This document shows positions 1 through 64,000 of a stretch of 64,000 bases of DNA, one piece after another. The notes beneath the pieces were generated by a model. It was not told the DNA's origin and searched no databases. It saw only the letters and a program-made list of their open reading frames with translations. The position numbers were made by a program, and so were the translations under genes. Origin of the DNA: Planctomycetota bacterium (GTDB taxonomy: Bacteria; Planctomycetota; SZUA-567; H5-PLA8); contig JAKLKQ010000001.1 in the NCBI GenBank assembly GCA_023150555.1, positions 1 to 64,000 of the forward strand, given 5' to 3'. Positions within the stretch are counted from its first letter, which is position 1. Each line of letters begins with the position of its first letter.

Positions 1-108
1 CCGGGCGCCCCTGCTACGCCACCAGCGCGAAGGACACCGCGACCACAAGCCCTGCGGCCGGCGCGCTTGACTGCGAGGACTTCCTCGGTATTGAGGGCTT
101 TATCAGGC

Positions 109-154
109 GGCTGTATTTAACCCGCCCGCGACTGGCTGCATTTAACCTGCCCGC
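109..154. repeat. Short tandem direct repeat near the left edge of the window
   Basis: Two imperfect copies of GGCTGTATTTAACCCGCCCGC (109-129 and 134-154, two mismatches) lie 25 bases apart. The whole stretch 1-296 has no convincing gene. One frame is open from the edge to about base 160 and could be the tail of a gene outside the window. The repeat could be a transposon end or a protein-binding array; the sequence alone does not decide. Confidence 0.4.
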
Positions 155-296
155 TGACACCTGAGCGGCAGAAGCAAAGGTTTGAACCTCCTAGTCACCG
201 CCGGCACTGAAGCTGTCCGGTTCCAACCAGGCCGGCGACCGGTATTGGCCTGTCACGGTTGAAGCGACGGGTGGTTCGTGAAAGGAGGATGCTGCC

Positions 297-1028
297 ATGA
301 CCGGATTGGACTTGAAGGAAACGGTAGGCCAGCTAGTCGCGCGACAACCGGCGCTGGCTCCCGTCTTCGAACGGCACCGCATCGACTACTGCTGTGGCGG
401 AAAAAAGACCTTGGCTGCGGCCTGCCATGAAGCAGGCAGGGATCCGCAGCTATTTCTCGAAGAGCTCCTACGGTTCGCGCACGAAACGGACAGGCCGCCG
501 GTCGATCCTGCGGCTATGACGCTCACGGACCTGGCCGATCACATCGAGCAAACCCACCATCGCTACCTGCGTGAAGAATTGCCAAGAATCAAGGAAATGA
601 CAGCCAAGGTGGCGTCGGTGCACAGCGAAATGGACCCGCGCCTGCCGGCCGTCCACGAGACCTTCCTCGCGCTGATGCAGGAACTCACATCGCACATGAT
701 GAAGGAAGAGAGCATCCTCTTTCCCATGGTCCGGATGCTGGAAGCCGGGGCTGCGCCCCCTGCATTCCACTGCGGCTCCATCGCGAATCCGATGAGCCAG
801 ATGGAAATGGAGCACCAACACGTCGGCTCGGCCTTTGCGCTCCTTCGAGAGTTAACCGATGACTACCGGCCTCCCAGTTGGGGCTGCAATACGTACCGAG
901 TCATGCTGCACGCGCTTGCTCATCTAGAAGAAGACCTGCACCTGCACATCCATAAGGAGAACAATGTTCTTTTTCCCAAGGCGCTTCGGCTAGAGCGAGT
1001 TCCTAGGTTCCATTCGCCGACAAGTTAA
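297..1028 (+). CDS. ric: Iron-sulfur cluster repair di-iron protein (RIC/YtfE/ScdA family)
   Basis: Predicted cytoplasmic di-iron protein that repairs Fe-S clusters damaged by nitric oxide or oxidants. The first ~65 residues form the ScdA_N (DUF542) domain, with the DYCCGGKKTL motif typical of the family. The rest is a hemerythrin-like four-helix bundle with His/Glu ligand motifs (HHRYLREELP, MMKEESILFP, EHQH, HIHKENNVLFP). The length (243 aa) is normal for the family. The ATG at 297 follows AAGGAGG with good spacing. It converges on the molybdoenzyme operon, which fits protection from NO or nitrite stress. Function is by family; the local stress role is inferred. Confidence 0.93.
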   Translation: MTGLDLKETVGQLVARQPALAPVFERHRIDYCCGGKKTLAAACHEAGRDPQLFLEELLRFAHETDRPPVDPAAMTLTDLADHIEQTHHRYLREELPRIKEMTAKVASVHSEMDPRLPAVHETFLALMQELTSHMMKEESILFPMVRMLEAGAAPPAFHCGSIANPMSQMEMEHQHVGSAFALLRELTDDYRPPSWGCNTYRVMLHALAHLEEDLHLHIHKENNVLFPKALRLERVPRFHSPTS

Positions 1029-1186
1029 GTGCCAGAGACCGCATCCTGCGTCCCTATATACAGTCCAGGCAAAGCTGGACGGCTATACAGGAAAGATGCC
1101 TCCTATATTCAGAGTGCAGAATGCTTGAGTATCGATGCATTCCATCGAGAATCCTGACAAGAAAAGCAATCTTTCCAACTCTAGCA

Positions 1187-2266
1187 CTACCCTCCGATCA
1201 TATGCATTTGACCGTCGGCTATTCTTGTCCAGGGCTGATGTTCCCGGGGCCGCATCATTGCGGCGGATTGCAGTGCTTCGTAAATCCGATGCTCCCCACC
1301 ATCGCCACGCAACAGAGCCTTGATTGAAACCTGGCCGCCGTTCAGCAGGCAGCTTCGAATTTCGCCTTGTGCCGTCAACCTTAACCGATTGCAGGATCCG
1401 CAGAACGGACTGCTCATGGCACTGATGAAGCCAATAGAGCCTTCGGAATCTGGTAACTTCCACCGCTGAGCCGGGCCGGCAAAGGTCGAATCATGATCGA
1501 TGTGGGCCAGGACGCCAAGTTTCGCTTCGATCCGCGCCTTGGTTTCGGAACTGGGCACATGCTCAAAACCCGATGCAACTCGACTGCACCCGTTTGATTC
1601 TCCCAAAGGCATATATTCGATGAATCGGACCTCTATTTTTCGATTCAGGGACAGCGCCGCCATTTCCGAAACTTCACCTTCATTTACGCCCTTAAGGACG
1701 ACGACATTGACCTTGACCGGGCTCAGTCCGGCGCGAATCGCCGCATCGATCCCTTCCCACAAGTTGTCCAAACGCCCGCCACCCGTAATGGCCGAGTATC
1801 TTTCTGGAATTAAGGAATCCAGCGAGACGTTGACTCTGGAAAGCCCTGCTTCCTTCAGTGCGAGAGCATGCCTTGCCAGCAGCGTCCCGTTGGTCGTGAG
1901 TGCGACGTCCCTGATGCCGGGGATCCGGTAGATTCGCCGAATCAGGTCGGGGAGGCCGGATCGTGCAAGCGGCTCGCCGCCTGTTATCCGGAATTTATTA
2001 ACCCCGTGATTCGCCGCCACCTGCGCGACTCTTGCGATCTCTTCGTAGGTGAGAAGTTCATTCCTGGGCAGCCAATCGACAGTCCCAGCGGGCATGCAGT
2101 AGACACAGCGGAGGTTGCACGCATCGGTCACCGAAATCCGGAGATAGGTGACCTGCCGACCGAACGCATCAATGATCGGCAGCCTTTCGATGGCGCCCGC
2201 TTCTCGCTGAGCCAGTCTGGAGAGGCTAACGCCAGCAGTTCCTGGCGAGAATGAATGGGCTGTCAC
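1187..2266 (-). CDS. moaA: GTP 3',8-cyclase MoaA (molybdenum cofactor biosynthesis)
   Basis: Radical SAM enzyme for the first step of molybdopterin synthesis, converting GTP to 3',8-cyclo-GTP. The N-terminal SAM cluster motif CNLRCVYC is present. So are the C-terminal second-cluster cysteines (FCGSCNR followed by a Cys after 13 residues) and the terminal Gly-Gly needed for activity. The ORF track extends to 2356, but that adds an unlikely basic extension overlapping the upstream gene by 94 bases. A GTG at 2266 forms a GTGA overlap with the upstream stop and gives 359 aa, so I chose it. As last gene of the molybdoenzyme operon it would supply cofactor for the catalytic subunit. Confidence 0.92.
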   Translation of the reverse strand: MTAHSFSPGTAGVSLSRLAQREAGAIERLPIIDAFGRQVTYLRISVTDACNLRCVYCMPAGTVDWLPRNELLTYEEIARVAQVAANHGVNKFRITGGEPLARSGLPDLIRRIYRIPGIRDVALTTNGTLLARHALALKEAGLSRVNVSLDSLIPERYSAITGGGRLDNLWEGIDAAIRAGLSPVKVNVVVLKGVNEGEVSEMAALSLNRKIEVRFIEYMPLGESNGCSRVASGFEHVPSSETKARIEAKLGVLAHIDHDSTFAGPAQRWKLPDSEGSIGFISAMSSPFCGSCNRLRLTAQGEIRSCLLNGGQVSIKALLRGDGGEHRIYEALQSAAMMRPREHQPWTRIADGQMHMIGG

Positions 2267-3267
2267 GGATGCGAAACCAAGCTCGGACAAGCGGTCACGC
2301 CGAGGTGCTTTCTTGCTCTGGCGGCGGAGACCAGCATTTCCTCGCAATGCCTGCACAGGCTGTCATGCGGTGTCCAACAAGGGTGCCGCGCCCTGATCTC
2401 GGAAAGGATCGCCCCAGGCAGCTTCTCTGGGCAAACAGCCCATACCACTGTCGGGAATCCACAGACAGGACATGGCTTACTGAGTTCCTTTGTTTCCCAA
2501 TCGCTAGCCGGCAGGTCTAGCCCTTTCGGCAATCGGGCAGGATCATAGGCGGCGGCCATCAACTCGGTCTTGGACATGTGTTGCAGCCCTTGATTCTCGA
2601 ACAGTTCAATAAATGCGGCTTGAGCGGTCAAACCCGACCCGAAGACCCGCTCGAAGAGCGTCCAGTGCTTTTCGCGCGAAATCAGGCCCTTACGGCTCTC
2701 GCCCTCCAGGCGGGCGTCGATCCGAATGTCCCAGAGCACCGCGAATCGATCCCGGAAGAGACTTTTCTGCGCCTCAGTAGGGCCATTCCAGGATACCTTG
2801 GGCGAGTAGGCAAATCCGGGATCAAGCATGTCCGAGAGGTGGAGAAACTCGTGACGGCACAAGGACGTCAAAGCTCCGGCATCGACCAGAGTGGCCGCGC
2901 GCACCCTGAGCAATCCCGTGTAGCGGGTGACGCCTTGATCGCCTGAACGCCCGAACAGGTCGCTTCCTTCCTCCTTTGCCAGGAAGACCCCCTGGACCAC
3001 GAAGACTTCCAGGCGATTTAGCAGCGGGCGCTCGCTGATCAGGTCCGTTAGCAGTTTGCCCAACCCCAGCCGAGTGAAGGTCTTCAGGTTCAGCGCTTGA
3101 ATCCGGTGAGTGCGAGCGTCGGGATCCGAGATGGCATAGGTAGCATCGTGGCTGCGCCGATGATGCTGTACCAGCGGGTCGGCTCCCGGCCGGGCGCGAA
3201 GCGCAAGGAAGACGGCGTCCTCGATGAGGCGAGGGTCGAACTCGATTCGAGTGCGGGAAGGGTCCAT
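2263..3267 (-). CDS. Unknown protein with HExxH motif and C-terminal zinc ribbon, molybdoenzyme operon
   Basis: I do not recognise this 334-residue protein. Around residue 138 it carries HEFLH, a zinc-metallopeptidase-like HExxH motif, followed by an Asp-containing helix. Near residues 268-315 it has two Cys pairs (CPVC and CRHC) that look like a zinc ribbon. There is no signal peptide or membrane segment, so it is probably cytoplasmic. It starts 3 bases after the TorD-type chaperone stop, with its ribosome site inside that gene, and overlaps moaA, so it is co-translated with maturation genes. A maturation or protease-like role for the molybdoenzyme is only an inference from position. Confidence 0.8.
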   Translation of the reverse strand: MDPSRTRIEFDPRLIEDAVFLALRARPGADPLVQHHRRSHDATYAISDPDARTHRIQALNLKTFTRLGLGKLLTDLISERPLLNRLEVFVVQGVFLAKEEGSDLFGRSGDQGVTRYTGLLRVRAATLVDAGALTSLCRHEFLHLSDMLDPGFAYSPKVSWNGPTEAQKSLFRDRFAVLWDIRIDARLEGESRKGLISREKHWTLFERVFGSGLTAQAAFIELFENQGLQHMSKTELMAAAYDPARLPKGLDLPASDWETKELSKPCPVCGFPTVVWAVCPEKLPGAILSEIRARHPCWTPHDSLCRHCEEMLVSAARARKHLGVTACPSLVSHP

Positions 3268-3270
3268 AGT

Positions 3271-4050
3271 CTATTCCTCGGTTGCTTCCGCACCCGGTAC
3301 AGGTACGGGCTTTCCGCATTGCATGGATTGGATCAATGCTTCAGGGCCGTCGGCAGGGCTAAGCGGCAGGAATGTCGGGCCAGCTGCGATGTCCATCGCC
3401 GCGCACTCCCGCCTCAGGAACGCTTCCAGGAACGCCCCGGCCGAACCCAGGTATCCGATTGGATCCGCTTCGGAAAGATTTCTCCCGAATGCAATCCCCC
3501 ATCTCGCCAAGTGGTCCCGCAGGAATTTCCGCTCCGCGTCCCGCACGACCGCCAAGTGCTCAATCCCGGTTCGGCCTTCTTCCCGCATGGCTTCCAATTC
3601 CTGCGCGCAAAGCAGCATCATGAACTCCAATTCGACAGCGATATGGTCGGCGCGTTCATGGGACTTCGGGTCAACCTTCATCCCGAAAGCGGCGTAGAAT
3701 CCGGCCAAATCGCCCAGTTCCTGCGCCATTTTGATAATCTCGTCTCCACCGTACTCGCATTCGTAAGGCGTAACCGCACCCCGAAGGCTATGCCCAAAAA
3801 TCACCCGGTAAGATTCGCAGAGCGATTGGTGCGTGAGGCCTTTCACGCTTTGACTGATCCGGCCGATCGACGGCTCGAGTCCTGCACCATGAAGGACGCG
3901 GCCTACCGATGCTAAGCGCTTTGCAAAATCTTGACTTGCGGCCGCCGCCGCGAAGGACTCCTCGGGGACTCGCAGGGATGCTGCCATGAGTCCGTAGCTG
4001 AAGGCGCGAGCTTCGGTCGTAGGCGCGGTGCCGGTGATAGCCCTGTCCAT
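3271..4050 (-). CDS. TorD/DmsD-type molybdoenzyme chaperone
   Basis: Cytoplasmic redox-enzyme maturation chaperone of the TorD superfamily, expected to bind the catalytic subunit before Tat export and help Mo-cofactor insertion. The protein is all-helical, about 259 aa, with a TPYECEYG segment (normally the E-x-E/Y loop of the family) and a later FLRDHLARWG segment typical of TorD/NarJ proteins. The ORF track begins at 4710, but those upstream 220 codons are the reverse-frame shadow of the beta subunit. The ATG at 4050 is preceded by AGGAGG at the right distance, 23 bases after the beta subunit. Confidence 0.88.
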   Translation of the reverse strand: MDRAITGTAPTTEARAFSYGLMAASLRVPEESFAAAAASQDFAKRLASVGRVLHGAGLEPSIGRISQSVKGLTHQSLCESYRVIFGHSLRGAVTPYECEYGGDEIIKMAQELGDLAGFYAAFGMKVDPKSHERADHIAVELEFMMLLCAQELEAMREEGRTGIEHLAVVRDAERKFLRDHLARWGIAFGRNLSEADPIGYLGSAGAFLEAFLRRECAAMDIAAGPTFLPLSPADGPEALIQSMQCGKPVPVPGAEATEE

Positions 4051-4073
4051 TTGCAGTCCTCCTGACTTCGAGG

Positions 4074-5345
4074 TCAGATCGAGTTGGCGTGCTTTTCCGG
4101 CCGGACCACAACGGGTTCTTCGACCTTCGTCGTGAAGATCGGCTTGCCGTCTTTCCCGAAAGCCGTGATGGTGTCGTCGAACATGGTAAAGACCTTGTCG
4201 TTGATCTTCCGTTCGTAGACCTTGGGACCCTTCTCGACCTTGTACTTGAAGATAATCCGGTTCGAACGCCGGAAGAGTTGAAGCACGGAGAGCAACTCTC
4301 GATCCGGGTTCCGGTATTTCTCGATGGCTGCATCCACGCCGGGGCCGAACATCTGGCGCAGGTAGGGCCTGGCTACCCAGCGGGGCGGTATGTAGTAGCC
4401 GTTCGGGGAGGTTCCGAACTGCGGATAGAGGGGAAGGGCAACCTTGGCGACCTTGACCATGTAGTAAAGCGGGTTCTCGGGATCCTCCTTCCAGGAACCG
4501 TCGGCGTTCAGTTCGACCAGTCCCTGAAGGCGTATCTGACCGATGCAGGCGCTCATGCACCGGGTTTCCAGGGGAATTCCCTCCGAGCCGGGATCCTTTC
4601 CTTCCACCCGCGGGTAACATGCAATGCACTTTTCGCTGACGCGCGTTGTCGGCCGATACATGGATTTCTTGTACGGGCACGCCTCCACGCACTTGCGGTA
4701 ACCGCGGCACTCTTCCTGGTCGATGAGCACGATCCCGTCCTCGGGGCGCTTGTAGATCGCCTTGCGCGGACAGGCCGCCAGACAGGCCGGATAGGAGCAG
4801 TGGTTGCAGAGCCGCGCCAGGTAGAAGAACCAGGATTTGTGCTCCGGCAGGCGGACGCCTTCCTTGTCGAAGGCCATGGGTTGGCCACGTTCCCGGCCGG
4901 GAGGCGTATCCTCATAGATGTTCGGGTACCGCCATTCGTCTTCGCTGGGAAGGTAGCCGAGAACGTGCCCGGACTCTGACTTTGCCTTCTCGCTCTCGAA
5001 GATGGTGTTGCCTTCCAGGGAACCGTAGGGCGCCTTGGACTTGGGATCGGCATCCATCCTTCCATCCCACGTGAGTCCGTCCGGATTGGCTTTCTGCAGG
5101 AGGTCGAGCGCCTTGACATCCCATCCCTGCGGATAGCCGCCGAACGGCTTCGTCTCGACGTTGGTCCACCACATATACTCCTGCCCTTTGGAGAAGGTCC
5201 ACGTGGACTTGCAGGCCATGGTGCAGGTCTGGCAACCCAGGCACCGGTTGATGTTGATCACGAATGCGAACTGGCGCTCGGGCGTCGCCTGTTCGTACGG
5301 GTAGGCCATCGATCGGCCGATCTGCCAGTTGTGAACCTTCGCCAT
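4074..5345 (-). CDS. Iron-sulfur (beta) subunit of NXR/NarGH-type molybdoenzyme
   Basis: Electron-transfer subunit of a type II DMSO-reductase-family enzyme (NarH, NxrB, PcrB, SerB relatives). It would pass electrons between the Mo subunit and the cytochrome. Four cysteine clusters are visible: CLGCQTCTMAC near residue 36, CNHCSYPACLAACP, CRGYRKCVEACPYKK, and CIACYPRVEG with later cysteines. In the third motif a Tyr replaces one Cys, as Trp does in NarH, so this site probably holds a [3Fe-4S] cluster. No signal peptide is seen; it should be co-exported with the Tat-bearing alpha subunit. The ATG at 5345 follows GGAGGAGG that encodes the end of the preceding small protein; the ORF-track start at 5363 is less likely. 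Confidence 0.93.
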   Translation of the reverse strand: MAKVHNWQIGRSMAYPYEQATPERQFAFVININRCLGCQTCTMACKSTWTFSKGQEYMWWTNVETKPFGGYPQGWDVKALDLLQKANPDGLTWDGRMDADPKSKAPYGSLEGNTIFESEKAKSESGHVLGYLPSEDEWRYPNIYEDTPPGRERGQPMAFDKEGVRLPEHKSWFFYLARLCNHCSYPACLAACPRKAIYKRPEDGIVLIDQEECRGYRKCVEACPYKKSMYRPTTRVSEKCIACYPRVEGKDPGSEGIPLETRCMSACIGQIRLQGLVELNADGSWKEDPENPLYYMVKVAKVALPLYPQFGTSPNGYYIPPRWVARPYLRQMFGPGVDAAIEKYRNPDRELLSVLQLFRRSNRIIFKYKVEKGPKVYERKINDKVFTMFDDTITAFGKDGKPIFTTKVEEPVVVRPEKHANSI

Positions 5346-5346
5346 T

Positions 5347-5727
5347 TCAGTTACCTCCTCCATCGACAGCCCGTGGAACCGACCCGCCCCTCAGGTCCAG
5401 GGGACCCGCAGGCGGAAATTCGCCTTCGCCGCAATCCGCCAAGGTCTCCGGCAACTCGTAGAGTCTTTGGCGCCTCACGCCATACACGAAAGCAGCCTCA
5501 GCCACGATCTCGCGAATGGCCTTTTCGCCCAGGAGCAGGAAAGCGCGGTATGGCCCTGCGTACCGGGCGTCCTGGAATAGCTGCAGGATGCGGGGAGTCG
5601 CCCAGCCCATTCGGGCAAATTCCTCGGCAAAGCAGCGTGCCATCTCGCGCGTTTCCGACTCGGACCCCGGCACCTCGATGCCCTGCAGGGCCAGGGGATC
5701 CTCCGGATCGGGTTCTCCGTACGGCAT
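5347..5727 (-). CDS. Small unknown protein between the alpha and beta subunits
   Basis: This 126-residue protein has a good ribosome site (GGAGG 7 bases before ATG) and ends one base before the beta-subunit start. Its last codons (Gly-Gly-Gly-Asn) double as the beta-subunit Shine-Dalgarno, so the two genes are tightly coupled. It has no signal peptide, no metal motif and one Cys near its end. Residues 20-95 look helical with a hydrophobic centre (PYRAFLLLGEK). I do not recognise the family. Position between catalytic and electron-transfer genes suggests an assembly or structural role, which is inference only. Confidence 0.75.
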   Translation of the reverse strand: MPYGEPDPEDPLALQGIEVPGSESETREMARCFAEEFARMGWATPRILQLFQDARYAGPYRAFLLLGEKAIREIVAEAAFVYGVRRQRLYELPETLADCGEGEFPPAGPLDLRGGSVPRAVDGGGN

Positions 5728-5754
5728 GGTCGAACCTCCGTAGCCAGGCCTTTG

Positions 5755-8700
5755 TCAGCGCAGGATGTACACGAAATCGCCGGCCAGGTACTTTTTCATG
5801 GCCTCATTCTCGTTGCCCGGCGTGCGCCCGGTCGTTGCCGGCGTCCAGACGCCCTTGCCGCCCAGTCCGCCGTCTTCGGCCTTCGTGACTTTGACCAGGG
5901 TCTCCTTGGGAACCGTATTGATGGCGTGGTTATCCGCCTCGCCGCCGAAGATGAAGTTCATGTAGACCTTGGCTTTGTGAAAGAGCGTGTCGGTCTGGTG
6001 CATGGGCATGTGCCAGTTGCGCGTGCAGGACTGGTGCGACCCGTACCGGAAGTTGGCCTGGTAACCGTCCGGCGTCAGGGCCAAGCCATCGGCGCGCGTC
6101 TCGTGGGCCTTGACGCTCTTCTCCGTGGCCACGTAGGGAGCATGCTTCATCATGACACAGTTGTATGGGTACGCCGGGTTGTAGCGGACGCGGACCATGC
6201 AGCGGGCCACCTTGTAGAACGGGTCGCCTGGTTGGGCGCCCATGTAGGGGCGGTCGGCGGGATTGGCATCCACGTAGACGTAATCGCCGTCCTTGACCCC
6301 CAGGTCCATCGCTGCTTGGGGGTTCATATGCATTTGGTGCTCGCCCACGCCGGGCGACCGCTTGTCCACCCGGTAGGGATCGCCGAAATTCGAGTCGTAG
6401 ATCAGGTGCCAATCGACGTTGGACCAGGTGGAATGCACGCGATGCCGGGTCTTCGGGGTAAGGAGGTAGAAGTGATAGCCTTTCTCCCAGAGGAAGTTTC
6501 TGGTGCCCTTAGCCTGTGACCACGGCATTTTCACGTTCCGGATCGTCCGGGCGTCCCAATGCTCTGCGGTCAGCGGAATCCCGAAGTCATCAGGCCGCAC
6601 GTAGGGATTAGAGGAGATGATGACATTGGGCAGGTACGGGGTCGCCTCCGGCCCTTCGCGATGGACGATGAAGTTCTCCCCACACTCGATCGCCGTCGGA
6701 TCATCCGAATAGGCGTGCAGGCGTCCGGTATCGGTAAAGAAAGGCTTGCTCTCGTTGACCTGCTCCCAGAAGGGTATTCGCGGGTAGGTACGGAAAAGCA
6801 TCAAGGCGCTGCCGGGAACACCATACTTGCCGTCCATGACGTCCTGGTACTTGTACCCGCGGGTGGTCGTGGACGAATCGAGCAGGCGCTGGATGTAGAC
6901 GTGCCGCTTTTCCTTGCCGGCGAAAGCCCAGTACTGGGCCGGCCGCGGATCGTCGATGGCTTTCCCGATGGCCTTTCCGATGCCCGCAAGGATGTCGCAG
7001 TCGTCCTTGCTGTCGAACACCGGGGGAATGCCGCCCTTCCAGATCTGCAGGAACGGGTTCGAGCAGGAGCCGGTGATCTCCGGACCCTCGAACTCGCACC
7101 AGGAATTCGCCGGCAGGCCGAAATCCGCGTACTCCACCGAAGATGTCATCTGGATATCGACCGAGACGATCAGGTTGATCTTGGGATTGACGTTCTTGAA
7201 CATCTCGTAGTTGTGCTTGGCGTTGTTGAACAGGTTGACGTTCGTGAAGATGAGGGATTTGGTCGGCGTGGGCATGTGCGTCTTGCCGGTGAAGCACCGC
7301 CGCCCGTATTTGGGCGTGTCCACGACCAACGCCTGGTCCGAGTGGTTCCAGTAGGCCGGCTCCTCGTCCTTGGAGTGGGAGTGCGCATGGACCGCCTTGC
7401 CGTCGGCGCCTTCGTCCAAGGTGATATGGAACGGGTCTTCGGCGACCCAACCCTTGAATCCGGGGCCGGTCTCCGGACTCCCCTGGAAGAGCGCGGCCTT
7501 GTAGTTGCCCGCCCAGCCGTGGCAGCCCGCGCCCTTCTGGCCGATGTTTCCCTGCAGCATCAACGGAAGGTAGGCGGCGCGATTGGCCTCGGTGGCGTGG
7601 AACCAATGGTTGATGCCTTCGCCCTGGTGGATCGAGGCCGGCTTCAAATTGGCAAAATCTTCCGCAAGCTGCTGAATGAGATCCTTGGGCGAGTGCGTGA
7701 TCTCGTGCACCGTGTCGAGGTCGTAGTCCTTGAGGTGGTGCTCCCGGTAAAGGGTGAAGAGGGTCTTGACTTCCACGTCTTTCCCATCCACCGTGCGCAC
7801 GGTGAAGGTACCTTCCAGAGCCGCGTCGACGCCCTTTTTCGCGAATACCGCGCCTACCTCGTCCCGTGTGACGGGGACTGGCTTGCCGGACTGCCGGTCG
7901 TAAACGACGAAATCGCCCAGTCTGTTGTGCTGCTCTGCGGACAGCCCGTAGATCTTCATGCTGGCGCCATCGGGCGAAAGGCTGCTGCGGTAGTCCTGGA
8001 ACACCTCGGAAGCACGCAGGCGCTTGAGAGTGTCGGTACGGACCAGCAAGGGGAAGTCCGTAAAGCCCTTCACGAAAGCTTCGTCGTACCAACCATTGTC
8101 GATCATGATCCGGGTGATACCCAGGAAGAGAGCCGCATCCGTCTGGGGACGGATCGGGATCCAGTAATCGGCTTTCGTGGAAGGGGCGCCGTATTCGGGG
8201 GCGACGACCACGACCCTGGCGCCACGCTCCATACATTCGATGAACCAGTGGCTGTCGGGCAGCTTATTCTCGACCAGGTTCTTCCCGCTCATGACGATGA
8301 GTTTCGAGAACCTCAGGTCGTTGAAATCGCAGTCCGAGTTCTGCAGGCCGTGGACCCAGGGCTGGCCCGGCGTCTGGTCGCCATGCCAGGTGTAGTTGGA
8401 CCAGCGCCGTCCGCCGACCGTATCTTCGTTCTTTACTCCGCGGACCTTCTGGTCAATGTAAACCAGGGTGTGCGCGAGACGATACATGCCATACTTGCCG
8501 ATGACCCCCAGGAGGCCCATGCCGCCGCGGAACTTGCAGCACTTGGTCCCCGCGCCGCCGGTCTCCTCCACCATCTCGGGCTGGTAGCCTTCCTGGAGGA
8601 GGCGTTTCTTCCCCGTTTCCCCCGAATACTGCTCGGCGATCTTGTACAGACCCGTGCCTATGTACTTAAAGGCATCCTCCCAGGCGACCTTCTCGAACTC

Positions 8701-9237
8701 GTCGCTGCCACGGCTGTCGAACTTGTACTTGGTCCGCAACTCCGGGGTCAGGTAGGGGTATCCGTCGTCGGCCCACCGTTTCCATCCCCGCCGCACGATC
8801 GGATGCTTCAGGCGGTGCGGACCGTAGATGATCCGGTGGAACGTGTATCCCTTCGCACACTGCCGGGGATTCCAGTTGGCCGTTGCCTTGTTTCCGTACA
8901 GGTCGCTGGTCTTCTCCACGTTGTAATCGTTGCCCATGCGCACGATCACGCCGTTACGAACATAAGCCTTGACCCGGCAAGCGTGTGTGTCGTTGGGGGA
9001 GCAGACCCAGGAAAAAGCCGAGTCGTACCGGTACTGGTCCCGGTAGACCTTCTCCCAGTTCCTGGACGGATAGGCCTTGAGGGGATTATCGACATCCTCC
9101 CGCGCGTGCAGCATCCGCAACCCGAAGAACTCGCCCAGCAGTAGTCCGCCGGCGCCCCCCAGCGTCCAGCGGAGGAAGCGCCTGCGGTCCATGGCATGCG
9201 ATTCGCCGGATGAGGAAGGTTCGTTGCCCGCGCTCAT
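5755..9237 (-). CDS. Molybdopterin catalytic (alpha) subunit, nitrite oxidoreductase/periplasmic nitrate reductase (NxrA/NarG) type
   Basis: Mo-bisMGD oxidoreductase of the type II DMSO reductase group. The N-terminus carries a twin-arginine signal (RRRFLRW plus a hydrophobic stretch), so it should be exported, unlike cytoplasmic NarG. The FS0 region reads CSPNDTHAC with a later RQCAKG. Aligned with NarG's H-x3-C-x3-C this is C-x3-D-x3-C, so an Asp sits at one cluster-ligand position. A WHGDQTPGQPW segment aligns with the loop that supplies the Mo-coordinating Asp. At 1160 aa it fits exported NXR/pNar proteins (~1150 aa), and many stretches recall anammox and Nitrospira NxrA from memory. Direction and substrate (nitrite oxidation, nitrate reduction, or a chlorate/selenate-type oxyanion) cannot be read from sequence. 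GGAGG precedes the ATG. Confidence 0.92.
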   Translation of the reverse strand: MSAGNEPSSSGESHAMDRRRFLRWTLGGAGGLLLGEFFGLRMLHAREDVDNPLKAYPSRNWEKVYRDQYRYDSAFSWVCSPNDTHACRVKAYVRNGVIVRMGNDYNVEKTSDLYGNKATANWNPRQCAKGYTFHRIIYGPHRLKHPIVRRGWKRWADDGYPYLTPELRTKYKFDSRGSDEFEKVAWEDAFKYIGTGLYKIAEQYSGETGKKRLLQEGYQPEMVEETGGAGTKCCKFRGGMGLLGVIGKYGMYRLAHTLVYIDQKVRGVKNEDTVGGRRWSNYTWHGDQTPGQPWVHGLQNSDCDFNDLRFSKLIVMSGKNLVENKLPDSHWFIECMERGARVVVVAPEYGAPSTKADYWIPIRPQTDAALFLGITRIMIDNGWYDEAFVKGFTDFPLLVRTDTLKRLRASEVFQDYRSSLSPDGASMKIYGLSAEQHNRLGDFVVYDRQSGKPVPVTRDEVGAVFAKKGVDAALEGTFTVRTVDGKDVEVKTLFTLYREHHLKDYDLDTVHEITHSPKDLIQQLAEDFANLKPASIHQGEGINHWFHATEANRAAYLPLMLQGNIGQKGAGCHGWAGNYKAALFQGSPETGPGFKGWVAEDPFHITLDEGADGKAVHAHSHSKDEEPAYWNHSDQALVVDTPKYGRRCFTGKTHMPTPTKSLIFTNVNLFNNAKHNYEMFKNVNPKINLIVSVDIQMTSSVEYADFGLPANSWCEFEGPEITGSCSNPFLQIWKGGIPPVFDSKDDCDILAGIGKAIGKAIDDPRPAQYWAFAGKEKRHVYIQRLLDSSTTTRGYKYQDVMDGKYGVPGSALMLFRTYPRIPFWEQVNESKPFFTDTGRLHAYSDDPTAIECGENFIVHREGPEATPYLPNVIISSNPYVRPDDFGIPLTAEHWDARTIRNVKMPWSQAKGTRNFLWEKGYHFYLLTPKTRHRVHSTWSNVDWHLIYDSNFGDPYRVDKRSPGVGEHQMHMNPQAAMDLGVKDGDYVYVDANPADRPYMGAQPGDPFYKVARCMVRVRYNPAYPYNCVMMKHAPYVATEKSVKAHETRADGLALTPDGYQANFRYGSHQSCTRNWHMPMHQTDTLFHKAKVYMNFIFGGEADNHAINTVPKETLVKVTKAEDGGLGGKGVWTPATTGRTPGNENEAMKKYLAGDFVYILR

Positions 9238-9280
9238 GTCTCTGCCTCCGTCCGATTGCCAGGAAGTCTTTAGAACACGG

Positions 9281-10942
9281 TCACTGCTCGAGTTTCAGCG
9301 CCTGCCAGATGGTCACGCACTTTTGGCCGTTGCGATCGCCCGCTCCGCCGTCCCATGCAGCAAACGCCACATGGACCGTGTCGCCCAGCTTCAAGGAGAG
9401 ACCGCCTTCGCCCTCCTGCTTGAGCGGCCTCCGGAAGACAACGGAATAGACACCGCGGTCCCAGGCACCCCGGGCACGCACGCCCTTATCTGCCAGTGGG
9501 CGGTGGGCAAGGGTACCGAATCCGTGCGCGGTCATGCTCTCGACAGCACCTTCGTGCGGCTTCGAAACCGGATTGCCCAGGCCCCTTGCCGTGAGGAACT
9601 GCGGATCATGGCTGTCCAAGGACGCCAGGTGCGCGCCGAATGGGTCCGCGGGGGCCTTGGCCATGAACGGGTAACTGGGCACGTGCATGTTGGGATTGAC
9701 CGCCTGAACGTCCTGGTACGCAACAGCCGTGTCCTTCTGGAAGGAGGCCTTCCAGAGCCAGACGCGAAGATCGGCACTGCCGGCAGCGCCCATAGCGAAG
9801 GACGGCAGATCCGGCACCGTGGTCAACTGGATCGCCGCGCCATCCGGAAAGCTATCGAGATGGATCTGCTGGTCATCGGACTTCTCGTCTTCCCAGCTCA
9901 CATGGACCACCAAGTCCGTCTCATCGTGCGCCGCGCGTACGATCAGGCCCGGGATCCGGTTGTTTCGCCACCAAAGGGGCATCAGCGCGAGATAGGTTCC
10001 CGGCAGTTTCTGCCAAGTGGGGTCCTGAGGGTCGTCAGGCAGTTCCGCATGGGCGCGCCTAGTCGCGGCAAGAGTCTGGTATCGCTGCCGGTTCAACGCC
10101 TCGGCGCCCGGACCTGAGAGGCTCTTTACATAATGGACGACATGCCAGAGGTTCTCGTCACTCAGGGTTTCCGTGGCGGGCATGGGAGAGCCCGGAATGC
10201 CGCCACGAATCCGGTAGTAGAGCTGTTTGCCTTCGGAAGATCCCTTGAAGATGCCCAAGGTCAGGTCCCGCGGCCTGATCGGATAGCCATCGGAAGTGAC
10301 CTGTTTCTGCCCGCCGTCGCCCCGCCCGAACTGTCCATGGCATGCCGCGCAGTTGGTGAGGAATAGCTGCCTTCCGCGTACAACGCTTTGCGCATCGGCG
10401 GCAGGCTCCGGTCCTGGCTCGATCAGCTCCGGAGCCTTGGCCTGCTTCAGCGCCAGGGACCGCACGTAGTGAACCAGCGCCCAACGATCCTCCTCGCTCA
10501 GGCGGTCCCAGGGGGGCATCGAGGACCCGGGCATCCCGAAGGTGATCGCGCGGTAGGTATCCTCAGGCTGGGCAACCATATTCTTGGTGGAGACCAAGCG
10601 AAACAGGCCGGCCGTCAGATCGCGAGGCTTGGGATCCAGAAGGTACGCCGCCTGTCCCCTTCCGTCGCCGTCTGTCCCATGACAGGTCGCACAGTTGACG
10701 GCAAAGAGTTCCCTGCCCTTGGTAATCAACGCTGGCGTCGCGGGCATTGCCTCTATCCGACCCTCTTCGACCTTGCCAGGATCCTCGGCGGGACTCTTTG
10801 TCGGCTTTCCCGACTCCGTTACGGAAGGCGACGACTGATTCCACTTGGCAACCGTCCCGCCTATCAGGACACCCAACACCAGCGCAACGATGGCAATGGG
10901 CCAGACACTGGACACCTCGGTTGCCGGCTTGCTGTCGGACAT
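9281..10942 (-). CDS. Membrane-anchored dihaem cytochrome c fused to ethylbenzene-dehydrogenase-type haem domain (NxrC-like)
   Basis: Likely electron-transfer gamma subunit. The ATG at 10942 follows GGAGGAG with correct spacing; the ORF-track start at 11026 adds 28 unlikely residues. Residues ~13-35 are a single membrane anchor. Two class I cytochrome c domains follow, CATCHG and CAACHG, each with a distal Met segment (GSSMPPW, GSPMPA). The C-terminal ~230 residues resemble the EB_dh haem-binding domain found in gamma subunits of ethylbenzene dehydrogenase, DMS dehydrogenase and NXR. It precedes the catalytic subunit by 43 bases. The fusion would wire the Mo/Fe-S enzyme through a haem domain to two c-haems on the outer face of the membrane. 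Confidence 0.87.
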   Translation of the reverse strand: MSDSKPATEVSSVWPIAIVALVLGVLIGGTVAKWNQSSPSVTESGKPTKSPAEDPGKVEEGRIEAMPATPALITKGRELFAVNCATCHGTDGDGRGQAAYLLDPKPRDLTAGLFRLVSTKNMVAQPEDTYRAITFGMPGSSMPPWDRLSEEDRWALVHYVRSLALKQAKAPELIEPGPEPAADAQSVVRGRQLFLTNCAACHGQFGRGDGGQKQVTSDGYPIRPRDLTLGIFKGSSEGKQLYYRIRGGIPGSPMPATETLSDENLWHVVHYVKSLSGPGAEALNRQRYQTLAATRRAHAELPDDPQDPTWQKLPGTYLALMPLWWRNNRIPGLIVRAAHDETDLVVHVSWEDEKSDDQQIHLDSFPDGAAIQLTTVPDLPSFAMGAAGSADLRVWLWKASFQKDTAVAYQDVQAVNPNMHVPSYPFMAKAPADPFGAHLASLDSHDPQFLTARGLGNPVSKPHEGAVESMTAHGFGTLAHRPLADKGVRARGAWDRGVYSVVFRRPLKQEGEGGLSLKLGDTVHVAFAAWDGGAGDRNGQKCVTIWQALKLEQ

Positions 10943-11022
10943 GCGATGCTCCTCCGGGATACTAACCTCACGCTGGAACTCGGCATTCAATGCAATCGAC
11001 ACACAAGGTATGGCGTTCAGGT

Positions 11023-11439
11023 TCAACTGCCGTGATGCTCAGCCAGGCGGTCCAAGGTCTGCCGCTTCAAGACCCCAGCAATCTCTTCCTTTGTTGCTTG
11101 CCACCCACCGGGCTTCGAACCAGGTACCAGACACGAACCGATGAACGTAGGCGTGTTCGATGGCTGCGGGCCGGGTTTCTGAGACTCTACGGCGCAAACG
11201 ATTTCGTAAGCCGTGATTGCGTTCGCCGGCTTTGCAAGCTGAAACCCACCCTGGCGGCCCCTTCGCGAGATCAAAAGTCCCTTCTGGGCCAGCGCACCCA
11301 ACACCTTCATCAGATAGGTGCTTGGGATCACAAGCTCTTCGCTGATCTTCCCAGCGAGAACGAACGTGCCGGGTGCCTGATCCGCTATGTAGATCATCGC
11401 GCGCATCGCGTATTCTTCCGTCAGGCTCAGCATGTGCAT
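11023..11439 (-). CDS. Rrf2-family transcriptional regulator
   Basis: Winged-helix repressor of the Rrf2 family (NsrR/IscR/RirA relatives): N-terminal MLSLTEEYAMRAMIYIA, a helix-turn-helix with IPSTYLMKVL, and the wing RRGRQGGFQLAKP are all typical. NsrR and IscR hold an Fe-S cluster through three closely spaced Cys. Here the equivalent C-terminal region has only one Cys (GSCLVPG), plus one at IVCAVE, so a standard [4Fe-4S]/[2Fe-2S] sensor site is doubtful. It lies 80 bases upstream of the cytochrome gene and is probably the first gene of the molybdoenzyme transcript. Start is either ATG at 11439 or 11433; no Shine-Dalgarno is seen. Confidence 0.9.
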   Translation of the reverse strand: MHMLSLTEEYAMRAMIYIADQAPGTFVLAGKISEELVIPSTYLMKVLGALAQKGLLISRRGRQGGFQLAKPANAITAYEIVCAVESQKPGPQPSNTPTFIGSCLVPGSKPGGWQATKEEIAGVLKRQTLDRLAEHHGS

Positions 11440-11456
11440 GTCTCTATATGCGGGTA

Positions 11457-11485
11457 TTAATATCGCGTTATCTCATTTATGTCAA
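11457..11485 (-). promoter_or_regulatory. Sigma70-type promoter for rrf2 and the molybdoenzyme operon
   Basis: Reading the minus strand, TTGACA (11485-11480) is followed by exactly 17 bases and TATTAA (11462-11457). This is the best promoter in the window. The -10 overlaps an 8-bp palindrome TATTAATA that could be an autoregulatory operator for the Rrf2 protein. Transcription would start about 10-16 bases before the first ATG, giving an almost leaderless mRNA. Confidence 0.7.
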
Positions 11486-11653
11486 TGGGTTTTTGGCAGG
11501 ATTGCCAATTCTCCGGCTTTGGAACCCAATAATTGACGCCACAGGGCACTTGCGGTACTCGTAAACCCTTTAGAATCAAAAGCGATGGCGAGCTAGTCGA
11601 GGCTACGCCTGAATGCGCTTGCGATCACCAGTCGCTGCAGGAGGAGCATCTTC

Positions 11654-12052
11654 GTGCCCGCTGAATATTCGATAGATACCGCAGATCGGTTGGTACACAG
11701 CCTCGCCTGGGGTACCTTGACCGACAAGGATTTGCTCGCCCATCAATTGCGCCTGATTGCCGACAAGGAGTTTCGCTCCGACTTGAATCAGATCTTCGAC
11801 TTTAGGGAGGTCTCTTCCTCCACCGTGACCTTCGAAGGCGTCAAAATCTTTGCTGACCGGAATCCGTTTGGCACCGGCGCTCGCCGAGTATTCGTCGTGG
11901 CTGACGGCGCGACGACCCTGCATGAGTTGCTTAGAAGGTTGGAGGCGCTTCTTTCAGGGAAGGGCACTCAGGTTCGCGTTCAGCTAAATGATATCGAGGC
12001 GGCGAGCCGGTGGATTTACACTCAGCCAAGCGTGGCCCCAAGAGTTCAATAG
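11654..12052 (+). CDS. Small SpoIIAA-like/STAS-fold protein
   Basis: Protein of 132 aa with the alternating strand/helix pattern of short SpoIIAA-like (STAS-fold) proteins: an opening strand with LVHSLAWGTLTD, a central helix, then QIFDFREVSSS and the strand RRVFVVADG. Start is a GTG at 11654 preceded by GAGGAG at eight bases. No catalytic residues are evident; family members are of unknown or regulatory function. It diverges from the Rrf2 gene. Its last 19 bases recur at 14092. Family assignment is from pattern only. Confidence 0.65.
   Translation: MPAEYSIDTADRLVHSLAWGTLTDKDLLAHQLRLIADKEFRSDLNQIFDFREVSSSTVTFEGVKIFADRNPFGTGARRVFVVADGATTLHELLRRLEALLSGKGTQVRVQLNDIEAASRWIYTQPSVAPRVQ
12034..12052 (+). 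repeat. 19-bp direct repeat, copy 1 (end of the STAS-like gene)
   Basis: GGCCCCAAGAGTTCAATAG, including the stop codon of the preceding gene, recurs exactly at 14092-14110. The flanking bases do not match. The 2.0 kb between the copies contains only a broken quinoprotein gene and repeat elements. Position at a gene's 3' end resembles an attachment site. Confidence 0.7.
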
Positions 12053-12197
12053 CGCAGGCTTGCTCCTCACGCTGGGAGTATACATCCCTGGAAATTGATT
12101 TTTGACTATAGAATCCCTGAAAATCTTCTGCCCGATTATTAGTCGGGCGGATAAGTTAAGGTTCTGTAATAGTTTCCGTGTTCCCGTTTGTCGAGAA

Positions 12198-13737
12198 TCA
12201 ACGAGACGAGCCTTCAGATTGCTCCTGACCGGATTCCCAGCAATAGATCATCCCATTGGCTGCGCCCGGCCAATAAACCCGGCCGTTTGACAGCGTCACG
12301 CCAATACAACCGCGCGGAGCGGTTCCGAGGGACGACCAGATCAACTCGCCCGTACGGATGTCCCGCACGGCCAATCCGCCCACGGCGTTCGCAAAGGAAT
12401 ATCGCGGGGTGTCAACGCCGGGACGGAAGTGTAGGAAATCCGCCGGTCTGAAAATGCTTGGCACCAGCTTTGCGATCTTCTTCAGGAGCCTAACACTTGA
12501 AGGTCTTCTTCGTCGTTTTCTTCGCCGGAGGCTCAGAAACCTCGGCAATGACCTGTTCATGTCGCCTCCCGTGCCCTGAATGAACCGCATTTTCAAACCG
12601 GCGGAAATACAGCACTTTCAGGCCGGCGCTGACACGGGGTCAGCGCCACCGAACTACATGCGTGAGTATCGCCGCCAAACTCACCGCCGCCCGGATACGG
12701 TTTACCGTCCTCCAGCTTGAACTTGCGGCCGGCCCCCCCGTACCCGCGCGCGATGACGTAGTCCGGCCCCAGGCTGTGGCCGGTCATGTAAGCATCGCCT
12801 CCTTTCCAGCGCAGCGTTCCATCCCGCGTCGAGACGCATCTCAGGCCCACGGATTTTTCAGTAAGGAGGAGGCCGTCTCCGGACTCCAACGGATACGACG
12901 ATCCGAAGATTTCGTTGTTGCGCCAGAGAATGCGTCCGTCGGCAACATCGATGGCCAGTGTCTCTCCGCGTTTGCGATCACCCTCCGGTTGCCAGCCCCA
13001 CGCTTCGTTGCCAGCCGTGAAATAGACGACTCCGTCGGATGAGCATCCTTCGGCGCGAGCACCAGAGGCGGAAGAAACATTGATCTCCACCTGCCAAGCG
13101 CTCTGGCCATTCACGGCGTCCCATGCCTCCACCCGCGTAGACGGCGGGGCCCCCTGCTTCACGTAAGGAAAGACCACCTTGCCGGCGACGGCAAGCGGAC
13201 AACCGCGCGCCCAGAGATCTCTCGATCTGATCTCGGCAGACCACAAGATCCGCCCATCCTTGAGGTCGAGGCAGAGCAGCTGGCCGCCCTGGGGTCCAGA
13301 GCTTGGGCAGGGCACGTACAGCCGGCCGCCGTCCACCAGCATACCCGCCGAACTCCTCCGCTCCTCGCCCCCCGGCGATAAGCGCATTCGCCAGCGCATA
13401 CGGCCAGTGGCCTGTTCCAGACAGGTCAGGGTGCGTTCCAGGGTGAGCGAGAGGAGATCCCCTTCCGCCGTGGCCACGCAAGTCGTTTTGAAATGGCCAT
13501 AGCTGCGCGCGGCCCACTTCAGTCTCAACGGTGGCTTGAGATCAGGGTCATCTATGAAACAGGAGTTGGCCGCGCCGCCGCGAGACGAAGTCCAACCGTA
13601 GGTCTTGCCGGTAACGGGCAGGGCCGCCGCCTTCGGCTCGCACACCGCGAGTTTCTCGTCCTTCCGGGGAGAAAGGATGCCGCCCGGCCCATATACATAA
13701 AAATAGCCATCGTCACAGCCGAAGTAAATGCACCCCC
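12198..13737 (-). pseudogene. Quinoprotein (PQQ-type beta-propeller) gene, 5'-truncated and interrupted by a MITE
   Basis: Remains of a secreted or membrane quinoprotein propeller protein. Repeated W/D-rich blades are visible (e.g. ATGRMRWRMRL, LKDGRILWSAEI, VADGRILWRNNE, DIRTGELIWSSL). The gene appears in two ORFs in different frames (12593-13645 and 12198-12596). Removing the 225-bp element at 12410-12634 together with one 5-bp target duplication restores one continuous frame, reading ...VALTP-RYSFA... across the joint. At the 5' end the reading frame stays open past the ORF-track Met (IYFGCDDGYFYVYG) until it runs into the 79-bp repeat at 13738, so the start is lost. Confidence 0.85.
12410..12634. 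mobile_element. 225-bp miniature inverted-repeat element (IS21-like ends) with 5-bp target duplication
   Basis: The ends are imperfect inverted repeats of about 48 bp starting TGTCAACGCCGGGACGG on the left and TGTCAGCGCCGGCCTGA on the right (opposite strand). Each contains an internal repeated motif like multiple transposase-binding sites. CGGGG flanks both sides (12405-12409 and 12635-12639). The interior encodes no transposase, but one minus-strand frame ends in a Lys/Thr-rich tail that may be the last codons of a deleted passenger ORF. It sits inside the quinoprotein gene. Confidence 0.82.
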
Positions 13738-13816
13738 CGGAGAACTGTCGATCCTACCCGTGCCTCAACCGGGAATTCTAATTGTCGTCGACGGGAAGAA
13801 TAATTGTCGCTGGACA
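13738..13816 (-). repeat. 79-bp dispersed repeat, copy 1
   Basis: Matches 31901-31979 in inverted orientation at 77 of 79 positions with no gaps. Read on the minus strand it begins TGTCCAGCGACAATT and contains two CGACAATT motifs 19-20 bases apart, which looks like a transposon end. Its inner boundary abuts the truncated 5' end of the quinoprotein gene. Confidence 0.85.
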
Positions 13817-14171
13817 CTGGCGATCCTATTTGAAGGGACCCAAGAGCATGCACCGCATCCCCAAGGACGAGCAGGAGCGATTTCACGAAGAAGGCAAATG
13901 ATCCTGGCGGCGCGCTTACGTAGGCGGACCTCGCGCTGCTGCGCGGAGGGTGCACAGCCGCCATCGAGGACCAGGAAGCCCGAATGCGCGCGACCGGAAA
14001 GACCTAGGATGGCATCAACCTGCTGGGCCGGCGCAATTTCATCTCCGGCTTCCGCTCCAAGCACCCCGCCCTGGACCCGGTGATCTTCGGCGGCCCCAAG
14101 AGTTCAATAGAGCTTAGCGCTGCGTCGCTCTCCGGCCCCTGCCGTTTAGGAAAATTGCATTGCCTTCTTGA
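13817..14171. other. Gene-poor stretch with coding remnant
   Basis: No intact gene. On the plus strand, about 13915-14105 reads like a degraded coding region (ALLRGGCTAAIEDQEARM, a stop, then INLLGRRNFISGFRSKHP) but I cannot name it. It ends in copy 2 of the 19-bp repeat. Bases 14111-14171 are the short 3' flank of the large surface-protein gene. Confidence 0.4.
14092..14110 (+). repeat. 19-bp direct repeat, copy 2
   Basis: Exact second copy of GGCCCCAAGAGTTCAATAG, 2058 bases from copy 1 and in the same orientation. Confidence 0.7.
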
Positions 14172-17100
14172 TCATTTCCTCACCAGTCTAACGGCGTCTG
14201 CGCTGGCCTGGCCGTTCTCGCTGGAGACCTCCACATAGGCGGCAGTGCCGGCATTGAAAGTCCAACTCCCCAACAAGACCCACTTACCCCCTAGTGTGGA
14301 GTCGCGTTGGTTGACCGTCACCGTGGCAACGCTGCCGACATGGGCAATCCGGTAGGGCACGGTCGTCGAGCGGTTGGCGTGGTACGTCCACCAAGCGTAG
14401 ACTTCATAGGTTCCAGCAGCGGTCACCGCCGGCGTCCAGCGGAATGTCCCGCCTAAGTCGGAGTAGAGCGACTCACCGGCGTACGGGTTGGCGCCCGCCG
14501 AGACACTCCACGTTCCCGTTCTGGATGTGTTGCCATCCTTGTTGTCCACCACGAGCGGCGCCATGATGGCAATGACATCGCCGGCGCTCAGGGTCCCAGC
14601 GTACAGACGGAGATCGTCCAACCGGCCACCGAAGAAGCGGGCCGGGTCTAGATCATTGCGGGCGCCCAGGAGGATATTCCCCGCGGGATTGAAGCTGCCA
14701 CCGCCCTTAGCGCTCGTCTTGCGCGCCACGCCGTCCACATAGATTGTCGACCCGGCGGAGTTCACCGCCAAGGCATAATGATGCCATTGCCCATCGGCCA
14801 GCGGCAAGGAGACATCGAGCGCTTCAACTTGCAAGGTGTCGTCGGCATCCATGAGGCACGTACGCAGGATCACGGGGCTCGTTCCCTGTGCACCTTCAAA
14901 CAGGTATACGTTGAGACTATTCGGTGTTCCAACCCCGCCATGGCTGAAGAGGTATTTGTAGGCAGCGCCTCCGTTACTGGGCACGTTGAACCAGAAAGCC
15001 AGGCTGAACGATCCGGATGGCGCGTAGTTGAAGTCGGCCAGCGCCACCCGGTCGTCCACCTCGTCAAACGCAAGCCCGCCATCAATCTTCCCTGCGGCCC
15101 AAGCAGGCCCGCCGCTGAGCGTCCCGTTTCGACCGTTGCCCGAGCTGTCCATGGCCACCGTCCCGCCAGACTCATCCAGCTTGAGATAGGCAGCCAGGGC
15201 GGCGCTTGCAGGCGAAGAGGTCACCGTCAGCGTTGCGTTGGCGCTCGTTACACTTCCGGCGGAATTGCTTACCACGACCGAGAAGAGCGCGCCATGATCT
15301 GCCGTCGTGGTCGCTGGCGTCGTGTACGAGGAATTTGTCGCTCCCGCGATAGCCGTCCCGTTCTTGCGCCACTGGTAGCTCAGCGGCGCAGTGCCCGTGG
15401 CCGTCACGTTGAACGTTGCGTTCTGGCCCGCCGTGACCGCCACGCTGGCAGGTTGCGTCGTGATCGCTGGCATGACCCTCACGGTCAAGGTTGCATTGCT
15501 ACTCGTAACACTGCCTGCGGAGTTGGAGACGACCACGCTAAAGAGCGCTCCGCTATCCGCAGCCGTCGTTACGGGCGTTGTGTAGCCTGCTGATGTCGCG
15601 TTGGCAATATTGACGCCGTTCTTGCGCCACTGGTAGCTCAGCGGCGCCGTACCCGTGGCTGTCACGTTGAATGTCGCGGCCTGGCCGGCCGTGACCGCAA
15701 CGCTGACCGGCTGCGATGTGATCGCCGGTGCGACTGCTGCCGAGTTTACCGTCAGCGTTGCGTTGGCGCTCGTTACACTTCCGGCAGAATTGCTTACTAC
15801 GACCGAGAAGAGCGCGCCGTGATCTGCCGTCGTGGTCGCTGGCGTCGTGTACGAGGAATTTGTCGCTCCCGAGATGGCCGTCCCGTTCTTGCGCCACTGG
15901 TAGCTCAGCGGCGCCGTACCCGTGGCCGTCACGTTGAACGTTGCGGCCTGGCCGGCCGTGACCGCAACGCTGGCAGGTTGCGTCGTGATCGCGGGTGCAA
16001 TCAATGCGGCATTGACGGAGACCGTCACGTCTCCTGTGACTGTCGCCGCGCCGTCGGAGACGCCAACTCGAAGCGTATAGATGCCGGCGGTGCCAAACGT
16101 CGCCGTGCTCACGCTGCTGGAAGCGGTCCCGTTCGGCGAGAAGATCACCGTCCCGGGTCCGCTCACCTTTGACCATGTGTAGGTCAGGGCCGCCGGGCCA
16201 CTGTCCGGATCGTTCGCCACGACGTTCACTGAGGTCGAGGATGGCAGCGTCACCGGATTGGGGCTCGCCCACGGCGCCGACTCGATAACGGGCGGACTGT
16301 TCGTGTCCGGAACCGTTACGGTCACGCTGCCCTGGCCGTTCTTACCACCCGCCGAGGCCGTGACCGTGTACGGCCCGCCCGCCGCGGCACCAGCGGTAAA
16401 CAGCCCCGCCGAGTTAATCGTTCCACCGCCGCTTGCGGCCCAGGTGAAGGCTGGCTGGGGCGAGAGGTTTGCGCCATATTGGTCTTTGGCCATTGCGGCA
16501 AACTGCTGCGTGCTTCCTGCGGTTACGCTCGCGCTCCCCGGCGTCAAAAGGATGGTCGTCAGCACAGGTGGATTCGCCGAATTGGTTGCTCCAAAGAATA
16601 CTGCGCTGGCCCGAGCCGTCTTGTTGATAGATGAAAGCCGGACTAGGACATGGCCCTTAAGATCCCACACCAGGTACTTCCCGCCGACGAAGCTCGCCAT
16701 GGCCCGGCTGTCGAGAACCATGGTCGGATCTTCTCCGTCCACGACTTCAACGCGTTGGCTTCTCGTATTGTCGCCGCCCCAGTCCAGGAAATACACGGCG
16801 ACCCTGTGGGTAAGGCCATCATGCAGTTTCAGATTAAGCAAGATATTGTCGCCGGTAGTCGAGGCTGCCCATCCGGAGGCTATGCGTGCCGGGTTAATGT
16901 CCCATGCATGCTGCAGTGCGCGCGCATCAGTTGACGGATCCGCCCACGTATAGCCTGCGATCTTATAGATGACGTAAGGATCGAAGTTGCTGGCGTAGTT
17001 GGGCAGCTTCTTGCTGTTGTTCACGATCCAATGGCCATCGGTTCCATAGCGGCCTTTCCAGTTACCCTGTGTCGTGCTGTCCTCTGTCACGAAGGTCGCC

Positions 17101-20100
17101 CAGCCTGCCTGGCGCTTCTGGTTACGGATCTCAAGATAGTCAAGCCGGGTAGGAAAAGTCCCTCCGCCGATGGTTACGCGCAGTTCTCCGTCGGCCACGG
17201 AAGCCGGCACGTTCCCCAACAGAGTTAGGGCGGGCGTAAACCCCTTGGGTGCGCGATCCAGGACCCACTGCCCTTGCACGGCTGCGCGGTCCTGATCGTA
17301 TGCAGCAACCGTACTGCCGATGCCCAAGCTGACATAGTAACTTCCATTGGGGAGACTTGTCTTCCATGTAGCCAATGCCTGGGAAGAGACGGCCGAGTCC
17401 ACCCGCGGATCGGTCTCGCGTTCGTAGGTTTTCGCATTGCCGGTGAGATTGATATCCCACCCGTATTTTCTGCCGGTATCGAACATCCCTCCGGCATCCA
17501 TCAGGTATCCGGGCGGCACCGCGCTGGTGGCTGCCTGGAAATTGACCCCTAGATAGATTACCTCCAGGGGAATCGTGGCGAGATTCGAGTCCAGGAACCC
17601 GTCGTTGGCTTTGAAGGTAAAGCTATCCAACCCCATATAGCCGGCCGACGGCGTGTAGATCAGATTGGGCGCGGTTCCAGAGAGGGTTCCGTGCGCTGGC
17701 GGGACCACGACCGAATAGGTCAGTGGCTCATCTCCTTCGTTCGTGACCTTGAGCTGGATTGCGCGTGGCGTGTTGCGCGTGACCACAAGCGGGACGTCCA
17801 GACCTTGAGCTACCGGAGCGGTTGCCTTGACCTCGATGTTTATAATTCCACTATCCGTAAAGGTCCCATCCGAAACCTTGAACGTAAAGCTGTCCATCCC
17901 CACATAGCCTGCGGCCGGGGTATAGATAAGGTCAGGTGCGGTTCCAGTGAGCGTCCCATGGGTAGACAGTACCGTCACGCTAAAGGTAACGGGTTTGCCG
18001 GAATCCACCCTGGCCTGCAGTGTTATGGGCTTCGGTTTGCCGGGCGTAACGATCACCTTCTGTCCAATCGCCACCGGCTTCGGGTTGTGGCCCTGGAAGA
18101 AGGTCACATAGCCCTTCACGTCGCCCACAACCAGATCCGTCAGACCATCGCCATCCAGGTCGCCTACGCCCAATTGGGCCTCGTTTACGGGTTGGAGCGA
18201 GGGTGCGCTATGGTAGTCGCCAGTTGAGTTTCGATAGTCTTTGTCCGTTCCCACCTTAGCCGGGTCGCCGACAACAATAGGCGTGCCACCTGCATTCAGC
18301 CTGGCAGGGCTGCCGAAAACTGGGCACTTGGACGAACCCACATTCGGGGAGAACCAGACCGTGCCGTCCTGCATGCCGACGAGCAGGTCTTTCCTGCCGC
18401 TTCCGCTCAAGTCCACGGCCACCACGCTCTTGCGCGAACCCACCGGGCTTGCGTTGGAAAGTGTCAGGGTCGGAAAGATACCTAGGGCAGTCGATTGAGG
18501 ATAAAAAAAGCTTCCTTTACACTCATAGGCTCTTGCGGGGATACCGGCGCTACTGGTAAAGGTCAGGATTGTGCCTGGATCCGGTCCATGGTTCATGCGC
18601 GCGCCCAGGAAAACATTCACCAACCCACTTGGCGTGCTCTGCGCGATGTATCTTGCCGTAAACGTGGACCAAACATTGTTATCGCCTGAGATCAGATCGG
18701 GGAACCCGTCGCCATTGATATCCGTAATAAACGGCATGGCGCTCGGCCTTCCGCCGCCGTTATAACCGGTTTTGGGAAGGGTGCTTGAGAGAAGGCACCA
18801 GATCTTTTCGGCAAAGGCGGGAGCTTCGTTTGTGCCCACGTTAAGACAGACCGTGACCCCCCACCGCCGCTGGAATCGTAGCAGCTCCTGATCGCCCCAG
18901 GTCCCCATGACCAGATCCTTCAGGCCATCTGCGTTCCAGTCCACGAACCGCGGCGCGGCACAGGCGGCCTCCCCCCCGCTACAGCTGCATCCTCTTGGGT
19001 CTTGGTTCCGGATCTCCACGCCATTGAGGTAGCTTAGATATTGGAAGCCACTGAAACGGGGCGAGCCCTTTGATCCCTTGTTGAGAAAAAGGGCTATCCG
19101 CCCGTCGGCTTGGCCTACCAATAGATCGGTCAAGCCGTCGTTGTTCCAATCGGCCAGCTCAGGAGCGGCCATGGAAAAAATTTCATACTGACTATTCGCA
19201 AGGTTCCCCTCGCGATTGGCATAGTCGTATCGTCCATTTCGTTCCGATCTCCAGACGCGCAGTGGGGCTGCGCCGTCCATGATGGGTACGCCCGCCTTCA
19301 ACGCCGGAGGAGCGCCAGGCGCGGAGGTACCGACCACATTGATTGCGAGGGTTCCTATTGCACTGTCGATCATCCCGTCGTTCACCTTCCACCTGAAACT
19401 ATCGGCGCCAAGGTAGCCTGGCATCGGGGTGTAGTTCAGTCGCAGGAATGCCGCGCTGGTTACGTCGCCAGCTTTCAGGATGGTAGTGCCATTCTTGAGC
19501 TCGCCTTTGGCTGGCGCTTCGACAAGAATAAAATTCACCGGTTGCGTGACGTCCACATGGGTATAATGCAAGTAGTTGGACACCAGGGTTGTGCTGTCCT
19601 TCAGGACGGTCAGGCTATAGGTTGGATGGGTGACTATCGGCGGGCTGTTGCGATTAACCGTGATGGTGCAGGTAGCTGTTCCAGAACTGGCCACCCCATC
19701 AGACACTTTCCATGTAAAGGCGTCCGTACCCGCGAAACCGGTGTTGGGTGTATACTTCCAATTTGATGGAGAGCTCGTACTGCTGGCGCCGGCATTCAAC
19801 ACCGCCCCATTGTACGTCACCGTGCCATTTACCGGCGGCGTCACCATCGTGAAGGTCTTTACCTGACCACTGTCGGGATCGGAATAACTCAAGTTAAAGA
19901 ATTGATATGTTCCTTCCAACACGCTTATTGCCTGATTATTCGCCACCGGTACGGTGTTTTTCTTGACCGTTATGTTGCAGGTGGCTGTGTTGGAAGTATA
20001 AGTACCATCCGAAACCGTCCATGTAAAAGTATCAATCCCTGAAAAGCCGGCGTTGGGCGTATAGTACCAACCGTTGTCCATGGCAACACCTGTCGGGATG

Positions 20101-20345
20101 GATCTGAATTCGTACGGTACGGTAAAATGGTAGTATTCCAACTTTCCCTTGGTCGGCGCCGTCAACAGTCTGAAGGTATAAGTCCCGGAGGTATCCGGAT
20201 CCGAATAAGCCAGATTGATGTAGATTCTCTGAACCCCTTCACTGATGGTAGTACTCTGGTTGTTGGCGACCGGCGCGGTCGCTGCTAAGGCGGCTCCTGG
20301 CGCAAGCAACAGGCACAGCAGCGCGACTTTTTGAATCGAAAGCAT
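14172..20345 (-). CDS. Giant secreted multidomain surface protein (cadherin-like, FG-GAP, Ig-like, LamG, golvesin-like domains)
   Basis: The ATG at 20345 follows AAAGGAGGAGC and opens a clear signal peptide (MLSIQKVALLCLLLAPGAALA); the ORF-track start at 20423 lies inside the upstream gene. In order: three cadherin-like/Big repeats (~22-338), five FG-GAP/VCBS calcium-binding propeller repeats (~390-740; e.g. DINGDGFPDLISG, DLDGDGLTDLVVG), two more cadherin-like repeats (~758-928), two malectin/CBM-like stretches (~932-1252), a Big2-type Ig domain, a PKD-like domain, three almost identical Ig-like repeats (~1450-1710), a LamG/concanavalin-like domain (~1713-1925) and a C-terminal golvesin-like carbohydrate-binding domain. 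There is no LPxTG or obvious sorting tail. The role is likely adhesion or polysaccharide binding. It is 43 bases downstream of a membrane-tethered sigma factor. Confidence 0.9.
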   Translation of the reverse strand: MLSIQKVALLCLLLAPGAALAATAPVANNQSTTISEGVQRIYINLAYSDPDTSGTYTFRLLTAPTKGKLEYYHFTVPYEFRSIPTGVAMDNGWYYTPNAGFSGIDTFTWTVSDGTYTSNTATCNITVKKNTVPVANNQAISVLEGTYQFFNLSYSDPDSGQVKTFTMVTPPVNGTVTYNGAVLNAGASSTSSPSNWKYTPNTGFAGTDAFTWKVSDGVASSGTATCTITVNRNSPPIVTHPTYSLTVLKDSTTLVSNYLHYTHVDVTQPVNFILVEAPAKGELKNGTTILKAGDVTSAAFLRLNYTPMPGYLGADSFRWKVNDGMIDSAIGTLAINVVGTSAPGAPPALKAGVPIMDGAAPLRVWRSERNGRYDYANREGNLANSQYEIFSMAAPELADWNNDGLTDLLVGQADGRIALFLNKGSKGSPRFSGFQYLSYLNGVEIRNQDPRGCSCSGGEAACAAPRFVDWNADGLKDLVMGTWGDQELLRFQRRWGVTVCLNVGTNEAPAFAEKIWCLLSSTLPKTGYNGGGRPSAMPFITDINGDGFPDLISGDNNVWSTFTARYIAQSTPSGLVNVFLGARMNHGPDPGTILTFTSSAGIPARAYECKGSFFYPQSTALGIFPTLTLSNASPVGSRKSVVAVDLSGSGRKDLLVGMQDGTVWFSPNVGSSKCPVFGSPARLNAGGTPIVVGDPAKVGTDKDYRNSTGDYHSAPSLQPVNEAQLGVGDLDGDGLTDLVVGDVKGYVTFFQGHNPKPVAIGQKVIVTPGKPKPITLQARVDSGKPVTFSVTVLSTHGTLTGTAPDLIYTPAAGYVGMDSFTFKVSDGTFTDSGIINIEVKATAPVAQGLDVPLVVTRNTPRAIQLKVTNEGDEPLTYSVVVPPAHGTLSGTAPNLIYTPSAGYMGLDSFTFKANDGFLDSNLATIPLEVIYLGVNFQAATSAVPPGYLMDAGGMFDTGRKYGWDINLTGNAKTYERETDPRVDSAVSSQALATWKTSLPNGSYYVSLGIGSTVAAYDQDRAAVQGQWVLDRAPKGFTPALTLLGNVPASVADGELRVTIGGGTFPTRLDYLEIRNQKRQAGWATFVTEDSTTQGNWKGRYGTDGHWIVNNSKKLPNYASNFDPYVIYKIAGYTWADPSTDARALQHAWDINPARIASGWAASTTGDNILLNLKLHDGLTHRVAVYFLDWGGDNTRSQRVEVVDGEDPTMVLDSRAMASFVGGKYLVWDLKGHVLVRLSSINKTARASAVFFGATNSANPPVLTTILLTPGSASVTAGSTQQFAAMAKDQYGANLSPQPAFTWAASGGGTINSAGLFTAGAAAGGPYTVTASAGGKNGQGSVTVTVPDTNSPPVIESAPWASPNPVTLPSSTSVNVVANDPDSGPAALTYTWSKVSGPGTVIFSPNGTASSSVSTATFGTAGIYTLRVGVSDGAATVTGDVTVSVNAALIAPAITTQPASVAVTAGQAATFNVTATGTAPLSYQWRKNGTAISGATNSSYTTPATTTADHGALFSVVVSNSAGSVTSANATLTVNSAAVAPAITSQPVSVAVTAGQAATFNVTATGTAPLSYQWRKNGVNIANATSAGYTTPVTTAADSGALFSVVVSNSAGSVTSSNATLTVRVMPAITTQPASVAVTAGQNATFNVTATGTAPLSYQWRKNGTAIAGATNSSYTTPATTTADHGALFSVVVSNSAGSVTSANATLTVTSSPASAALAAYLKLDESGGTVAMDSSGNGRNGTLSGGPAWAAGKIDGGLAFDEVDDRVALADFNYAPSGSFSLAFWFNVPSNGGAAYKYLFSHGGVGTPNSLNVYLFEGAQGTSPVILRTCLMDADDTLQVEALDVSLPLADGQWHHYALAVNSAGSTIYVDGVARKTSAKGGGSFNPAGNILLGARNDLDPARFFGGRLDDLRLYAGTLSAGDVIAIMAPLVVDNKDGNTSRTGTWSVSAGANPYAGESLYSDLGGTFRWTPAVTAAGTYEVYAWWTYHANRSTTVPYRIAHVGSVATVTVNQRDSTLGGKWVLLGSWTFNAGTAAYVEVSSENGQASADAVRLVRK
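15223..15995 (-). repeat. Three near-identical tandem Ig-domain repeats at DNA level
   Basis: Three copies of an ~88-codon unit lie within the surface-protein gene. The first and third share long identical blocks: ACCGTCAGCGTTGCGTTGGC begins at 15223 and again at 15748, with only scattered changes. The low divergence suggests recent duplication or gene conversion and makes copy-number change by recombination likely. Confidence 0.85.
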
Positions 20346-20388
20346 GGATGCTCCTCCTTTGTAATTCGAGGCGACAGCGCTTTTTCGA

Positions 20389-22002
20389 CTACTTGCCCGC
20401 ATCGCCTTCAAGCGGCCGTGCAAGGGTTCTGGGTGCTATTGCTTGCTGCTTGTTCAAGCGAACGCGCTTGAGGTTGAATGCTTTTGCGCATCGATCGATG
20501 TCACCGAAAGGCTCCGGAATGTCTTCCTTCCTTATTTCGCGTACCTCAATTTCCGTTACGATGCAGCCTGTTGCGCCAATCGTAAGAAATGGCAGTATCT
20601 CTAGCCCTTCATCAAATTGATCAATGACGACACCCATCCGCTTGGCTCGCGATCCGCTCCAATATGCCGTGGATGACCATGTGCCTTCTCCTACCAGGTA
20701 GTTAACTGTTTCGATTGGACCGCCATTCTTATGAACAAAGAATTCGCCGCGAAAGGAAGTTATTGCTTCAGGCGTCTGCCGTACTCCCCACCCGGCGTTC
20801 AAGTTCAGGACATTGCCTGGCTTCAGGGGAAGCTGATAAGCGTGAATGACCACCTCCCAGCTAAGACCTCTGGGAACAGCCAACGGGAGCCGCATGCAAG
20901 ACCTTGAGCCGGACTGGGCAGCCAACATGCCGGCGGGGCGGCCGTCCTCTGCCGGCATCCACTTCCACGCGGAACCGTATTCCTCGATTCCGGGAAGCGG
21001 CCCCTCCGAGAAGCGCCATCGTCGATGGATCGACCCCACAGCACCTTTCGCCTGTTCAATCGGTTGAGTTTCTTGAACCTCCACTGGCGTTTGGGCTCTT
21101 GGCTCGTCTTGGGAGTCCGACTTCGTCAGCCAGACGGCACCTGCCCCGGCTGCGACGGCCACGACAGCCGCAAGAATCAGGTTCTTGCTGGCGCCAGGAG
21201 CAACCCTGCGGCTAAAGTTCTGGGATACACGCCTGCTGATTTCCTGGGCAGAGTCCGCCGCGTCGCCGATGCGCTCCAATATCTTCTCGCACATTCCAGC
21301 AGGCACCGGCTGCCCGCTTAGCAACGCTTCATTCAGCATCTCAGGCGCAAGCCCAGGTGCTGCCGCAGCGAAACCCGCACCGGCCAAGGCCGAACGAAGA
21401 TGATCGAGCGCCTCGCGAAGACGCAGGCTCACCGTGGTCTGCGGAATCTCCAACAAGTCCGTAATTTCACTTTGGCTCAGATTGGCGCCGAAATACAACG
21501 TGACGATCTCTCGCGTGCGCACGGGCAATCGGCCGACTTCCCGGCGCAGTGCTTCCCTCAGCTCGAGGTGCTCCATTTTGTCGACCTTCTCATCTCCCGG
21601 CAGGCGGGCGTGCTTCAGGCTATCGTCATCCAAAATCATTTCGTGCATCCTTTTTCGCTTTAATACGCGAAGGCTTTCGTTGGCAACGGTTCGCAGTATC
21701 CAGGCACGCGGGTTTTCATCGCGACATGATTTGGCATGGCGCCATATGCGGATCATCGCGCTCTGCACGGCTTCTTCAGCCATGCCGGCATTCCGAGTGA
21801 AGTGCAGGGCAAGGTTGTAGGCAGGTCCCGAGACGCGCTCATAAAGCTCCCTGAACGCGGAATGGTCGCGGTCCTCTGCTATACGCCTCAGGATCTCAAG
21901 TTCACCTTCTGGCCCTATTGCGCTCACACGCACCTTGCCTCTCCGGTACTGGGAATTCACCGTGGATGCCTTTGTTGATTCCTCCTCCTTCACCAGGCCC
22001 AT
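20389..22002 (-). CDS. ECF-type sigma factor fused to a transmembrane segment and extracytoplasmic domain
   Basis: The N-terminal half is a sigma-70 family factor. Region 2 has EEAVQSAMIRIWRHAKSCRDE, and region 4 has a helix-turn-helix SQSEITDLLEIPQTTVSLRLREAL. After a linker comes one hydrophobic segment (NLILAAVVAVAAGAGAVWL) and then ~240 residues that would lie outside the cytoplasm, with a beta-sandwich-like pattern (SWEVVIHAYQLPLKPGNVLNL). The downstream surface protein is 43 bases away, so they are probably co-transcribed. The start is uncertain: the ORF opens at 22110, an ATG is at 22002, and a GTG further in with a GGAGAGG site is also possible. The same architecture recurs at 35994-37457. 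Confidence 0.85.
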   Translation of the reverse strand: MGLVKEEESTKASTVNSQYRRGKVRVSAIGPEGELEILRRIAEDRDHSAFRELYERVSGPAYNLALHFTRNAGMAEEAVQSAMIRIWRHAKSCRDENPRAWILRTVANESLRVLKRKRMHEMILDDDSLKHARLPGDEKVDKMEHLELREALRREVGRLPVRTREIVTLYFGANLSQSEITDLLEIPQTTVSLRLREALDHLRSALAGAGFAAAAPGLAPEMLNEALLSGQPVPAGMCEKILERIGDAADSAQEISRRVSQNFSRRVAPGASKNLILAAVVAVAAGAGAVWLTKSDSQDEPRAQTPVEVQETQPIEQAKGAVGSIHRRWRFSEGPLPGIEEYGSAWKWMPAEDGRPAGMLAAQSGSRSCMRLPLAVPRGLSWEVVIHAYQLPLKPGNVLNLNAGWGVRQTPEAITSFRGEFFVHKNGGPIETVNYLVGEGTWSSTAYWSGSRAKRMGVVIDQFDEGLEILPFLTIGATGCIVTEIEVREIRKEDIPEPFGDIDRCAKAFNLKRVRLNKQQAIAPRTLARPLEGDAGK

Positions 22003-22401
22003 GGTATAATCCCCAGCAGTTATAGCCAATTGACCCCACCATGAATCCGCCTTAGCAAGAAAATGGATGGAATCTTGGGGATTCCTCCTGCTCATTGGGT
22101 GTCGAGCCATCCAGCTAGAGATGCAGATAGTCTATCGTGCCATTCGTAGAAGCTTGGCGCCGCCCTCATATCAATTGATCTGAAAACCACGGGAAGAGAG
22201 GTACTGAAACAGCCACTAAATTGCCCCGGGTCAGCCGGAAAGCATCGCCCGCCCCTAACAATAGCTGACGAGGCAATGGTTTGGCAGAAGTGCCAGTACT
22301 TCATCAGCGAAGAGGCTTGTCCAGGAAATGGCGAGACGTAAAGTGAGCGGCAATGGGGCTCTTGAATCGGCACATCGTCAGTCAACCAGGAAATTCTGGG
22401 T
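22003..22401. other. Intergenic region upstream of the tethered sigma factor
   Basis: About 400 bases between the sigma-factor start and the acyltransferase fragment. The short ORFs here are shadows and I see no promoter, hairpin or RNA gene I would defend. If the sigma factor starts further upstream, the left 108 bases belong to it. Confidence 0.4.
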
Positions 22402-22740
22402 GATCTACCTCCACGTGCGCAAGGTGATGAGCCGCGACGGCTTCGTGATCGAGTCAATCCGCGGCACGTGAACTGCTATCGCCGGCTGCTGGGCTTCGTG
22501 CCGCTGGACGAGGCCCGGCCCTGCCCCCGCGTGCTGGGCGCCCCCGGCGTGCTGCTGGCACTGGACTTCGCGCACATCGACGCCGAGGTCGCGCGCCTGG
22601 CCGGCGGACCCGCCGCCGACGTCCGCAGCCTGTACCTCTACTTCCTGCCTGCGGAGGCCGAAGCCCGGGCCGTGGCCTGGCTCAAGACCGCAAAACCCTC
22701 CGCCTCGGACCGGATCCCGCCCCCTGAGAGCAGAATATAA
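22402..22740 (+). pseudogene. Fragment of an N-acyl amino acid synthase (FeeM)-like acyltransferase, frameshifted
   Basis: The plus strand reads ...SRDGFVIE in one frame, then VNPRHVNCYRRLLGF...ARPCPRVLGAPGVLLALDF in the next. That matches the conserved core of FeeM/long-chain acyltransferase proteins (E-VNPRH-x4-Y-RR-LGF, PRV-AP-VLL-LD). Inserting one base after the Glu codon near 22452 would join the frames, so a one-base deletion is likely. Only the C-terminal third of a normal protein is left. The ORF track shows just the second part (22468-22740). Family recognition is from motif memory. Confidence 0.55.
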
Positions 22741-22844
22741 GAGTTTGTGAGACAAGAGGTTATGATCCCGTCATTAAGATTCCTCAAGAAGGGCGTGCCG
22801 ATGCCCCGATTGCTTGGATATGGCATGATAGAAGGGGCGAACAG

Positions 22845-23369
22845 ATGGCCGTGGCTGCCGACATCCATCCTGCAAGAGAATCTGCCTTGGTACAGCGGGC
22901 TGCTCTTTCCGACCTCGACGACGCCGCGCTGCTAGTGGCCGTCGCCACTAAGCGCAACCGCGCCGCGTACCAGGAACTCTACGTTCGTTACAAGCGCAAG
23001 GCCTATAGCCAGGCCCGTTACCTGGCCGGCAGCAACACGTCCGCCGACGAGGCTTTCCAGGAGGGCATGCTGCGCGTCTGGATCTACGCCAAGTCCTTCA
23101 AGCCCGACGGCAACGCCCGCGCCTGGATCCTGCGCACCGTGGCCCGCGAGGCCCTCAAGAAGGCCAAGGCCGCCCGAAAGGACGATCGCGCCAAGAGCTT
23201 GGACGAATCCATACAGGCCCCGGTGCTGGACGCGCCGGCCGGCCACAACCCCGAACGCGAAGAACTCTTCGCCGGCCTTCGCGATGGGCTGGAACGCCTC
23301 GCCCCCGGCCTCCGCCGCCTGGTGCTGCTGTACTATGTCGCGGGCCTGACGCAGCAGGAGAAGCCCTGA
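22845..23369 (+). CDS. ECF sigma factor lacking region 4 (truncated)
   Basis: Residues 25-105 are a clear sigma-70 region 2 (YQELYVRYKRKAYSQARYL, DEAFQEGMLRVWIYAKSF, WILRTVAREAL). The protein then reaches LRRLVLLYYVAGLTQQE, the first helix of region 4, and stops two codons later (KP). The DNA-binding half of region 4 is missing, so promoter -35 recognition should be lost. The sequence at the break (CAGGAG) can serve as the ribosome site of the next small ORF, consistent with a deletion that fused the gene to that leader. It is either a pseudogene or an atypical partial sigma. Confidence 0.7.
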   Translation: MAVAADIHPARESALVQRAALSDLDDAALLVAVATKRNRAAYQELYVRYKRKAYSQARYLAGSNTSADEAFQEGMLRVWIYAKSFKPDGNARAWILRTVAREALKKAKAARKDDRAKSLDESIQAPVLDAPAGHNPEREELFAGLRDGLERLAPGLRRLVLLYYVAGLTQQEKP

Positions 23370-23370
23370 G

Positions 23371-23565
23371 ATGAAACGCCCGACCGTCCGAACCGCCGCC
23401 CTGCCCGACGCCTCGCCTCTTTCCGCGCGCCGGCGTGCCAAGCTGCTGGCCGGATGCGCGATTCTCGAAGGGACCGACTTGAGCGTCTGCGTGCACCCGC
23501 AGTGGCTGGCCCTGACCCTGATCGCGAGCGCGTGGCTGACCGCCAGCGCCTTCTTCGTGGGCTAG
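23371..23565 (+). CDS. Small hypothetical membrane protein
   Basis: A 64-residue ORF whose ATG comes one base after the truncated sigma-factor stop, with AGGAG 12 bases upstream. The N-terminal half is polar and Arg-rich; the C-terminal 18 residues (WLALTLIASAWLTASAFF) form one hydrophobic helix. No family is recognised. It might be the residue of a larger sigma-associated membrane protein. The stretch from here to 23815 contains nothing I can support. Confidence 0.35.
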   Translation: MKRPTVRTAALPDASPLSARRRAKLLAGCAILEGTDLSVCVHPQWLALTLIASAWLTASAFFVG

Positions 23566-23815
23566 CCAGCCGGTCCGGAACGACCCGCCTCGATTTAATC
23601 CAAGAAAATAGACGCTCAATTCGAACATCACCATATGATCCTCGCTCGACTGATCCTGTGGCTTTCAACCGAGCAGGGCTTGATCAATTTTCGGTGACTC
23701 CGGTTTCGTGATGCACAAAAGTATCATCTGCGGACACTACGACATGGGAACGTACGGGAAATGTCCGGCGGACGCACTTTATCTCGGTTTGGCCGTCACC
23801 CAGATCGATATTGAT

Positions 23816-24964
23816 TCAATTGCCGTAGTCACGACTTTTTAATGGACACGCTATTGTCTTTCCAGGAACCCACCGTACGGACTCCTTGACATTCAGAATG
23901 GGCCTCCTTGGCTCCTTTAGGAGAAAAACAGCTCTTTTTCCCATCGAGTAGAAATCAATCCTAGCAGCCGAAACATCTTGCGCTTGGGTAGCAAGCGCAC
24001 CTACTCCGGCAATGCTCAAGTCCCGGGGAACCGAAATCCCAATCTCCCTGGCTACCCCTATTAAGGTTGCGCCGATCCCGTCGCTGGCAACAAAGGCCGC
24101 TGTAAATCGCGGCTTAGTTTGAAGCAACCGCACAAGGGAAGGCTGGTCTCGCAGATCAGGTACTATGTTGAATATGGCATTGCGGCCAAGCGTTAACCCA
24201 GCCTCCCGAAGCGCGAGGGCAAACCCCGATTGCCTTGCGCGATCGTCCGGATCAACATCGCCATAATGTGAAAGGATATGTCTCACGCATGCAATGCGCC
24301 TATGCCCGGATTCGACAAGGCGTTGGGTGGCAATGTAGCCGGCAGCTTGGTTGTCTGCGCTTACCGAATGCACGGCGTAGCCGGTCGCGTCCTGGTCAGC
24401 AAGCACGACGGGTATGGATAGCTTCGCGTATTGCCGGATCAAATTTTGCCTAATCGTTCCAGTAACGACGATCCCACGCATGGCATGATGCAGAAATCCC
24501 TTGGGGAGGGAAGATCGGAACATGCCGTCGTGACAAATCATCAATGGCGCCTCAATCCGCGATACGCCAGCTTCTATACCCAGTTGGAGATCCCTAAAGT
24601 AGGCATTACGCTGTCGGAGGTCCAGCCTGTTTGGGAGAACTTCCAAAACGATCCGTGCCGGCGAGGGCTCTGCAGCCCCGAGGGTCTGCACAATTAGCCG
24701 TCGCTTGGCCGATGGCATAAGGCGGCCTTCGCTTCGCAATACATCCACAGCCAGTTGAATTACCTTCAGGCCAACGCCTAGTTCAGATGCAAGATGACGC
24801 ATGGACGGCATCGTCATGCCTTCCGGCCAGGCGCCACTCGAGATGCAGTCATGCAACTTGTCGACTACTTCCAGATATACCGGCCGAGATCGGACAGGCC
24901 GACCAAGAGATGAGCGTACCCTAGCCACGTCTCGGATTATATCCTCAATGCCAAGAGGATACAA
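23816..24964 (-). CDS. GntR-LacI hybrid transcriptional regulator
   Basis: The N-terminal ~75 residues form a GntR-type winged helix (SGAWPEGMTMPSMRHLASELGVGLKVIQLAVDVL). The remaining ~270 residues form a LacI/periplasmic-binding-protein-like sensor domain with MRGIVVTGT, SVSADNQAAGYIATQRLVESGHRRIACV and AAFVASDGIGATLIGVAREIG. This arrangement typically senses sugars or sugar-derived ligands. It diverges from the kelch-like secreted-protein gene at 25151 and may regulate it, but I see no clear operator. The ORF start is a TTG with a poor ribosome site; a GTG at 24928 is an alternative. Confidence 0.85.
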   Translation of the reverse strand: MYPLGIEDIIRDVARVRSSLGRPVRSRPVYLEVVDKLHDCISSGAWPEGMTMPSMRHLASELGVGLKVIQLAVDVLRSEGRLMPSAKRRLIVQTLGAAEPSPARIVLEVLPNRLDLRQRNAYFRDLQLGIEAGVSRIEAPLMICHDGMFRSSLPKGFLHHAMRGIVVTGTIRQNLIRQYAKLSIPVVLADQDATGYAVHSVSADNQAAGYIATQRLVESGHRRIACVRHILSHYGDVDPDDRARQSGFALALREAGLTLGRNAIFNIVPDLRDQPSLVRLLQTKPRFTAAFVASDGIGATLIGVAREIGISVPRDLSIAGVGALATQAQDVSAARIDFYSMGKRAVFLLKEPRRPILNVKESVRWVPGKTIACPLKSRDYGN

Positions 24965-25150
24965 AAGGAATCATGTTAACGATTTGGAGATGGTGTTGCT
25001 CCGCTAAGGTGTATATCAAATCGAAACAGGCTGCGTCGTAATCAAACTGGAGAAGTCCATATGTCGCTCGGTCAGCGGAGTACATTCAGTTCTAGGCTTA
25101 AGCGGCCAAGTAAGGCTGTCTCCCGCAAGAGTTGGGGAAAGGAGCAGGGG

Positions 25151-26470
25151 ATGAAGACCGTAAGCCTGTTACTGACACTGGCGTCGCTGGCCTTTTCAGC
25201 GTTCGGGGCGGAAGAGCGCCCGATACTGCCTCATGTCGACGATCCAAAGATCGTCGCGCAGATCCGGGATATACCCGACAACACGTCGGTCTTGCTTCCT
25301 CCATACAGCTTGGCCGGTCAGGGCGTCGATGAGTGGAGAAAGAAGTGGGGTTATCCTCCGCAACGCCGGGACTACTGCAACAAGCTGGCTTACGCCCCGG
25401 ACCGCAGGACCGGTATGTACTGCGGCATGAACCACGGCGTGCCCCACCGCCTCAACGACGCTTGGGAATACCACCTAGGTTCCAATACTTGGCATCTCCT
25501 GTTTGCTCCCGATGATATCAATTTTAGCGACATGATGTACTCGGTTAAGCCGGGTCAGTGGCTGTACCGAGAGGAGGCTATCAAATGGTTAGGAGAGAAC
25601 GTGGTGGTCAAGGACGGCTACATACAGAGCAAGCGTGGAGGCATGATCAACGGAGTGCACACCTGGGACGGGTTAACCTATGACCCGGTCCTGAAGCGCA
25701 TGCTCTGGGCCAACGTGGTCGGCGCGATCGACAACGCTCATCCAAAATTGCTGGAATCAGTTCACTTGAAGAAGCTGGAACAGCAGGCGGGACCCTTTGT
25801 CAGGCAGCTTCGTGAAGAGGTCAACACGAATGGCAAGCAAGGTACGCGGCTGTGGATGTACGACCCCAAGGAAAGCCGGTGGATCATGCAGATCGGTCCA
25901 GCGCCACACCCCCTTCTGAAGGAGGGGGGCGGCAGCCTGACCTACGTATCTGACCTGAAGAAGACCATCTGGTACTCCTCCTGCTCCGAGGAGTGGGGAA
26001 TGTGGGCCTACGACTCCGAGAAGAACACATGGGAAGACCTGAAGCCCAACGGCGGCAAGGCCATCTACCACGACTTGGGAAAGACATTCCCGAAGAGGGA
26101 GCAGCAGGCCCTATACAGTTCCAAGCACCGGAAAATCGTGGCGGTGCGTGGCGCGCGGACATGGTGGTACGACATCGACAAGAACGAGTGGTCAGTAGCG
26201 TGCGATGACGAAGCCAACGCGGCCAGTGACGCCAGTACAGTCTTCGTTTACGACAGCATCAACGACGTATTCCTGCTGAGTCAATACAAGACCAAGACGC
26301 TGAGAGCCTACAGAATCGAGGCCAACAAGTGGGAAACCCTGGCGCCTCAGGGGGCTGGCGTTGCCGGGGACGGTGCAGGTTACTTCGATCCGGAGGCTAA
26401 TGCGTTCGTGATCTTCCAGAAGGGCCAAAAGAGTATGTGGGTCTATCGTTTCAAGCGGGCGACGAAATAG
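25151..26470 (+). CDS. Secreted kelch/galactose-oxidase-like beta-propeller protein
   Basis: The ATG at 25151 follows AAAGGAGC and begins a signal peptide (MKTVSLLLTLASLAFSAFGA); the ORF-track start at 25061 adds 30 unlikely residues. Repeated blades with W-x-YD/W-x-L patterns (NDAWEYHLGSNTWHLL, RLWMYDPKESRWIMQIG, GMWAYDSEKNTWEDLKPNG, TWWYDIDKNEWS) indicate a kelch-type propeller. No copper-radical Cys-Tyr motif or protease motif is visible, so binding rather than catalysis is likely. Product is 439 aa. Confidence 0.82.
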   Translation: MKTVSLLLTLASLAFSAFGAEERPILPHVDDPKIVAQIRDIPDNTSVLLPPYSLAGQGVDEWRKKWGYPPQRRDYCNKLAYAPDRRTGMYCGMNHGVPHRLNDAWEYHLGSNTWHLLFAPDDINFSDMMYSVKPGQWLYREEAIKWLGENVVVKDGYIQSKRGGMINGVHTWDGLTYDPVLKRMLWANVVGAIDNAHPKLLESVHLKKLEQQAGPFVRQLREEVNTNGKQGTRLWMYDPKESRWIMQIGPAPHPLLKEGGGSLTYVSDLKKTIWYSSCSEEWGMWAYDSEKNTWEDLKPNGGKAIYHDLGKTFPKREQQALYSSKHRKIVAVRGARTWWYDIDKNEWSVACDDEANAASDASTVFVYDSINDVFLLSQYKTKTLRAYRIEANKWETLAPQGAGVAGDGAGYFDPEANAFVIFQKGQKSMWVYRFKRATK

Positions 26471-26546
26471 TCGTCGGACCGTTGGGGTACAGTCAACCGG
26501 AAAATTCCCAGATACAGCTTTTCGGCCCCACACCCAGGGACGTTCT

Positions 26547-29500
26547 ATGGCGAAGAGCGGTTGGAAATTCTGGATCGACGTCGGCGGTACCTTCACCGAC
26601 GTGGTCGCCTGCCGGCCCGACGGTACACTCGTCACCGACAAGTTGCTCAGCAGCGGGCGTCTGAAAGGACGCGCCGGCGCGGGCAGCGGCCCGAGCCTGC
26701 TGGTGGACGAACGCCGACGCGGCGAGGCGCAGGGCCTGTACGTCGGATACACGATGGTCCTCCTGAACGCGCAGGGCGGCGAAGCCGCGCGCGCAACGGT
26801 CGCGCGTTTTGACGGGGACTCCGGGCGCCTCGAGCTCGATGCCGATGCCGCGCCAATCAAGCCCGGCGCCGATTACGAACTCTTCAGCGGCGAGCCCGCG
26901 CCCGTAGTCGCGATTCGCCGCTTGCTCGGCAAGAGACTAAGCGAAGCGATCTCCGGCATCGAAGTGCGCTTGGGCACCACCCGCGGCACCAACGCGCTGC
27001 TGGAACGCAAGGGCGCGCCGACGGCGTGGGTCACCACGCGGGGCTTCGGCGACCTGCTGCGCATCGGCAGCCAGGAACGCCCCGAACTCTTCCGCCTCGA
27101 CATCCGCAAGCCCGAGGCACTCTTTCGGGAAGTCGTGGAACTCGACGAACGCATCGCCGCCGACGGAATCGTTCTCGAGCCCCTCGATCCCAAGCGCGTG
27201 CATGCGGCGTTGGCGGGCTTGAAGGCGAAAGGCATCGCATCGCTGGCCGTCTGCCTGCTCAATAGTTACCGCAACGACGCGCACGAACGCATCGTCGCCG
27301 GCGTCGCGAAGGACCTCGGCTTCGACGACGCGCACCTATCGATCTCCTCTGCCGTTTCGCCGACGATCAAGATGGTCTCGCGCGGGGACACCACCGTCCT
27401 CGACGCGTACCTGACGCCGGTCGTGCGCGACTACGTCGGCAGCATCCAGCGCGCGCTGCAGGGCGCCAGCCTGCGCCTGCTGACCAGCGCGGGCGGGCTG
27501 GTCGGCGCGGAGTTCTTCACCGGACGGGACAGCATCCTCAGCGGACCGGCCGGCGGCATGGTGGGCTTCTCGCGCGCGGCGCAGGCCGCTGGATTCCCGA
27601 AGGCGATCGGCTTCGACATGGGCGGGACAAGCACCGACGTCTCGCGCTTCGAAGGCCAGTACGAATACCAGTTCGAGACGCGCAAGGCCGGCGTGCGCGT
27701 CGTCGCGCCGATGTTGGCCGTCGAGACCGTCGCGGCAGGCGGCGGGAGCATCTGCGCCTTCGACGGACAGAAACTGGTCGTCGGCCCGGAAAGCGCCGGC
27801 GCCGATCCCGGACCCGCGTGCTACGGGCGCGGCGGCCCGCTGGCCGTCACCGACCTGAACGTGTACCTGGGCAAGATTCCCGCCGAGACCTTTCCGTTCC
27901 CACTCGATATTGCTGCCATCGAACGCCGCCTGAACGAAGTGGCGGAGCGCGTCGAGGCCGCCACCGGCAAGCGCATGGCCCCGGCGGAACTCGCGGAAGG
28001 TTTCACGCGCATCGCTAACGCCAACATGGCGGCACCCATCAAGCAGATTTCCATCGCGCGCGGCTACGACGTGCGCGAGTACACCCTGGTCTGCTTCGGC
28101 GGCGCCGGCGGGCAGCACGCCTGCGCGATCGCGCGCAGCCTGGGGATGCCAAAGGTCCTGCTGCATCCGTATGCGGGCGTGCTGAGCGCATTCGGGATGG
28201 GCCTGGCCGACGTCAAGAAGTTCGGGGTGCGCTCGGTGCTTGCGGCGTGCTCGGATGAGACACTTACCCGCGTGCGCGTCGAGTTCAAGGCAATGGAAAC
28301 AGAGTTGCGCGCTCAGCTTTGCGAGGAAGGCATCGCGGAAGCCAACATTCAGCCGCCTCGCCGCATGCTGGAGATGCGCTATGCGGGACAGAGCGCCGCG
28401 ATTCTCGTCGACGAAGAGCCCGGCGCGGACTATGCGGCGAGCTTCGAGCGCCGCCACGAGGCGCTGTTTGGGCACGCGCAGCACGGCCGCGCGGTCGAGG
28501 TCGTCACGGCGCGCATGGAACTGGGCGGCACGCTGGACAAGGTCCCATCGCCTTGGCAGGAGCCCGTCGCGCGAACGGTGCAGCCGTCGAGGACGAAGAA
28601 GGTGCTCTTCGGTGGCCAGGAGCACGCGGCGGGCCTCTTTGTGCGGGAGGAACTCCGCGCCGGCGATTCGTTCGATGGCCTAGCCATTGTCGTCGAGCGC
28701 ATCGGCACCGTCGTCGTCGATCCGGGTTGGCGCGCCGAGATGACCGGACGCGGCGACCTGGTGCTGACCGACCTCGAAGGCCGCGCGAGACAGACGTCCT
28801 CCGGCTCCACCGCCGAAGCCGATCCGGTGCAACTCGAGATCTTCAACAACCACTTCGCCAGCATCGCCGAGCAGATGGGCGTGACGCTGCAGAAGACGTC
28901 GCTCAGCACCAACGTCAAGGAACGCCTCGATTTCTCGTGCGCGATCTTCACCGCGAAGGGCGAACTGGTCGCCAACGCGCCGCATGTTCCAGTGCATCTG
29001 GGCGCGATGGGTGCGTGCGTGCAGTGCCTGCTGGAAGACGTGCCGGACCTGAAGCCCGGCGACGTTCTGGTGACCAACGATCCGTTCCGCGGCGGCTCGC
29101 ACCTGCCCGACGTCACCGTCGTAACGCCGGTGCACGACGCCAAGGGGCGGCTGCTCTTCTTCACCGGCAGCCGCGCGCACCACGCCGAGATGGGCGGCAA
29201 GCGCCCGGGCTCGCTGGTGCCCGATGCGACGAGCCTCGCCGACGAGGGCGTGCTGATCCGGCATTTCAAGGTGCTCGACGGCGGAGCATCCTGCGAAGCC
29301 GGCCTGCGGGAGATCCTGGCCGGCGGACCGCACCCGTCCCGCGCGCCCGACGAGAACCTCGCCGACATCCGCGCGCAGATCGCCGCCAACCGCACCGGGG
29401 CGCGCGAACTTCAGGCCATGCTGGAACGTTACGGTTCCGGCGTGGTGCTCGCGTACATGAACCACATCCGCGCCGCCGCGGAACGCAAGATGCGTGCGGC

Positions 29501-30356
29501 GCTGGCGCGGCTGCCCGACGGCGAACGCCGCTTCGAGGACCGCATGGACGACGGCACGCCGATCGTCGTGACGCTGATCAAGCGCGGCGAGACGGCGGTG
29601 CTCGACTTCGCAGGCACCGGCCCGGTCAGCCGCGGCAACCTGAACGCGAACCCGGCCATCGTGCGCAGCGCGGTGCTGTACTGCCTGCGCTGCCTGATCG
29701 ACGAGGACATCCCGCTCAACGGCGGCGTGCTGGCGCCGGTGACGATTCGCATTCCGGAGGGCATCCTCAATCCGCCCGCGCATCCGGACCCCGCGCGCTG
29801 CCCGGCGGTGATCGGCGGCAACGTCGAGACCAGCCAGCGCGTCGTGGACGTGGTGCTGGGCGCGCTGGGCCTCTGCGCGGCCAGCCAGGGAACGATGAAC
29901 AACTTCGCCTTCGGCGACGCGAGTTTCGGGTACTACGAGACGATCTGCGGCGGCGCGGGCGCGGGGCCGGGCTTCTGCGGCGCCGATGCCGTGCACACAC
30001 ACATGACCAACACGCGCCTGACCGATCCGGAAGTTCTCGAGGCGCGTTACCCGGTGCGGCTGCAGCGGTTCGCGATCCGGAAAGGCTCGGGCGGGGCGGG
30101 GAAGCACCGAGGCGGCGACGGCATCGTGCGCGAGGTCGAGTTCCTCAAGCCCGCCGAGGCCGCGATCCTCAGCAACCGCCGAACGACTGCGCCTTACGGC
30201 CTGGCCGGCGGCAAGCCGGGCGCTTCGGGGAGGAATCTTTTGAAGCGTGTGGGTTCTGAAAAGGCCGAGGCGTTGCCGTGGCTCGCGCAGGTCCAGATAG
30301 CTCCCGGCGACGCCATCATCATCGAGACGCCCGGCGGCGGCGGCTATGGAAGCTGA
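26547..30356 (+). CDS. 5-oxoprolinase (ATP-hydrolysing), HyuA-HyuB fusion / hydantoinase family
   Basis: Cytoplasmic enzyme that would open 5-oxoproline (or a hydantoin) with ATP. The N-terminal ~690 residues are a HyuA-type unit with the ATPase-fold motif [12 protein letters not shown] and [13 protein letters not shown]. After a short linker the HyuB-type unit begins ([22 protein letters not shown]) and runs to the terminal GGGGYG. At 1269 aa it is the usual length of the fused eukaryote-like and bacterial enzyme. GC content is high like the right-hand core region, unlike its broken neighbours. 5-oxoprolinase and N-methylhydantoinase activities cannot be told apart here. Confidence 0.92.
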
Positions 30357-31070
30357 ACCGGAATCTCCTGGTTGACTGACCACGTGGCGCTTCCTCGGGC
30401 GGGCCCTTCATAATAAGGTTCACAGTATACGCCCAGCTGCCATCCATAAACCCATCGCTAACCATCAGCGCCATGCACCTGCTGAGGTGGAATCGGAGCC
30501 AGGGGAACTTCCTGAATGACTTCTTCGTCACGTTGCGAGGCCTCATGCTTCAGGCATTCCTCGCGCCACTAAATCGTACCCGCATCTCATTGCCCATTTT
30601 GAAGGAGACAGATCTCCGTATTGGTAATGCAAGCGGCTCTCCCGTCCTCGGGTCCGCCCGATCTTAGTTTTACAGTCGTGGACCCGGAAGACGCCGAATT
30701 CCCTAAACTCAATTCGACGCGAGCGCACTACATTCGCGAGCCCCTGGCGGCGCCGACGACAGAGAGCTCGCCCATAAGCTCGTCGGAGTCGGCAACGGCA
30801 GGGGCGGTCGCCAACCAACAGGCGTCCGCAAAGTAGGCGATCAACGGACCGGAGGAATACTGGGATCTGTCAACTCAAGTACCGTTCAGGACAAGCTGAA
30901 TCGCTCATCGCGCCTTACCCGCATGCGTTGTGCCCCATGCGACTGGTAAAGTGGGATTTTTTCAAGGTAGCCCATTAGACTATTTCCAATTCCCTTCATT
31001 AGCTCGATGCTATAACTTAAAGTCGTGCCACCTCTCTCACTGAGCCACACACTATTCGAGGTCGGTGAAG
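30357..31070. other. Gene-poor intergenic stretch (~700 bp)
   Basis: No intact gene, tRNA or hairpin terminator recognised. On the minus strand around 30365-30540 one frame reads like a decayed protein tail (EEVIQEVPLAPIPPQQVHG, a stop, then YGWQLGVYCEPYYEG) but no family is evident. GC content is lower than in the adjoining oxoprolinase gene. Confidence 0.4.
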
Positions 31071-31850
31071 ATGGAAAACAAGATCCGTGCACTAAAGGAA
31101 CGCGAGAAAGAGCTTCGCTGTCTCTACCGTGTTCACGAGATCGTCTCCAAACAAGACCAGTCGCCCGCCCATACCTTTCTCGCCATCCTCGAGGCAGTCC
31201 CCGCGGGTTGGCAACGTCCGGCCAAAACCGGGGGGAAAATCGAGTACCTCGGTCGAAACTATGTGGGACCGGGTTATTCGTCCAGCGGTCGTTCGCTCAC
31301 AGCTCCCATTCGATTGGGAGGAGTGGTCGTCGGCGAAGTCGTCGTCTCGGTCGCCGTGACGGAGAGCGGTGGAAAGGCTGCCTTCCTCAAAGAAGAAATA
31401 GAACTTCTTGAAAGCATCGCCCGACTGCTGGGTGAATATCTAGACCGGAAGCATACGGAACTGCTGGCTGGTAAAGTGCAGGTGAAAGACGTTCACTGGC
31501 GCTGGCGTGAACGGTATGCGGAGGCCCTTGCCTCTTCCCTCGATGCGGATCGATTTGGCATTACGACGGTATACTTGAGCGGAAGCACCGCAAGGGGCGA
31601 AGCTGGCCCGGGAAGCGACATCGATCTTGTCATTGTCTGCCAAGGATCCGAATCGCAGCGCCATGAACTTGGGGCCTGGCTCGAAGGCTGGAGTCTGTGT
31701 CTCGCGGAGCTTGTCTTACAGCAGACCGGATACGCTTTTCCGGACGGTATCCTCAACGTAGAATGGACAAACCAGACGCCTGACCTTATGCGTCGTGCGG
31801 AACTGAGGGCGTTGCCGCTCGGAAATCGAAGCGATCTATCTCGAGAGTAA
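31071..31850 (+). CDS. Protein with GAF-like N-terminus and nucleotidyltransferase domain
   Basis: Residues 1-25 are a charged coiled-coil-like helix (KIRALKEREKELRCLYRVHEI). Residues ~35-140 look like a compact GAF-type sensor (GWQRPAKTGG, LTAPIRLGGVVVGEVVV). Residues ~165-255 are a minimal nucleotidyltransferase with the Pol-beta motif LSGSTARGEAGPGSDIDLVIV. Similar N-terminal modules occur in PEP/pyruvate-binding-domain sensor proteins, but that kinase part is absent. The ATG at 31071 has GAGG nine bases upstream; the in-frame GTG at 31065 is too close to it. No partner antitoxin or HEPN gene is adjacent, so a toxin role is not supported. Confidence 0.75.
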   Translation: MENKIRALKEREKELRCLYRVHEIVSKQDQSPAHTFLAILEAVPAGWQRPAKTGGKIEYLGRNYVGPGYSSSGRSLTAPIRLGGVVVGEVVVSVAVTESGGKAAFLKEEIELLESIARLLGEYLDRKHTELLAGKVQVKDVHWRWRERYAEALASSLDADRFGITTVYLSGSTARGEAGPGSDIDLVIVCQGSESQRHELGAWLEGWSLCLAELVLQQTGYAFPDGILNVEWTNQTPDLMRRAELRALPLGNRSDLSRE

Positions 31851-31900
31851 TTGTCCTTTTTCAAGCTCTGATCGCAGCTTTCCGTCGTTCTTTACTGAGT

Positions 31901-31979
31901 TGTCCAGCGACAATTGTTCTTCCCGTCGACGACAATTAGAATTCCTGGTTGAGGCACGGGTAGGATCGACAGTTCTCCG
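31901..31979 (+). repeat. 79-bp dispersed repeat, copy 2
   Basis: Starts TGTCCAGCGACAATT and matches 13738-13816 (opposite strand) at 77 of 79 bases. As at the first copy, the far end abuts a truncated gene, here the Toprim fragment. It begins about 50 bases after the nucleotidyltransferase-domain gene. Confidence 0.85.
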
Positions 31980-32422
31980 CAAACGAGGTCTTCCAGCTTC
32001 GCAATAATGCTGGGCTGCCTGTCGGCGCCGAACTGCGCGGCACATCAACCGCCCGCTGGCGAGGCTTGGCCCCGGGCTCCCGAAAGGATCTCGGCTTTTT
32101 CTCGACCGGAGACCCCGCCGCCTACACCGTGCTCCTCTGCGAATCCGCCATCGACGCGGTCAGTGGACTGGCCATCTTCCACGATACCTTTTGCGTCTCC
32201 ACCTCCGGCGCCACCAACCACCCCCGCTGGCTGCATGCCCTGCTACGGCCCAACCGCCTCGTCTACTGCGGCTTCGATGCCGACGAGCCCGGTGATCGAC
32301 TCGCAAACGCGCTCATCGCCCAATTCCCCAACGTCCTGCGCCGGCGCCCAGCGGCACACGACTGGAACGACCAACTGCGCTTGCCGAACCAAGGGCACGG
32401 TCACCAACCGCCTACCGCCTGA
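31980..32422 (+). pseudogene. Fragment of a DUF3991/Toprim-domain protein (plasmid or ICE type)
   Basis: An open frame runs from the edge of the 79-bp repeat without a proper start: VFQLRNN, PVGAELRGTSTARWRGLAPGSRKDLGFF, then the Toprim core LLCESAIDAV, VSTSGA and YCGFDADEPGDRLA, ending AAHDWNDQLR. This is the C-terminal half of the Toprim proteins common on conjugative elements and plasmids, where they are linked to relaxases or primases. The N-terminal half is missing. The ORF track lists only 32066-32422 from an internal TTG. Confidence 0.78.
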
Positions 32423-32522
32423 ATGATCCCGACCCCTCACGACCAGCTTTCAACTACCCAACCCACTACTTGAAAACCACTACCCGAAAAGAAAAAGCCG
32501 CCACGACCTCTTCACATCCAAA

Positions 32523-32568
32523 GGGTCAGTTCTGGCCAGCGCAAGTGGGTCAATTCCGAGTAGCGCTA
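32523..32568 (-). mobile_element. IS21-family terminal remnant
   Basis: On the minus strand AGCGCTACTCGGAATTGACC is followed by CACTTGCGCTGGCCAGAACTGACCC. These two related motifs have the arrangement seen in IS21-type ends (tandem transposase-binding repeats reading GGTCARTT...GCGC). No transposase is left. It truncates the 3' end of the adjacent sigma-factor fragment. The family call is from motif memory. Confidence 0.5.
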
Positions 32569-32905
32569 TAGCCCTGCTCGATGCGCTGCGAAATTAGCTG
32601 CTGCGAGACGCCCAGCATCGAGGCGACCTCCTGCTGCCGCAGGCCCTCCATGAAATAGAGCATGATCGGGAGGCGCAGGCGCTCATCGATCTCGTCGAGC
32701 GCTCGCTGAACCTCGCCACGGATCTCGCGCCCAGGCTGAGCGGGCTGGTCCAGCCCTTTGCGCTGAATGAAGCTCTGCGGCTCGACTTTGCGCTTGCGGT
32801 CCGATCGGCGCTCGCGCCGGATCACCATCCGCGTGCGGTTGGTGATCAGGGCCAGGAACCAGGAGCGGAACGAGCCCGGCCCGCGGTCCACGAAGGTCGT
32901 GCGGT
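32550..32905 (-). pseudogene. C-terminal fragment of an ECF sigma factor (region 4 only)
   Basis: The frame reads GSFRSWFLALITNRTRMVIRRERR, a short linker, then region 4: VQRALDEIDERLRLPIMLYFMEGLRQQEVASMLGVSQQLISQRI. It ends abnormally in residues encoded by the IS21-type remnant. Region 2 is absent: upstream the sequence becomes the methyltransferase gene in a different frame. The ORF-track TTG start at 32942 lies in the methyltransferase and is not a real start. Confidence 0.75.
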
Positions 32906-33939
32906 GTGCGAGCAATGACGACGAGCCAGTCACTTTGTCCAAAGACCCTGAGCAGATGATCCATCGACAGAAAAACCGCCTGCAACGCGACCCATCGAAA
33001 CAGATTGCCTGGAAGATCGTCGCACCAGCGCCGACCGAGCAGGTTGTGCAGGCTCCCCGCGACAGTCGAGACCTCAGTTACGTGGCAAGCATGCAAGGGA
33101 TTCCAGCCAGCGCGATAGAGCAGACGGCAGAGGCTTTGGCGCGTGAAGTGATGCCGGTGCCTGGGTACGTCGCAACCAAACCAGTAGTTCCCGAACAAGC
33201 GGGCCGCCATGCCAGACGCATCAGGAACCGCAATCGCGAGATAGCCTCCAGGCCTCACCCTCTGCCGCATACCTCCCAATATTTCCAACGGACGCGGCAG
33301 GTGTTCGAGCACATGCCATAGCGTTAGGAGGTCATAGGGGCCGCCGGGAATTGGGCTCGATCCGATCTCACCGCAGGTAACGTCCGACCCGGAGTACATG
33401 CGTGCCTGCCGGACGCACTCTTCGTCCATTTCGATGCCGTAGCATCCGCAGCCAACCTTCTTCTTCAGGGCAACAAGGAATCCGCCGTTCCCACACCCGG
33501 CATCGAATACAGTCCACGCCTTCGAGATCTCTGGAATCCTTCGGCAGAGGAGATCGACCCGATTCTCCTCAATCTTCCGGACGAAATGGCTGAGCAACCG
33601 CTCCCTCCATGTGATACCTTTGGAAAATGACCGAACAACGTAGTTAGCTGGGTAGGCAACTGTCAGTGCCGCGGCACCAATGGGGCCCATCGTCTGCAAA
33701 TGACCGCAGGAAAGACACCGATCCACGAAAAATAGTCCAGGTGTACCGTGCAGCCTGTCTCGGTAAGGCCCATGGCGTCCTGCCAACACGGCGCCGCAGA
33801 TGCAGCAGGCGCTGGATGCCTCCAGGCTGGACTCGTTCGCCCGGGAACCTGCAGTTTTCAGAGAGAATCCGGAGGATCCGGACGGGACATCAGCAAGAGC
33901 TCTCATTAATGGCGACCTTTCGCAACTGGCCATCTCCAT
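32683..33939 (-). CDS. SAM-dependent methyltransferase with N-terminal zinc ribbon; chimeric 3' end
   Basis: The N-terminus has two Cys pairs (CCIC ... CLSC) forming a zinc ribbon like those of C-/sugar-methyltransferases. The methyltransferase fold follows: motif I VFDAGCGNGGFL, acidic loop GIEMDEE, and LLTLWHVLEHLPRPLEILG, with VRPGGYLAIAVP. The native protein probably ends near SDWLVVIAR (about 32905). Beyond this the ORF runs out of frame through the sigma-factor fragment for ~75 Pro/Arg-rich codons, so the last part is junction-derived. Start 33939 is used; ATG 33906 with AAAGG upstream is also plausible. Likely acts on a sugar nucleotide or lipid. Confidence 0.78.
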   Translation of the reverse strand: MEMASCERSPLMRALADVPSGSSGFSLKTAGSRANESSLEASSACCICGAVLAGRHGPYRDRLHGTPGLFFVDRCLSCGHLQTMGPIGAAALTVAYPANYVVRSFSKGITWRERLLSHFVRKIEENRVDLLCRRIPEISKAWTVFDAGCGNGGFLVALKKKVGCGCYGIEMDEECVRQARMYSGSDVTCGEIGSSPIPGGPYDLLTLWHVLEHLPRPLEILGGMRQRVRPGGYLAIAVPDASGMAARLFGNYWFGCDVPRHRHHFTRQSLCRLLYRAGWNPLHACHVTEVSTVAGSLHNLLGRRWCDDLPGNLFRWVALQAVFLSMDHLLRVFGQSDWLVVIARTPHDLRGPRAGLVPLLVPGPDHQPHADGDPARAPIGPQAQSRAAELHSAQRAGPARSAWARDPWRGSASARRDR

Positions 33940-33950
33940 CCAACGATCCT

Positions 33951-34553
33951 GCTACTTGGAGGAAGCAGGCGGCTCGTGACGCGCAGGCATCTCGACGAAT
34001 TCCAACTCTACTTTCTGCCCCGGACGTGGGCTTTCGAACTGATGTAGCTGGTGGGTACCGGTGCGCTTGTCCGGCGGGATCGCGTCGACCGCGTCTTGAA
34101 CCGCCTGTAAATCCGGCAGCTCGCCCGGCGAGATCTCCTCAATTTTGAGGTCGTCGATAAGAAAGGCGCCTCTGCAGATGAATATGAGCTGGCCTTTGGC
34201 ACATTCTTGATGGCGATCATCAGGTCACGCCACAGCCAAGCGGGCCAGGTCTTCGGAATTTCGCTTCGACAGTTTGCGTCCAGGGATAGAACGCAAAATG
34301 GTCTAATGGTCCCGATGATGTCGGCCGGATTCCCTGTATTGATGAAGTTGGAAGCCACCGTGACAGGCTTGTTGATGTTGAAAGTGCCGTTGTGACTGCC
34401 CGGAGAGACCAGAATGGTATCTCCGCCGCCGGCGGCATTGAGCGCGGCCTGGACAGTCGGGAAATCCTGAGGCACCCGATAGGGTGTCGCCGCCTGTGAA
34501 AAATGCGAAAGAAGAAGCAGGATCGCCAATATGGGAAGAAACTTGCGTCGCAT
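33951..34553 (-). pseudogene. Secreted beta-helix-type protein, frameshifted and shortened
   Basis: An ATG at 34553 with AAAGGAA upstream opens a signal peptide (MRRKFLPILAILLLLSHFSQA). The pectate-lyase-like start typical of right-handed beta-helix proteins follows: PQDFPTVQAALNAAGGGDTILVSPG. After ~100 codons the fold is lost. A different frame then carries a well-formed C-terminus (QLIFICRGAFLIDDLKIEE ... GQKVELEFVEMPARHEPP) ending at 33951. At least one frameshift near 34200 and probably an internal deletion separate the two parts. The ORF track shows the first frame only (34008-34610). Confidence 0.65.
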
Positions 34554-34701
34554 CGTCGGTTCCTTTCGCTTGGTGATTGAGATTGCATCAACTCCTGTTG
34601 ACGTCGCCACAATCCGCCAAATGGGGATGCTTCCGATCTTTGCCGCTCTGACTTGTCCTGTCCGCCCCTACGAACCTGCTCGTCGTCGTCTTATGCATAG
34701 A

Positions 34702-35961
34702 TCAACTCGTTTCGCGAACGGGTTCCGGCCGTCCGAACGGGGGCGCAGATGAAGCGCGCGCCGGCAAGCGACGGGTGACTCTCAAGTGCTCCACGATCAG
34801 TTGCCCGGCGCGGCTTCCGGCGTCCGCTTCTTGGAGGAGGTCCGCGAAGCGTTCGGCGCGGGCTCGGTACTTCGGAGAATTCAAAACGGATTGGATCGTC
34901 TCCCGTAGCGCCGAGTCCGTCACCTTCCACAGGCCCTTGCCCAACTCCAATTGCTCGATTCGGTGGACGTTGAATTCCTGTTCATAGAAGCGCGGTACGG
35001 CGACCACAGGGCGTCCGGTGCTCAAGGCCTGGTAGACGGTTCCGTTTCCACCGTGGCAAACGACCAGGTCGCTGCGCCGCGCCATATCGATGCCCGGCGC
35101 CATGGGTAGCGCGTTGAATCCGGCGGGCAGATTCGTGTCCGTCGAACCACCGACGATGACTTGAATGGGTAATCCGTCGAGCGCATTCACAAGATGGCTC
35201 AGCAGGCCGGCGCGGCCGGTGCTTCCGCACGAAAAGTAGAGAACCGGCGCGGCCGGGTCGAGTGCCGGCAGACCGAGCGAGCCTGCCGCGTCCGGCTGCC
35301 AGAGGATCGGACCGATGACGGCGACGTTGGGCGGAAGGGCGCGTACGGGAAATAGGTCTGGATGGTCGGCTAGCAGCGTGAGCGTGCGGCCAAGGAGTGC
35401 GTCGAGGACGTCCCGCCAGGGAGCGAGTCCCCAGCGCCGCCTTTCCCGGTTGAACGGTCGTGAGGCCATTCGGAGCAACGCCGTTCTTGCGGCGGGATAC
35501 AGGGACCGTCCAAACATCCGCGCGAGCGGCATGGTCCGGGGCGGTTCGAGCGGCGAGGCGTCGAAACGGGTCAGGTAGGTGTTGACCAGCGCGCAGTGGT
35601 CGATGCCGAGCAGCTCTGTGGAGATCCCGGCTGTCGGACGCATGTCACTCACCACCATGTCCGGTCGGATCCGGCTCATGCATTCGAGTTCCGCATCGAC
35701 GTAGGCGCGAACGAGGGCGTTGTCGTAGTAGCAGCCGTACTTTCGCGCGCGTTCCATCTGCCCCGGCGTACCGGAGGTGAGGAGCGGATGGCACGAAAAA
35801 CCGTAGCGCTTGACCATGGGGGCGAAACGGCCGCCGCACGCGAAAACCACCCTGAGGCCTTCCTCCCTCAGATGCCGGCCGAGCACCAACAGGCGCGAGA
35901 CATGAGAAAGGTAGTTGCCTTCCGGAAGCAGCAGAACGGTGCGTCGCTTGGCCTGGATCAT
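34702..35961 (-). CDS. GT1-type glycosyltransferase (UGT/MGT-like, GT-B fold)
   Basis: GT-B glycosyltransferase resembling UDP-glucuronosyl/macrolide glycosyltransferases. The N-terminal acceptor domain starts LLLPEGNYLSHVSRLLVLGRHL and contains DMVVSDMRPTAG. The C-terminal donor domain has VLYFSCGSTG and the sugar-nucleotide signature DLVVCHGGNGTVYQALSTG followed by EQEFNVHRIEQL. No membrane segment. The ATG at 35961 has AAGGAG six bases upstream. It lies 32 bases downstream of the second tethered sigma factor and is probably in its operon. Product might be a glycolipid or glycosylated metabolite. Confidence 0.88.
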   Translation of the reverse strand: MIQAKRRTVLLLPEGNYLSHVSRLLVLGRHLREEGLRVVFACGGRFAPMVKRYGFSCHPLLTSGTPGQMERARKYGCYYDNALVRAYVDAELECMSRIRPDMVVSDMRPTAGISTELLGIDHCALVNTYLTRFDASPLEPPRTMPLARMFGRSLYPAARTALLRMASRPFNRERRRWGLAPWRDVLDALLGRTLTLLADHPDLFPVRALPPNVAVIGPILWQPDAAGSLGLPALDPAAPVLYFSCGSTGRAGLLSHLVNALDGLPIQVIVGGSTDTNLPAGFNALPMAPGIDMARRSDLVVCHGGNGTVYQALSTGRPVVAVPRFYEQEFNVHRIEQLELGKGLWKVTDSALRETIQSVLNSPKYRARAERFADLLQEADAGSRAGQLIVEHLRVTRRLPARASSAPPFGRPEPVRETS

Positions 35962-35993
35962 GCACGCTCCTTATTGCGCTGCCCCTTCGGTGC

Positions 35994-37457
35994 TCATCGA
36001 TTCTCGTAATCGATATAGGGCTGGGGCTTGGGATTGGTGCGTACCAGTTCCCGGACCCGGGCCCGCCAGGCGTCCTGCTCATCCTCCTTGAGCGAACGGA
36101 GGACAATGCGGGAGATCAGCAGGGCCCGCCCATTCATCCTCACGCGCAGGGGCTCCGGGGGCAGCGGCTTGTAATCGCAAAGGCGCACGACCTGGTCGTT
36201 GACCAGCAACACCAGAAAGTCGTCGACGAAGATCCATGTGAAGTCCGCGGGCTTGTTTCGGACCAGGGGCTCGGGTAATCGGCGGTCGAAATAGATTCGC
36301 GAAAGGAGCCGGTGGCCTTGCGCGGTCCATTCGGCGCCGATGGTGAAGTCCTTGCCGGGTGCGGCAATAGCTTTGATGGCGTAAGCCTGTTGTCCGGGCA
36401 CTTCAGGCAAAGTCCATTCGGAGACTCTGTTCTGGGCAACCCGCCACCCCAGGGGATCGCTCTCCAATGTCAGCGCGCGCTCCTGAGCCTCGATACCGTT
36501 CAGGACTCGGTCGGCCGCTTTCCAGTCGAAGTAGATGGCACCGTCCAGCCTTGGGGACGTGCCGGCTGGTTGGGCGAGTCGATTCGTATCGGGAGCACTT
36601 GCGTGTTCAGGTGCCTGGGACGGTTCTTGTGACCGCGCCGGCCACAGGAACACGGTGCCTAGGCCGGCGGCGAGGACGAGTGCCGTGCCGGCCAATACGG
36701 CCGGAAGGGCCGCGATTCCGTGAGCGGTTGGCGCTTGGGTTCTTGAGGAACGCCGCGAGGCGCCAGCGTCTGCCTTGGCCGGCTTCACCCATGAGCGGTT
36801 GCCGACTAGCGAATCGACCAATTGCGGGGACGGTTGTTTGCCGCTGAAAATCGTGCCCGCCAAGTTTTCCGGAGTGCATAACGGCACTGCCGTCGCGAGG
36901 CCCACCGTCCCCAGGTGCGCCTTCAGCTTCTGGAGCCCATCCTCCAACCGGTACGAGATGGCCTGTTGAGTGATGCCCAGCTCCTGTCCGATCTCCTTCT
37001 GGCTCATTCCTGCACCGTAGTACATCACCATCACCAGTCGGTGGATTTGCGGTAGGGTATGCAGACCTTCCTGCAACGCATGGCACGCTTCGGCAATCGC
37101 GGCCTTGTCCAGGGGCGATTCGGAGTCGGGCGCGGGCACGTTGTGGATTTCCTCCAGGCTGGGATCGGCTTGCGGATTGCGCTTCAGTTGACGCAGGCTT
37201 TCGCGAGCCGTGATGCGCAGCAGCCAGTTCCGCACGCTTCCGGTGCTGCGGTAGGACGAAGCATACCGCCACGCCCGTATGCACGCTTCTTGCACGGCAT
37301 CATCGGCCAGTTCGCGATTCCGCGTAATCTGCCAGGCCAGGCTGAAGGCCTTGGCATGATGTCGGACGACGAGTTGCGCGAACGCCTCCTGGTCCTGAGC
37401 ACACACGACCGCTTCAATCAGTACGTTGTCAGAGACGTCGTGGGGCTGGCCATCCAT
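35994..37457 (-). CDS. ECF-type sigma factor with transmembrane segment and extracytoplasmic domain
   Basis: Residues ~10-90 are sigma region 2 (AFSLAWQITRNRELADDAVQEACIRAWRY). Residues ~120-175 are region 4 with the helix-turn-helix SQKEIGQELGITQQAISYRLEDGL. After a linker comes one membrane helix (LPAVLAGTALVLAAGLGTVFLW, ~residue 255) and ~200 residues predicted outside, with beta-rich pattern (GAIYFDWKAADRV, FTWIFVDDFLVLLVNDQVVRL). The architecture matches the sigma factor at 20389-22002 although the outer domains differ. Start ATG 37457 has AAGGG upstream. A tethered sigma would need proteolytic release to act on promoters. Confidence 0.87.
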   Translation of the reverse strand: MDGQPHDVSDNVLIEAVVCAQDQEAFAQLVVRHHAKAFSLAWQITRNRELADDAVQEACIRAWRYASSYRSTGSVRNWLLRITARESLRQLKRNPQADPSLEEIHNVPAPDSESPLDKAAIAEACHALQEGLHTLPQIHRLVMVMYYGAGMSQKEIGQELGITQQAISYRLEDGLQKLKAHLGTVGLATAVPLCTPENLAGTIFSGKQPSPQLVDSLVGNRSWVKPAKADAGASRRSSRTQAPTAHGIAALPAVLAGTALVLAAGLGTVFLWPARSQEPSQAPEHASAPDTNRLAQPAGTSPRLDGAIYFDWKAADRVLNGIEAQERALTLESDPLGWRVAQNRVSEWTLPEVPGQQAYAIKAIAAPGKDFTIGAEWTAQGHRLLSRIYFDRRLPEPLVRNKPADFTWIFVDDFLVLLVNDQVVRLCDYKPLPPEPLRVRMNGRALLISRIVLRSLKEDEQDAWRARVRELVRTNPKPQPYIDYENR

Positions 37458-37575
37458 GAAGCGGTCCCTTGCCGGTGCCGGTGTGCTTCTAGTACTTGGA
37501 CCACGGCCTCTTCGAATACCACAAACAAATCCAGGTAGAATCTATAGATAGTGTAATTACTTTTGAGTCTATGGG

Positions 37576-38085
37576 TTACATGCTTTGCGGCAAGGAGGCA
37601 AGGACACCGCGCGCCTTATCGCTTAACCAGATGGAGTTTCGATCCAAACCCGCCTCGGCAGCGGCCCAATGCGTGGTCAACGGGTTCTTTGGGATGCCGC
37701 CGAAGACTTTTTTATCAGCGCCTGCGGCGGCGCGTGAGGCGCGGATATGCGTGCCGTCGATGCACCACTGGTTCCAGTCGATGTGGCCTTCACGGTCGAG
37801 GCGAATCTGCAACGCGTCCAGAATACGCTGGAAGACCCCGGCCTTACGCCAACGCGAGAAGGTGTTGTACATGGTTTTCCAAGGGCCAAAGCGCTCCGGC
37901 AGATCGCGCCATGGCGCACCAGTATGCAGCAGCCAGAACATGGCATTTAGCATGGTGCGCGGATCCCTGGACTTACGACCCGTTCGGGGTCGCGGCAGCA
38001 ATGGCTCAACCAAAGCCCACTGTTCGTCTGAAAGTTCGTGCCGTTTCATGCGATTACCTCCAGATGCCTGGAGGTGTTTCGTCAT
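37576..38085 (-). pseudogene. IS5-family transposase, first ORF, truncated
   Basis: Typical IS5 N-terminal domain: HELSDEQWALVEPLLPRP, MLNAMFWLLHTGAPWRDLPERFGPWKTMYNTFSRWRKAGVF, and WCIDGTHIRASRAAAGA, which holds the first DDE Asp. In this IS group the second half is reached by a frameshift near the GADKK codons. Here the second frame survives for only ~20 codons. The last ~20 codons of the ORF as listed lie outside the element. No active transposase can be made. Confidence 0.82.
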
Positions 38086-38119
38086 TTCAGCGGCAAAAAA
38101 TGAGTTTCGGGACAGAACC
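37625..38119 (-). mobile_element. IS5-family (IS427-like) insertion sequence remnant, 3' part deleted
   Basis: One end is intact: GGTTCTGTCCCGAAACTCA reads inward from 38119. The first transposase ORF follows, then the start of the second in another frame (DHALGRCRGGFGSKLHLV), after which homology stops near 37625. The rest of the second ORF and the other inverted repeat are missing. It lies just upstream of the second tethered sigma factor, within its probable promoter region. Confidence 0.75.
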
Positions 38120-38287
38120 TAGTGGCCGAGCACGCTTGATTTGATGGGTAGGCGCCGAGTGATTTTGGCCGTGATCGAGGCGCGCGAAGTGGAGGCGTAT
38201 CAGGAAGATTCGCCAAACGTAGCGCAACGAAGAGCACGGCCAAAAGCGCCGGCGAAACCCCCAAGATCAAGCGTGTCCGACCACTAG
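38119..38287. repeat. Inverted-repeat element (~169 bp, MITE-like)
   Basis: CTAGTGGCCGAGCACGCTTG at the left and the complementary CTAGTGGTCGGACACGCTTG at the right form ~25-bp imperfect terminal inverted repeats, each ending in CTAG. No ORF is inside. The IS5 remnant abuts its left end. Bases 38288-38604 beyond it hold no gene I can support. Confidence 0.6.
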
Positions 38288-38604
38288 ACTCGGACTTCAA
38301 GGATCGGTTGATCGGTGCTGCTGATCAGCGGACGGGTTAATGCAGTTATCCGTGAAGGCAAGCACTTTTCTGCGGACCTTCGACGGCGCCGAATTGAAGT
38401 CGTTGTATCCCTCCACTAGCTAGCCGCGAAATACGGTGGGGGGCCTAACTGTGTGGTGCCACCAGATTTTCCTTGTGGCGGGTTTGTGGCGGTTAGGTGA
38501 ATTTCCAGAGATGCAAGGACAAGGGCCTTGATTCTCAGACAATTGTAATGTATTGTACGGACTCAACTTGAAGCGGCCGTGGATAGCATTGTTTCCATTT
38601 CAGA

Positions 38605-38624
38605 GAATCCCACCCTCTCCGCCA
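38605..38624 (+). other. Remnant of a tRNA-Ser 3' end (probable attachment site)
   Basis: GAATCCCACCCTCTCCGCCA reproduces the T-arm 3' strand, acceptor strand and CCA of a typical bacterial tRNA-Ser, followed by CTTTTT. The rest of the tRNA is not present upstream. Tyrosine-recombinase elements that integrate into tRNA genes leave exactly this kind of partial copy at their far end. Left of it lie pseudogenes and mobile remnants; right of it lie compact core genes. Confidence 0.6.
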
Positions 38625-38741
38625 CTTTTTCGCCTTCGTAACTGCCATCTGCGCCGGATCTTGCAACCTTCGCCGTAACATGTGCGCGCCGCGCGCTGTC
38701 CATTCCTCCGAGTGGCTATTGCCCTTCGGAGGAACGCCGCC

Positions 38742-39797
38742 ATGTCCCGACCGCCCGTCATGCTCGGCCTGCTGGTGCTCGCGATCCTGGTCTCCAGTTT
38801 CGTCGCCGGCGGCATGACCGCTCGCAGCGAGGACAACGGCCCCGCGCCCACCGGCCCCGCCGAGCACACCGTCGTCGCCGAAGGGCAGACCTACGAGATC
38901 GTCGGCGGCAAGGTCTATCGCAGAACCCCCGACGGCAAGCGGGAATACGTCGACACGCTCTACGAGCCCGGCTACCAGGCGAAGAACTACCGCGTGCAGG
39001 ACGGCAAGGTCTTCCGCCTCGCCGAGGGCAAGTCCTACCCCGTGAAGCGGCAGTTCCACGAGGGCTTCGAGGGCGTGGCGAGGCTCACCGAACTGGTCGG
39101 CGAGCGGCGCGGCTGGACTTCCTTCACGCTGCAATCCCCGCTGGCGTCGAACGTTACGGACTACGTGGCGCTGCGGAAGAGGATCCTCGCCGGCACCGGC
39201 ACCTTCCTGGACAACCGCGTCGAACCCACCGCCGCGCGCGCCCACAGCGGGCGCGGCGCGCTGAAGTGCGTTGCCGCCGCCAAGCCCAAGGACATGGTCT
39301 GCACCAAGGCCTCGCTCGACACGGAGCTGCTGCACTTCGTGCGCGGCGACGACGTGTACTACCGGGCGTGGTACTTCATCGAAGGCCCCACGCGGCCCTT
39401 CACGCTGATGGACCTGGAGAGTTCGTGGCTCAAGTCGTACCCCGGCATCCGCATCCGAATCGACGAAGCCGGGCATCTGGACGCCGAGCTGAAGTGGCTC
39501 GATAAACCCGCCTACCGCCAGCCTTTCGGCAAGGAGACGGCCTTCCCCGTAGGGCGCTGGGTGCGCGTCGACGCGCACTACAAACTCAGCGAGAAGGACG
39601 ACGGCGTGGTGGAGCTGTGGCAGGACGGCAGGAAGCTCGTCTCGCAGAAGGGCCGCACGCTGCCCCTGAGCGACGCCATCTACAACAACTACGAAGTGGG
39701 CATCTCGGCGCACGCCTTCGGGACCGAGGCCGCGACGCTGTACGTCGACGACGTGACCATCTCGGACAAGCCGATTCCCGAGCCGAAGCAGCCATAG
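38742..39797 (+). CDS. Secreted protein with concanavalin/LamG-like (polysaccharide lyase-like) domain
   Basis: The ATG at 38742 follows GGAGGAACG and gives a 351-aa product with an N-terminal signal or anchor segment (PPVMLGLLVLAILVSSFVAGG). The ORF-track start at 38682 adds 20 unlikely residues. Residues ~40-110 contain short YxxxxGKVYR repeats (GGKVYRRTPDGKREYVD, DGKVFRLAEGKSYPVK). Residues ~115-345 look like a jelly-roll lectin/lyase fold (ALKCVAA, YYRAWYFIEG, GRWVRVDAHYKLS, LWQDGRKL, ATLYVDDVTIS). It resembles PL7/PL14-like or LamG proteins; catalysis is uncertain. Confidence 0.8.
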   Translation: MSRPPVMLGLLVLAILVSSFVAGGMTARSEDNGPAPTGPAEHTVVAEGQTYEIVGGKVYRRTPDGKREYVDTLYEPGYQAKNYRVQDGKVFRLAEGKSYPVKRQFHEGFEGVARLTELVGERRGWTSFTLQSPLASNVTDYVALRKRILAGTGTFLDNRVEPTAARAHSGRGALKCVAAAKPKDMVCTKASLDTELLHFVRGDDVYYRAWYFIEGPTRPFTLMDLESSWLKSYPGIRIRIDEAGHLDAELKWLDKPAYRQPFGKETAFPVGRWVRVDAHYKLSEKDDGVVELWQDGRKLVSQKGRTLPLSDAIYNNYEVGISAHAFGTEAATLYVDDVTISDKPIPEPKQP

Positions 39798-39827
39798 CGT
39801 TCTGTAGAAAGACGTTGCGCGGAAACG

Positions 39828-39862
39828 AAAAGGGACCGGCGGTTATTCCCCCGGTCCCTTTT
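39828..39862. terminator. Bidirectional rho-independent terminator
   Basis: AAAAGGGACCGG and CCGGTCCCTTTT form a 12-bp perfect inverted repeat around an 11-base loop. With A and T runs outside, it can end both the secreted-protein gene (plus strand) and the tRNA-Leu transcript (minus strand). Confidence 0.88.
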
Positions 39863-39877
39863 CAGCCGTCGCAATGT

Positions 39878-39964
39878 TGGTGCCCAGGAGAGGAGTTGAA
39901 CCTCCACGGGGTTGCCCCCACCAGCACCTGAAGCTGGCGCGTCTGCCAGTTCCGCCACCTGGGC
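39878..39964 (-). tRNA. tRNA-Leu (anticodon CAG)
   Basis: On the minus strand the acceptor GCCCAGG pairs with CCTGGGC, followed by discriminator A and an encoded CCA. The anticodon arm is CCAGC-TTCAGGT-GCTGG with anticodon CAG. A long variable arm (GTGGGGGCAACCCCGT) and the T-arm GGAGGTTCAACTCC complete a class II leucine tRNA. Transcription runs into the terminator at 39828. Confidence 0.96.
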
Positions 39965-40200
39965 TTGGACGGCGATTCGGACAGCAGAGGCATCCTACCG
40001 AACCGCGCCCGGGACTCAAGGTCAACTCCGCGTTTCCCGGCCTCCGCCCGCATCCCGCCCGCCGCCACGCCTGACACGGCCCGGTGCCCTTAAACCACTG
40101 GTGGCTCGGGGGTTGGCCTATAGAATGAGCTTCGATTCCGCACCTTCGCCCGGCCGCCTGCTCCTTTATGGTGTGCCGAAACCTCCGGCAGGGAGACGCC

Positions 40201-41418
40201 ATGGGCTTGAACTTCACCGACCTGGCCAAGAAGGACCCGATCAAGGTGATCGGCCTGATCTCGGGGACCAGCTGCGACGGCGTCGACGCCGCGCTGTGTT
40301 CGATCTCCGGCGACGAGACGGCGACCTTCAAGGTCGAGGTGCTCGCGTTCGAGACCGAGTCCTACAGCCCGCAGCTGCAGAAAAAGCTGTTGGAGGTCTG
40401 CGACACGAAGGCCTGCAACCCCGACGAACTGTGCCGCACCAACTTCCGCGTCGGCGAGACCTTCGCACGAGCGGCGGCGCAGATCGTCGAGAAGGCGAAA
40501 CTGAAGAACAGCGACGTGGATCTGGTCGGCACCCACGGCCAGACCATCGCACACCTTCCGCCGCGCACCGACATCGGCAGCAAGGCCACGGGCATGGCCG
40601 TGAAGTACGGTTCGACGCTGCAGATCGGCGAGCCCGCGGTGATCGCGGAGCGCATCGGCGCGCCGGTGGTCTCTAACTTCCGCACCCGCGACATGGCCGC
40701 CGGCGGGCAGGGCGCGCCGCTGGTGCCGTACGTCGACTACCTGCTGCTGGCACACCCGCAGAAGACCCGCGCTGTGATCAACATCGGCGGCATCTCGAAC
40801 ATCACCTACCTGCCGAAGGGCTGCAAGCCCGAGCAGGTGATGGCCTTCGACTCCGGCCCCGGAAACATGATTATCGACGCGATGATCCAGCTGATGACGC
40901 AGGGCAAGGAGCGCTACGACAAAAACGGCGAACGCGCCGCGCAGGGACACGTCGACGGCTACATCCTCAGCAAGTTGCTGCAGCACCCGTTCCTCGCCAT
41001 GGAGCCGCCCAAGTCGACGGGGCGCGAGGAGTTCGGCCAGGAGTACGCCAAGCACATCTACCAGTGGGGCATCACCCGCAGCGTCGTTCCCACCGACACG
41101 CTGCGCACCGTCACCGACTTCACCGCCATCACTCTGGCCGAAGCCTACAAGAAGCACCTGCTGAAACTCGGCAAGGTCGACGAGGTCATCGTCTCCGGCG
41201 GCGGCGCCCTGAACAAGACGCTGATGACACGCCTGAAGAAGGAGTTCGGCGAGGCGCCCATTGGGATCTCCGACGACTACGGCCTGCCCATGAAGGGGAA
41301 GGAAGCCATCGCCTTCGCGGTCCTGGCCCTGGAGACCATCCGTGGGCGGCCCGGCAACCTCGCCGCCGCCACCGGCGCCGCCGGCCCGCGCATCCTGGGC
41401 CAGATCACTCCGGCATGA
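40201..41418 (+). CDS. anmK: Anhydro-N-acetylmuramic acid kinase
   Basis: Cytoplasmic kinase of peptidoglycan recycling that opens and phosphorylates 1,6-anhydro-MurNAc to MurNAc-6-phosphate. The ATP-binding motif GLISGTSCDGVDAAL, GTHGQTIAH, RDMAAGGQGAPLVP, INIGGISN and SGGGALN are all present. Start at ATG 40201 with AGGGAG upstream gives 405 aa, slightly longer than E. coli AnmK. It heads a plus-strand pair with the threonine aldolase 28 bases downstream. Confidence 0.95.
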   Translation: MGLNFTDLAKKDPIKVIGLISGTSCDGVDAALCSISGDETATFKVEVLAFETESYSPQLQKKLLEVCDTKACNPDELCRTNFRVGETFARAAAQIVEKAKLKNSDVDLVGTHGQTIAHLPPRTDIGSKATGMAVKYGSTLQIGEPAVIAERIGAPVVSNFRTRDMAAGGQGAPLVPYVDYLLLAHPQKTRAVINIGGISNITYLPKGCKPEQVMAFDSGPGNMIIDAMIQLMTQGKERYDKNGERAAQGHVDGYILSKLLQHPFLAMEPPKSTGREEFGQEYAKHIYQWGITRSVVPTDTLRTVTDFTAITLAEAYKKHLLKLGKVDEVIVSGGGALNKTLMTRLKKEFGEAPIGISDDYGLPMKGKEAIAFAVLALETIRGRPGNLAAATGAAGPRILGQITPA

Positions 41419-41446
41419 CTACAACGACCTTTCGAGGATATCTTCA

Positions 41447-42514
41447 ATGAACGTAGCCTTTCCTATCGACCTGCGCAGCGACACCGTCACGCGCCCCACG
41501 CCCGAGATGCGCGCGGCCATGGGCACCGCCGAAGTCGACGACGATGTGCTGGGCAAGGACCCGACCGTCGGGAAACTCGAGGCCCTGGGCGCGGAACTGG
41601 CCGGCAAGGAGGCCGCCCTGTTCGTGCCCTCCGGCTGCATGGCCAACATGATCGGCGTGATGATGCAGGCACCGGCCGGCAGCGAGATCCTGGTCGCCGA
41701 GAACAGCCACATCCACTGCGCCGAGGCCGCCGCCTACGCGCGCGTCGCCCAGGTCGCCAAGTGGCCGCTGAAGGTCGACGCCTTCGGGCGCATGGACCCC
41801 GCCCAGGCCGCCGCCGCCGTGCGTTTCGGCCACGGCCTGCCGGGCGGGAACTCGCACCACCCCACCACCAGCGTGCTGTGCCTGGAGAACACCAACAACT
41901 ACTGTGGCGGAACCGTGCAGACGGCTGCGGACATGCGCGCGGTGGCCGACGCCGTGCGCAAGCGATCGCCGGAGATCAAAGTGCACCTGGACGGCGCGCG
42001 CCTCTTCAACGCCGCCGCCGCGCTGGGCGTACCTGCGCGCGACCTGGCCGCACCGGCCGACAGCGTCTCGTTCTGCCTCTCCAAGGGCCTGGGCGCACCG
42101 GTGGGTTCGCTGATCTGCGGCACGAAGAAGGCGATCACGCAGGCCGTGGCCCTGCGCAAGATGCTGGGCGGCGGCATGCGCCAGGCGGGGGTGCTGGCCG
42201 CCTGCGGACTGGTGGCGCTGTCGGAAGCGCACCGTACACAGCTGAAGGAAGACCACGCCAACTGCCGGCGCCTGGCCGAAGGGCTGGCCGGGCTGCCGGG
42301 CATCGCGGTGGACATGAGCCGCGTGCAGACGAACATCCTCTTCTTCGACTACGCGGGCGCGAAGGGCGACGCCGCCTGGCTGGCCGGGGCACTGCGCGAG
42401 GAAGGCGTGTGGTGCCTGGCCATGGGCACGCGCGTGCGCATGGTCACGCACCGCGATGTAAACCGCGCGCAGATCGACCGCGCGCTGCAGATCGCCGCCA
42501 CGTTGTTGAAATAA
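41447..42514 (+). CDS. ltaE: Low-specificity L-threonine aldolase
   Basis: PLP enzyme splitting threonine or allo-threonine to glycine and acetaldehyde. It opens with the conserved DLRSDTVTRPTPEMRAAM. It has the EVDDDVLGKDPTV segment, HLDGARLFNAA for PLP binding, and the Schiff-base Lys in FCLSKGLGAPVGS. The ATG at 41447 (355 aa) is in the right place for this N-terminus; the ORF-track start at 41342 overlaps anmK. It converges on the HtrA gene with a 12-base gap. Confidence 0.95.
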   Translation: MNVAFPIDLRSDTVTRPTPEMRAAMGTAEVDDDVLGKDPTVGKLEALGAELAGKEAALFVPSGCMANMIGVMMQAPAGSEILVAENSHIHCAEAAAYARVAQVAKWPLKVDAFGRMDPAQAAAAVRFGHGLPGGNSHHPTTSVLCLENTNNYCGGTVQTAADMRAVADAVRKRSPEIKVHLDGARLFNAAAALGVPARDLAAPADSVSFCLSKGLGAPVGSLICGTKKAITQAVALRKMLGGGMRQAGVLAACGLVALSEAHRTQLKEDHANCRRLAEGLAGLPGIAVDMSRVQTNILFFDYAGAKGDAAWLAGALREEGVWCLAMGTRVRMVTHRDVNRAQIDRALQIAATLLK

Positions 42515-42526
42515 GCCTGTTCCGGC

Positions 42527-43873
42527 TCAGCGGCGCCGCCCGGGCGGGCGGAGGCCGATCTGCGGCACGGGTTCGTCGATGCGCGAGGTGAGCGTCAGCT
42601 CGACCTCCAGATCCTGCGCCTTGTCACCGTCGCCGCGCTTGACCTTCACCTTGACCTTGTCGCCGGCCAGGGGCGTGGAGCGCGGGAAGAATCCGTAGTA
42701 ATACATTACCCACTGCCCCAGGTTGGAGATCGCCTGCCCGTTGAACTCGACGATCCGGTCGCCTGCCTTCAGGCCCGCGGTCTCGGCGGCGCCCTTCGGC
42801 ATCAGCTTCTCGATCGTGACATCCTTCACGTCCTTGCCCATCTTGACCAGGAAGCCTGCGCCGCCGGGATTGTTCACCTCCAGCTTCAGTTTCAGGCTGC
42901 CGGTGGTATCCGCGCGGATGTAGCGGACGTTCAGTTCGGTGCCGCCGGGATAGGTGCCGATAACACCCATGAAACGCTGCGCGTTGGGTATCTCGTAGTC
43001 CTCGACGCCGATGATGCGGTCGCCGGCCTGCAGCCCGGCCAACGACGCCCCGCTGCCGACCTTCACGCTCCTGATCTCCATGCCGTTCTTGATGCCGTCG
43101 GACTCGGACATGTCCGCTTCGAGGCCGCGGACCGTGCCATGGAAGACCTGCTTGCCGCCGGCCATCTTCAGGGACGGCAGGAACTGCTGGATCTGCCTGG
43201 CGGGAATGGCCATGCCGATGCCGGTATTGGCCCGCGCACCGAAGCGCGTGGCGATGCGCCCGTTGATGCCGGCGAGCTTGCCTTCGAGGGTCAGCAACGG
43301 CCCGCCCGAGTTGCCCGGGTTGATCGCCGCGTCGGTCTGGATCGCGTCGGAGTAGCTCCCCTGGAAACGGTGCAGCGCCGAGATGATGCCCATCGTCACC
43401 GTCGGCTCGCCCAGCCCGCCCGTGTAGCCGGTCGCGAAGGGATTGCCGATCGCGACGACCTGCTGGCCGACGAACAGGCGGTCCGAGTCGGCGAATTCGA
43501 CGTGGTCCATCTCCTTGGCGTCCCGGATCTGCAACAGCGTGATGTCGCCGACCGGGTCGGTGCCCAACACGTCAGCATGCAGGAACCGCCCGTTGACGAT
43601 CACGGGCCAGTCCTTGCGGCCGCCGGCGACATGGTCGTTAGTCAGCATCAATCCGTCGGGGCTGATCACCACACCCGAGCCGCCGCCGATGTAGACGTAC
43701 GTCCGCACCAGCCGCGCGGCCAGTTCGACCTGCGCCTGCTCGATGCGCTTGGCTTCCTGCACCAACGCGGTGTTCGGCGTCAGGCTGGCCGCAGCCGCGC
43801 CCGGAGCCGCCGCGGCCACAAAGAAAAGCGCCGCCAGGCACGGAAGATTCCGGTTATGCGTGAACGCTCGCAT
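42527..43873 (-). CDS. HtrA/DegP-like periplasmic serine protease with two PDZ domains
   Basis: Signal peptide at the N-terminus (LPCLAALFFVAAAAPGAAAA). The trypsin-like domain has a complete triad: His in LTNDHVAGG, Asp in DPVGDITLLQI and Ser in NPGNSGGPLL. Two PDZ domains follow (~residues 240-320 and 330-430; AGLQAGDRIIGVEDY, AGLKAGDRIVEFNGQ). The start overlaps the stop of the upstream pseudoprotease (TGATG; a GTG at 43876 is the alternative), so the two are translationally coupled. Role: envelope protein quality control. Confidence 0.92.
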   Translation of the reverse strand: MRAFTHNRNLPCLAALFFVAAAAPGAAAASLTPNTALVQEAKRIEQAQVELAARLVRTYVYIGGGSGVVISPDGLMLTNDHVAGGRKDWPVIVNGRFLHADVLGTDPVGDITLLQIRDAKEMDHVEFADSDRLFVGQQVVAIGNPFATGYTGGLGEPTVTMGIISALHRFQGSYSDAIQTDAAINPGNSGGPLLTLEGKLAGINGRIATRFGARANTGIGMAIPARQIQQFLPSLKMAGGKQVFHGTVRGLEADMSESDGIKNGMEIRSVKVGSGASLAGLQAGDRIIGVEDYEIPNAQRFMGVIGTYPGGTELNVRYIRADTTGSLKLKLEVNNPGGAGFLVKMGKDVKDVTIEKLMPKGAAETAGLKAGDRIVEFNGQAISNLGQWVMYYYGFFPRSTPLAGDKVKVKVKRGDGDKAQDLEVELTLTSRIDEPVPQIGLRPPGRRR

Positions 43874-45699
43874 CACTGGGTGTCCTTTCTCTTCTTCTCG
43901 CCTATCTCCACTTCGAGATCCAGCGTCTGGTCGCCACGTTCGACCTTCAGCTTCACCTTCTTGCCGATGGCGCAGCCCTGGATCTGGCGGACGAGGTCCA
44001 GCCAGCCGTTCACTTCCTGGCCGTCGAACTGCATGATCTTGTCGCCCTTCTGCAGCCCCGCCTTGGCCGCCGGCCCGTCGTCCAGCACCGTGCCGACGAC
44101 GGTGCCTTCGTCGGGCTGGTTGGTTGGGTCGGGCCCTACACCCAGGAAAGGCAACTTGGGGTGTTCGACCGTCTTGCCCGCCTTCAGGTCGGGCAGGTTC
44201 TTGGCAATGATCTGCGCCTGCAGCATGAAGCCCACCCCGCAGTTCTGCCGCCAGCTGGTCTTCTCGGTCAGTTGCGTGGCGATGCCCACCACGCGCCCGT
44301 CCAGGTCCACGACAGGTCCGCCCATGTTGCCGTAGTTGATCAGCGCGCTGATCTGGCAGTGCGTGTTCTGGTAGCGCCCCGCCGCGCTGACCTGCCCGAC
44401 GTTTAGCGTCGGGTGCCCCGGCGGTTCGTTGCGCCCGACCACCGCGACGGCCTGGCCCTGCTTGAGTTTGGAGCCGTCGGCCAACGGCACAAAGTCGAGC
44501 TTGCGGCCGGGCGGCAGGGCCAGCTTCAGTACCGCCAGGTCGTAGAACTCGTCCTGCCCCAGCACCTTGGCCTCGACGCGCACGCCGTCCGGCAGGTAAG
44601 CGTAGATCTTCTTCACGTCGTCGCCTTCGATGTTGAAGGCCGCGGTCACCGCTGTGCCTTCGGCGTCGACGGCCAGCGCCGAGCAGTAGCCGCCCGGCGG
44701 GCGGGCATTAATCTTGGCCGGTTCCATGCGCCCATCGCGGCCCAACGGGTAAGGTTCGCGCGCGGCCAGCGCGGCCTGGGCGAGGTTATCGAAAACCTTC
44801 TCGCCGTCGCCGCGCGCCACCGCCAGGCCCAGCGTGGCCTTTTCGGCGGGCGCCGCGACGGCCTTCATCGCCTGCTGCATCGCCCAGACCGAACGCTGCG
44901 CGCCGCTGAGTTCCTTGCGCGGTTCCACGGGCAGCGCCTTGAGGTCCGGCAGGCTCTCGCGCATCAAGTGCGTGGGCACCGCAAGGCCCAGCCAGCGCGT
45001 CGTCGATGTCGATAGGCTCACGATCCCGAGCAGGTTGCCCCACGCATCGGTCAGTGGACCGCCGTCAGAGCCCGGGTTCACGGCCGCGTCGGTCTCGATC
45101 ACCGGGCCGACGTAGCGGCTGAGGAAATCGACGCTGCTGTTGTTGTAGAGCCCGCTGACGGTGCCGGTGCTGAGCGAGACCGCGCCGTCCTGCTGGATCG
45201 TGAAGTACGGATTGCCCCAGCTGTAGACCGGATCGCCGACCTTGTACTGTTCGCTGGCCGCCAGCTTCATGAACGGCAGGTTCTTCGCCTCGGACTTTAC
45301 CAGCACGCCTTCGGACCTGGAATCGAGACTCAGGAACTTCGCATCGCGCACGTGCCCGTCGGTGAAATAGACCTTCACCTCGGTGGCCTGGTCCGGAATG
45401 ACGCTGAGGTTGGTCAGGATCAGGCCGTCGGCGCTGACGACCACGCCGGTGCCGAAGAATCCGCTGTCGCGCCCGTTTGGCAGCTTGGCGCGGCACGTCA
45501 GGCCCACCACCGCCGGCGAGACGGCCTTGTACATCGCCGCATGCGTCTCCTCGCCGGGCTTCAGCGCCGCAGGCACCGCCGCCGTCTGCGCGGCCTTGGC
45601 CCACAGCTCCGGAGCACTGCAGCAGAAGGCAAACACGACCACGGCGGCCGCGCTGGCACCCAGGCGCCATTTCGGTCGATGTTCAGTTAACGAACCCAT
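43873..45699 (-). CDS. Tandem trypsin-like pseudoprotease with C-terminal PDZ domain
   Basis: 608-aa exported protein (signal segment ~residues 14-34) with two HtrA-like protease folds and one PDZ domain (~520-600; AGLQKGDKIMQFDGQ). Neither fold keeps the catalytic triad. In the first, the TNxHV His is replaced (LTNLSVI), the Asp strand reads SRSEGVLV, and GNSGGP is GSDGGP. In the second, DLAVLKLA keeps an Asp, but the His position is lost (VTAAFNI) and GNSGGP is GNMGGP. It likely acts as scaffold, substrate sensor or regulator of the active HtrA encoded next. Confidence 0.87.
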   Translation of the reverse strand: MGSLTEHRPKWRLGASAAAVVVFAFCCSAPELWAKAAQTAAVPAALKPGEETHAAMYKAVSPAVVGLTCRAKLPNGRDSGFFGTGVVVSADGLILTNLSVIPDQATEVKVYFTDGHVRDAKFLSLDSRSEGVLVKSEAKNLPFMKLAASEQYKVGDPVYSWGNPYFTIQQDGAVSLSTGTVSGLYNNSSVDFLSRYVGPVIETDAAVNPGSDGGPLTDAWGNLLGIVSLSTSTTRWLGLAVPTHLMRESLPDLKALPVEPRKELSGAQRSVWAMQQAMKAVAAPAEKATLGLAVARGDGEKVFDNLAQAALAAREPYPLGRDGRMEPAKINARPPGGYCSALAVDAEGTAVTAAFNIEGDDVKKIYAYLPDGVRVEAKVLGQDEFYDLAVLKLALPPGRKLDFVPLADGSKLKQGQAVAVVGRNEPPGHPTLNVGQVSAAGRYQNTHCQISALINYGNMGGPVVDLDGRVVGIATQLTEKTSWRQNCGVGFMLQAQIIAKNLPDLKAGKTVEHPKLPFLGVGPDPTNQPDEGTVVGTVLDDGPAAKAGLQKGDKIMQFDGQEVNGWLDLVRQIQGCAIGKKVKLKVERGDQTLDLEVEIGEKKRKDTQ

Positions 45700-45988
45700 G
45701 GATTACATTCCCCGGTTGAACGCGGCCAGCGTAGCCTACCTCGACACCGACCCTGGTCCCAGTTGGAATGCCGCTTCCGGCAGGCATGAATAGGACACGC
45801 ATGGGGCAATTATTGAGCATTCCTTTTTCAGCAAGGTTCCGCACTGCGGCGACGTAAAGCACTGTCCCATATACACCTGGGCGCCGCCTGCGGGCGTTCG
45901 TTTCCGCTTCCGGAGCGGCCGCCTTGACGCTGCCGCTCGGCAGGGAGTAACATGAACCAGGGAACGCCTTCCCAGAATGAGGGATGCC

Positions 45989-47110
45989 ATGACCCACAGC
46001 CACTCCCCGACCCCGGAACTGGACAAGTCCCGGGCGCACATCAATCCGCTGACGGTCAAGGGCATCGACCACGTCGAGTTCCTGGTGGATGACGTCGAAG
46101 CCTGGTCCGACTTTTACATCAATAAATTCGGGATGTACTTCCGCGCCAAGGGCGACCCGTCCACGGGCCTGAAGGGACGCAAGGCCTACGTCGTGGGCCA
46201 GGGACGCATAAATTTTCTGCTCGCCGAGGCCGCCGGCAAGGGCCCCGAAGCCGACGCCATCCGCGCGCACGTCAAGAAGCACGGCAACGGGATCAAGGAC
46301 ATCGCCTTCCGCGTGCGTGACGCCGGCGCGGCCCTGAAGCACGCCCAGAAGGAAGGCTGCACCGTCGTCCGCCCGCTGGACGAGCACGAGGTCTTCATCG
46401 GCGCGACCATCGCCGCCTACGGCGATACGACGCACACCTTCATCCAGCGCAAGCGCCACGCACTCTTCGCGCCAGGCTACGTGAACATCCCTGGCGGCAT
46501 CGAGGAAGGCGACATCCAGTTCGCCATGATCGACCATATCGTCGCCAACGTGGAGCACATGGACGAGTGGGTCGACTTCTATGCGCGCGTCTTCGGCTTC
46601 GACCAGATGGCGCACTTCGACATCAACACCGGGCGCAGCGCACTGATGAGCAAGGTCGTCGGCGACGACGGCAGCTATATCAAGCTGCCCATCAACGAGC
46701 CCAGCAGCACCAACTCGCAGATCCAGGAGTTCCTGGACGAATACAAGGGCCCCGGCGTGCAGCACATCGCGCTGCTGACCCCGAACATCATCGATACCGT
46801 GCGCGAGATCCGCGCCAGCGGCGTTGCTTTCCTCGAGGTGCCCGACAGCTACTACGACGAGAACTTCGACCAGCGCGTTGGCGAAATCAAGGAGTCGAAG
46901 GAGGCCCTGCGTAAGCTCGGCATCCTGGTCGACCGCGACCGGCCCGATGGCTACCTGCTGCAGGTCTTCACGCAGCCGGTCTTCGACCGGCCGACGCTGT
47001 TCCACGAGATCATCCAGAGGCGGGGCAACAGCGACGGCTTCGGCGAGGGCAATTTCCGTGCGCTCTTCGAAGCCATCGAACGGGAGCAAGCCAAGCGCGG
47101 CACCCTCTAA
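45989..47110 (+). CDS. hppD: 4-hydroxyphenylpyruvate dioxygenase
   Basis: Non-haem Fe(II) dioxygenase making homogentisate from 4-hydroxyphenylpyruvate in tyrosine breakdown. It has two vicinal-oxygen-chelate halves. The metal ligands are visible: His in IDHIVANV, His in VQHIALLT, and Glu in LFHEIIQRRG near the C-terminus, with GYLLQVFTQP before it. Start at ATG 45989 with GAGGG upstream gives 373 aa, normal for the family; the ORF track begins four codons earlier. First gene of a six-gene run ending at 51563. Confidence 0.96.
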   Translation: MTHSHSPTPELDKSRAHINPLTVKGIDHVEFLVDDVEAWSDFYINKFGMYFRAKGDPSTGLKGRKAYVVGQGRINFLLAEAAGKGPEADAIRAHVKKHGNGIKDIAFRVRDAGAALKHAQKEGCTVVRPLDEHEVFIGATIAAYGDTTHTFIQRKRHALFAPGYVNIPGGIEEGDIQFAMIDHIVANVEHMDEWVDFYARVFGFDQMAHFDINTGRSALMSKVVGDDGSYIKLPINEPSSTNSQIQEFLDEYKGPGVQHIALLTPNIIDTVREIRASGVAFLEVPDSYYDENFDQRVGEIKESKEALRKLGILVDRDRPDGYLLQVFTQPVFDRPTLFHEIIQRRGNSDGFGEGNFRALFEAIEREQAKRGTL

Positions 47111-47112
47111 CC

Positions 47113-48114
47113 ATGCGCATCGCCTCCATTGCCAATCCGTCCCCGCACGTTGAGACGCCCGCCACGGTGCTGGTGCTTGACGACGACCAGTATCTGGAAC
47201 TCTCGGCGCTGGCGTACAACCTCAACGTGCTCCACAGCGGCACCGTCTTCAAGGATGTCGATCCGGTCTGGGACATCCGCCAGATCCTGCACCTGAAGCC
47301 TGCGCTGCTGGAGGTGCTCGAACGCTGGGGCGCCAGCAAGCAGGAACTGCCCGCACGCCTGGCGCGGCATGTCAAGTCGGGCCTGCGCGAACAGGCCTTC
47401 CTGCCGCCAGTGCCCGGCACCCGCAGCTTCCGCGATTTCTACGCCTTCGAAGAACACGTCAAGACCGCCCGCGCCCTGCGCGGCCTGGAGATGAACCCGG
47501 CGTGGTACGCGCAGCCGGTCTTCTACTTCTCCAATGCCGGATCCCTGGTCGGCCACGGGCATCCGGTCTTCGCGCCGAAGGGCTGCGCGGAACTCGACTA
47601 CGAACTCGAGCTGGGCCTCGTCATCGGCAAGGGTGGGAAGAACATCCCCGCCGAGAAGGCTTGGGAGTACGTCGCGGGTTTCACCGTCGTCAACGACCTC
47701 AGCGCGCGGGACATCCAGCGCGAGGAGATGAAGGTCGGCCTGGGCCCGGCCAAGGGCAAGGACTTCGCCACCGCCGTCGGCCCCTACCTGGTGACGCTCG
47801 ACGAGTTCAAGGATCGCATCGACGCGAAGGGGCGCGTGGATCTGCCCATGAAGGCGCGCGTCAACGGCAAGGAACTCAGCAAGGGCAACGCCAAGGTGAT
47901 GCACTTCCCCTGGCCGCAGATCATCGAACGCGCCAGCGCCGACGCCGAACTCTTCCCCGGCGACCTCATCGGGAGCGGCACCGTCGGCGGCGGCTGCATC
48001 CTGGAGCTGACGCCCGAGAAGACCGGCGGCTGGCTGAAGCCCGGCGACGTCGTGGAACTCGAGATCGACAAGCTCGGCGTCCTGCGCACGCCCATCGTCG
48101 AACGGCCGGCGTAG
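47113..48114 (+). CDS. Fumarylacetoacetate hydrolase family protein
   Basis: Begins two bases after hppD, so co-translated. It has the FAH-fold metal motif ELDYELELGLVIGKGGKNI and the following VNDLSARDIQ, then GPYLV and GDLIGSGTVGGGCILE. In this context it most likely cleaves fumarylacetoacetate, the last step of the homogentisate pathway. The family also includes related acylpyruvases, so the exact substrate is inferred from neighbours. 333 aa. Confidence 0.88.
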   Translation: MRIASIANPSPHVETPATVLVLDDDQYLELSALAYNLNVLHSGTVFKDVDPVWDIRQILHLKPALLEVLERWGASKQELPARLARHVKSGLREQAFLPPVPGTRSFRDFYAFEEHVKTARALRGLEMNPAWYAQPVFYFSNAGSLVGHGHPVFAPKGCAELDYELELGLVIGKGGKNIPAEKAWEYVAGFTVVNDLSARDIQREEMKVGLGPAKGKDFATAVGPYLVTLDEFKDRIDAKGRVDLPMKARVNGKELSKGNAKVMHFPWPQIIERASADAELFPGDLIGSGTVGGGCILELTPEKTGGWLKPGDVVELEIDKLGVLRTPIVERPA

Positions 48115-48163
48115 CTCCACGCTCGGTTTGCGCACATCCCCCGGCGCGCGTATCCTGTTCGGT

Positions 48164-48922
48164 ATGCTGCGCATCGTCTCGCACAACGTCTACTGGTTCC
48201 AGGGACGCCCCTTCGCGGGCAAGGACCCCGGCGCGCCCAACGAGGCCATCTTCGACGCGCTGATCGCCGTGCACCGCGAACTGAACGCGGACCTGCTTTG
48301 CCTGCAGGAGGTCCAGGACGCCGCCACGCACCGTTGCGTGCAAAAGGCCTTGGGCCGGGCCGGCTGGTACACGCCCGGCGCGCAGCTTCCGCAATACGGC
48401 ACCGCGGCCTATGCCAAGCTCGGACGCAACGCAGGCGATTCGCTGTCCGCACCGGCACGCCCGCAACGCGCGTGGCAACGCATCGGCGTGGCTATGACCG
48501 GCCGGAAAGAGTTGCTCGTCGCCAACTGCCACCTGCCTTCCTCGGCTCAGGTGAGCGAAACGGAAGCCAGGCGGCTGCGCGTCGAGGAGTTGCGCGCGGC
48601 GATCGGCTCCGGCGAGACCCGGAAGCCGCACGTGGTGCTGGGCGACTTCAACGAAGTCCCCGGTGGCGGCGTGGGCGACTTCCTGGAAGAACAGGAATAC
48701 CGGGATGTGGCGGTTGCCACCGGTCAAGGCGCCGTCGGCACCGTGCCGCGGGGCAAACGCGGCGACCAGATTTGGATCCACGAAAATCTCGTGGGCAAGG
48801 TTGCCGGCTATGGCGTGTGGCCGGGCGAACGCCTGCGCGCCGAGCACCTCGGCATCGGTAAGGAGTACCTCAGCGACCACTTCCCGCTGTGGGTGGACTT
48901 GGATATGGAGCCCAGCGCATGA
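48164..48922 (+). CDS. Endonuclease/exonuclease/phosphatase family hydrolase
   Basis: EEP-fold protein of ~252 aa from the ATG at 48164 (LRIVSHNVYWFQG); the ORF-track start at 48128 is less likely. Motifs: VSHNVYW with the metal-binding Asn, DLLCLQEVQ with the catalytic Glu, VANCHLP, VVLGDFNEVP and the terminal LSDHFPLWVD. No signal peptide. The substrate could be nucleic acid, a phosphodiester or a lipid headgroup. Why it sits among tyrosine-degradation genes is unclear. Its stop overlaps the next gene by ATGA. Confidence 0.85.
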   Translation: MLRIVSHNVYWFQGRPFAGKDPGAPNEAIFDALIAVHRELNADLLCLQEVQDAATHRCVQKALGRAGWYTPGAQLPQYGTAAYAKLGRNAGDSLSAPARPQRAWQRIGVAMTGRKELLVANCHLPSSAQVSETEARRLRVEELRAAIGSGETRKPHVVLGDFNEVPGGGVGDFLEEQEYRDVAVATGQGAVGTVPRGKRGDQIWIHENLVGKVAGYGVWPGERLRAEHLGIGKEYLSDHFPLWVDLDMEPSA

Positions 48923-49638
48923 ACCGCTTCGACTGCGTCTTCTTCGATTCCGGCGGAACGCTGTACGGCGTCTTCGACGGAAAGGATGCGCCAACGCCCG
49001 AGCAAGTGGCCGAAGGTCGCTTTACGCGTGTCGCGAACGCACTGCAGGCCTTCGGCGCGGAAGCAGGTCCTGATCTGGAAATGGTCCTGCGCGAACTCGA
49101 GGCCGCAGCCAAGCAGAGCCGCCGCGTGGACCACACCTACGTGCGCCTGATGACGGGGCTGATCGAACGGCTGAAACTGCCGCTCGGAAACGAGGTGGCC
49201 ACCTGCCTGGCCGACGCCTACGCAGGTCCGCGGTTCCGGCCATGGGTCTTTCCCGGCACGCACGAGATGCTGCACGATCTGTGCGAGGCGGGCGTGTACC
49301 TTGGCGTCATTGCCAACACCGCATGGCCTGGGTTCTGCATGGACCGCGCCTTCGCGGGCGTCGGCCTGCTGCCCTACTTTCGAATGCGCGTGTACAGCGG
49401 AGACGAAGGCATCGAGAAGCCCGATCCGGCCTTCTTCCGTCTCGCCGAGCGCAACTCAGGGCAGGCCGGCAAACGCATCTTGTACGTCGGCGACAGCCTC
49501 GCGTACGACGTCGACGGCGCCAAGGCGGTCGGTTGGTCTGCCGCGCTGCGACGCTCGAAGGAAACAAGCAGCCAGGGACGTGCCGACTTCGAGTTCGACC
49601 ACAGCAAAGAGCTGGCTGCGTTCGTCTTGGACCGGTAG
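48919..49638 (+). CDS. HAD-superfamily hydrolase
   Basis: Overlaps the previous stop (ATGA), so translationally coupled. HAD motif I is FFDSGGTLY: the nucleophile Asp is kept, but the usual second acidic residue (DxD) is Gly. That occurs in several HAD subfamilies and argues against a standard phosphatase. Motif II is VIANTA, motif III EKPDPAFF with Lys, motif IV YVGDSLAYDVDGAKAVG. The cap insertion is of the helical C1 type. Substrate unknown. 239 aa. Confidence 0.87.
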   Translation: MNRFDCVFFDSGGTLYGVFDGKDAPTPEQVAEGRFTRVANALQAFGAEAGPDLEMVLRELEAAAKQSRRVDHTYVRLMTGLIERLKLPLGNEVATCLADAYAGPRFRPWVFPGTHEMLHDLCEAGVYLGVIANTAWPGFCMDRAFAGVGLLPYFRMRVYSGDEGIEKPDPAFFRLAERNSGQAGKRILYVGDSLAYDVDGAKAVGWSAALRRSKETSSQGRADFEFDHSKELAAFVLDR

Positions 49639-49748
49639 CCGCCGCCTTTCCCAAGGCCCGGACGATGCGGTAAGCTATGTAAGGAGGCGGACAACGCGGG
49701 GCAAGGCCTCTTCCCTCGCCCCTGACCCCTCACCCCTGGAGTCCGGCC

Positions 49749-50927
49749 ATGCTTTATTACATGCAACTTGGCGAGGTTCCCGCGAAGCGCCATATCAAAC
49801 TCGCGCGCGAGAAGAGCAGAAGCTTCCTCGGCGAGGGACTGGCTTACGAGCATGTGATCACGACGCAAGGTTTCGACCGCGCATACTCGATCGCATACCA
49901 CCTGCGTCCGCCGACGCGCGTGAAACGGGTCGAACCCGCCGGCGAGCTGAATCTCGAGGCTGTCGAAGGCTTGCCGCTGCGGCACCACCACCTGCGCTCA
50001 CGCGAGATGGACCGTGCGGGCGATGCCGTACGCGGACGCGTTCCGCTGTTCTTCAACGACGACGTGGTCTGCTACCGCTGCCGCCCCGAGAAGCCGATGG
50101 ATTCACTGTACCGCAACGGATCGGCCGACGAGATTATCTACGTCAACGCTGGCGGCGGCACGCTGGAGAGCCCCTACGGCGAGCTGCCCTACCGCGCGGG
50201 CGACTACGTCGTAGTGCCGCGCGTGACCACCTACCGCCTGGTGCCCGACGATCCCGAGGCCGAGGACTACCTGATTCTCGAAAGCCCCGGCGCCGTACGC
50301 GTGCCCAAACGCTACCTCAACCCCGACGGACAGATCATGCTAGGCGCACCGTACTACGAGCGCGACTTCCACGGCCCGCGCGAACTTATCACCATCGACC
50401 GTGAGGAGGAAACCGAGGTGTTGGTCAAGGACGGCCAGCGCCTGACGCGCTACGTGATGGCGCATCATCCCTTCGACCTCGTGGGCTGGGACGGCTACGT
50501 CTATCCGTTCACGTTCAACGTGGAAGACTTCGAGCCCATTACCGGCACGGTGCACCAGCCGCCGCCGGTGCACCAGACCTTCGAGGTCAACGGGTTCGTG
50601 GTCTGTACCTTCGCGCCTCGTTTTCTGGACCACCACCCCGAGGCGATCAAGGTTCCCTACGTGCATGACAACGTCGAAGCCGACGAAGTGCTCTTCTACG
50701 TGCGCGGAAACTTCGGCTCGCGCAAGGGCATCGAGCAGGAGAGCCTGACGCTGCATCCACGCGGCATCCCGCACGGCCCGCACCCCGGCACGATCCTGAA
50801 GAGCATGGAGGCCGACCGCACCGAGGAACTGGCCGTGATGTTCGACACCGAGCGCCCGCTGAAGCTCACGCCGCAGGCCATCGAGATGGACGATTCGACC
50901 TACCCCTACAGCTGGATGGAGAGCTGA
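49749..50927 (+). CDS. hmgA: Homogentisate 1,2-dioxygenase
   Basis: Non-haem iron ring-cleaving enzyme that turns homogentisate into maleylacetoacetate. It is a cupin-fold protein of 392 aa with the N-terminal MQLGEVPAKRHIKL, SADEIIYVNAGGGTLESPYG, the catalytic-region segment VCTFAPRFLDHHPEAIKVPYVHDNVEADEVLFYVRGNF, and LHPRGIPHGPHPG containing iron-ligand histidines. It is shorter than the ~430-aa animal and Pseudomonas form, as in many bacterial versions. Start at ATG 49749. Confidence 0.93.
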   Translation: MLYYMQLGEVPAKRHIKLAREKSRSFLGEGLAYEHVITTQGFDRAYSIAYHLRPPTRVKRVEPAGELNLEAVEGLPLRHHHLRSREMDRAGDAVRGRVPLFFNDDVVCYRCRPEKPMDSLYRNGSADEIIYVNAGGGTLESPYGELPYRAGDYVVVPRVTTYRLVPDDPEAEDYLILESPGAVRVPKRYLNPDGQIMLGAPYYERDFHGPRELITIDREEETEVLVKDGQRLTRYVMAHHPFDLVGWDGYVYPFTFNVEDFEPITGTVHQPPPVHQTFEVNGFVVCTFAPRFLDHHPEAIKVPYVHDNVEADEVLFYVRGNFGSRKGIEQESLTLHPRGIPHGPHPGTILKSMEADRTEELAVMFDTERPLKLTPQAIEMDDSTYPYSWMES

Positions 50928-50942
50928 CAAAAAGGAAGATCC

Positions 50943-51563
50943 ATGCGCGCCGATCCGAAAGACCTTCACATTCGCGAGTTCTACCAACTGATGATCGGCG
51001 CGATCACACCGCGCCCCATCGCCTGGGTCAGCACGGTCTCGCCGAAAGGCATCCCGAACCTGGCGCCCTTCAGCTTCTTCAACGGCGTAACGTCCAACCC
51101 GCCGACGGTGGTCTTCAGTCCGGTCAACAACCGCCACGGCAGGAAGAAGGACACGGTGTTGAACATCGAGGCCACCAAACAGTTCGTCGTGAACGTCGTC
51201 AGCTTCGACGCCGCGGAGAAGATGAACGCGACCAGCACGGAGTTCGACTACGAGGTCAGCGAGTTCGACGAGTGCGGCCTGACAGCGATTCCGTCGGAGA
51301 AAGTCAAGCCCCCGCGCGTGAAGGAAGCGCGCGTGCACATGGAATGCGAACTCGACCGCATCATCAACATCGGCGATGGCCCGCTGGCCGCAAACCTGGT
51401 GCTGGGGCGCATCGTGCTGATGCACGTCGATGATGGCGTGCTGGGCGCCGACGGCGCGGTCGATCCGGCCAAGCTCGACACCATCGGCCGGATGGGCGGC
51501 GAATACTACTGCCGCACCACCGAACGCTTCACCCTGCCCCGCCCGGCGCCCCGAAAAAACTGA
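50943..51563 (+). CDS. Flavin reductase family protein (FMN-binding split barrel)
   Basis: 206-aa split-barrel flavoprotein beginning FYQLMIGAITPRPIAWVSTVSPKGIPNLAPFSFFNGV, the hallmark of the DIM6/NTAB flavin reductase-like family. HGRKKDTVLNIEATKQFVVNVV continues the barrel. It lies 15 bases after hmgA and ends the catabolic run. It may supply reduced flavin to a monooxygenase not encoded here, or be an oxidoreductase in its own right. Confidence 0.9.
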   Translation: MRADPKDLHIREFYQLMIGAITPRPIAWVSTVSPKGIPNLAPFSFFNGVTSNPPTVVFSPVNNRHGRKKDTVLNIEATKQFVVNVVSFDAAEKMNATSTEFDYEVSEFDECGLTAIPSEKVKPPRVKEARVHMECELDRIINIGDGPLAANLVLGRIVLMHVDDGVLGADGAVDPAKLDTIGRMGGEYYCRTTERFTLPRPAPRKN

Positions 51564-51788
51564 TGAGGCGGTAAACCTCCCGCGTCCCATCCTAACTAAA
51601 AGTGGTACGCCCAGGCGCAATCACGATGTGCATGAGGGGAAACGCCCTAATTCGGCTGTTTCCAGGACCCCAAAACGCTCGATAACTCCAGGAGAGTCCT
51701 TGGATTGCACGTCGGGCAGCGCTAGCATGGAAGGTCTGCAACGATTCGCATCCGCCCTTCGCCTCGCTCCACCAAGAGAGGTCAGGCC

Positions 51789-53057
51789 ATGAAGAGCAGG
51801 TCGTTTCTATTGGCGTTGTTCGTCGCGGCGCTCGCAGCCGGGTCCGCGCACGCGGCGCTGAACACGAATTTCGATGCCACGCCTGGCTCCGGCGCCGCGC
51901 CGCTGCCGGTGACCTTCACGTACACGGGCGGCGAAGCGGGTGTGACCTTCCTTTGGGATTTCGGCGACGGCTCCATCTCCAGCTCGCCCAATCCTGTCCA
52001 CACCTACAACACCGGCGGCACGTTCGAGGTGACCCTCACGCTTTCTAACGGCACCGATACCGACACCTCGGCGCCCCTGCCCATTACCGTGACAGGCGCC
52101 GGGGAAGGCCCCGTAACGCCCGGCCTGAACTTTCGCTGGGCGCCGATCACCAGCAACTTCAAGACCGTGGGCGCGGGGTTGAAAGACTCCTTCACGCTCA
52201 AGTCCACCTTCAGCACCGTCGACCTGCCCAGTTTCCTCGTCGGGGTGCCCTTCGCCTTCTACATCAACGGCGAGCTGATCGTGACGGACGTGCTGAACGC
52301 CGACGGCATTTTCACGCAGTCGGCAAATGCCCTGCGGCCGGGCTTTAAGATCTCGGTCTCGAAAATCAAGCAGACCCTGGACGTGACCATCACCAAGGCC
52401 GACCTCTCGACGGCGCTGCCCGGCTCGCCGCCGCCGGACACCGTCACGCTGAAGGTGACGCTGGGCGCGCAGACCTACGAGGTGAACCTCGGCTACGAGG
52501 TGAAACCCGTCGGCCTCGGCGGCACCGGCAAGTACAAGCTCGCCGGGCCCACCGGATTCCTTATCGACGGGTTCCTAGTGATCAAGAAGGCGGGCGCACT
52601 GGAAGACGACCAGAACGACGGGCACTTCTGGGACATCACCGCGCTGATCGTGCGCCCCAACGGAGATCCCTTCACGTTGCCGCCCGTTATTCCCGACCCG
52701 GGCGTCTGGAAGATCCAGATCGGCAATTTCATCGATGTGATCCAGCCCGACCGCGTTCGGCTGAGCACGACCAAGCTCCTCATGACCCAGCCCGACCGCG
52801 ACAAGGGCGGCGCCAGCAAGATCATCCTGGACCTGAAGAAGAACCAGATCCGCATCAAAACCTGGGATCTGGATTCGGAAGGCGCCGGCGGCACGGGCCT
52901 GCCCCTGCGTGGCCAGGCCAACACCGGCTTCGACGCCGTGCTGCGATTGGACCTGGAACCCGATCCGCTGGGCGGCACCTTCGATTTCCAGGGCGTCACT
53001 GCCACGCGCCTGACGCGCAAGAACACCGCCGACGCGTTCTGGGCCACCGGCCGCTAG
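51789..53057 (+). CDS. Secreted PKD-domain protein
   Basis: Signal peptide (SRSFLLALFVAALAAGSAHA) followed by one PKD domain (residues ~25-105; VTFLWDFGDGS, HTYNTGGTFEVTLTLSN). The ~310-residue remainder is not recognised and is beta-rich, with AFYINGELI, GKYKLAGPTGFLIDGFLVIKK and paired Thr/Val strands. No catalytic motif, anchor or sorting signal. AGAGGTCAGG precedes the ATG. Likely an extracellular structural or binding protein. The 225 bases before it hold nothing clear. Confidence 0.82.
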   Translation: MKSRSFLLALFVAALAAGSAHAALNTNFDATPGSGAAPLPVTFTYTGGEAGVTFLWDFGDGSISSSPNPVHTYNTGGTFEVTLTLSNGTDTDTSAPLPITVTGAGEGPVTPGLNFRWAPITSNFKTVGAGLKDSFTLKSTFSTVDLPSFLVGVPFAFYINGELIVTDVLNADGIFTQSANALRPGFKISVSKIKQTLDVTITKADLSTALPGSPPPDTVTLKVTLGAQTYEVNLGYEVKPVGLGGTGKYKLAGPTGFLIDGFLVIKKAGALEDDQNDGHFWDITALIVRPNGDPFTLPPVIPDPGVWKIQIGNFIDVIQPDRVRLSTTKLLMTQPDRDKGGASKIILDLKKNQIRIKTWDLDSEGAGGTGLPLRGQANTGFDAVLRLDLEPDPLGGTFDFQGVTATRLTRKNTADAFWATGR

Positions 53058-53157
53058 AGCGCTTTCAAAGAAAAAATCCACACTTTGAGCATCAAATCTC
53101 CTGTACGTCGCGCAGCACCTTGCGTGCTGTCGCATTTTGCATACGAATTATTGAAAA

Positions 53158-53175
53158 TTGCTCGTCGACGAGCAA
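53158..53175. repeat. 18-bp perfect palindrome between convergent genes
   Basis: TTGCTCGTCGACGAGCAA is self-complementary without a loop. It is AT-flanked, next to a short TCGAAATCTCGAAA repeat. It lies between the ends of the PKD gene and ychF. It could act as a terminator hairpin or a dimeric-protein site; there is no T-run to favour the first. Confidence 0.55.
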
Positions 53176-53209
53176 CTTTCGATTTTCTCGAAATCTCGAA
53201 AACGACAGA

Positions 53210-54298
53210 TCAGCGCGTGTTCGCTCTGATGTGCACGATGTCGCCGTCCTTGACGACGTACTCCTTGCCTTCCAGGCGCATTTTCCCGGCGGCCTTCAGC
53301 GCCTTCTCGTCGCCCGCCGCGACCAGCTCGTCGTAGGCGAAGACTTCCGCGCGGATGAAGCCCTTCGCCAGGTCGGTGTGAATCCTCCCCGCCGCGGCCA
53401 CAGCCGTGTCGCCGCGGTGGATCGTCCACGCCCGAACCTCGTCCGGGCCCACGGTGAAGAACGGGATTGCATCCAGAGCGGCGTAGGCCGCCCGCGCCAG
53501 GCGCGGCGCGGCGGGCTCGGCAATGCCCATCGCCTCCAGGAATTCGCGGCGCTCCTCGGGCGGCAACTGCGCGATCTCCATTTCTACTCTCGCGCACAGC
53601 GCGATGCTTCCCGGGACTTTGGCCTCCAGTTCCGTGGCGCGGCCTCCGGCTCCCAAGTCGCTCTCGCCGACGTTGAAGACGACCGCCTGCTTCTTCACGG
53701 TCAGGAACTGGAAAGCCGCGACGAACTGCGCTTCGTCTTCGTTGGCGGGCTCGAAGCCGCGGGCCGGCTTGCCTTCCTCGAGCAGCGCGAGCACCTTCTC
53801 CAGCGTGGCGAGTTCCTTCTTGTCGCGGTCCTGGGTCTTGGTGGGCTTGGTGACCTGTACGCGCAGCTTCTCCACGCGGCTGGTGCACTGCGCCAGATCC
53901 GCGAAGAGCAGTTCGCTGTCGGTCTCGCCCAGGTCGCGCATCGGATCGACGGACTCCAGCACGTGCGGGACTTCGCTGCTCTCGAACGCGCGCACCACGT
54001 GGACGATGGCGTCGACCTCGCGGAGCTTTCCCAGCAGCTCGCCCTTGATCTCCTTGCCGCCCCCGCCGGTGCCGGAGATCAGCCCGGTGAAGTCCTGGCA
54101 GTCGGCGCTGGCGAGCGTGAACTTCTTCGGATCGTACATCCCGCGCAGCTTCTCCATGCGCGGATCGGGAACTTTCATCACCGCCAGTTGAAGACCGGGC
54201 GTGTTGCTGTACTGCCCCACCGGCTGCGTGCTGCCGGTGACGGCGTTGAAGAGGGAGGTCTTGCCCGAAGCCGGGAAGCCGATGATGCCGAGTTTCAA
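53210..54298 (-). CDS. ychF: Redox-regulated ATPase/GTPase YchF (OLA1 family)
   Basis: Universal P-loop NTPase associated with ribosomes and stress response. G1 is GFPASGKTSLFNAVTG; the family has the ATP-preferring NVxE-type G4 variant, here VFNVGESD. The C-terminal TGS domain ends GKEYVVKDGDIVHIRAN. A TTG start at 54298 has AAGGAG at the correct distance and gives 362 aa, the standard length. The ORF-track start at 54352 adds 18 residues not in the family. Confidence 0.94.
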   Translation of the reverse strand: MKLGIIGFPASGKTSLFNAVTGSTQPVGQYSNTPGLQLAVMKVPDPRMEKLRGMYDPKKFTLASADCQDFTGLISGTGGGGKEIKGELLGKLREVDAIVHVVRAFESSEVPHVLESVDPMRDLGETDSELLFADLAQCTSRVEKLRVQVTKPTKTQDRDKKELATLEKVLALLEEGKPARGFEPANEDEAQFVAAFQFLTVKKQAVVFNVGESDLGAGGRATELEAKVPGSIALCARVEMEIAQLPPEERREFLEAMGIAEPAAPRLARAAYAALDAIPFFTVGPDEVRAWTIHRGDTAVAAAGRIHTDLAKGFIRAEVFAYDELVAAGDEKALKAAGKMRLEGKEYVVKDGDIVHIRANTR

Positions 54299-54324
54299 GT
54301 GCGGCTCCTTTTCCGTTGCGAATC

Positions 54325-55806
54325 CTACGCGGTCAACTGCGCTTCCAACCACGGCAGCGCGCGCGTGCCGTTGAAGACGTGCCCGCCGCCGTAGACGTGC
54401 AGGCCCAGGCGCTCCGGCGCCCCCGCCCCGTCGTAGATCACGCGCATGCGGCGCCAGGCCTCCTGCGCGAAGATCTCCGGCGAGGTGCCGTCGTCGGCGC
54501 CGTGTTCGAAGAACAGTGCGCGCGGCGCGGCCAGGCCGTAAAGTTCCGGCAGGTCAGCGTCACCCAACAGGCCCGGCAGCATGTGCTTGATGCAGCCTTG
54601 GCCCAACAGCACCCGTTCCCGCATCAGATTCAACGCCCCGCTGACGACCGCCGCCTTCACGCGATCGAACAACGCCGCGCACAATCCCGTGGTACGTCCG
54701 CCCAGCGAGAGTCCCAGCACGCCCAGTCGCGCGGCGTCGACCTGCGGCTGCGCGGCCAGCACGTCGAGCCACGCGCGCCATTCGACCGCTTCGGCCTGTG
54801 CGGGAAGCAGTCCCGCCATGAAACCCCGCATGAACTGCACGTCGCAGGCGTCGCGCGTGTATCGGCCCGCGGCGGACAGCGGATCCCGGCGCGCGCCAAA
54901 GTTGCGCTGGTCCGGAACCAGAACTGTGTACCCGCGGCGCGCCATCTCGGCACCGTAATCGTAGCGCACGCGGTCGATGTTCGCGCGGCGTTCCGCGCTG
55001 CCATCGTCGACGCCGACGACGTTCTTCTTCGCGTCAACGCCGTGCCCATGCAGGGCCAACACCCCCGGCCCGGGCGCACTGCGGCCTTTCGGCAGCAGAA
55101 GGTACGCGGGCATCTCGATGCCCAGCGGCGAAGCCATGCGGATCTCGCGGCGCACATACCCGTTCGACTCGGTTTCGCCAATCGTCCTCGTGATGGCGCC
55201 GAGCCCTTCCGGCAGCGGGCCCAGTAGCTCCATCCAGCGCTTGCGCAACGCGGCCTGCCAACCGGCGTGCGCGAAACCGGCGCGGGGTTCCATCGCGCCG
55301 GGGCGGTTCACCATCGCGTACTCGGGCACCGCGCCCGCATCCAAGTCGACCGATGCGCCATCCGGCACGCCAACGCGCACGCCGCTCGCAGGGTCCAGGC
55401 GGAGGCAGGCGTAGCCGCTGGCCTTTGCGGTCTCGATGCGCAACAGGATAACGTTCGCGCCCGAGCGCAATGCCAGGCGTCCCGAGCCATCGGCGATTCC
55501 GACCTCGGCGTTTCCCTCGGGCGTCGCCCCGCGCTGCTCGGCAGCCTGCCAAGCCACACCGCGATAGGAACCCACCGAAAGTCCGACTTCGCAGTCGTGT
55601 TCAGCGACCAGCACACACGCAAGGCTAACCTGTCCCGCAGCCGCCCGTTTTCTCGGAAGGAAAGTGAAGTCGAGCCCCACGTCAATCGGCGCGGCGGCCA
55701 GCACCTGCGCGGACGAAGGCAACGCGTTGTCGGACGGTTCGAGTTGCCCGAACCAGGTCACGAAGCCTTCCAGGCCGGCGCGGCGCGCCAGCGGTCGCGT
55801 GTTCAT
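54325..55806 (-). CDS. Alpha/beta-hydrolase, acetylxylan-esterase/prolyl-oligopeptidase-like
   Basis: 493-aa hydrolase. The N-terminal ~200 residues form a beta-rich accessory part. The C-terminal half is an alpha/beta-hydrolase with oxyanion region LALHGHGVDAKKNVVG, nucleophile Ser in GLSLGGRTTG, Asp/Glu in EHGADDGTSPEIF and His in GGGHVFNG. It resembles the dienelactone hydrolase-like or acetyl-xylan esterase (AXE1) branch common in PVC genomes. No signal peptide is obvious. ATG 55806 is preferred to GTG 55824. Its stop is 26 bases upstream of ychF. Confidence 0.83.
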   Translation of the reverse strand: MNTRPLARRAGLEGFVTWFGQLEPSDNALPSSAQVLAAAPIDVGLDFTFLPRKRAAAGQVSLACVLVAEHDCEVGLSVGSYRGVAWQAAEQRGATPEGNAEVGIADGSGRLALRSGANVILLRIETAKASGYACLRLDPASGVRVGVPDGASVDLDAGAVPEYAMVNRPGAMEPRAGFAHAGWQAALRKRWMELLGPLPEGLGAITRTIGETESNGYVRREIRMASPLGIEMPAYLLLPKGRSAPGPGVLALHGHGVDAKKNVVGVDDGSAERRANIDRVRYDYGAEMARRGYTVLVPDQRNFGARRDPLSAAGRYTRDACDVQFMRGFMAGLLPAQAEAVEWRAWLDVLAAQPQVDAARLGVLGLSLGGRTTGLCAALFDRVKAAVVSGALNLMRERVLLGQGCIKHMLPGLLGDADLPELYGLAAPRALFFEHGADDGTSPEIFAQEAWRRMRVIYDGAGAPERLGLHVYGGGHVFNGTRALPWLEAQLTA

Positions 55807-55901
55807 CTCGTGCTTGCTTCCCACTCGTGCATCGGATCAATTGCCCCAAGGCTGGCCGGAAACCGCTGACCACTTTGGTTTTACAAAGCGTTTACACTCT
55901 A

Positions 55902-56357
55902 ATGGAAAGCCTCTCGTTTTTCCCGCCCTTCGTCCTGGGCTGCGGTTTCTGCATGGCAGGACCCACCGCCCTGGTCTTCCCCATGATACCTACCTGGGCC
56001 ACTGTCTTTCTGATCTGGTGCGTCTTCCGGCATCAGTACGATTCGGTGACTACTTCCAAAACAGCACTTTGGTTGTGCACGGCTGTCCTGGTATTCATCA
56101 CGGGTTCGATCAGTTCGATCGCTCTCTGGAGCATCTTTCTCGGGTATTGGACGGCGCAATTGGTTTTGCGCATGAAGCACCTGAAGCGCGATGTCCAATC
56201 CCTGAAAGAGCAAATAGCCGGTGGCGAGGATGCCGGACTCCTGCGAAAACACGCCGCCTGCGCCGCCTGCCTCAGGTTTCACCGGCACTTGGTAACGCTT
56301 CTGGCGCTCGGCCTGCTCGCCTCGGGCCTGCGCAACTACGCATACTATTTGGGGTAG
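55902..56357 (+). CDS. Hypothetical integral membrane protein
   Basis: 152-aa protein from the ATG at 55902. Hydrophobic segments: ~6-30 (SFFPPFVLGCGFCMAGPTALVF), ~30-48 (IPTWATVFLIWCVF), ~62-95 (ALWLCTAVLVFITGSISSIALWSIFLGYW) and ~130-148 (LVTLLALGLLASGL), with a charged, coiled-coil-like loop (RMKHLKRDVQSLKEQIAGG) holding a CAAC pair. No family is recognised and there is no good ribosome site. The ORF-track start at 55827 adds 25 residues. Convergent with the pseudouridine synthase, two bases apart. Confidence 0.6.
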   Translation: MESLSFFPPFVLGCGFCMAGPTALVFPMIPTWATVFLIWCVFRHQYDSVTTSKTALWLCTAVLVFITGSISSIALWSIFLGYWTAQLVLRMKHLKRDVQSLKEQIAGGEDAGLLRKHAACAACLRFHRHLVTLLALGLLASGLRNYAYYLG

Positions 56358-56359
56358 CG

Positions 56360-57469
56360 CTACTCCGGCGCCTTGCTGTGCTTCGGGTCGGCAACCTGGG
56401 GCGGCGGCAGCACACCGGTGATGCCCAGCCGAGCGGCCAACCCCGCAATGTCCTCCGTCAGGGGCGCCTCCAGCGTCATCGGATGACCGTGGATGGGATG
56501 ACAAAGCGTCAGGGACTCGGCGTGCAGGCAGACGCGCGGCCGCAGTCCGCCAAAGGCCGCGTCGTCACAGCGGCCTTGGTAGAGTTCGTCGCCAACGATC
56601 GAATGCCCCATCTCCAGAGCATGCACGCGGATCTGGTGACTGCGCCCGGTGCGCGGGTACGCGCGCAGCAGGGCGTACTGGCCGCAGGCGGAGCGGAAGA
56701 GCGTCTCGAAACGCGTCTGGGCGGGGCGCGCGTCAAGCCCCTTGACGGCAATGCGCGTGCGCATCGTGGGGTCGACACCCAACGGCGCGTCGACCTCGCG
56801 TGACTCGAAGTCAACCGGGCCGTGCACGAGGCAGAGGTAGGTCTTGCTGAGCAGGCGGTACTCGAACTGCCGCGTCAACTCACCGTGGGCCTTCTTGTCG
56901 AGCGCGAAAACCATGACGCCGCTGGTCTGTTCGTCGAGACGGTGGACGGTCCCGATGTGGTAGGACGGATCGGCGGCCAGGCGGTCCTTGAAATAATGCA
57001 GCAGGCCGTTGTAGAGCGTGCCGTCCTTGTTGCCGCGCGCGGGGTGCACAATGATGCCCGCGGGTTTAACCAGGGCGATGAAGAACTCGTCCTCGTACAC
57101 GACCTCGAACGCGATCTCCTCGCCGGTGTGCTTGGCGCCTTCGGGCAGCAGGAGGGTGACATGCTCGCCGGTCGAGACGTGCCAGCTGGCCTTGGTCGTC
57201 TTTCCGTTGATCAGGATTTTGCCGTCCTTGATCATCTTCTGCAGGAAGCTGCGTGAGTAACCGGGGAAGCGCTCGAGCAGGTATTTGTCGAGGCGCCGCG
57301 GGCGGCCGGGTTTGCGCTCGCCGACGTCGAATTCCAGGCGGTCGGGGCGGCCGGGCTTGGCCTTGGGGAAGTCGTACTTCGTCTTCACGCCCTTTGGGCG
57401 GTACCAGGCCGGATGGCCGGAAGCGTTCTGCCCAAGGCGTTCGGCGGGAGAAGGATGCGAGGAACCCAT
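56360..57469 (-). CDS. RluA-family pseudouridine synthase with S4 domain
   Basis: Modifies uridines in rRNA. The first ~50 residues are a basic unstructured extension. The S4 RNA-binding domain follows (RLDKYLLERFPGYSRSFLQKMIKDGKILING) and the RluA catalytic domain with the active-site Asp in GTVHRLDEQTSGVMVFAL and the motif AYPRTGRSHQIRVH. Closest in layout to RluC/RluD (large-subunit rRNA); which uridine is modified cannot be told. 369 aa. Confidence 0.92.
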   Translation of the reverse strand: MGSSHPSPAERLGQNASGHPAWYRPKGVKTKYDFPKAKPGRPDRLEFDVGERKPGRPRRLDKYLLERFPGYSRSFLQKMIKDGKILINGKTTKASWHVSTGEHVTLLLPEGAKHTGEEIAFEVVYEDEFFIALVKPAGIIVHPARGNKDGTLYNGLLHYFKDRLAADPSYHIGTVHRLDEQTSGVMVFALDKKAHGELTRQFEYRLLSKTYLCLVHGPVDFESREVDAPLGVDPTMRTRIAVKGLDARPAQTRFETLFRSACGQYALLRAYPRTGRSHQIRVHALEMGHSIVGDELYQGRCDDAAFGGLRPRVCLHAESLTLCHPIHGHPMTLEAPLTEDIAGLAARLGITGVLPPPQVADPKHSKAPE

Positions 57470-57497
57470 AGCGTAGGGAATGGCGCCGCGCGCGGCG

Positions 57498-59753
57498 TCA
57501 GGCGAACTTCGTTCCGCGCTCCTTGTCGGGGCGCATGGCCACCTGGACGCAGATCTCCTTGAGCTTGCGCTTGTCTTCCTCGGAGATCTCCAGGACCTGC
57601 GTGCCGAAGACCCAGGGGAACGGAAGATCCTGCGCGCCGCCCTCTTCCTCTTCGCGGTTCTTGATGAAGCGCAGGCTGCACAGCGCCCGCACTTCGATGG
57701 GGTACTTGCTGACCGTCAGGCGCACGCAGATGCCGCGGCGCATCAGGTCCTCGGGGGTGATCAGCTTCGGCGTGTTGCCTTCGCAGAGGAACCCGCCTTC
57801 GCTGATGTCGATGGTCTGCCCGTGGTACAGCGTCTCTTCGGCGGCGCGCCCCAGCCGGTTGCAGAACTGGTAGGCGATCGGCAGCGCGACCTCGTAGCGC
57901 ATGTGCTTGCGCTCTTGCCGTTTCACCTTCGGGCGGATCTTGTCGAGTTCCTTCAGCACCAAGTCCTCCTGCGCAAGGAAGACCTCGATCTTGCGCTTCG
58001 CCTGCCGTTCCAGGTCGTGCAGGATCTGCGGCGGGATCGGGTTGGCGGTCGCGATGCACAGCATCTGCTGCGACTCGTCGAAGGGCAGGAACTCGTAGCG
58101 CAGCATGGTCGACTGCGCGAAGAGCTTGAGCAGGACTTCGGGGATCTCCGCGTCTTCCAGGTCCGTCATCGGCAGGCCCGACTGCAGCGCCAGGGCGCGG
58201 CATAGTTCCGCCGGCGAGATGCGGCCTTCGCGCAGCAGGAAACGCCCAAGGCGTTCGCTGGCCATGCGCGCGCTCTTGACCAGGCCCTCGACCTCGCCGT
58301 CCTGGAGCTTGCCCATATGCACCAGCACTTCGCCCAAGCGGCGGCCGCGGTAGGGGTCGGCGGGCGGTGCCGGCGGCGGCGGTGGGGCCGGCGGCAGGTA
58401 CTCCGGATCGAACTTCGGATGCCCAGGCGTCGCGGCGGGGGGCGGCGGCGAGATGTCGTCCACGGCTTCCTGCGGACCGCTTTCCGTGGCGTCCAATTGC
58501 GAGCCGCTCGCGGAGGCCGGTTCCTCTTCCGGATCATCGATGATCACCGGCGCGACTTGGGGCGGCGGAAGTTCATCGAGTTCATCGGGCCGGCCGGGCG
58601 GCGGCAACGATGTATCAAAGGACGCCTTCTTTGCCTGGGGCATCGACGAAGGCAGAATCACGGCAGGAGGCGGCACGGGTACGGGCGGCGGCGCGCCGCG
58701 CCAGGACGGCCCGACGGCAGCGCGTGCGGCTGATACCGAAGGCGCTGGCGAACCTCCATTCGCCGCGCGGTCGGCGGCAGACTTCGAAGCCGGCGGAGGC
58801 AAGCCGACGGCAGGCCGCCCGGCGGCGGAAGCCGAAGGCGGCACCGCAACCGCAGGACGAGCGGCAGCCGAACCGGAGGCCGGCGGCACGACAACGGCAG
58901 GCCGTACGGCGGCCGAGCCGGAGGCCGGCACGGCGGGCCGCCCGGAAGCCGAACCGGACGCCGAAGCGAGGTGCTTCACGGCGGGATGCCCCGAGGCCGA
59001 TGCGCCGGGCGGCACGCGCGGCGGCGCCTCGACGGCCGCGCGCGCAGCGGTCGAAGCCGAGGGCGCGTCGGGCCAAGGCATGGCAGGCTTGGGCGGAGCC
59101 TGCGCCTGCACGGCCGCAGGCGCAGGCACCGGTTTCGGCGGCGCGGCGGGAACTTCGGGTTCGGGTGCATCGAAAGCCTGGTCATCTGCTGCGACTTCCG
59201 CAGCTTCGTCAGCCCTGGCGGCTTCGGCAGGTGCTTCGTCGTCGTCGAGGACGGGGATCGGCGTGACGGCGAGATCGGCGCCCTCGTCGGACCCCTTCTT
59301 CCCTGCGACGGCTCCGCCGACGAGATACTGCTTGGCTGCGCCGGCGTGCTCAGGCGAGAACGCGTCGCGCACCTTGTCGCTGGCGATGGAGATCATCGCC
59401 ATCTTGAGCAGCTTGAGTTGCTCGGGATCGAGGTTGCGGAAGCGCGTGCCGAGGTCGACGCCGCCGCCTTCCAGCTCTTTCATCATGCGCACTTCGACGT
59501 CGATCGGGAAGTGCGTCAGGTGCGGCGGACAGGAGACCTCGATGCTCAACGGCCGGCCCACGCCCAGAATGCGCTTCCACGTCGCCTGGGTCTCGTCGTC
59601 GAGGCGCCCGATGGGCGCGAGGCAGCGGCAGCCGCCTTCGCTGATGTCGATCAGGGTGCAGGCCACCGATGGCACGCCGCCGTAGCGCAGCAGCACCAGG
59701 CCCTTGTCGATGCGCAGGCGCACGCTGGTTCGGAATCTGGACGAATCATGCAT
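57498..59753 (-). CDS. PilZ - MshEN (GspE N-terminal) - PilZ protein
   Basis: Residues ~5-115 resemble a PilZ domain (LIDISEGGCRCLAPIG). Residues ~150-455 are a long Pro/Ala/Ser linker with repeated PASGSAAxRPAV units. Residues ~465-590 are a GspE/MshE N-terminal domain (LGEVLVHMGKLQDGEVEGLV, LGRFLLREGRISPAELCRALALQSGLP). Residues ~600-745 form a second PilZ domain (RKHMRYEVALPIAYQF, TIDISEGGFLC). No ATPase domain is present. Both PilZ and MshEN bind cyclic-di-GMP in known cases. The canonical RxxxR before D/NxSxxG is only partly visible here (RKHMRYE). Start at ATG 59753; GTG 59768 is an alternative. Confidence 0.85.
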   Translation of the reverse strand: MHDSSRFRTSVRLRIDKGLVLLRYGGVPSVACTLIDISEGGCRCLAPIGRLDDETQATWKRILGVGRPLSIEVSCPPHLTHFPIDVEVRMMKELEGGGVDLGTRFRNLDPEQLKLLKMAMISIASDKVRDAFSPEHAGAAKQYLVGGAVAGKKGSDEGADLAVTPIPVLDDDEAPAEAARADEAAEVAADDQAFDAPEPEVPAAPPKPVPAPAAVQAQAPPKPAMPWPDAPSASTAARAAVEAPPRVPPGASASGHPAVKHLASASGSASGRPAVPASGSAAVRPAVVVPPASGSAAARPAVAVPPSASAAGRPAVGLPPPASKSAADRAANGGSPAPSVSAARAAVGPSWRGAPPPVPVPPPAVILPSSMPQAKKASFDTSLPPPGRPDELDELPPPQVAPVIIDDPEEEPASASGSQLDATESGPQEAVDDISPPPPAATPGHPKFDPEYLPPAPPPPPAPPADPYRGRRLGEVLVHMGKLQDGEVEGLVKSARMASERLGRFLLREGRISPAELCRALALQSGLPMTDLEDAEIPEVLLKLFAQSTMLRYEFLPFDESQQMLCIATANPIPPQILHDLERQAKRKIEVFLAQEDLVLKELDKIRPKVKRQERKHMRYEVALPIAYQFCNRLGRAAEETLYHGQTIDISEGGFLCEGNTPKLITPEDLMRRGICVRLTVSKYPIEVRALCSLRFIKNREEEEGGAQDLPFPWVFGTQVLEISEEDKRKLKEICVQVAMRPDKERGTKFA

Positions 59754-59946
59754 ACAAGATGCCGACACTCCCCCCCAGGGGTGTGCCTTCCCTATAGTCG
59801 GATCGGTCTGGCGGCCCGCCTAACCATATACATACCGCCCACAAGGGGTCGAAACAACCTCTACGGGCCGGGTCGCCCTCGATTCCTTGGATTCCATGTA
59901 CGCTGCACAATTAGGTTAGGACACTATTAGCATACTGGCCGGTCTG

Positions 59947-60693
59947 CTATTTATCTGCGCCCTTCGCTTCAGATGCCTTTTCCGAAGCTCCATCCGGCGT
60001 CTTGGCCGAACCGGGCGGAGGCCTCTCGCCCTCCGCCAACTTGGCTTCGGCCTCCAGCACCGTGGCGAACCGCTTCTGCGCCTCTGCAACACTGAAGCCG
60101 CCCGGACCGGGTCCGCCCTTGTAGGCGATCTTGCCGTCGCTCCCAACGATGTAGATGCGATCCGGCCATCCGGCGTAGGCATCGCCGACCTTGTTGTCCA
60201 TGCCGTCGACGAGGACGGGCAGCGAGAGATGCAGGCCTTCCTGGCACTGTGCCGCGACCTTGCCGCGCGCCTCGAAGTCCTTCGGCGATTCGATCAGGAT
60301 CCCCGCCTGGTCGTTCAACTTCACCTGCCGTCCGCCGGTGGGATGCGCTTCGCGGATGTAGACGAGCAGGAACTTCGCGTTGCCCTTCTGCTCCTGGTAC
60401 CACGTTTCGAGGGCGCCAGACTGGGCCCGGAACGGCGGTCACGTGTAACTGCCAAAAACGAGCGCCACCGGCTGCTTGCCGACGTACGCGCTGAGTTTCT
60501 CGCGGGTCTTGCCGTCGAGTGCGGCGAGGTCGAAGTCGGGCGCGGCGTCGGCATCCTTCAGACTGTCTTCGCTGCGTCCGCCGCCGCGCGCCTCGCGGTT
60601 GCGCTGGCCGGCCTCAACCCGGTAGGCGCCACACGTGCAGAGCGCGGCGCAAGCCACCAGGACCAAGCCCGCCGGATGTTTCCGCATAAGCAT
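59947..60693 (-). CDS. Thioredoxin-fold, iodothyronine-deiodinase-like selenoprotein (in-frame TGA = Sec)
   Basis: The ORF track splits this gene at a TGA (60441-60439) into 60439-60693 and 59947-60324, but both parts and the 38 codons between them lie in one frame with no other stop. The product is 248 aa with Sec near residue 85. The N-terminus (GLVLVACAALCTC) is a signal or lipoprotein segment. The active site reads VFGSYT-U-PPFR, matching the deiodinase site FGSxTUPPF. YIREAHPT and LSLPVLVDGMDN...YAGWPDRIYIVG...IAYKGGPGPGGF follow, as in deiodinase-like redoxins. The ATG at 60693 has GGGAGG eight bases upstream. A hairpin fitting a bacterial SECIS follows the TGA. Substrate unknown; a peroxidase or thiol-redox role is as likely as deiodination. 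Confidence 0.88.
60411..60441 (-). promoter_or_regulatory. Candidate bacterial SECIS element downstream of the Sec UGA
   Basis: On the minus strand the UGA (60441-60439) is followed by ten bases and then GGGCCCA-GUC-UGG-C-GCCC (60428-60411). This is a seven-pair stem with one bulged C and a three-base loop starting with G, 17 bases after the UGA. That agrees with the usual bacterial SECIS limits (small loop with an early G, 16-37 bases from the codon). Folding was done by eye. Confidence 0.6.
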
Positions 60694-60792
60694 TGTCGGA
60701 TCCTCCCACAGGTTGACGCGCTGCGCAGCATTTTGCGGCGCGTTTCGAACGCTGAGTCTAGGAAGATCAAATGGCGGGCCGGAATGCCCGTG

Positions 60793-61536
<744 letters not shown>

Positions 61537-61577
61537 GATCTAGCTCTCAGCCTTCAGCAATCCGCATTCAGCGCCGT

Positions 61578-63502
<1,925 letters not shown>

Positions 63503-63512
<10 letters not shown>

Positions 63513-64000
63513 GACACGGTCCCCTTTTCCGTCAGCACCGGGCGGAAAACCGAAGCATCGTCGTCATTTTCGTCGTGCTTGATGGTCTTGGCCGGAGCGT
63601 GCTCTTTGGCGCCGGGCTTCGGCTTCACCACCAGTCCGTACAACGGCATCGTGAAGAAGCCGAAGGCGATCAGCCAGCCGACGACCAGCCCGGCCTTCTT
63701 GTAGCACTTGGCCCAGCCGGGCTTGGTCAGGCCCAGCGTCTGGAAGGCGCTGGAGAAGCCGTGGCTGAGGTGCAGGCCCAGGACGACCATCGCGGCCATG
63801 TAGGCCAGGGCGATCACCGGATTGGCGAACGCCTGCATCACCAGGCCCCACAACTCGCCGTCCACGTGCTCGTGGTCGGTAAACTTGAACATCTTAACGT
63901 GCAGGATCACGAAGAGCAGGATGATCGCGCCGCTAATCATCATCGTGCGCGAGCCGAAAGTGCTGGTGCCGCCAGACTGCTTGGTCTCATAGGGCACCGG
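63503..64000 (-). CDS. sdhC: Succinate dehydrogenase cytochrome b subunit (5' end outside the window)
   Basis: Membrane anchor of complex II. The frame is open to the window edge, so the N-terminal ~60 residues lie beyond 64000; the listed Met (a GTG at 63997) is internal. Visible are [43 protein letters not shown] with likely haem-ligand histidines, and [20 protein letters not shown]. There is a charged C-terminal tail of ~35 residues. Di-haem B-type anchor expected. First gene of sdhCAB. Confidence 0.9.

Follow-up and report, generated by a model that had tools for sequence, protein, structure and literature searches.

The 64-kb stretch analysed here (hereafter the window) spans positions 1-64000 of contig C95 from a planctomycete genome of 6.62 Mb in 183 contigs. 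On its plus strand, at 38605-38624, it carries the 20-mer GAATCCCACCCTCTCCGCCA, which corresponds to the 3' end of a tRNA-Ser gene from the T-loop to the CCA. We asked if this short sequence is the scar of a mobile element that inserted into a tRNA-Ser gene and, if so, which tRNA gene was targeted, how far the element reaches, and which of the neighbouring genes might have travelled with it.

A tRNA-Ser 3' end without its tRNA

The initial annotation described a 20-base tRNA-Ser 3' end with no tRNA body, and this is what we found: the 20-mer is exact at its position, and neither ARAGORN nor Rfam (the latter also at E<=1) finds a tRNA body at 38.6 kb. It is the sole match in the window, even when up to 3 mismatches are allowed, and shuffled sequence gave none. 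Across its own genome the exact 20-mer occurs three times, once in the window and once at the 3' end of each of two tRNA-Ser genes, tRNA-Ser(GCT) (C11:32653-32744, minus strand) and tRNA-Ser(CGA) (C123:53230-53321, plus strand), whose last 20 nt are each identical to it at 20/20 positions. The 3' end of a further gene, tRNA-Ser(GGA) on C33, is one base off, and the reversed 20-mer, used as a control, has no match in the genome. Thus the tRNA-Ser with this 3' end, on whose existence the annotation hinged, is present as two intact genes, each with an adjoining integrase.

Sequences of this kind are well known from genomic islands in tRNA genes. According to the standard model described for Islander (PMC4383910), a copy of the tRNA 3' end carried by the element restores the tRNA, and the old 3' fragment is pushed to the far end. 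The resulting signature is an island enclosed by a tRNA gene and the corresponding fragment, with an integrase gene within the interval and the fragment lying downstream of the tRNA in the same orientation and 2-200 kb away (PMC4383910). With regard to the other Islander criteria, the 20-mer is a non-internal tDNA-end fragment that includes the CCA and lacks a tRNA body; as for the rule against overlap with a conserved coding domain, the start assigned to the gene at 38742 is to the right of it; and intact cognate tRNA genes are present in the genome, namely tRNA-Ser(CGA) on C123 and tRNA-Ser(GCT) on C11.

Could the 20-mer instead match by chance, or be a short piece of tRNA that was copied in some different way? 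It is only 20 nt long and the rest of the tRNA is absent, but shuffling predicts no such match, the position coincides with a shift in GC content, and parallel orphans with a nearly identical core occur in four relatives (both described below). We therefore consider this explanation extremely improbable, and the 20-mer almost certainly is the genuine scar of a mobile element inserted in a tRNA-Ser gene, positioned where foreign-looking DNA meets native DNA.

Composition and synteny at the boundary

Within the window, GC content is 0.603 to the left of the 20-mer and 0.659 to the right. Of all single GC change points across the window, the best falls at 38650-38680, 26-80 bp from the 20-mer, with a gain of 101.7-101.9 depending on the grid and of 100.7 at the 20-mer itself, compared to a 99% level of 29.5 for the maxima of block-shuffled sequence. 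Because the bootstrap interval of the change point is wide (-4.65 to +1.18 kb), the closeness of the two positions exceeds the resolution of the method. Measured against the genome's other contigs, tetranucleotide distance is high over 1-28 kb (z 3.4-7.6), normal at 28-32 kb, where a hydantoinase gene lies, moderate at 32-40 kb, and normal, with z near 0, past 40 kb. Both the GC and the k-mer shift anticipated at 38.6 kb are thus present, the GC gain lying far above its null, and the anomalous composition of the island side is what Islander treats as a supporting, non-defining criterion.

The first gene on the chromosomal side (38742-39797, plus strand) is polysaccharide-lyase-like. It lies between the 20-mer and a tRNA-Leu(CAG) gene (39878-39964, minus strand), and among six genomes of the same family it has a clear orthologue only in G003, 77% identical and at a different place. 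From tRNA-Leu(CAG) and the adjacent AnmK gene (40168-41418, plus strand) rightward, the window is colinear with G005, with about half of 17.4 kb matched at the DNA level (listed intervals summed), and syntenic in blocks with G001, G003 and G006. Left of tRNA-Leu, all four of these relatives differ. The higher-GC core genes claimed for the right side are thus borne out by a family-conserved block from tRNA-Leu/AnmK onward, and no synteny crosses the boundary in any of the four. A relative with an empty site was not found; a search of the genome collection returned only G003 (JABTUM01, isolate H5_PLA8) as a near relative.

The conserved synteny starts at tRNA-Leu, 1.25 kb to the right of the 20-mer, rather than at the 20-mer itself. 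This raises the alternative that the boundary was made by the 3' end of tRNA-Leu(CAG) at 39878, the tRNA-Ser piece being incidental: the synteny of all four relatives stops at this gene, whose 3' side is turned toward the variable sequence. Against this, searching the window with up to 5 mismatches gave no second tRNA-Leu 3' end, on which ground we rejected this origin; no integrase match lies beside tRNA-Leu in the relatives; and the GC change point favours 38.6 kb (gain 101.7 vs 92.2 at tRNA-Leu). Taken together, we regard a tRNA-Leu origin as quite improbable. As a separate observation, the variable 3' side of tRNA-Leu(CAG) in the four relatives (39878-39964; L022-L025) may represent a second hotspot, at which neither an integrase nor a 3'-end copy was seen.

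tRNA-Ser genes as integration sites in the family

We searched the six relatives for the tRNA-Ser end, which returned both intact genes and bodyless copies. The bodyless ends are located at G003:C5:163543, G006:C3:30109, G005:C108:6061, and, in G002, at C13:743, C200:7115 and C198:16621, and those of all four genomes have TCCCWCCCTCTCCGCCA in common. On G003:C5, two cores in the same orientation, 6.6 kb apart, bracket an integrase whose end is 94 bp away from one core, and this unit has the appearance of a complete element with direct repeats at its ends. On G006:C3, integrases at the contig start are followed by 30 kb of DNA with a GC content of 0.546, then the core, then DNA with a GC content of 0.652. 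A GC shift accompanies a bodyless core in two of the four relatives that carry one, G003 and G006, while the orphan cores of G002 and G005 have no clear shift. In G003, the 3' ends of tRNA-Ser(GCT) and tRNA-Ser(CGA) both carry near-identical integrases (98%), and in G006 contig C1 terminates within tRNA-Ser(CGA) and contig C2 within tRNA-Ser(GCT), these anticodons being read from partial sequence by comparison. On G002:C13, a bodyless core is followed by an integrase of the type found on C123, which suggests a tandem array.

Across several genera of one family, tRNA-Ser(CGA) and tRNA-Ser(GCT) are thus repeatedly used as integration sites at their 3' ends, sometimes apparently in tandem. The present case shares with the elements at G003:C5, G006:C3 and G002:C98/C13 the core TCCCWCCCTCTCCGCCA, tyrosine integrases and, at two of them, the GC shift; the family's elements differ in that at least three integrase types are involved (the C123/G002, C11 and G003 types). 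By tblastn, none of the island-side genes of the window was matched in the G003:C5 and G006:C3 islands.

These bodyless cores are the strongest support for reading the 20-mer as an attR. Together with the identity of the tRNA, the integrases, and the break in GC and synteny, they bear out the annotation's proposal of a far attachment site, and we conclude that the 20-mer is very probably the distal attachment site of a tyrosine-integrase element in the 3' end of tRNA-Ser(CGA) or tRNA-Ser(GCT). Under this model, the element would have arrived with a tRNA 3'-end copy, and a crossover within the segment from T-loop to CCA would have restored the tRNA at the integrase-proximal end while moving the original 3' fragment to the opposite end, the piece still seen at 38605-38624. 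DNA to the right of the 20-mer would then be ancestral chromosome, and DNA to the left would be the element, or several such elements accumulated together with other insertions. What we infer is the targeted tRNA-Ser, the leftward extent of the element and the agency of the integrases that adjoin the tRNA genes.

The well-supported edge of a tDNA genomic island described here is a known and ordinary kind of feature, and the family-wide hotspot is the most useful addition. Among the papers searched, none combines planctomycete, genomic island, tRNA-Ser and integrase. With this scar, an island in an uncultured planctomycete gains a base-exact edge, and the mobility of neighbouring genes, including an operon resembling nitrite oxidoreductase (NXR), becomes testable.

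Two further repeats were noticed in G002. On C223 (L051), a 14-nt second copy, CACCCTCTCCGCCA, lies 111 nt past the tRNA-Ser(CGA) core, and CTGTCCGAA repeats at this locus and in the left arm of the C13 orphan (L042); the two loci are perhaps the two ends of one element.

Candidate partner tRNA-Ser genes

Since the left edge of the window is the end of its contig and two tRNA-Ser genes qualify, there are two candidates for the partner of the 20-mer. Immediately downstream of tRNA-Ser(CGA) on C123 is a 484-aa tyrosine integrase (L006:17398-18852), and a second, convergent integrase is cut by the contig end 2.6 kb past the tRNA. Immediately downstream of tRNA-Ser(GCT) on C11 is a 466-aa tyrosine integrase (L007:9179-10579), 35% identical to its C123 counterpart, and beyond it about 32 kb of poorly conserved, low-GC DNA (mean 0.60) runs up to the contig start. 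The genome has 19 Phage_integrase matches, none of them on C95 over its whole length, and among the integrase loci scanned for neighbouring tRNAs, only those on C123 and C11 adjoin tRNA-Ser. Beside the C11 integrase, a protein with HEPN and nucleotidyltransferase domains (L007 8186-9154) is possible toxin-antitoxin-like cargo.

An intact tRNA-Ser and an integrase, which the annotation placed to the left of the window, were thus found on both C123 and C11, but neither contig is joined to C95. The 64-kb part of C95 examined here contains no tRNA-Ser, and tRNA, integrase and fragment are not on one assembled piece. No 15-mers are common to the C95 start and either the C123 end or the C11 start, the genome contains no repeats common to the ends of C123 and C95, and no reading frame visible at C95:1 continues the truncated second integrase of C123. 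Joining the end of either candidate to the start of C95 would be compatible in geometry with a fragment downstream of the tRNA in the same orientation, the contigs themselves being unlinked. Compared to Islander islands (PMC4383910), which have a tRNA restored at one end and a same-orientation 3' fragment at the other, the present case is also alike in its tRNA-adjacent tyrosine integrase, its core from T-stem to 3' end and its tandem arrays; it differs in that tRNA and fragment lie on separate contigs and the 38.6 kb contain no integrase.

Three other routes to the partner were tried and rejected. C11 does not close on itself, as its 32 kb downstream contain no second core (the search left out 2 kb of C11). 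Synteny in relatives does not assign the partner, since the gsp cluster, the tRNA-Ser neighbours and the AnmK block are arranged differently in each genus. Finally, a weak pair of candidate arm-type repeats, TTGTGGCGG, lies 11 bp apart in the element-side arm (38473-38492, plus strand), with a GTGCAGA triplet at C123 and no exact pair at C11; 15% of 250-nt windows contain such a repeat, so these cannot be used to name the partner. In our judgement, tRNA-Ser(CGA) on C123 has about an even chance of being the partner and tRNA-Ser(GCT) on C11 a somewhat less than even one, with the small remainder falling to a partner that has been lost.

Content and extent of the island side

The island side (1-38604) is a mosaic of lower GC content and atypical tetranucleotide usage, its left end being the contig end, and it is mostly missing from the family relatives. 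By hand sums, less than about 2% of these 38.6 kb is matched in G001, G002 and G005, about 16% in G003 and about 25% in G006, chiefly in the NXR-like cluster, the hydantoinase gene and a repeated IS-like piece. The last kb holds a remnant of an IS4/5-type (DUF4096) transposase with repeated DNA (37576-38330, minus strand), similar copies of which occur at other places in the genome, with over 20 in G006. On the checks made, the description of this side as decayed and mobile-rich corresponds to that one remnant; no Phage_integrase match lies anywhere on C95. A hydantoinase A/B gene (26547-30356, plus strand) forms a patch of core-like GC content that looks native and has a 74% nucleotide match in G006.

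The NXR-like cluster (1187-11026, minus strand) comprises moaA, an unknown gene, a NarJ-like delta subunit, beta, alpha and a cytochrome c/EB_dh subunit. Its alpha subunit matches the solved nitrite oxidoreductase subunit A of Kuenenia (structure 7b04) over its full length with 1712 bits, compared to about 107 for NarG. The cluster is also present in G003 and G006, in identical gene order, with a GC content (0.58-0.61) below that of their core blocks and away from the tRNA-Ser loci found there. Alpha is 90% identical between the congeners G003 and G006 and 83% identical between these and the window's genome, a divergence that matches genus membership, as expected from vertical descent.

These observations bear on how far the element extends. 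The scar could be real and the element short, or later broken up, with most of 1-38.6 kb being older accessory chromosome, a proposal that concerns extent only, is compatible with the scar, and would place the NXR-like operon and the hydantoinase gene in the older chromosome. The core-like composition and G006 match of the hydantoinase patch (26.5-30.4 kb) speak for it, as do the divergence and location of the NXR-like clusters; on the other hand, the 38.6 kb hold no second core that could close a short element, and composition is atypical across most of 1-28 kb. We consider a short or broken element a sizeable minority possibility. The annotation's placement of the NXR-like operon on, or next to, an island stands insofar as the operon falls on the scar's island side, but its corollary, that the operon is on acquired DNA, is weakly supported, the divergence of alpha fitting genus membership. 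In our view it is unlikely that this operon genuinely belongs, together with the multidomain sigma factors, to the cargo of an integrative element in tRNA-Ser; if it does, site-specific islands can carry genes for nitrite/nitrate respiration of the Kuenenia NxrA type from one planctomycete to another.

Several other features of the island side deserve mention. Three sigma-70-like ORFs are found at 20389-22110, 22845-23369 and 35994-37457, two of them, with total lengths of 573 and 487 aa, being extended by long additional C-terminal regions. A 79-nt inverted pair (13738-13816 and 31901-31979), 97% complementary and 18 kb apart, has no further copy in the genome and might represent the ends of a large transposon-like unit. 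Lastly, 14172-20423 encodes a 2083-aa protein with bacterial Ig, cadherin-like, laminin-G and golvesin C-terminal domains, and within its gene a 254-nt sequence is repeated threefold at 15217-15995.
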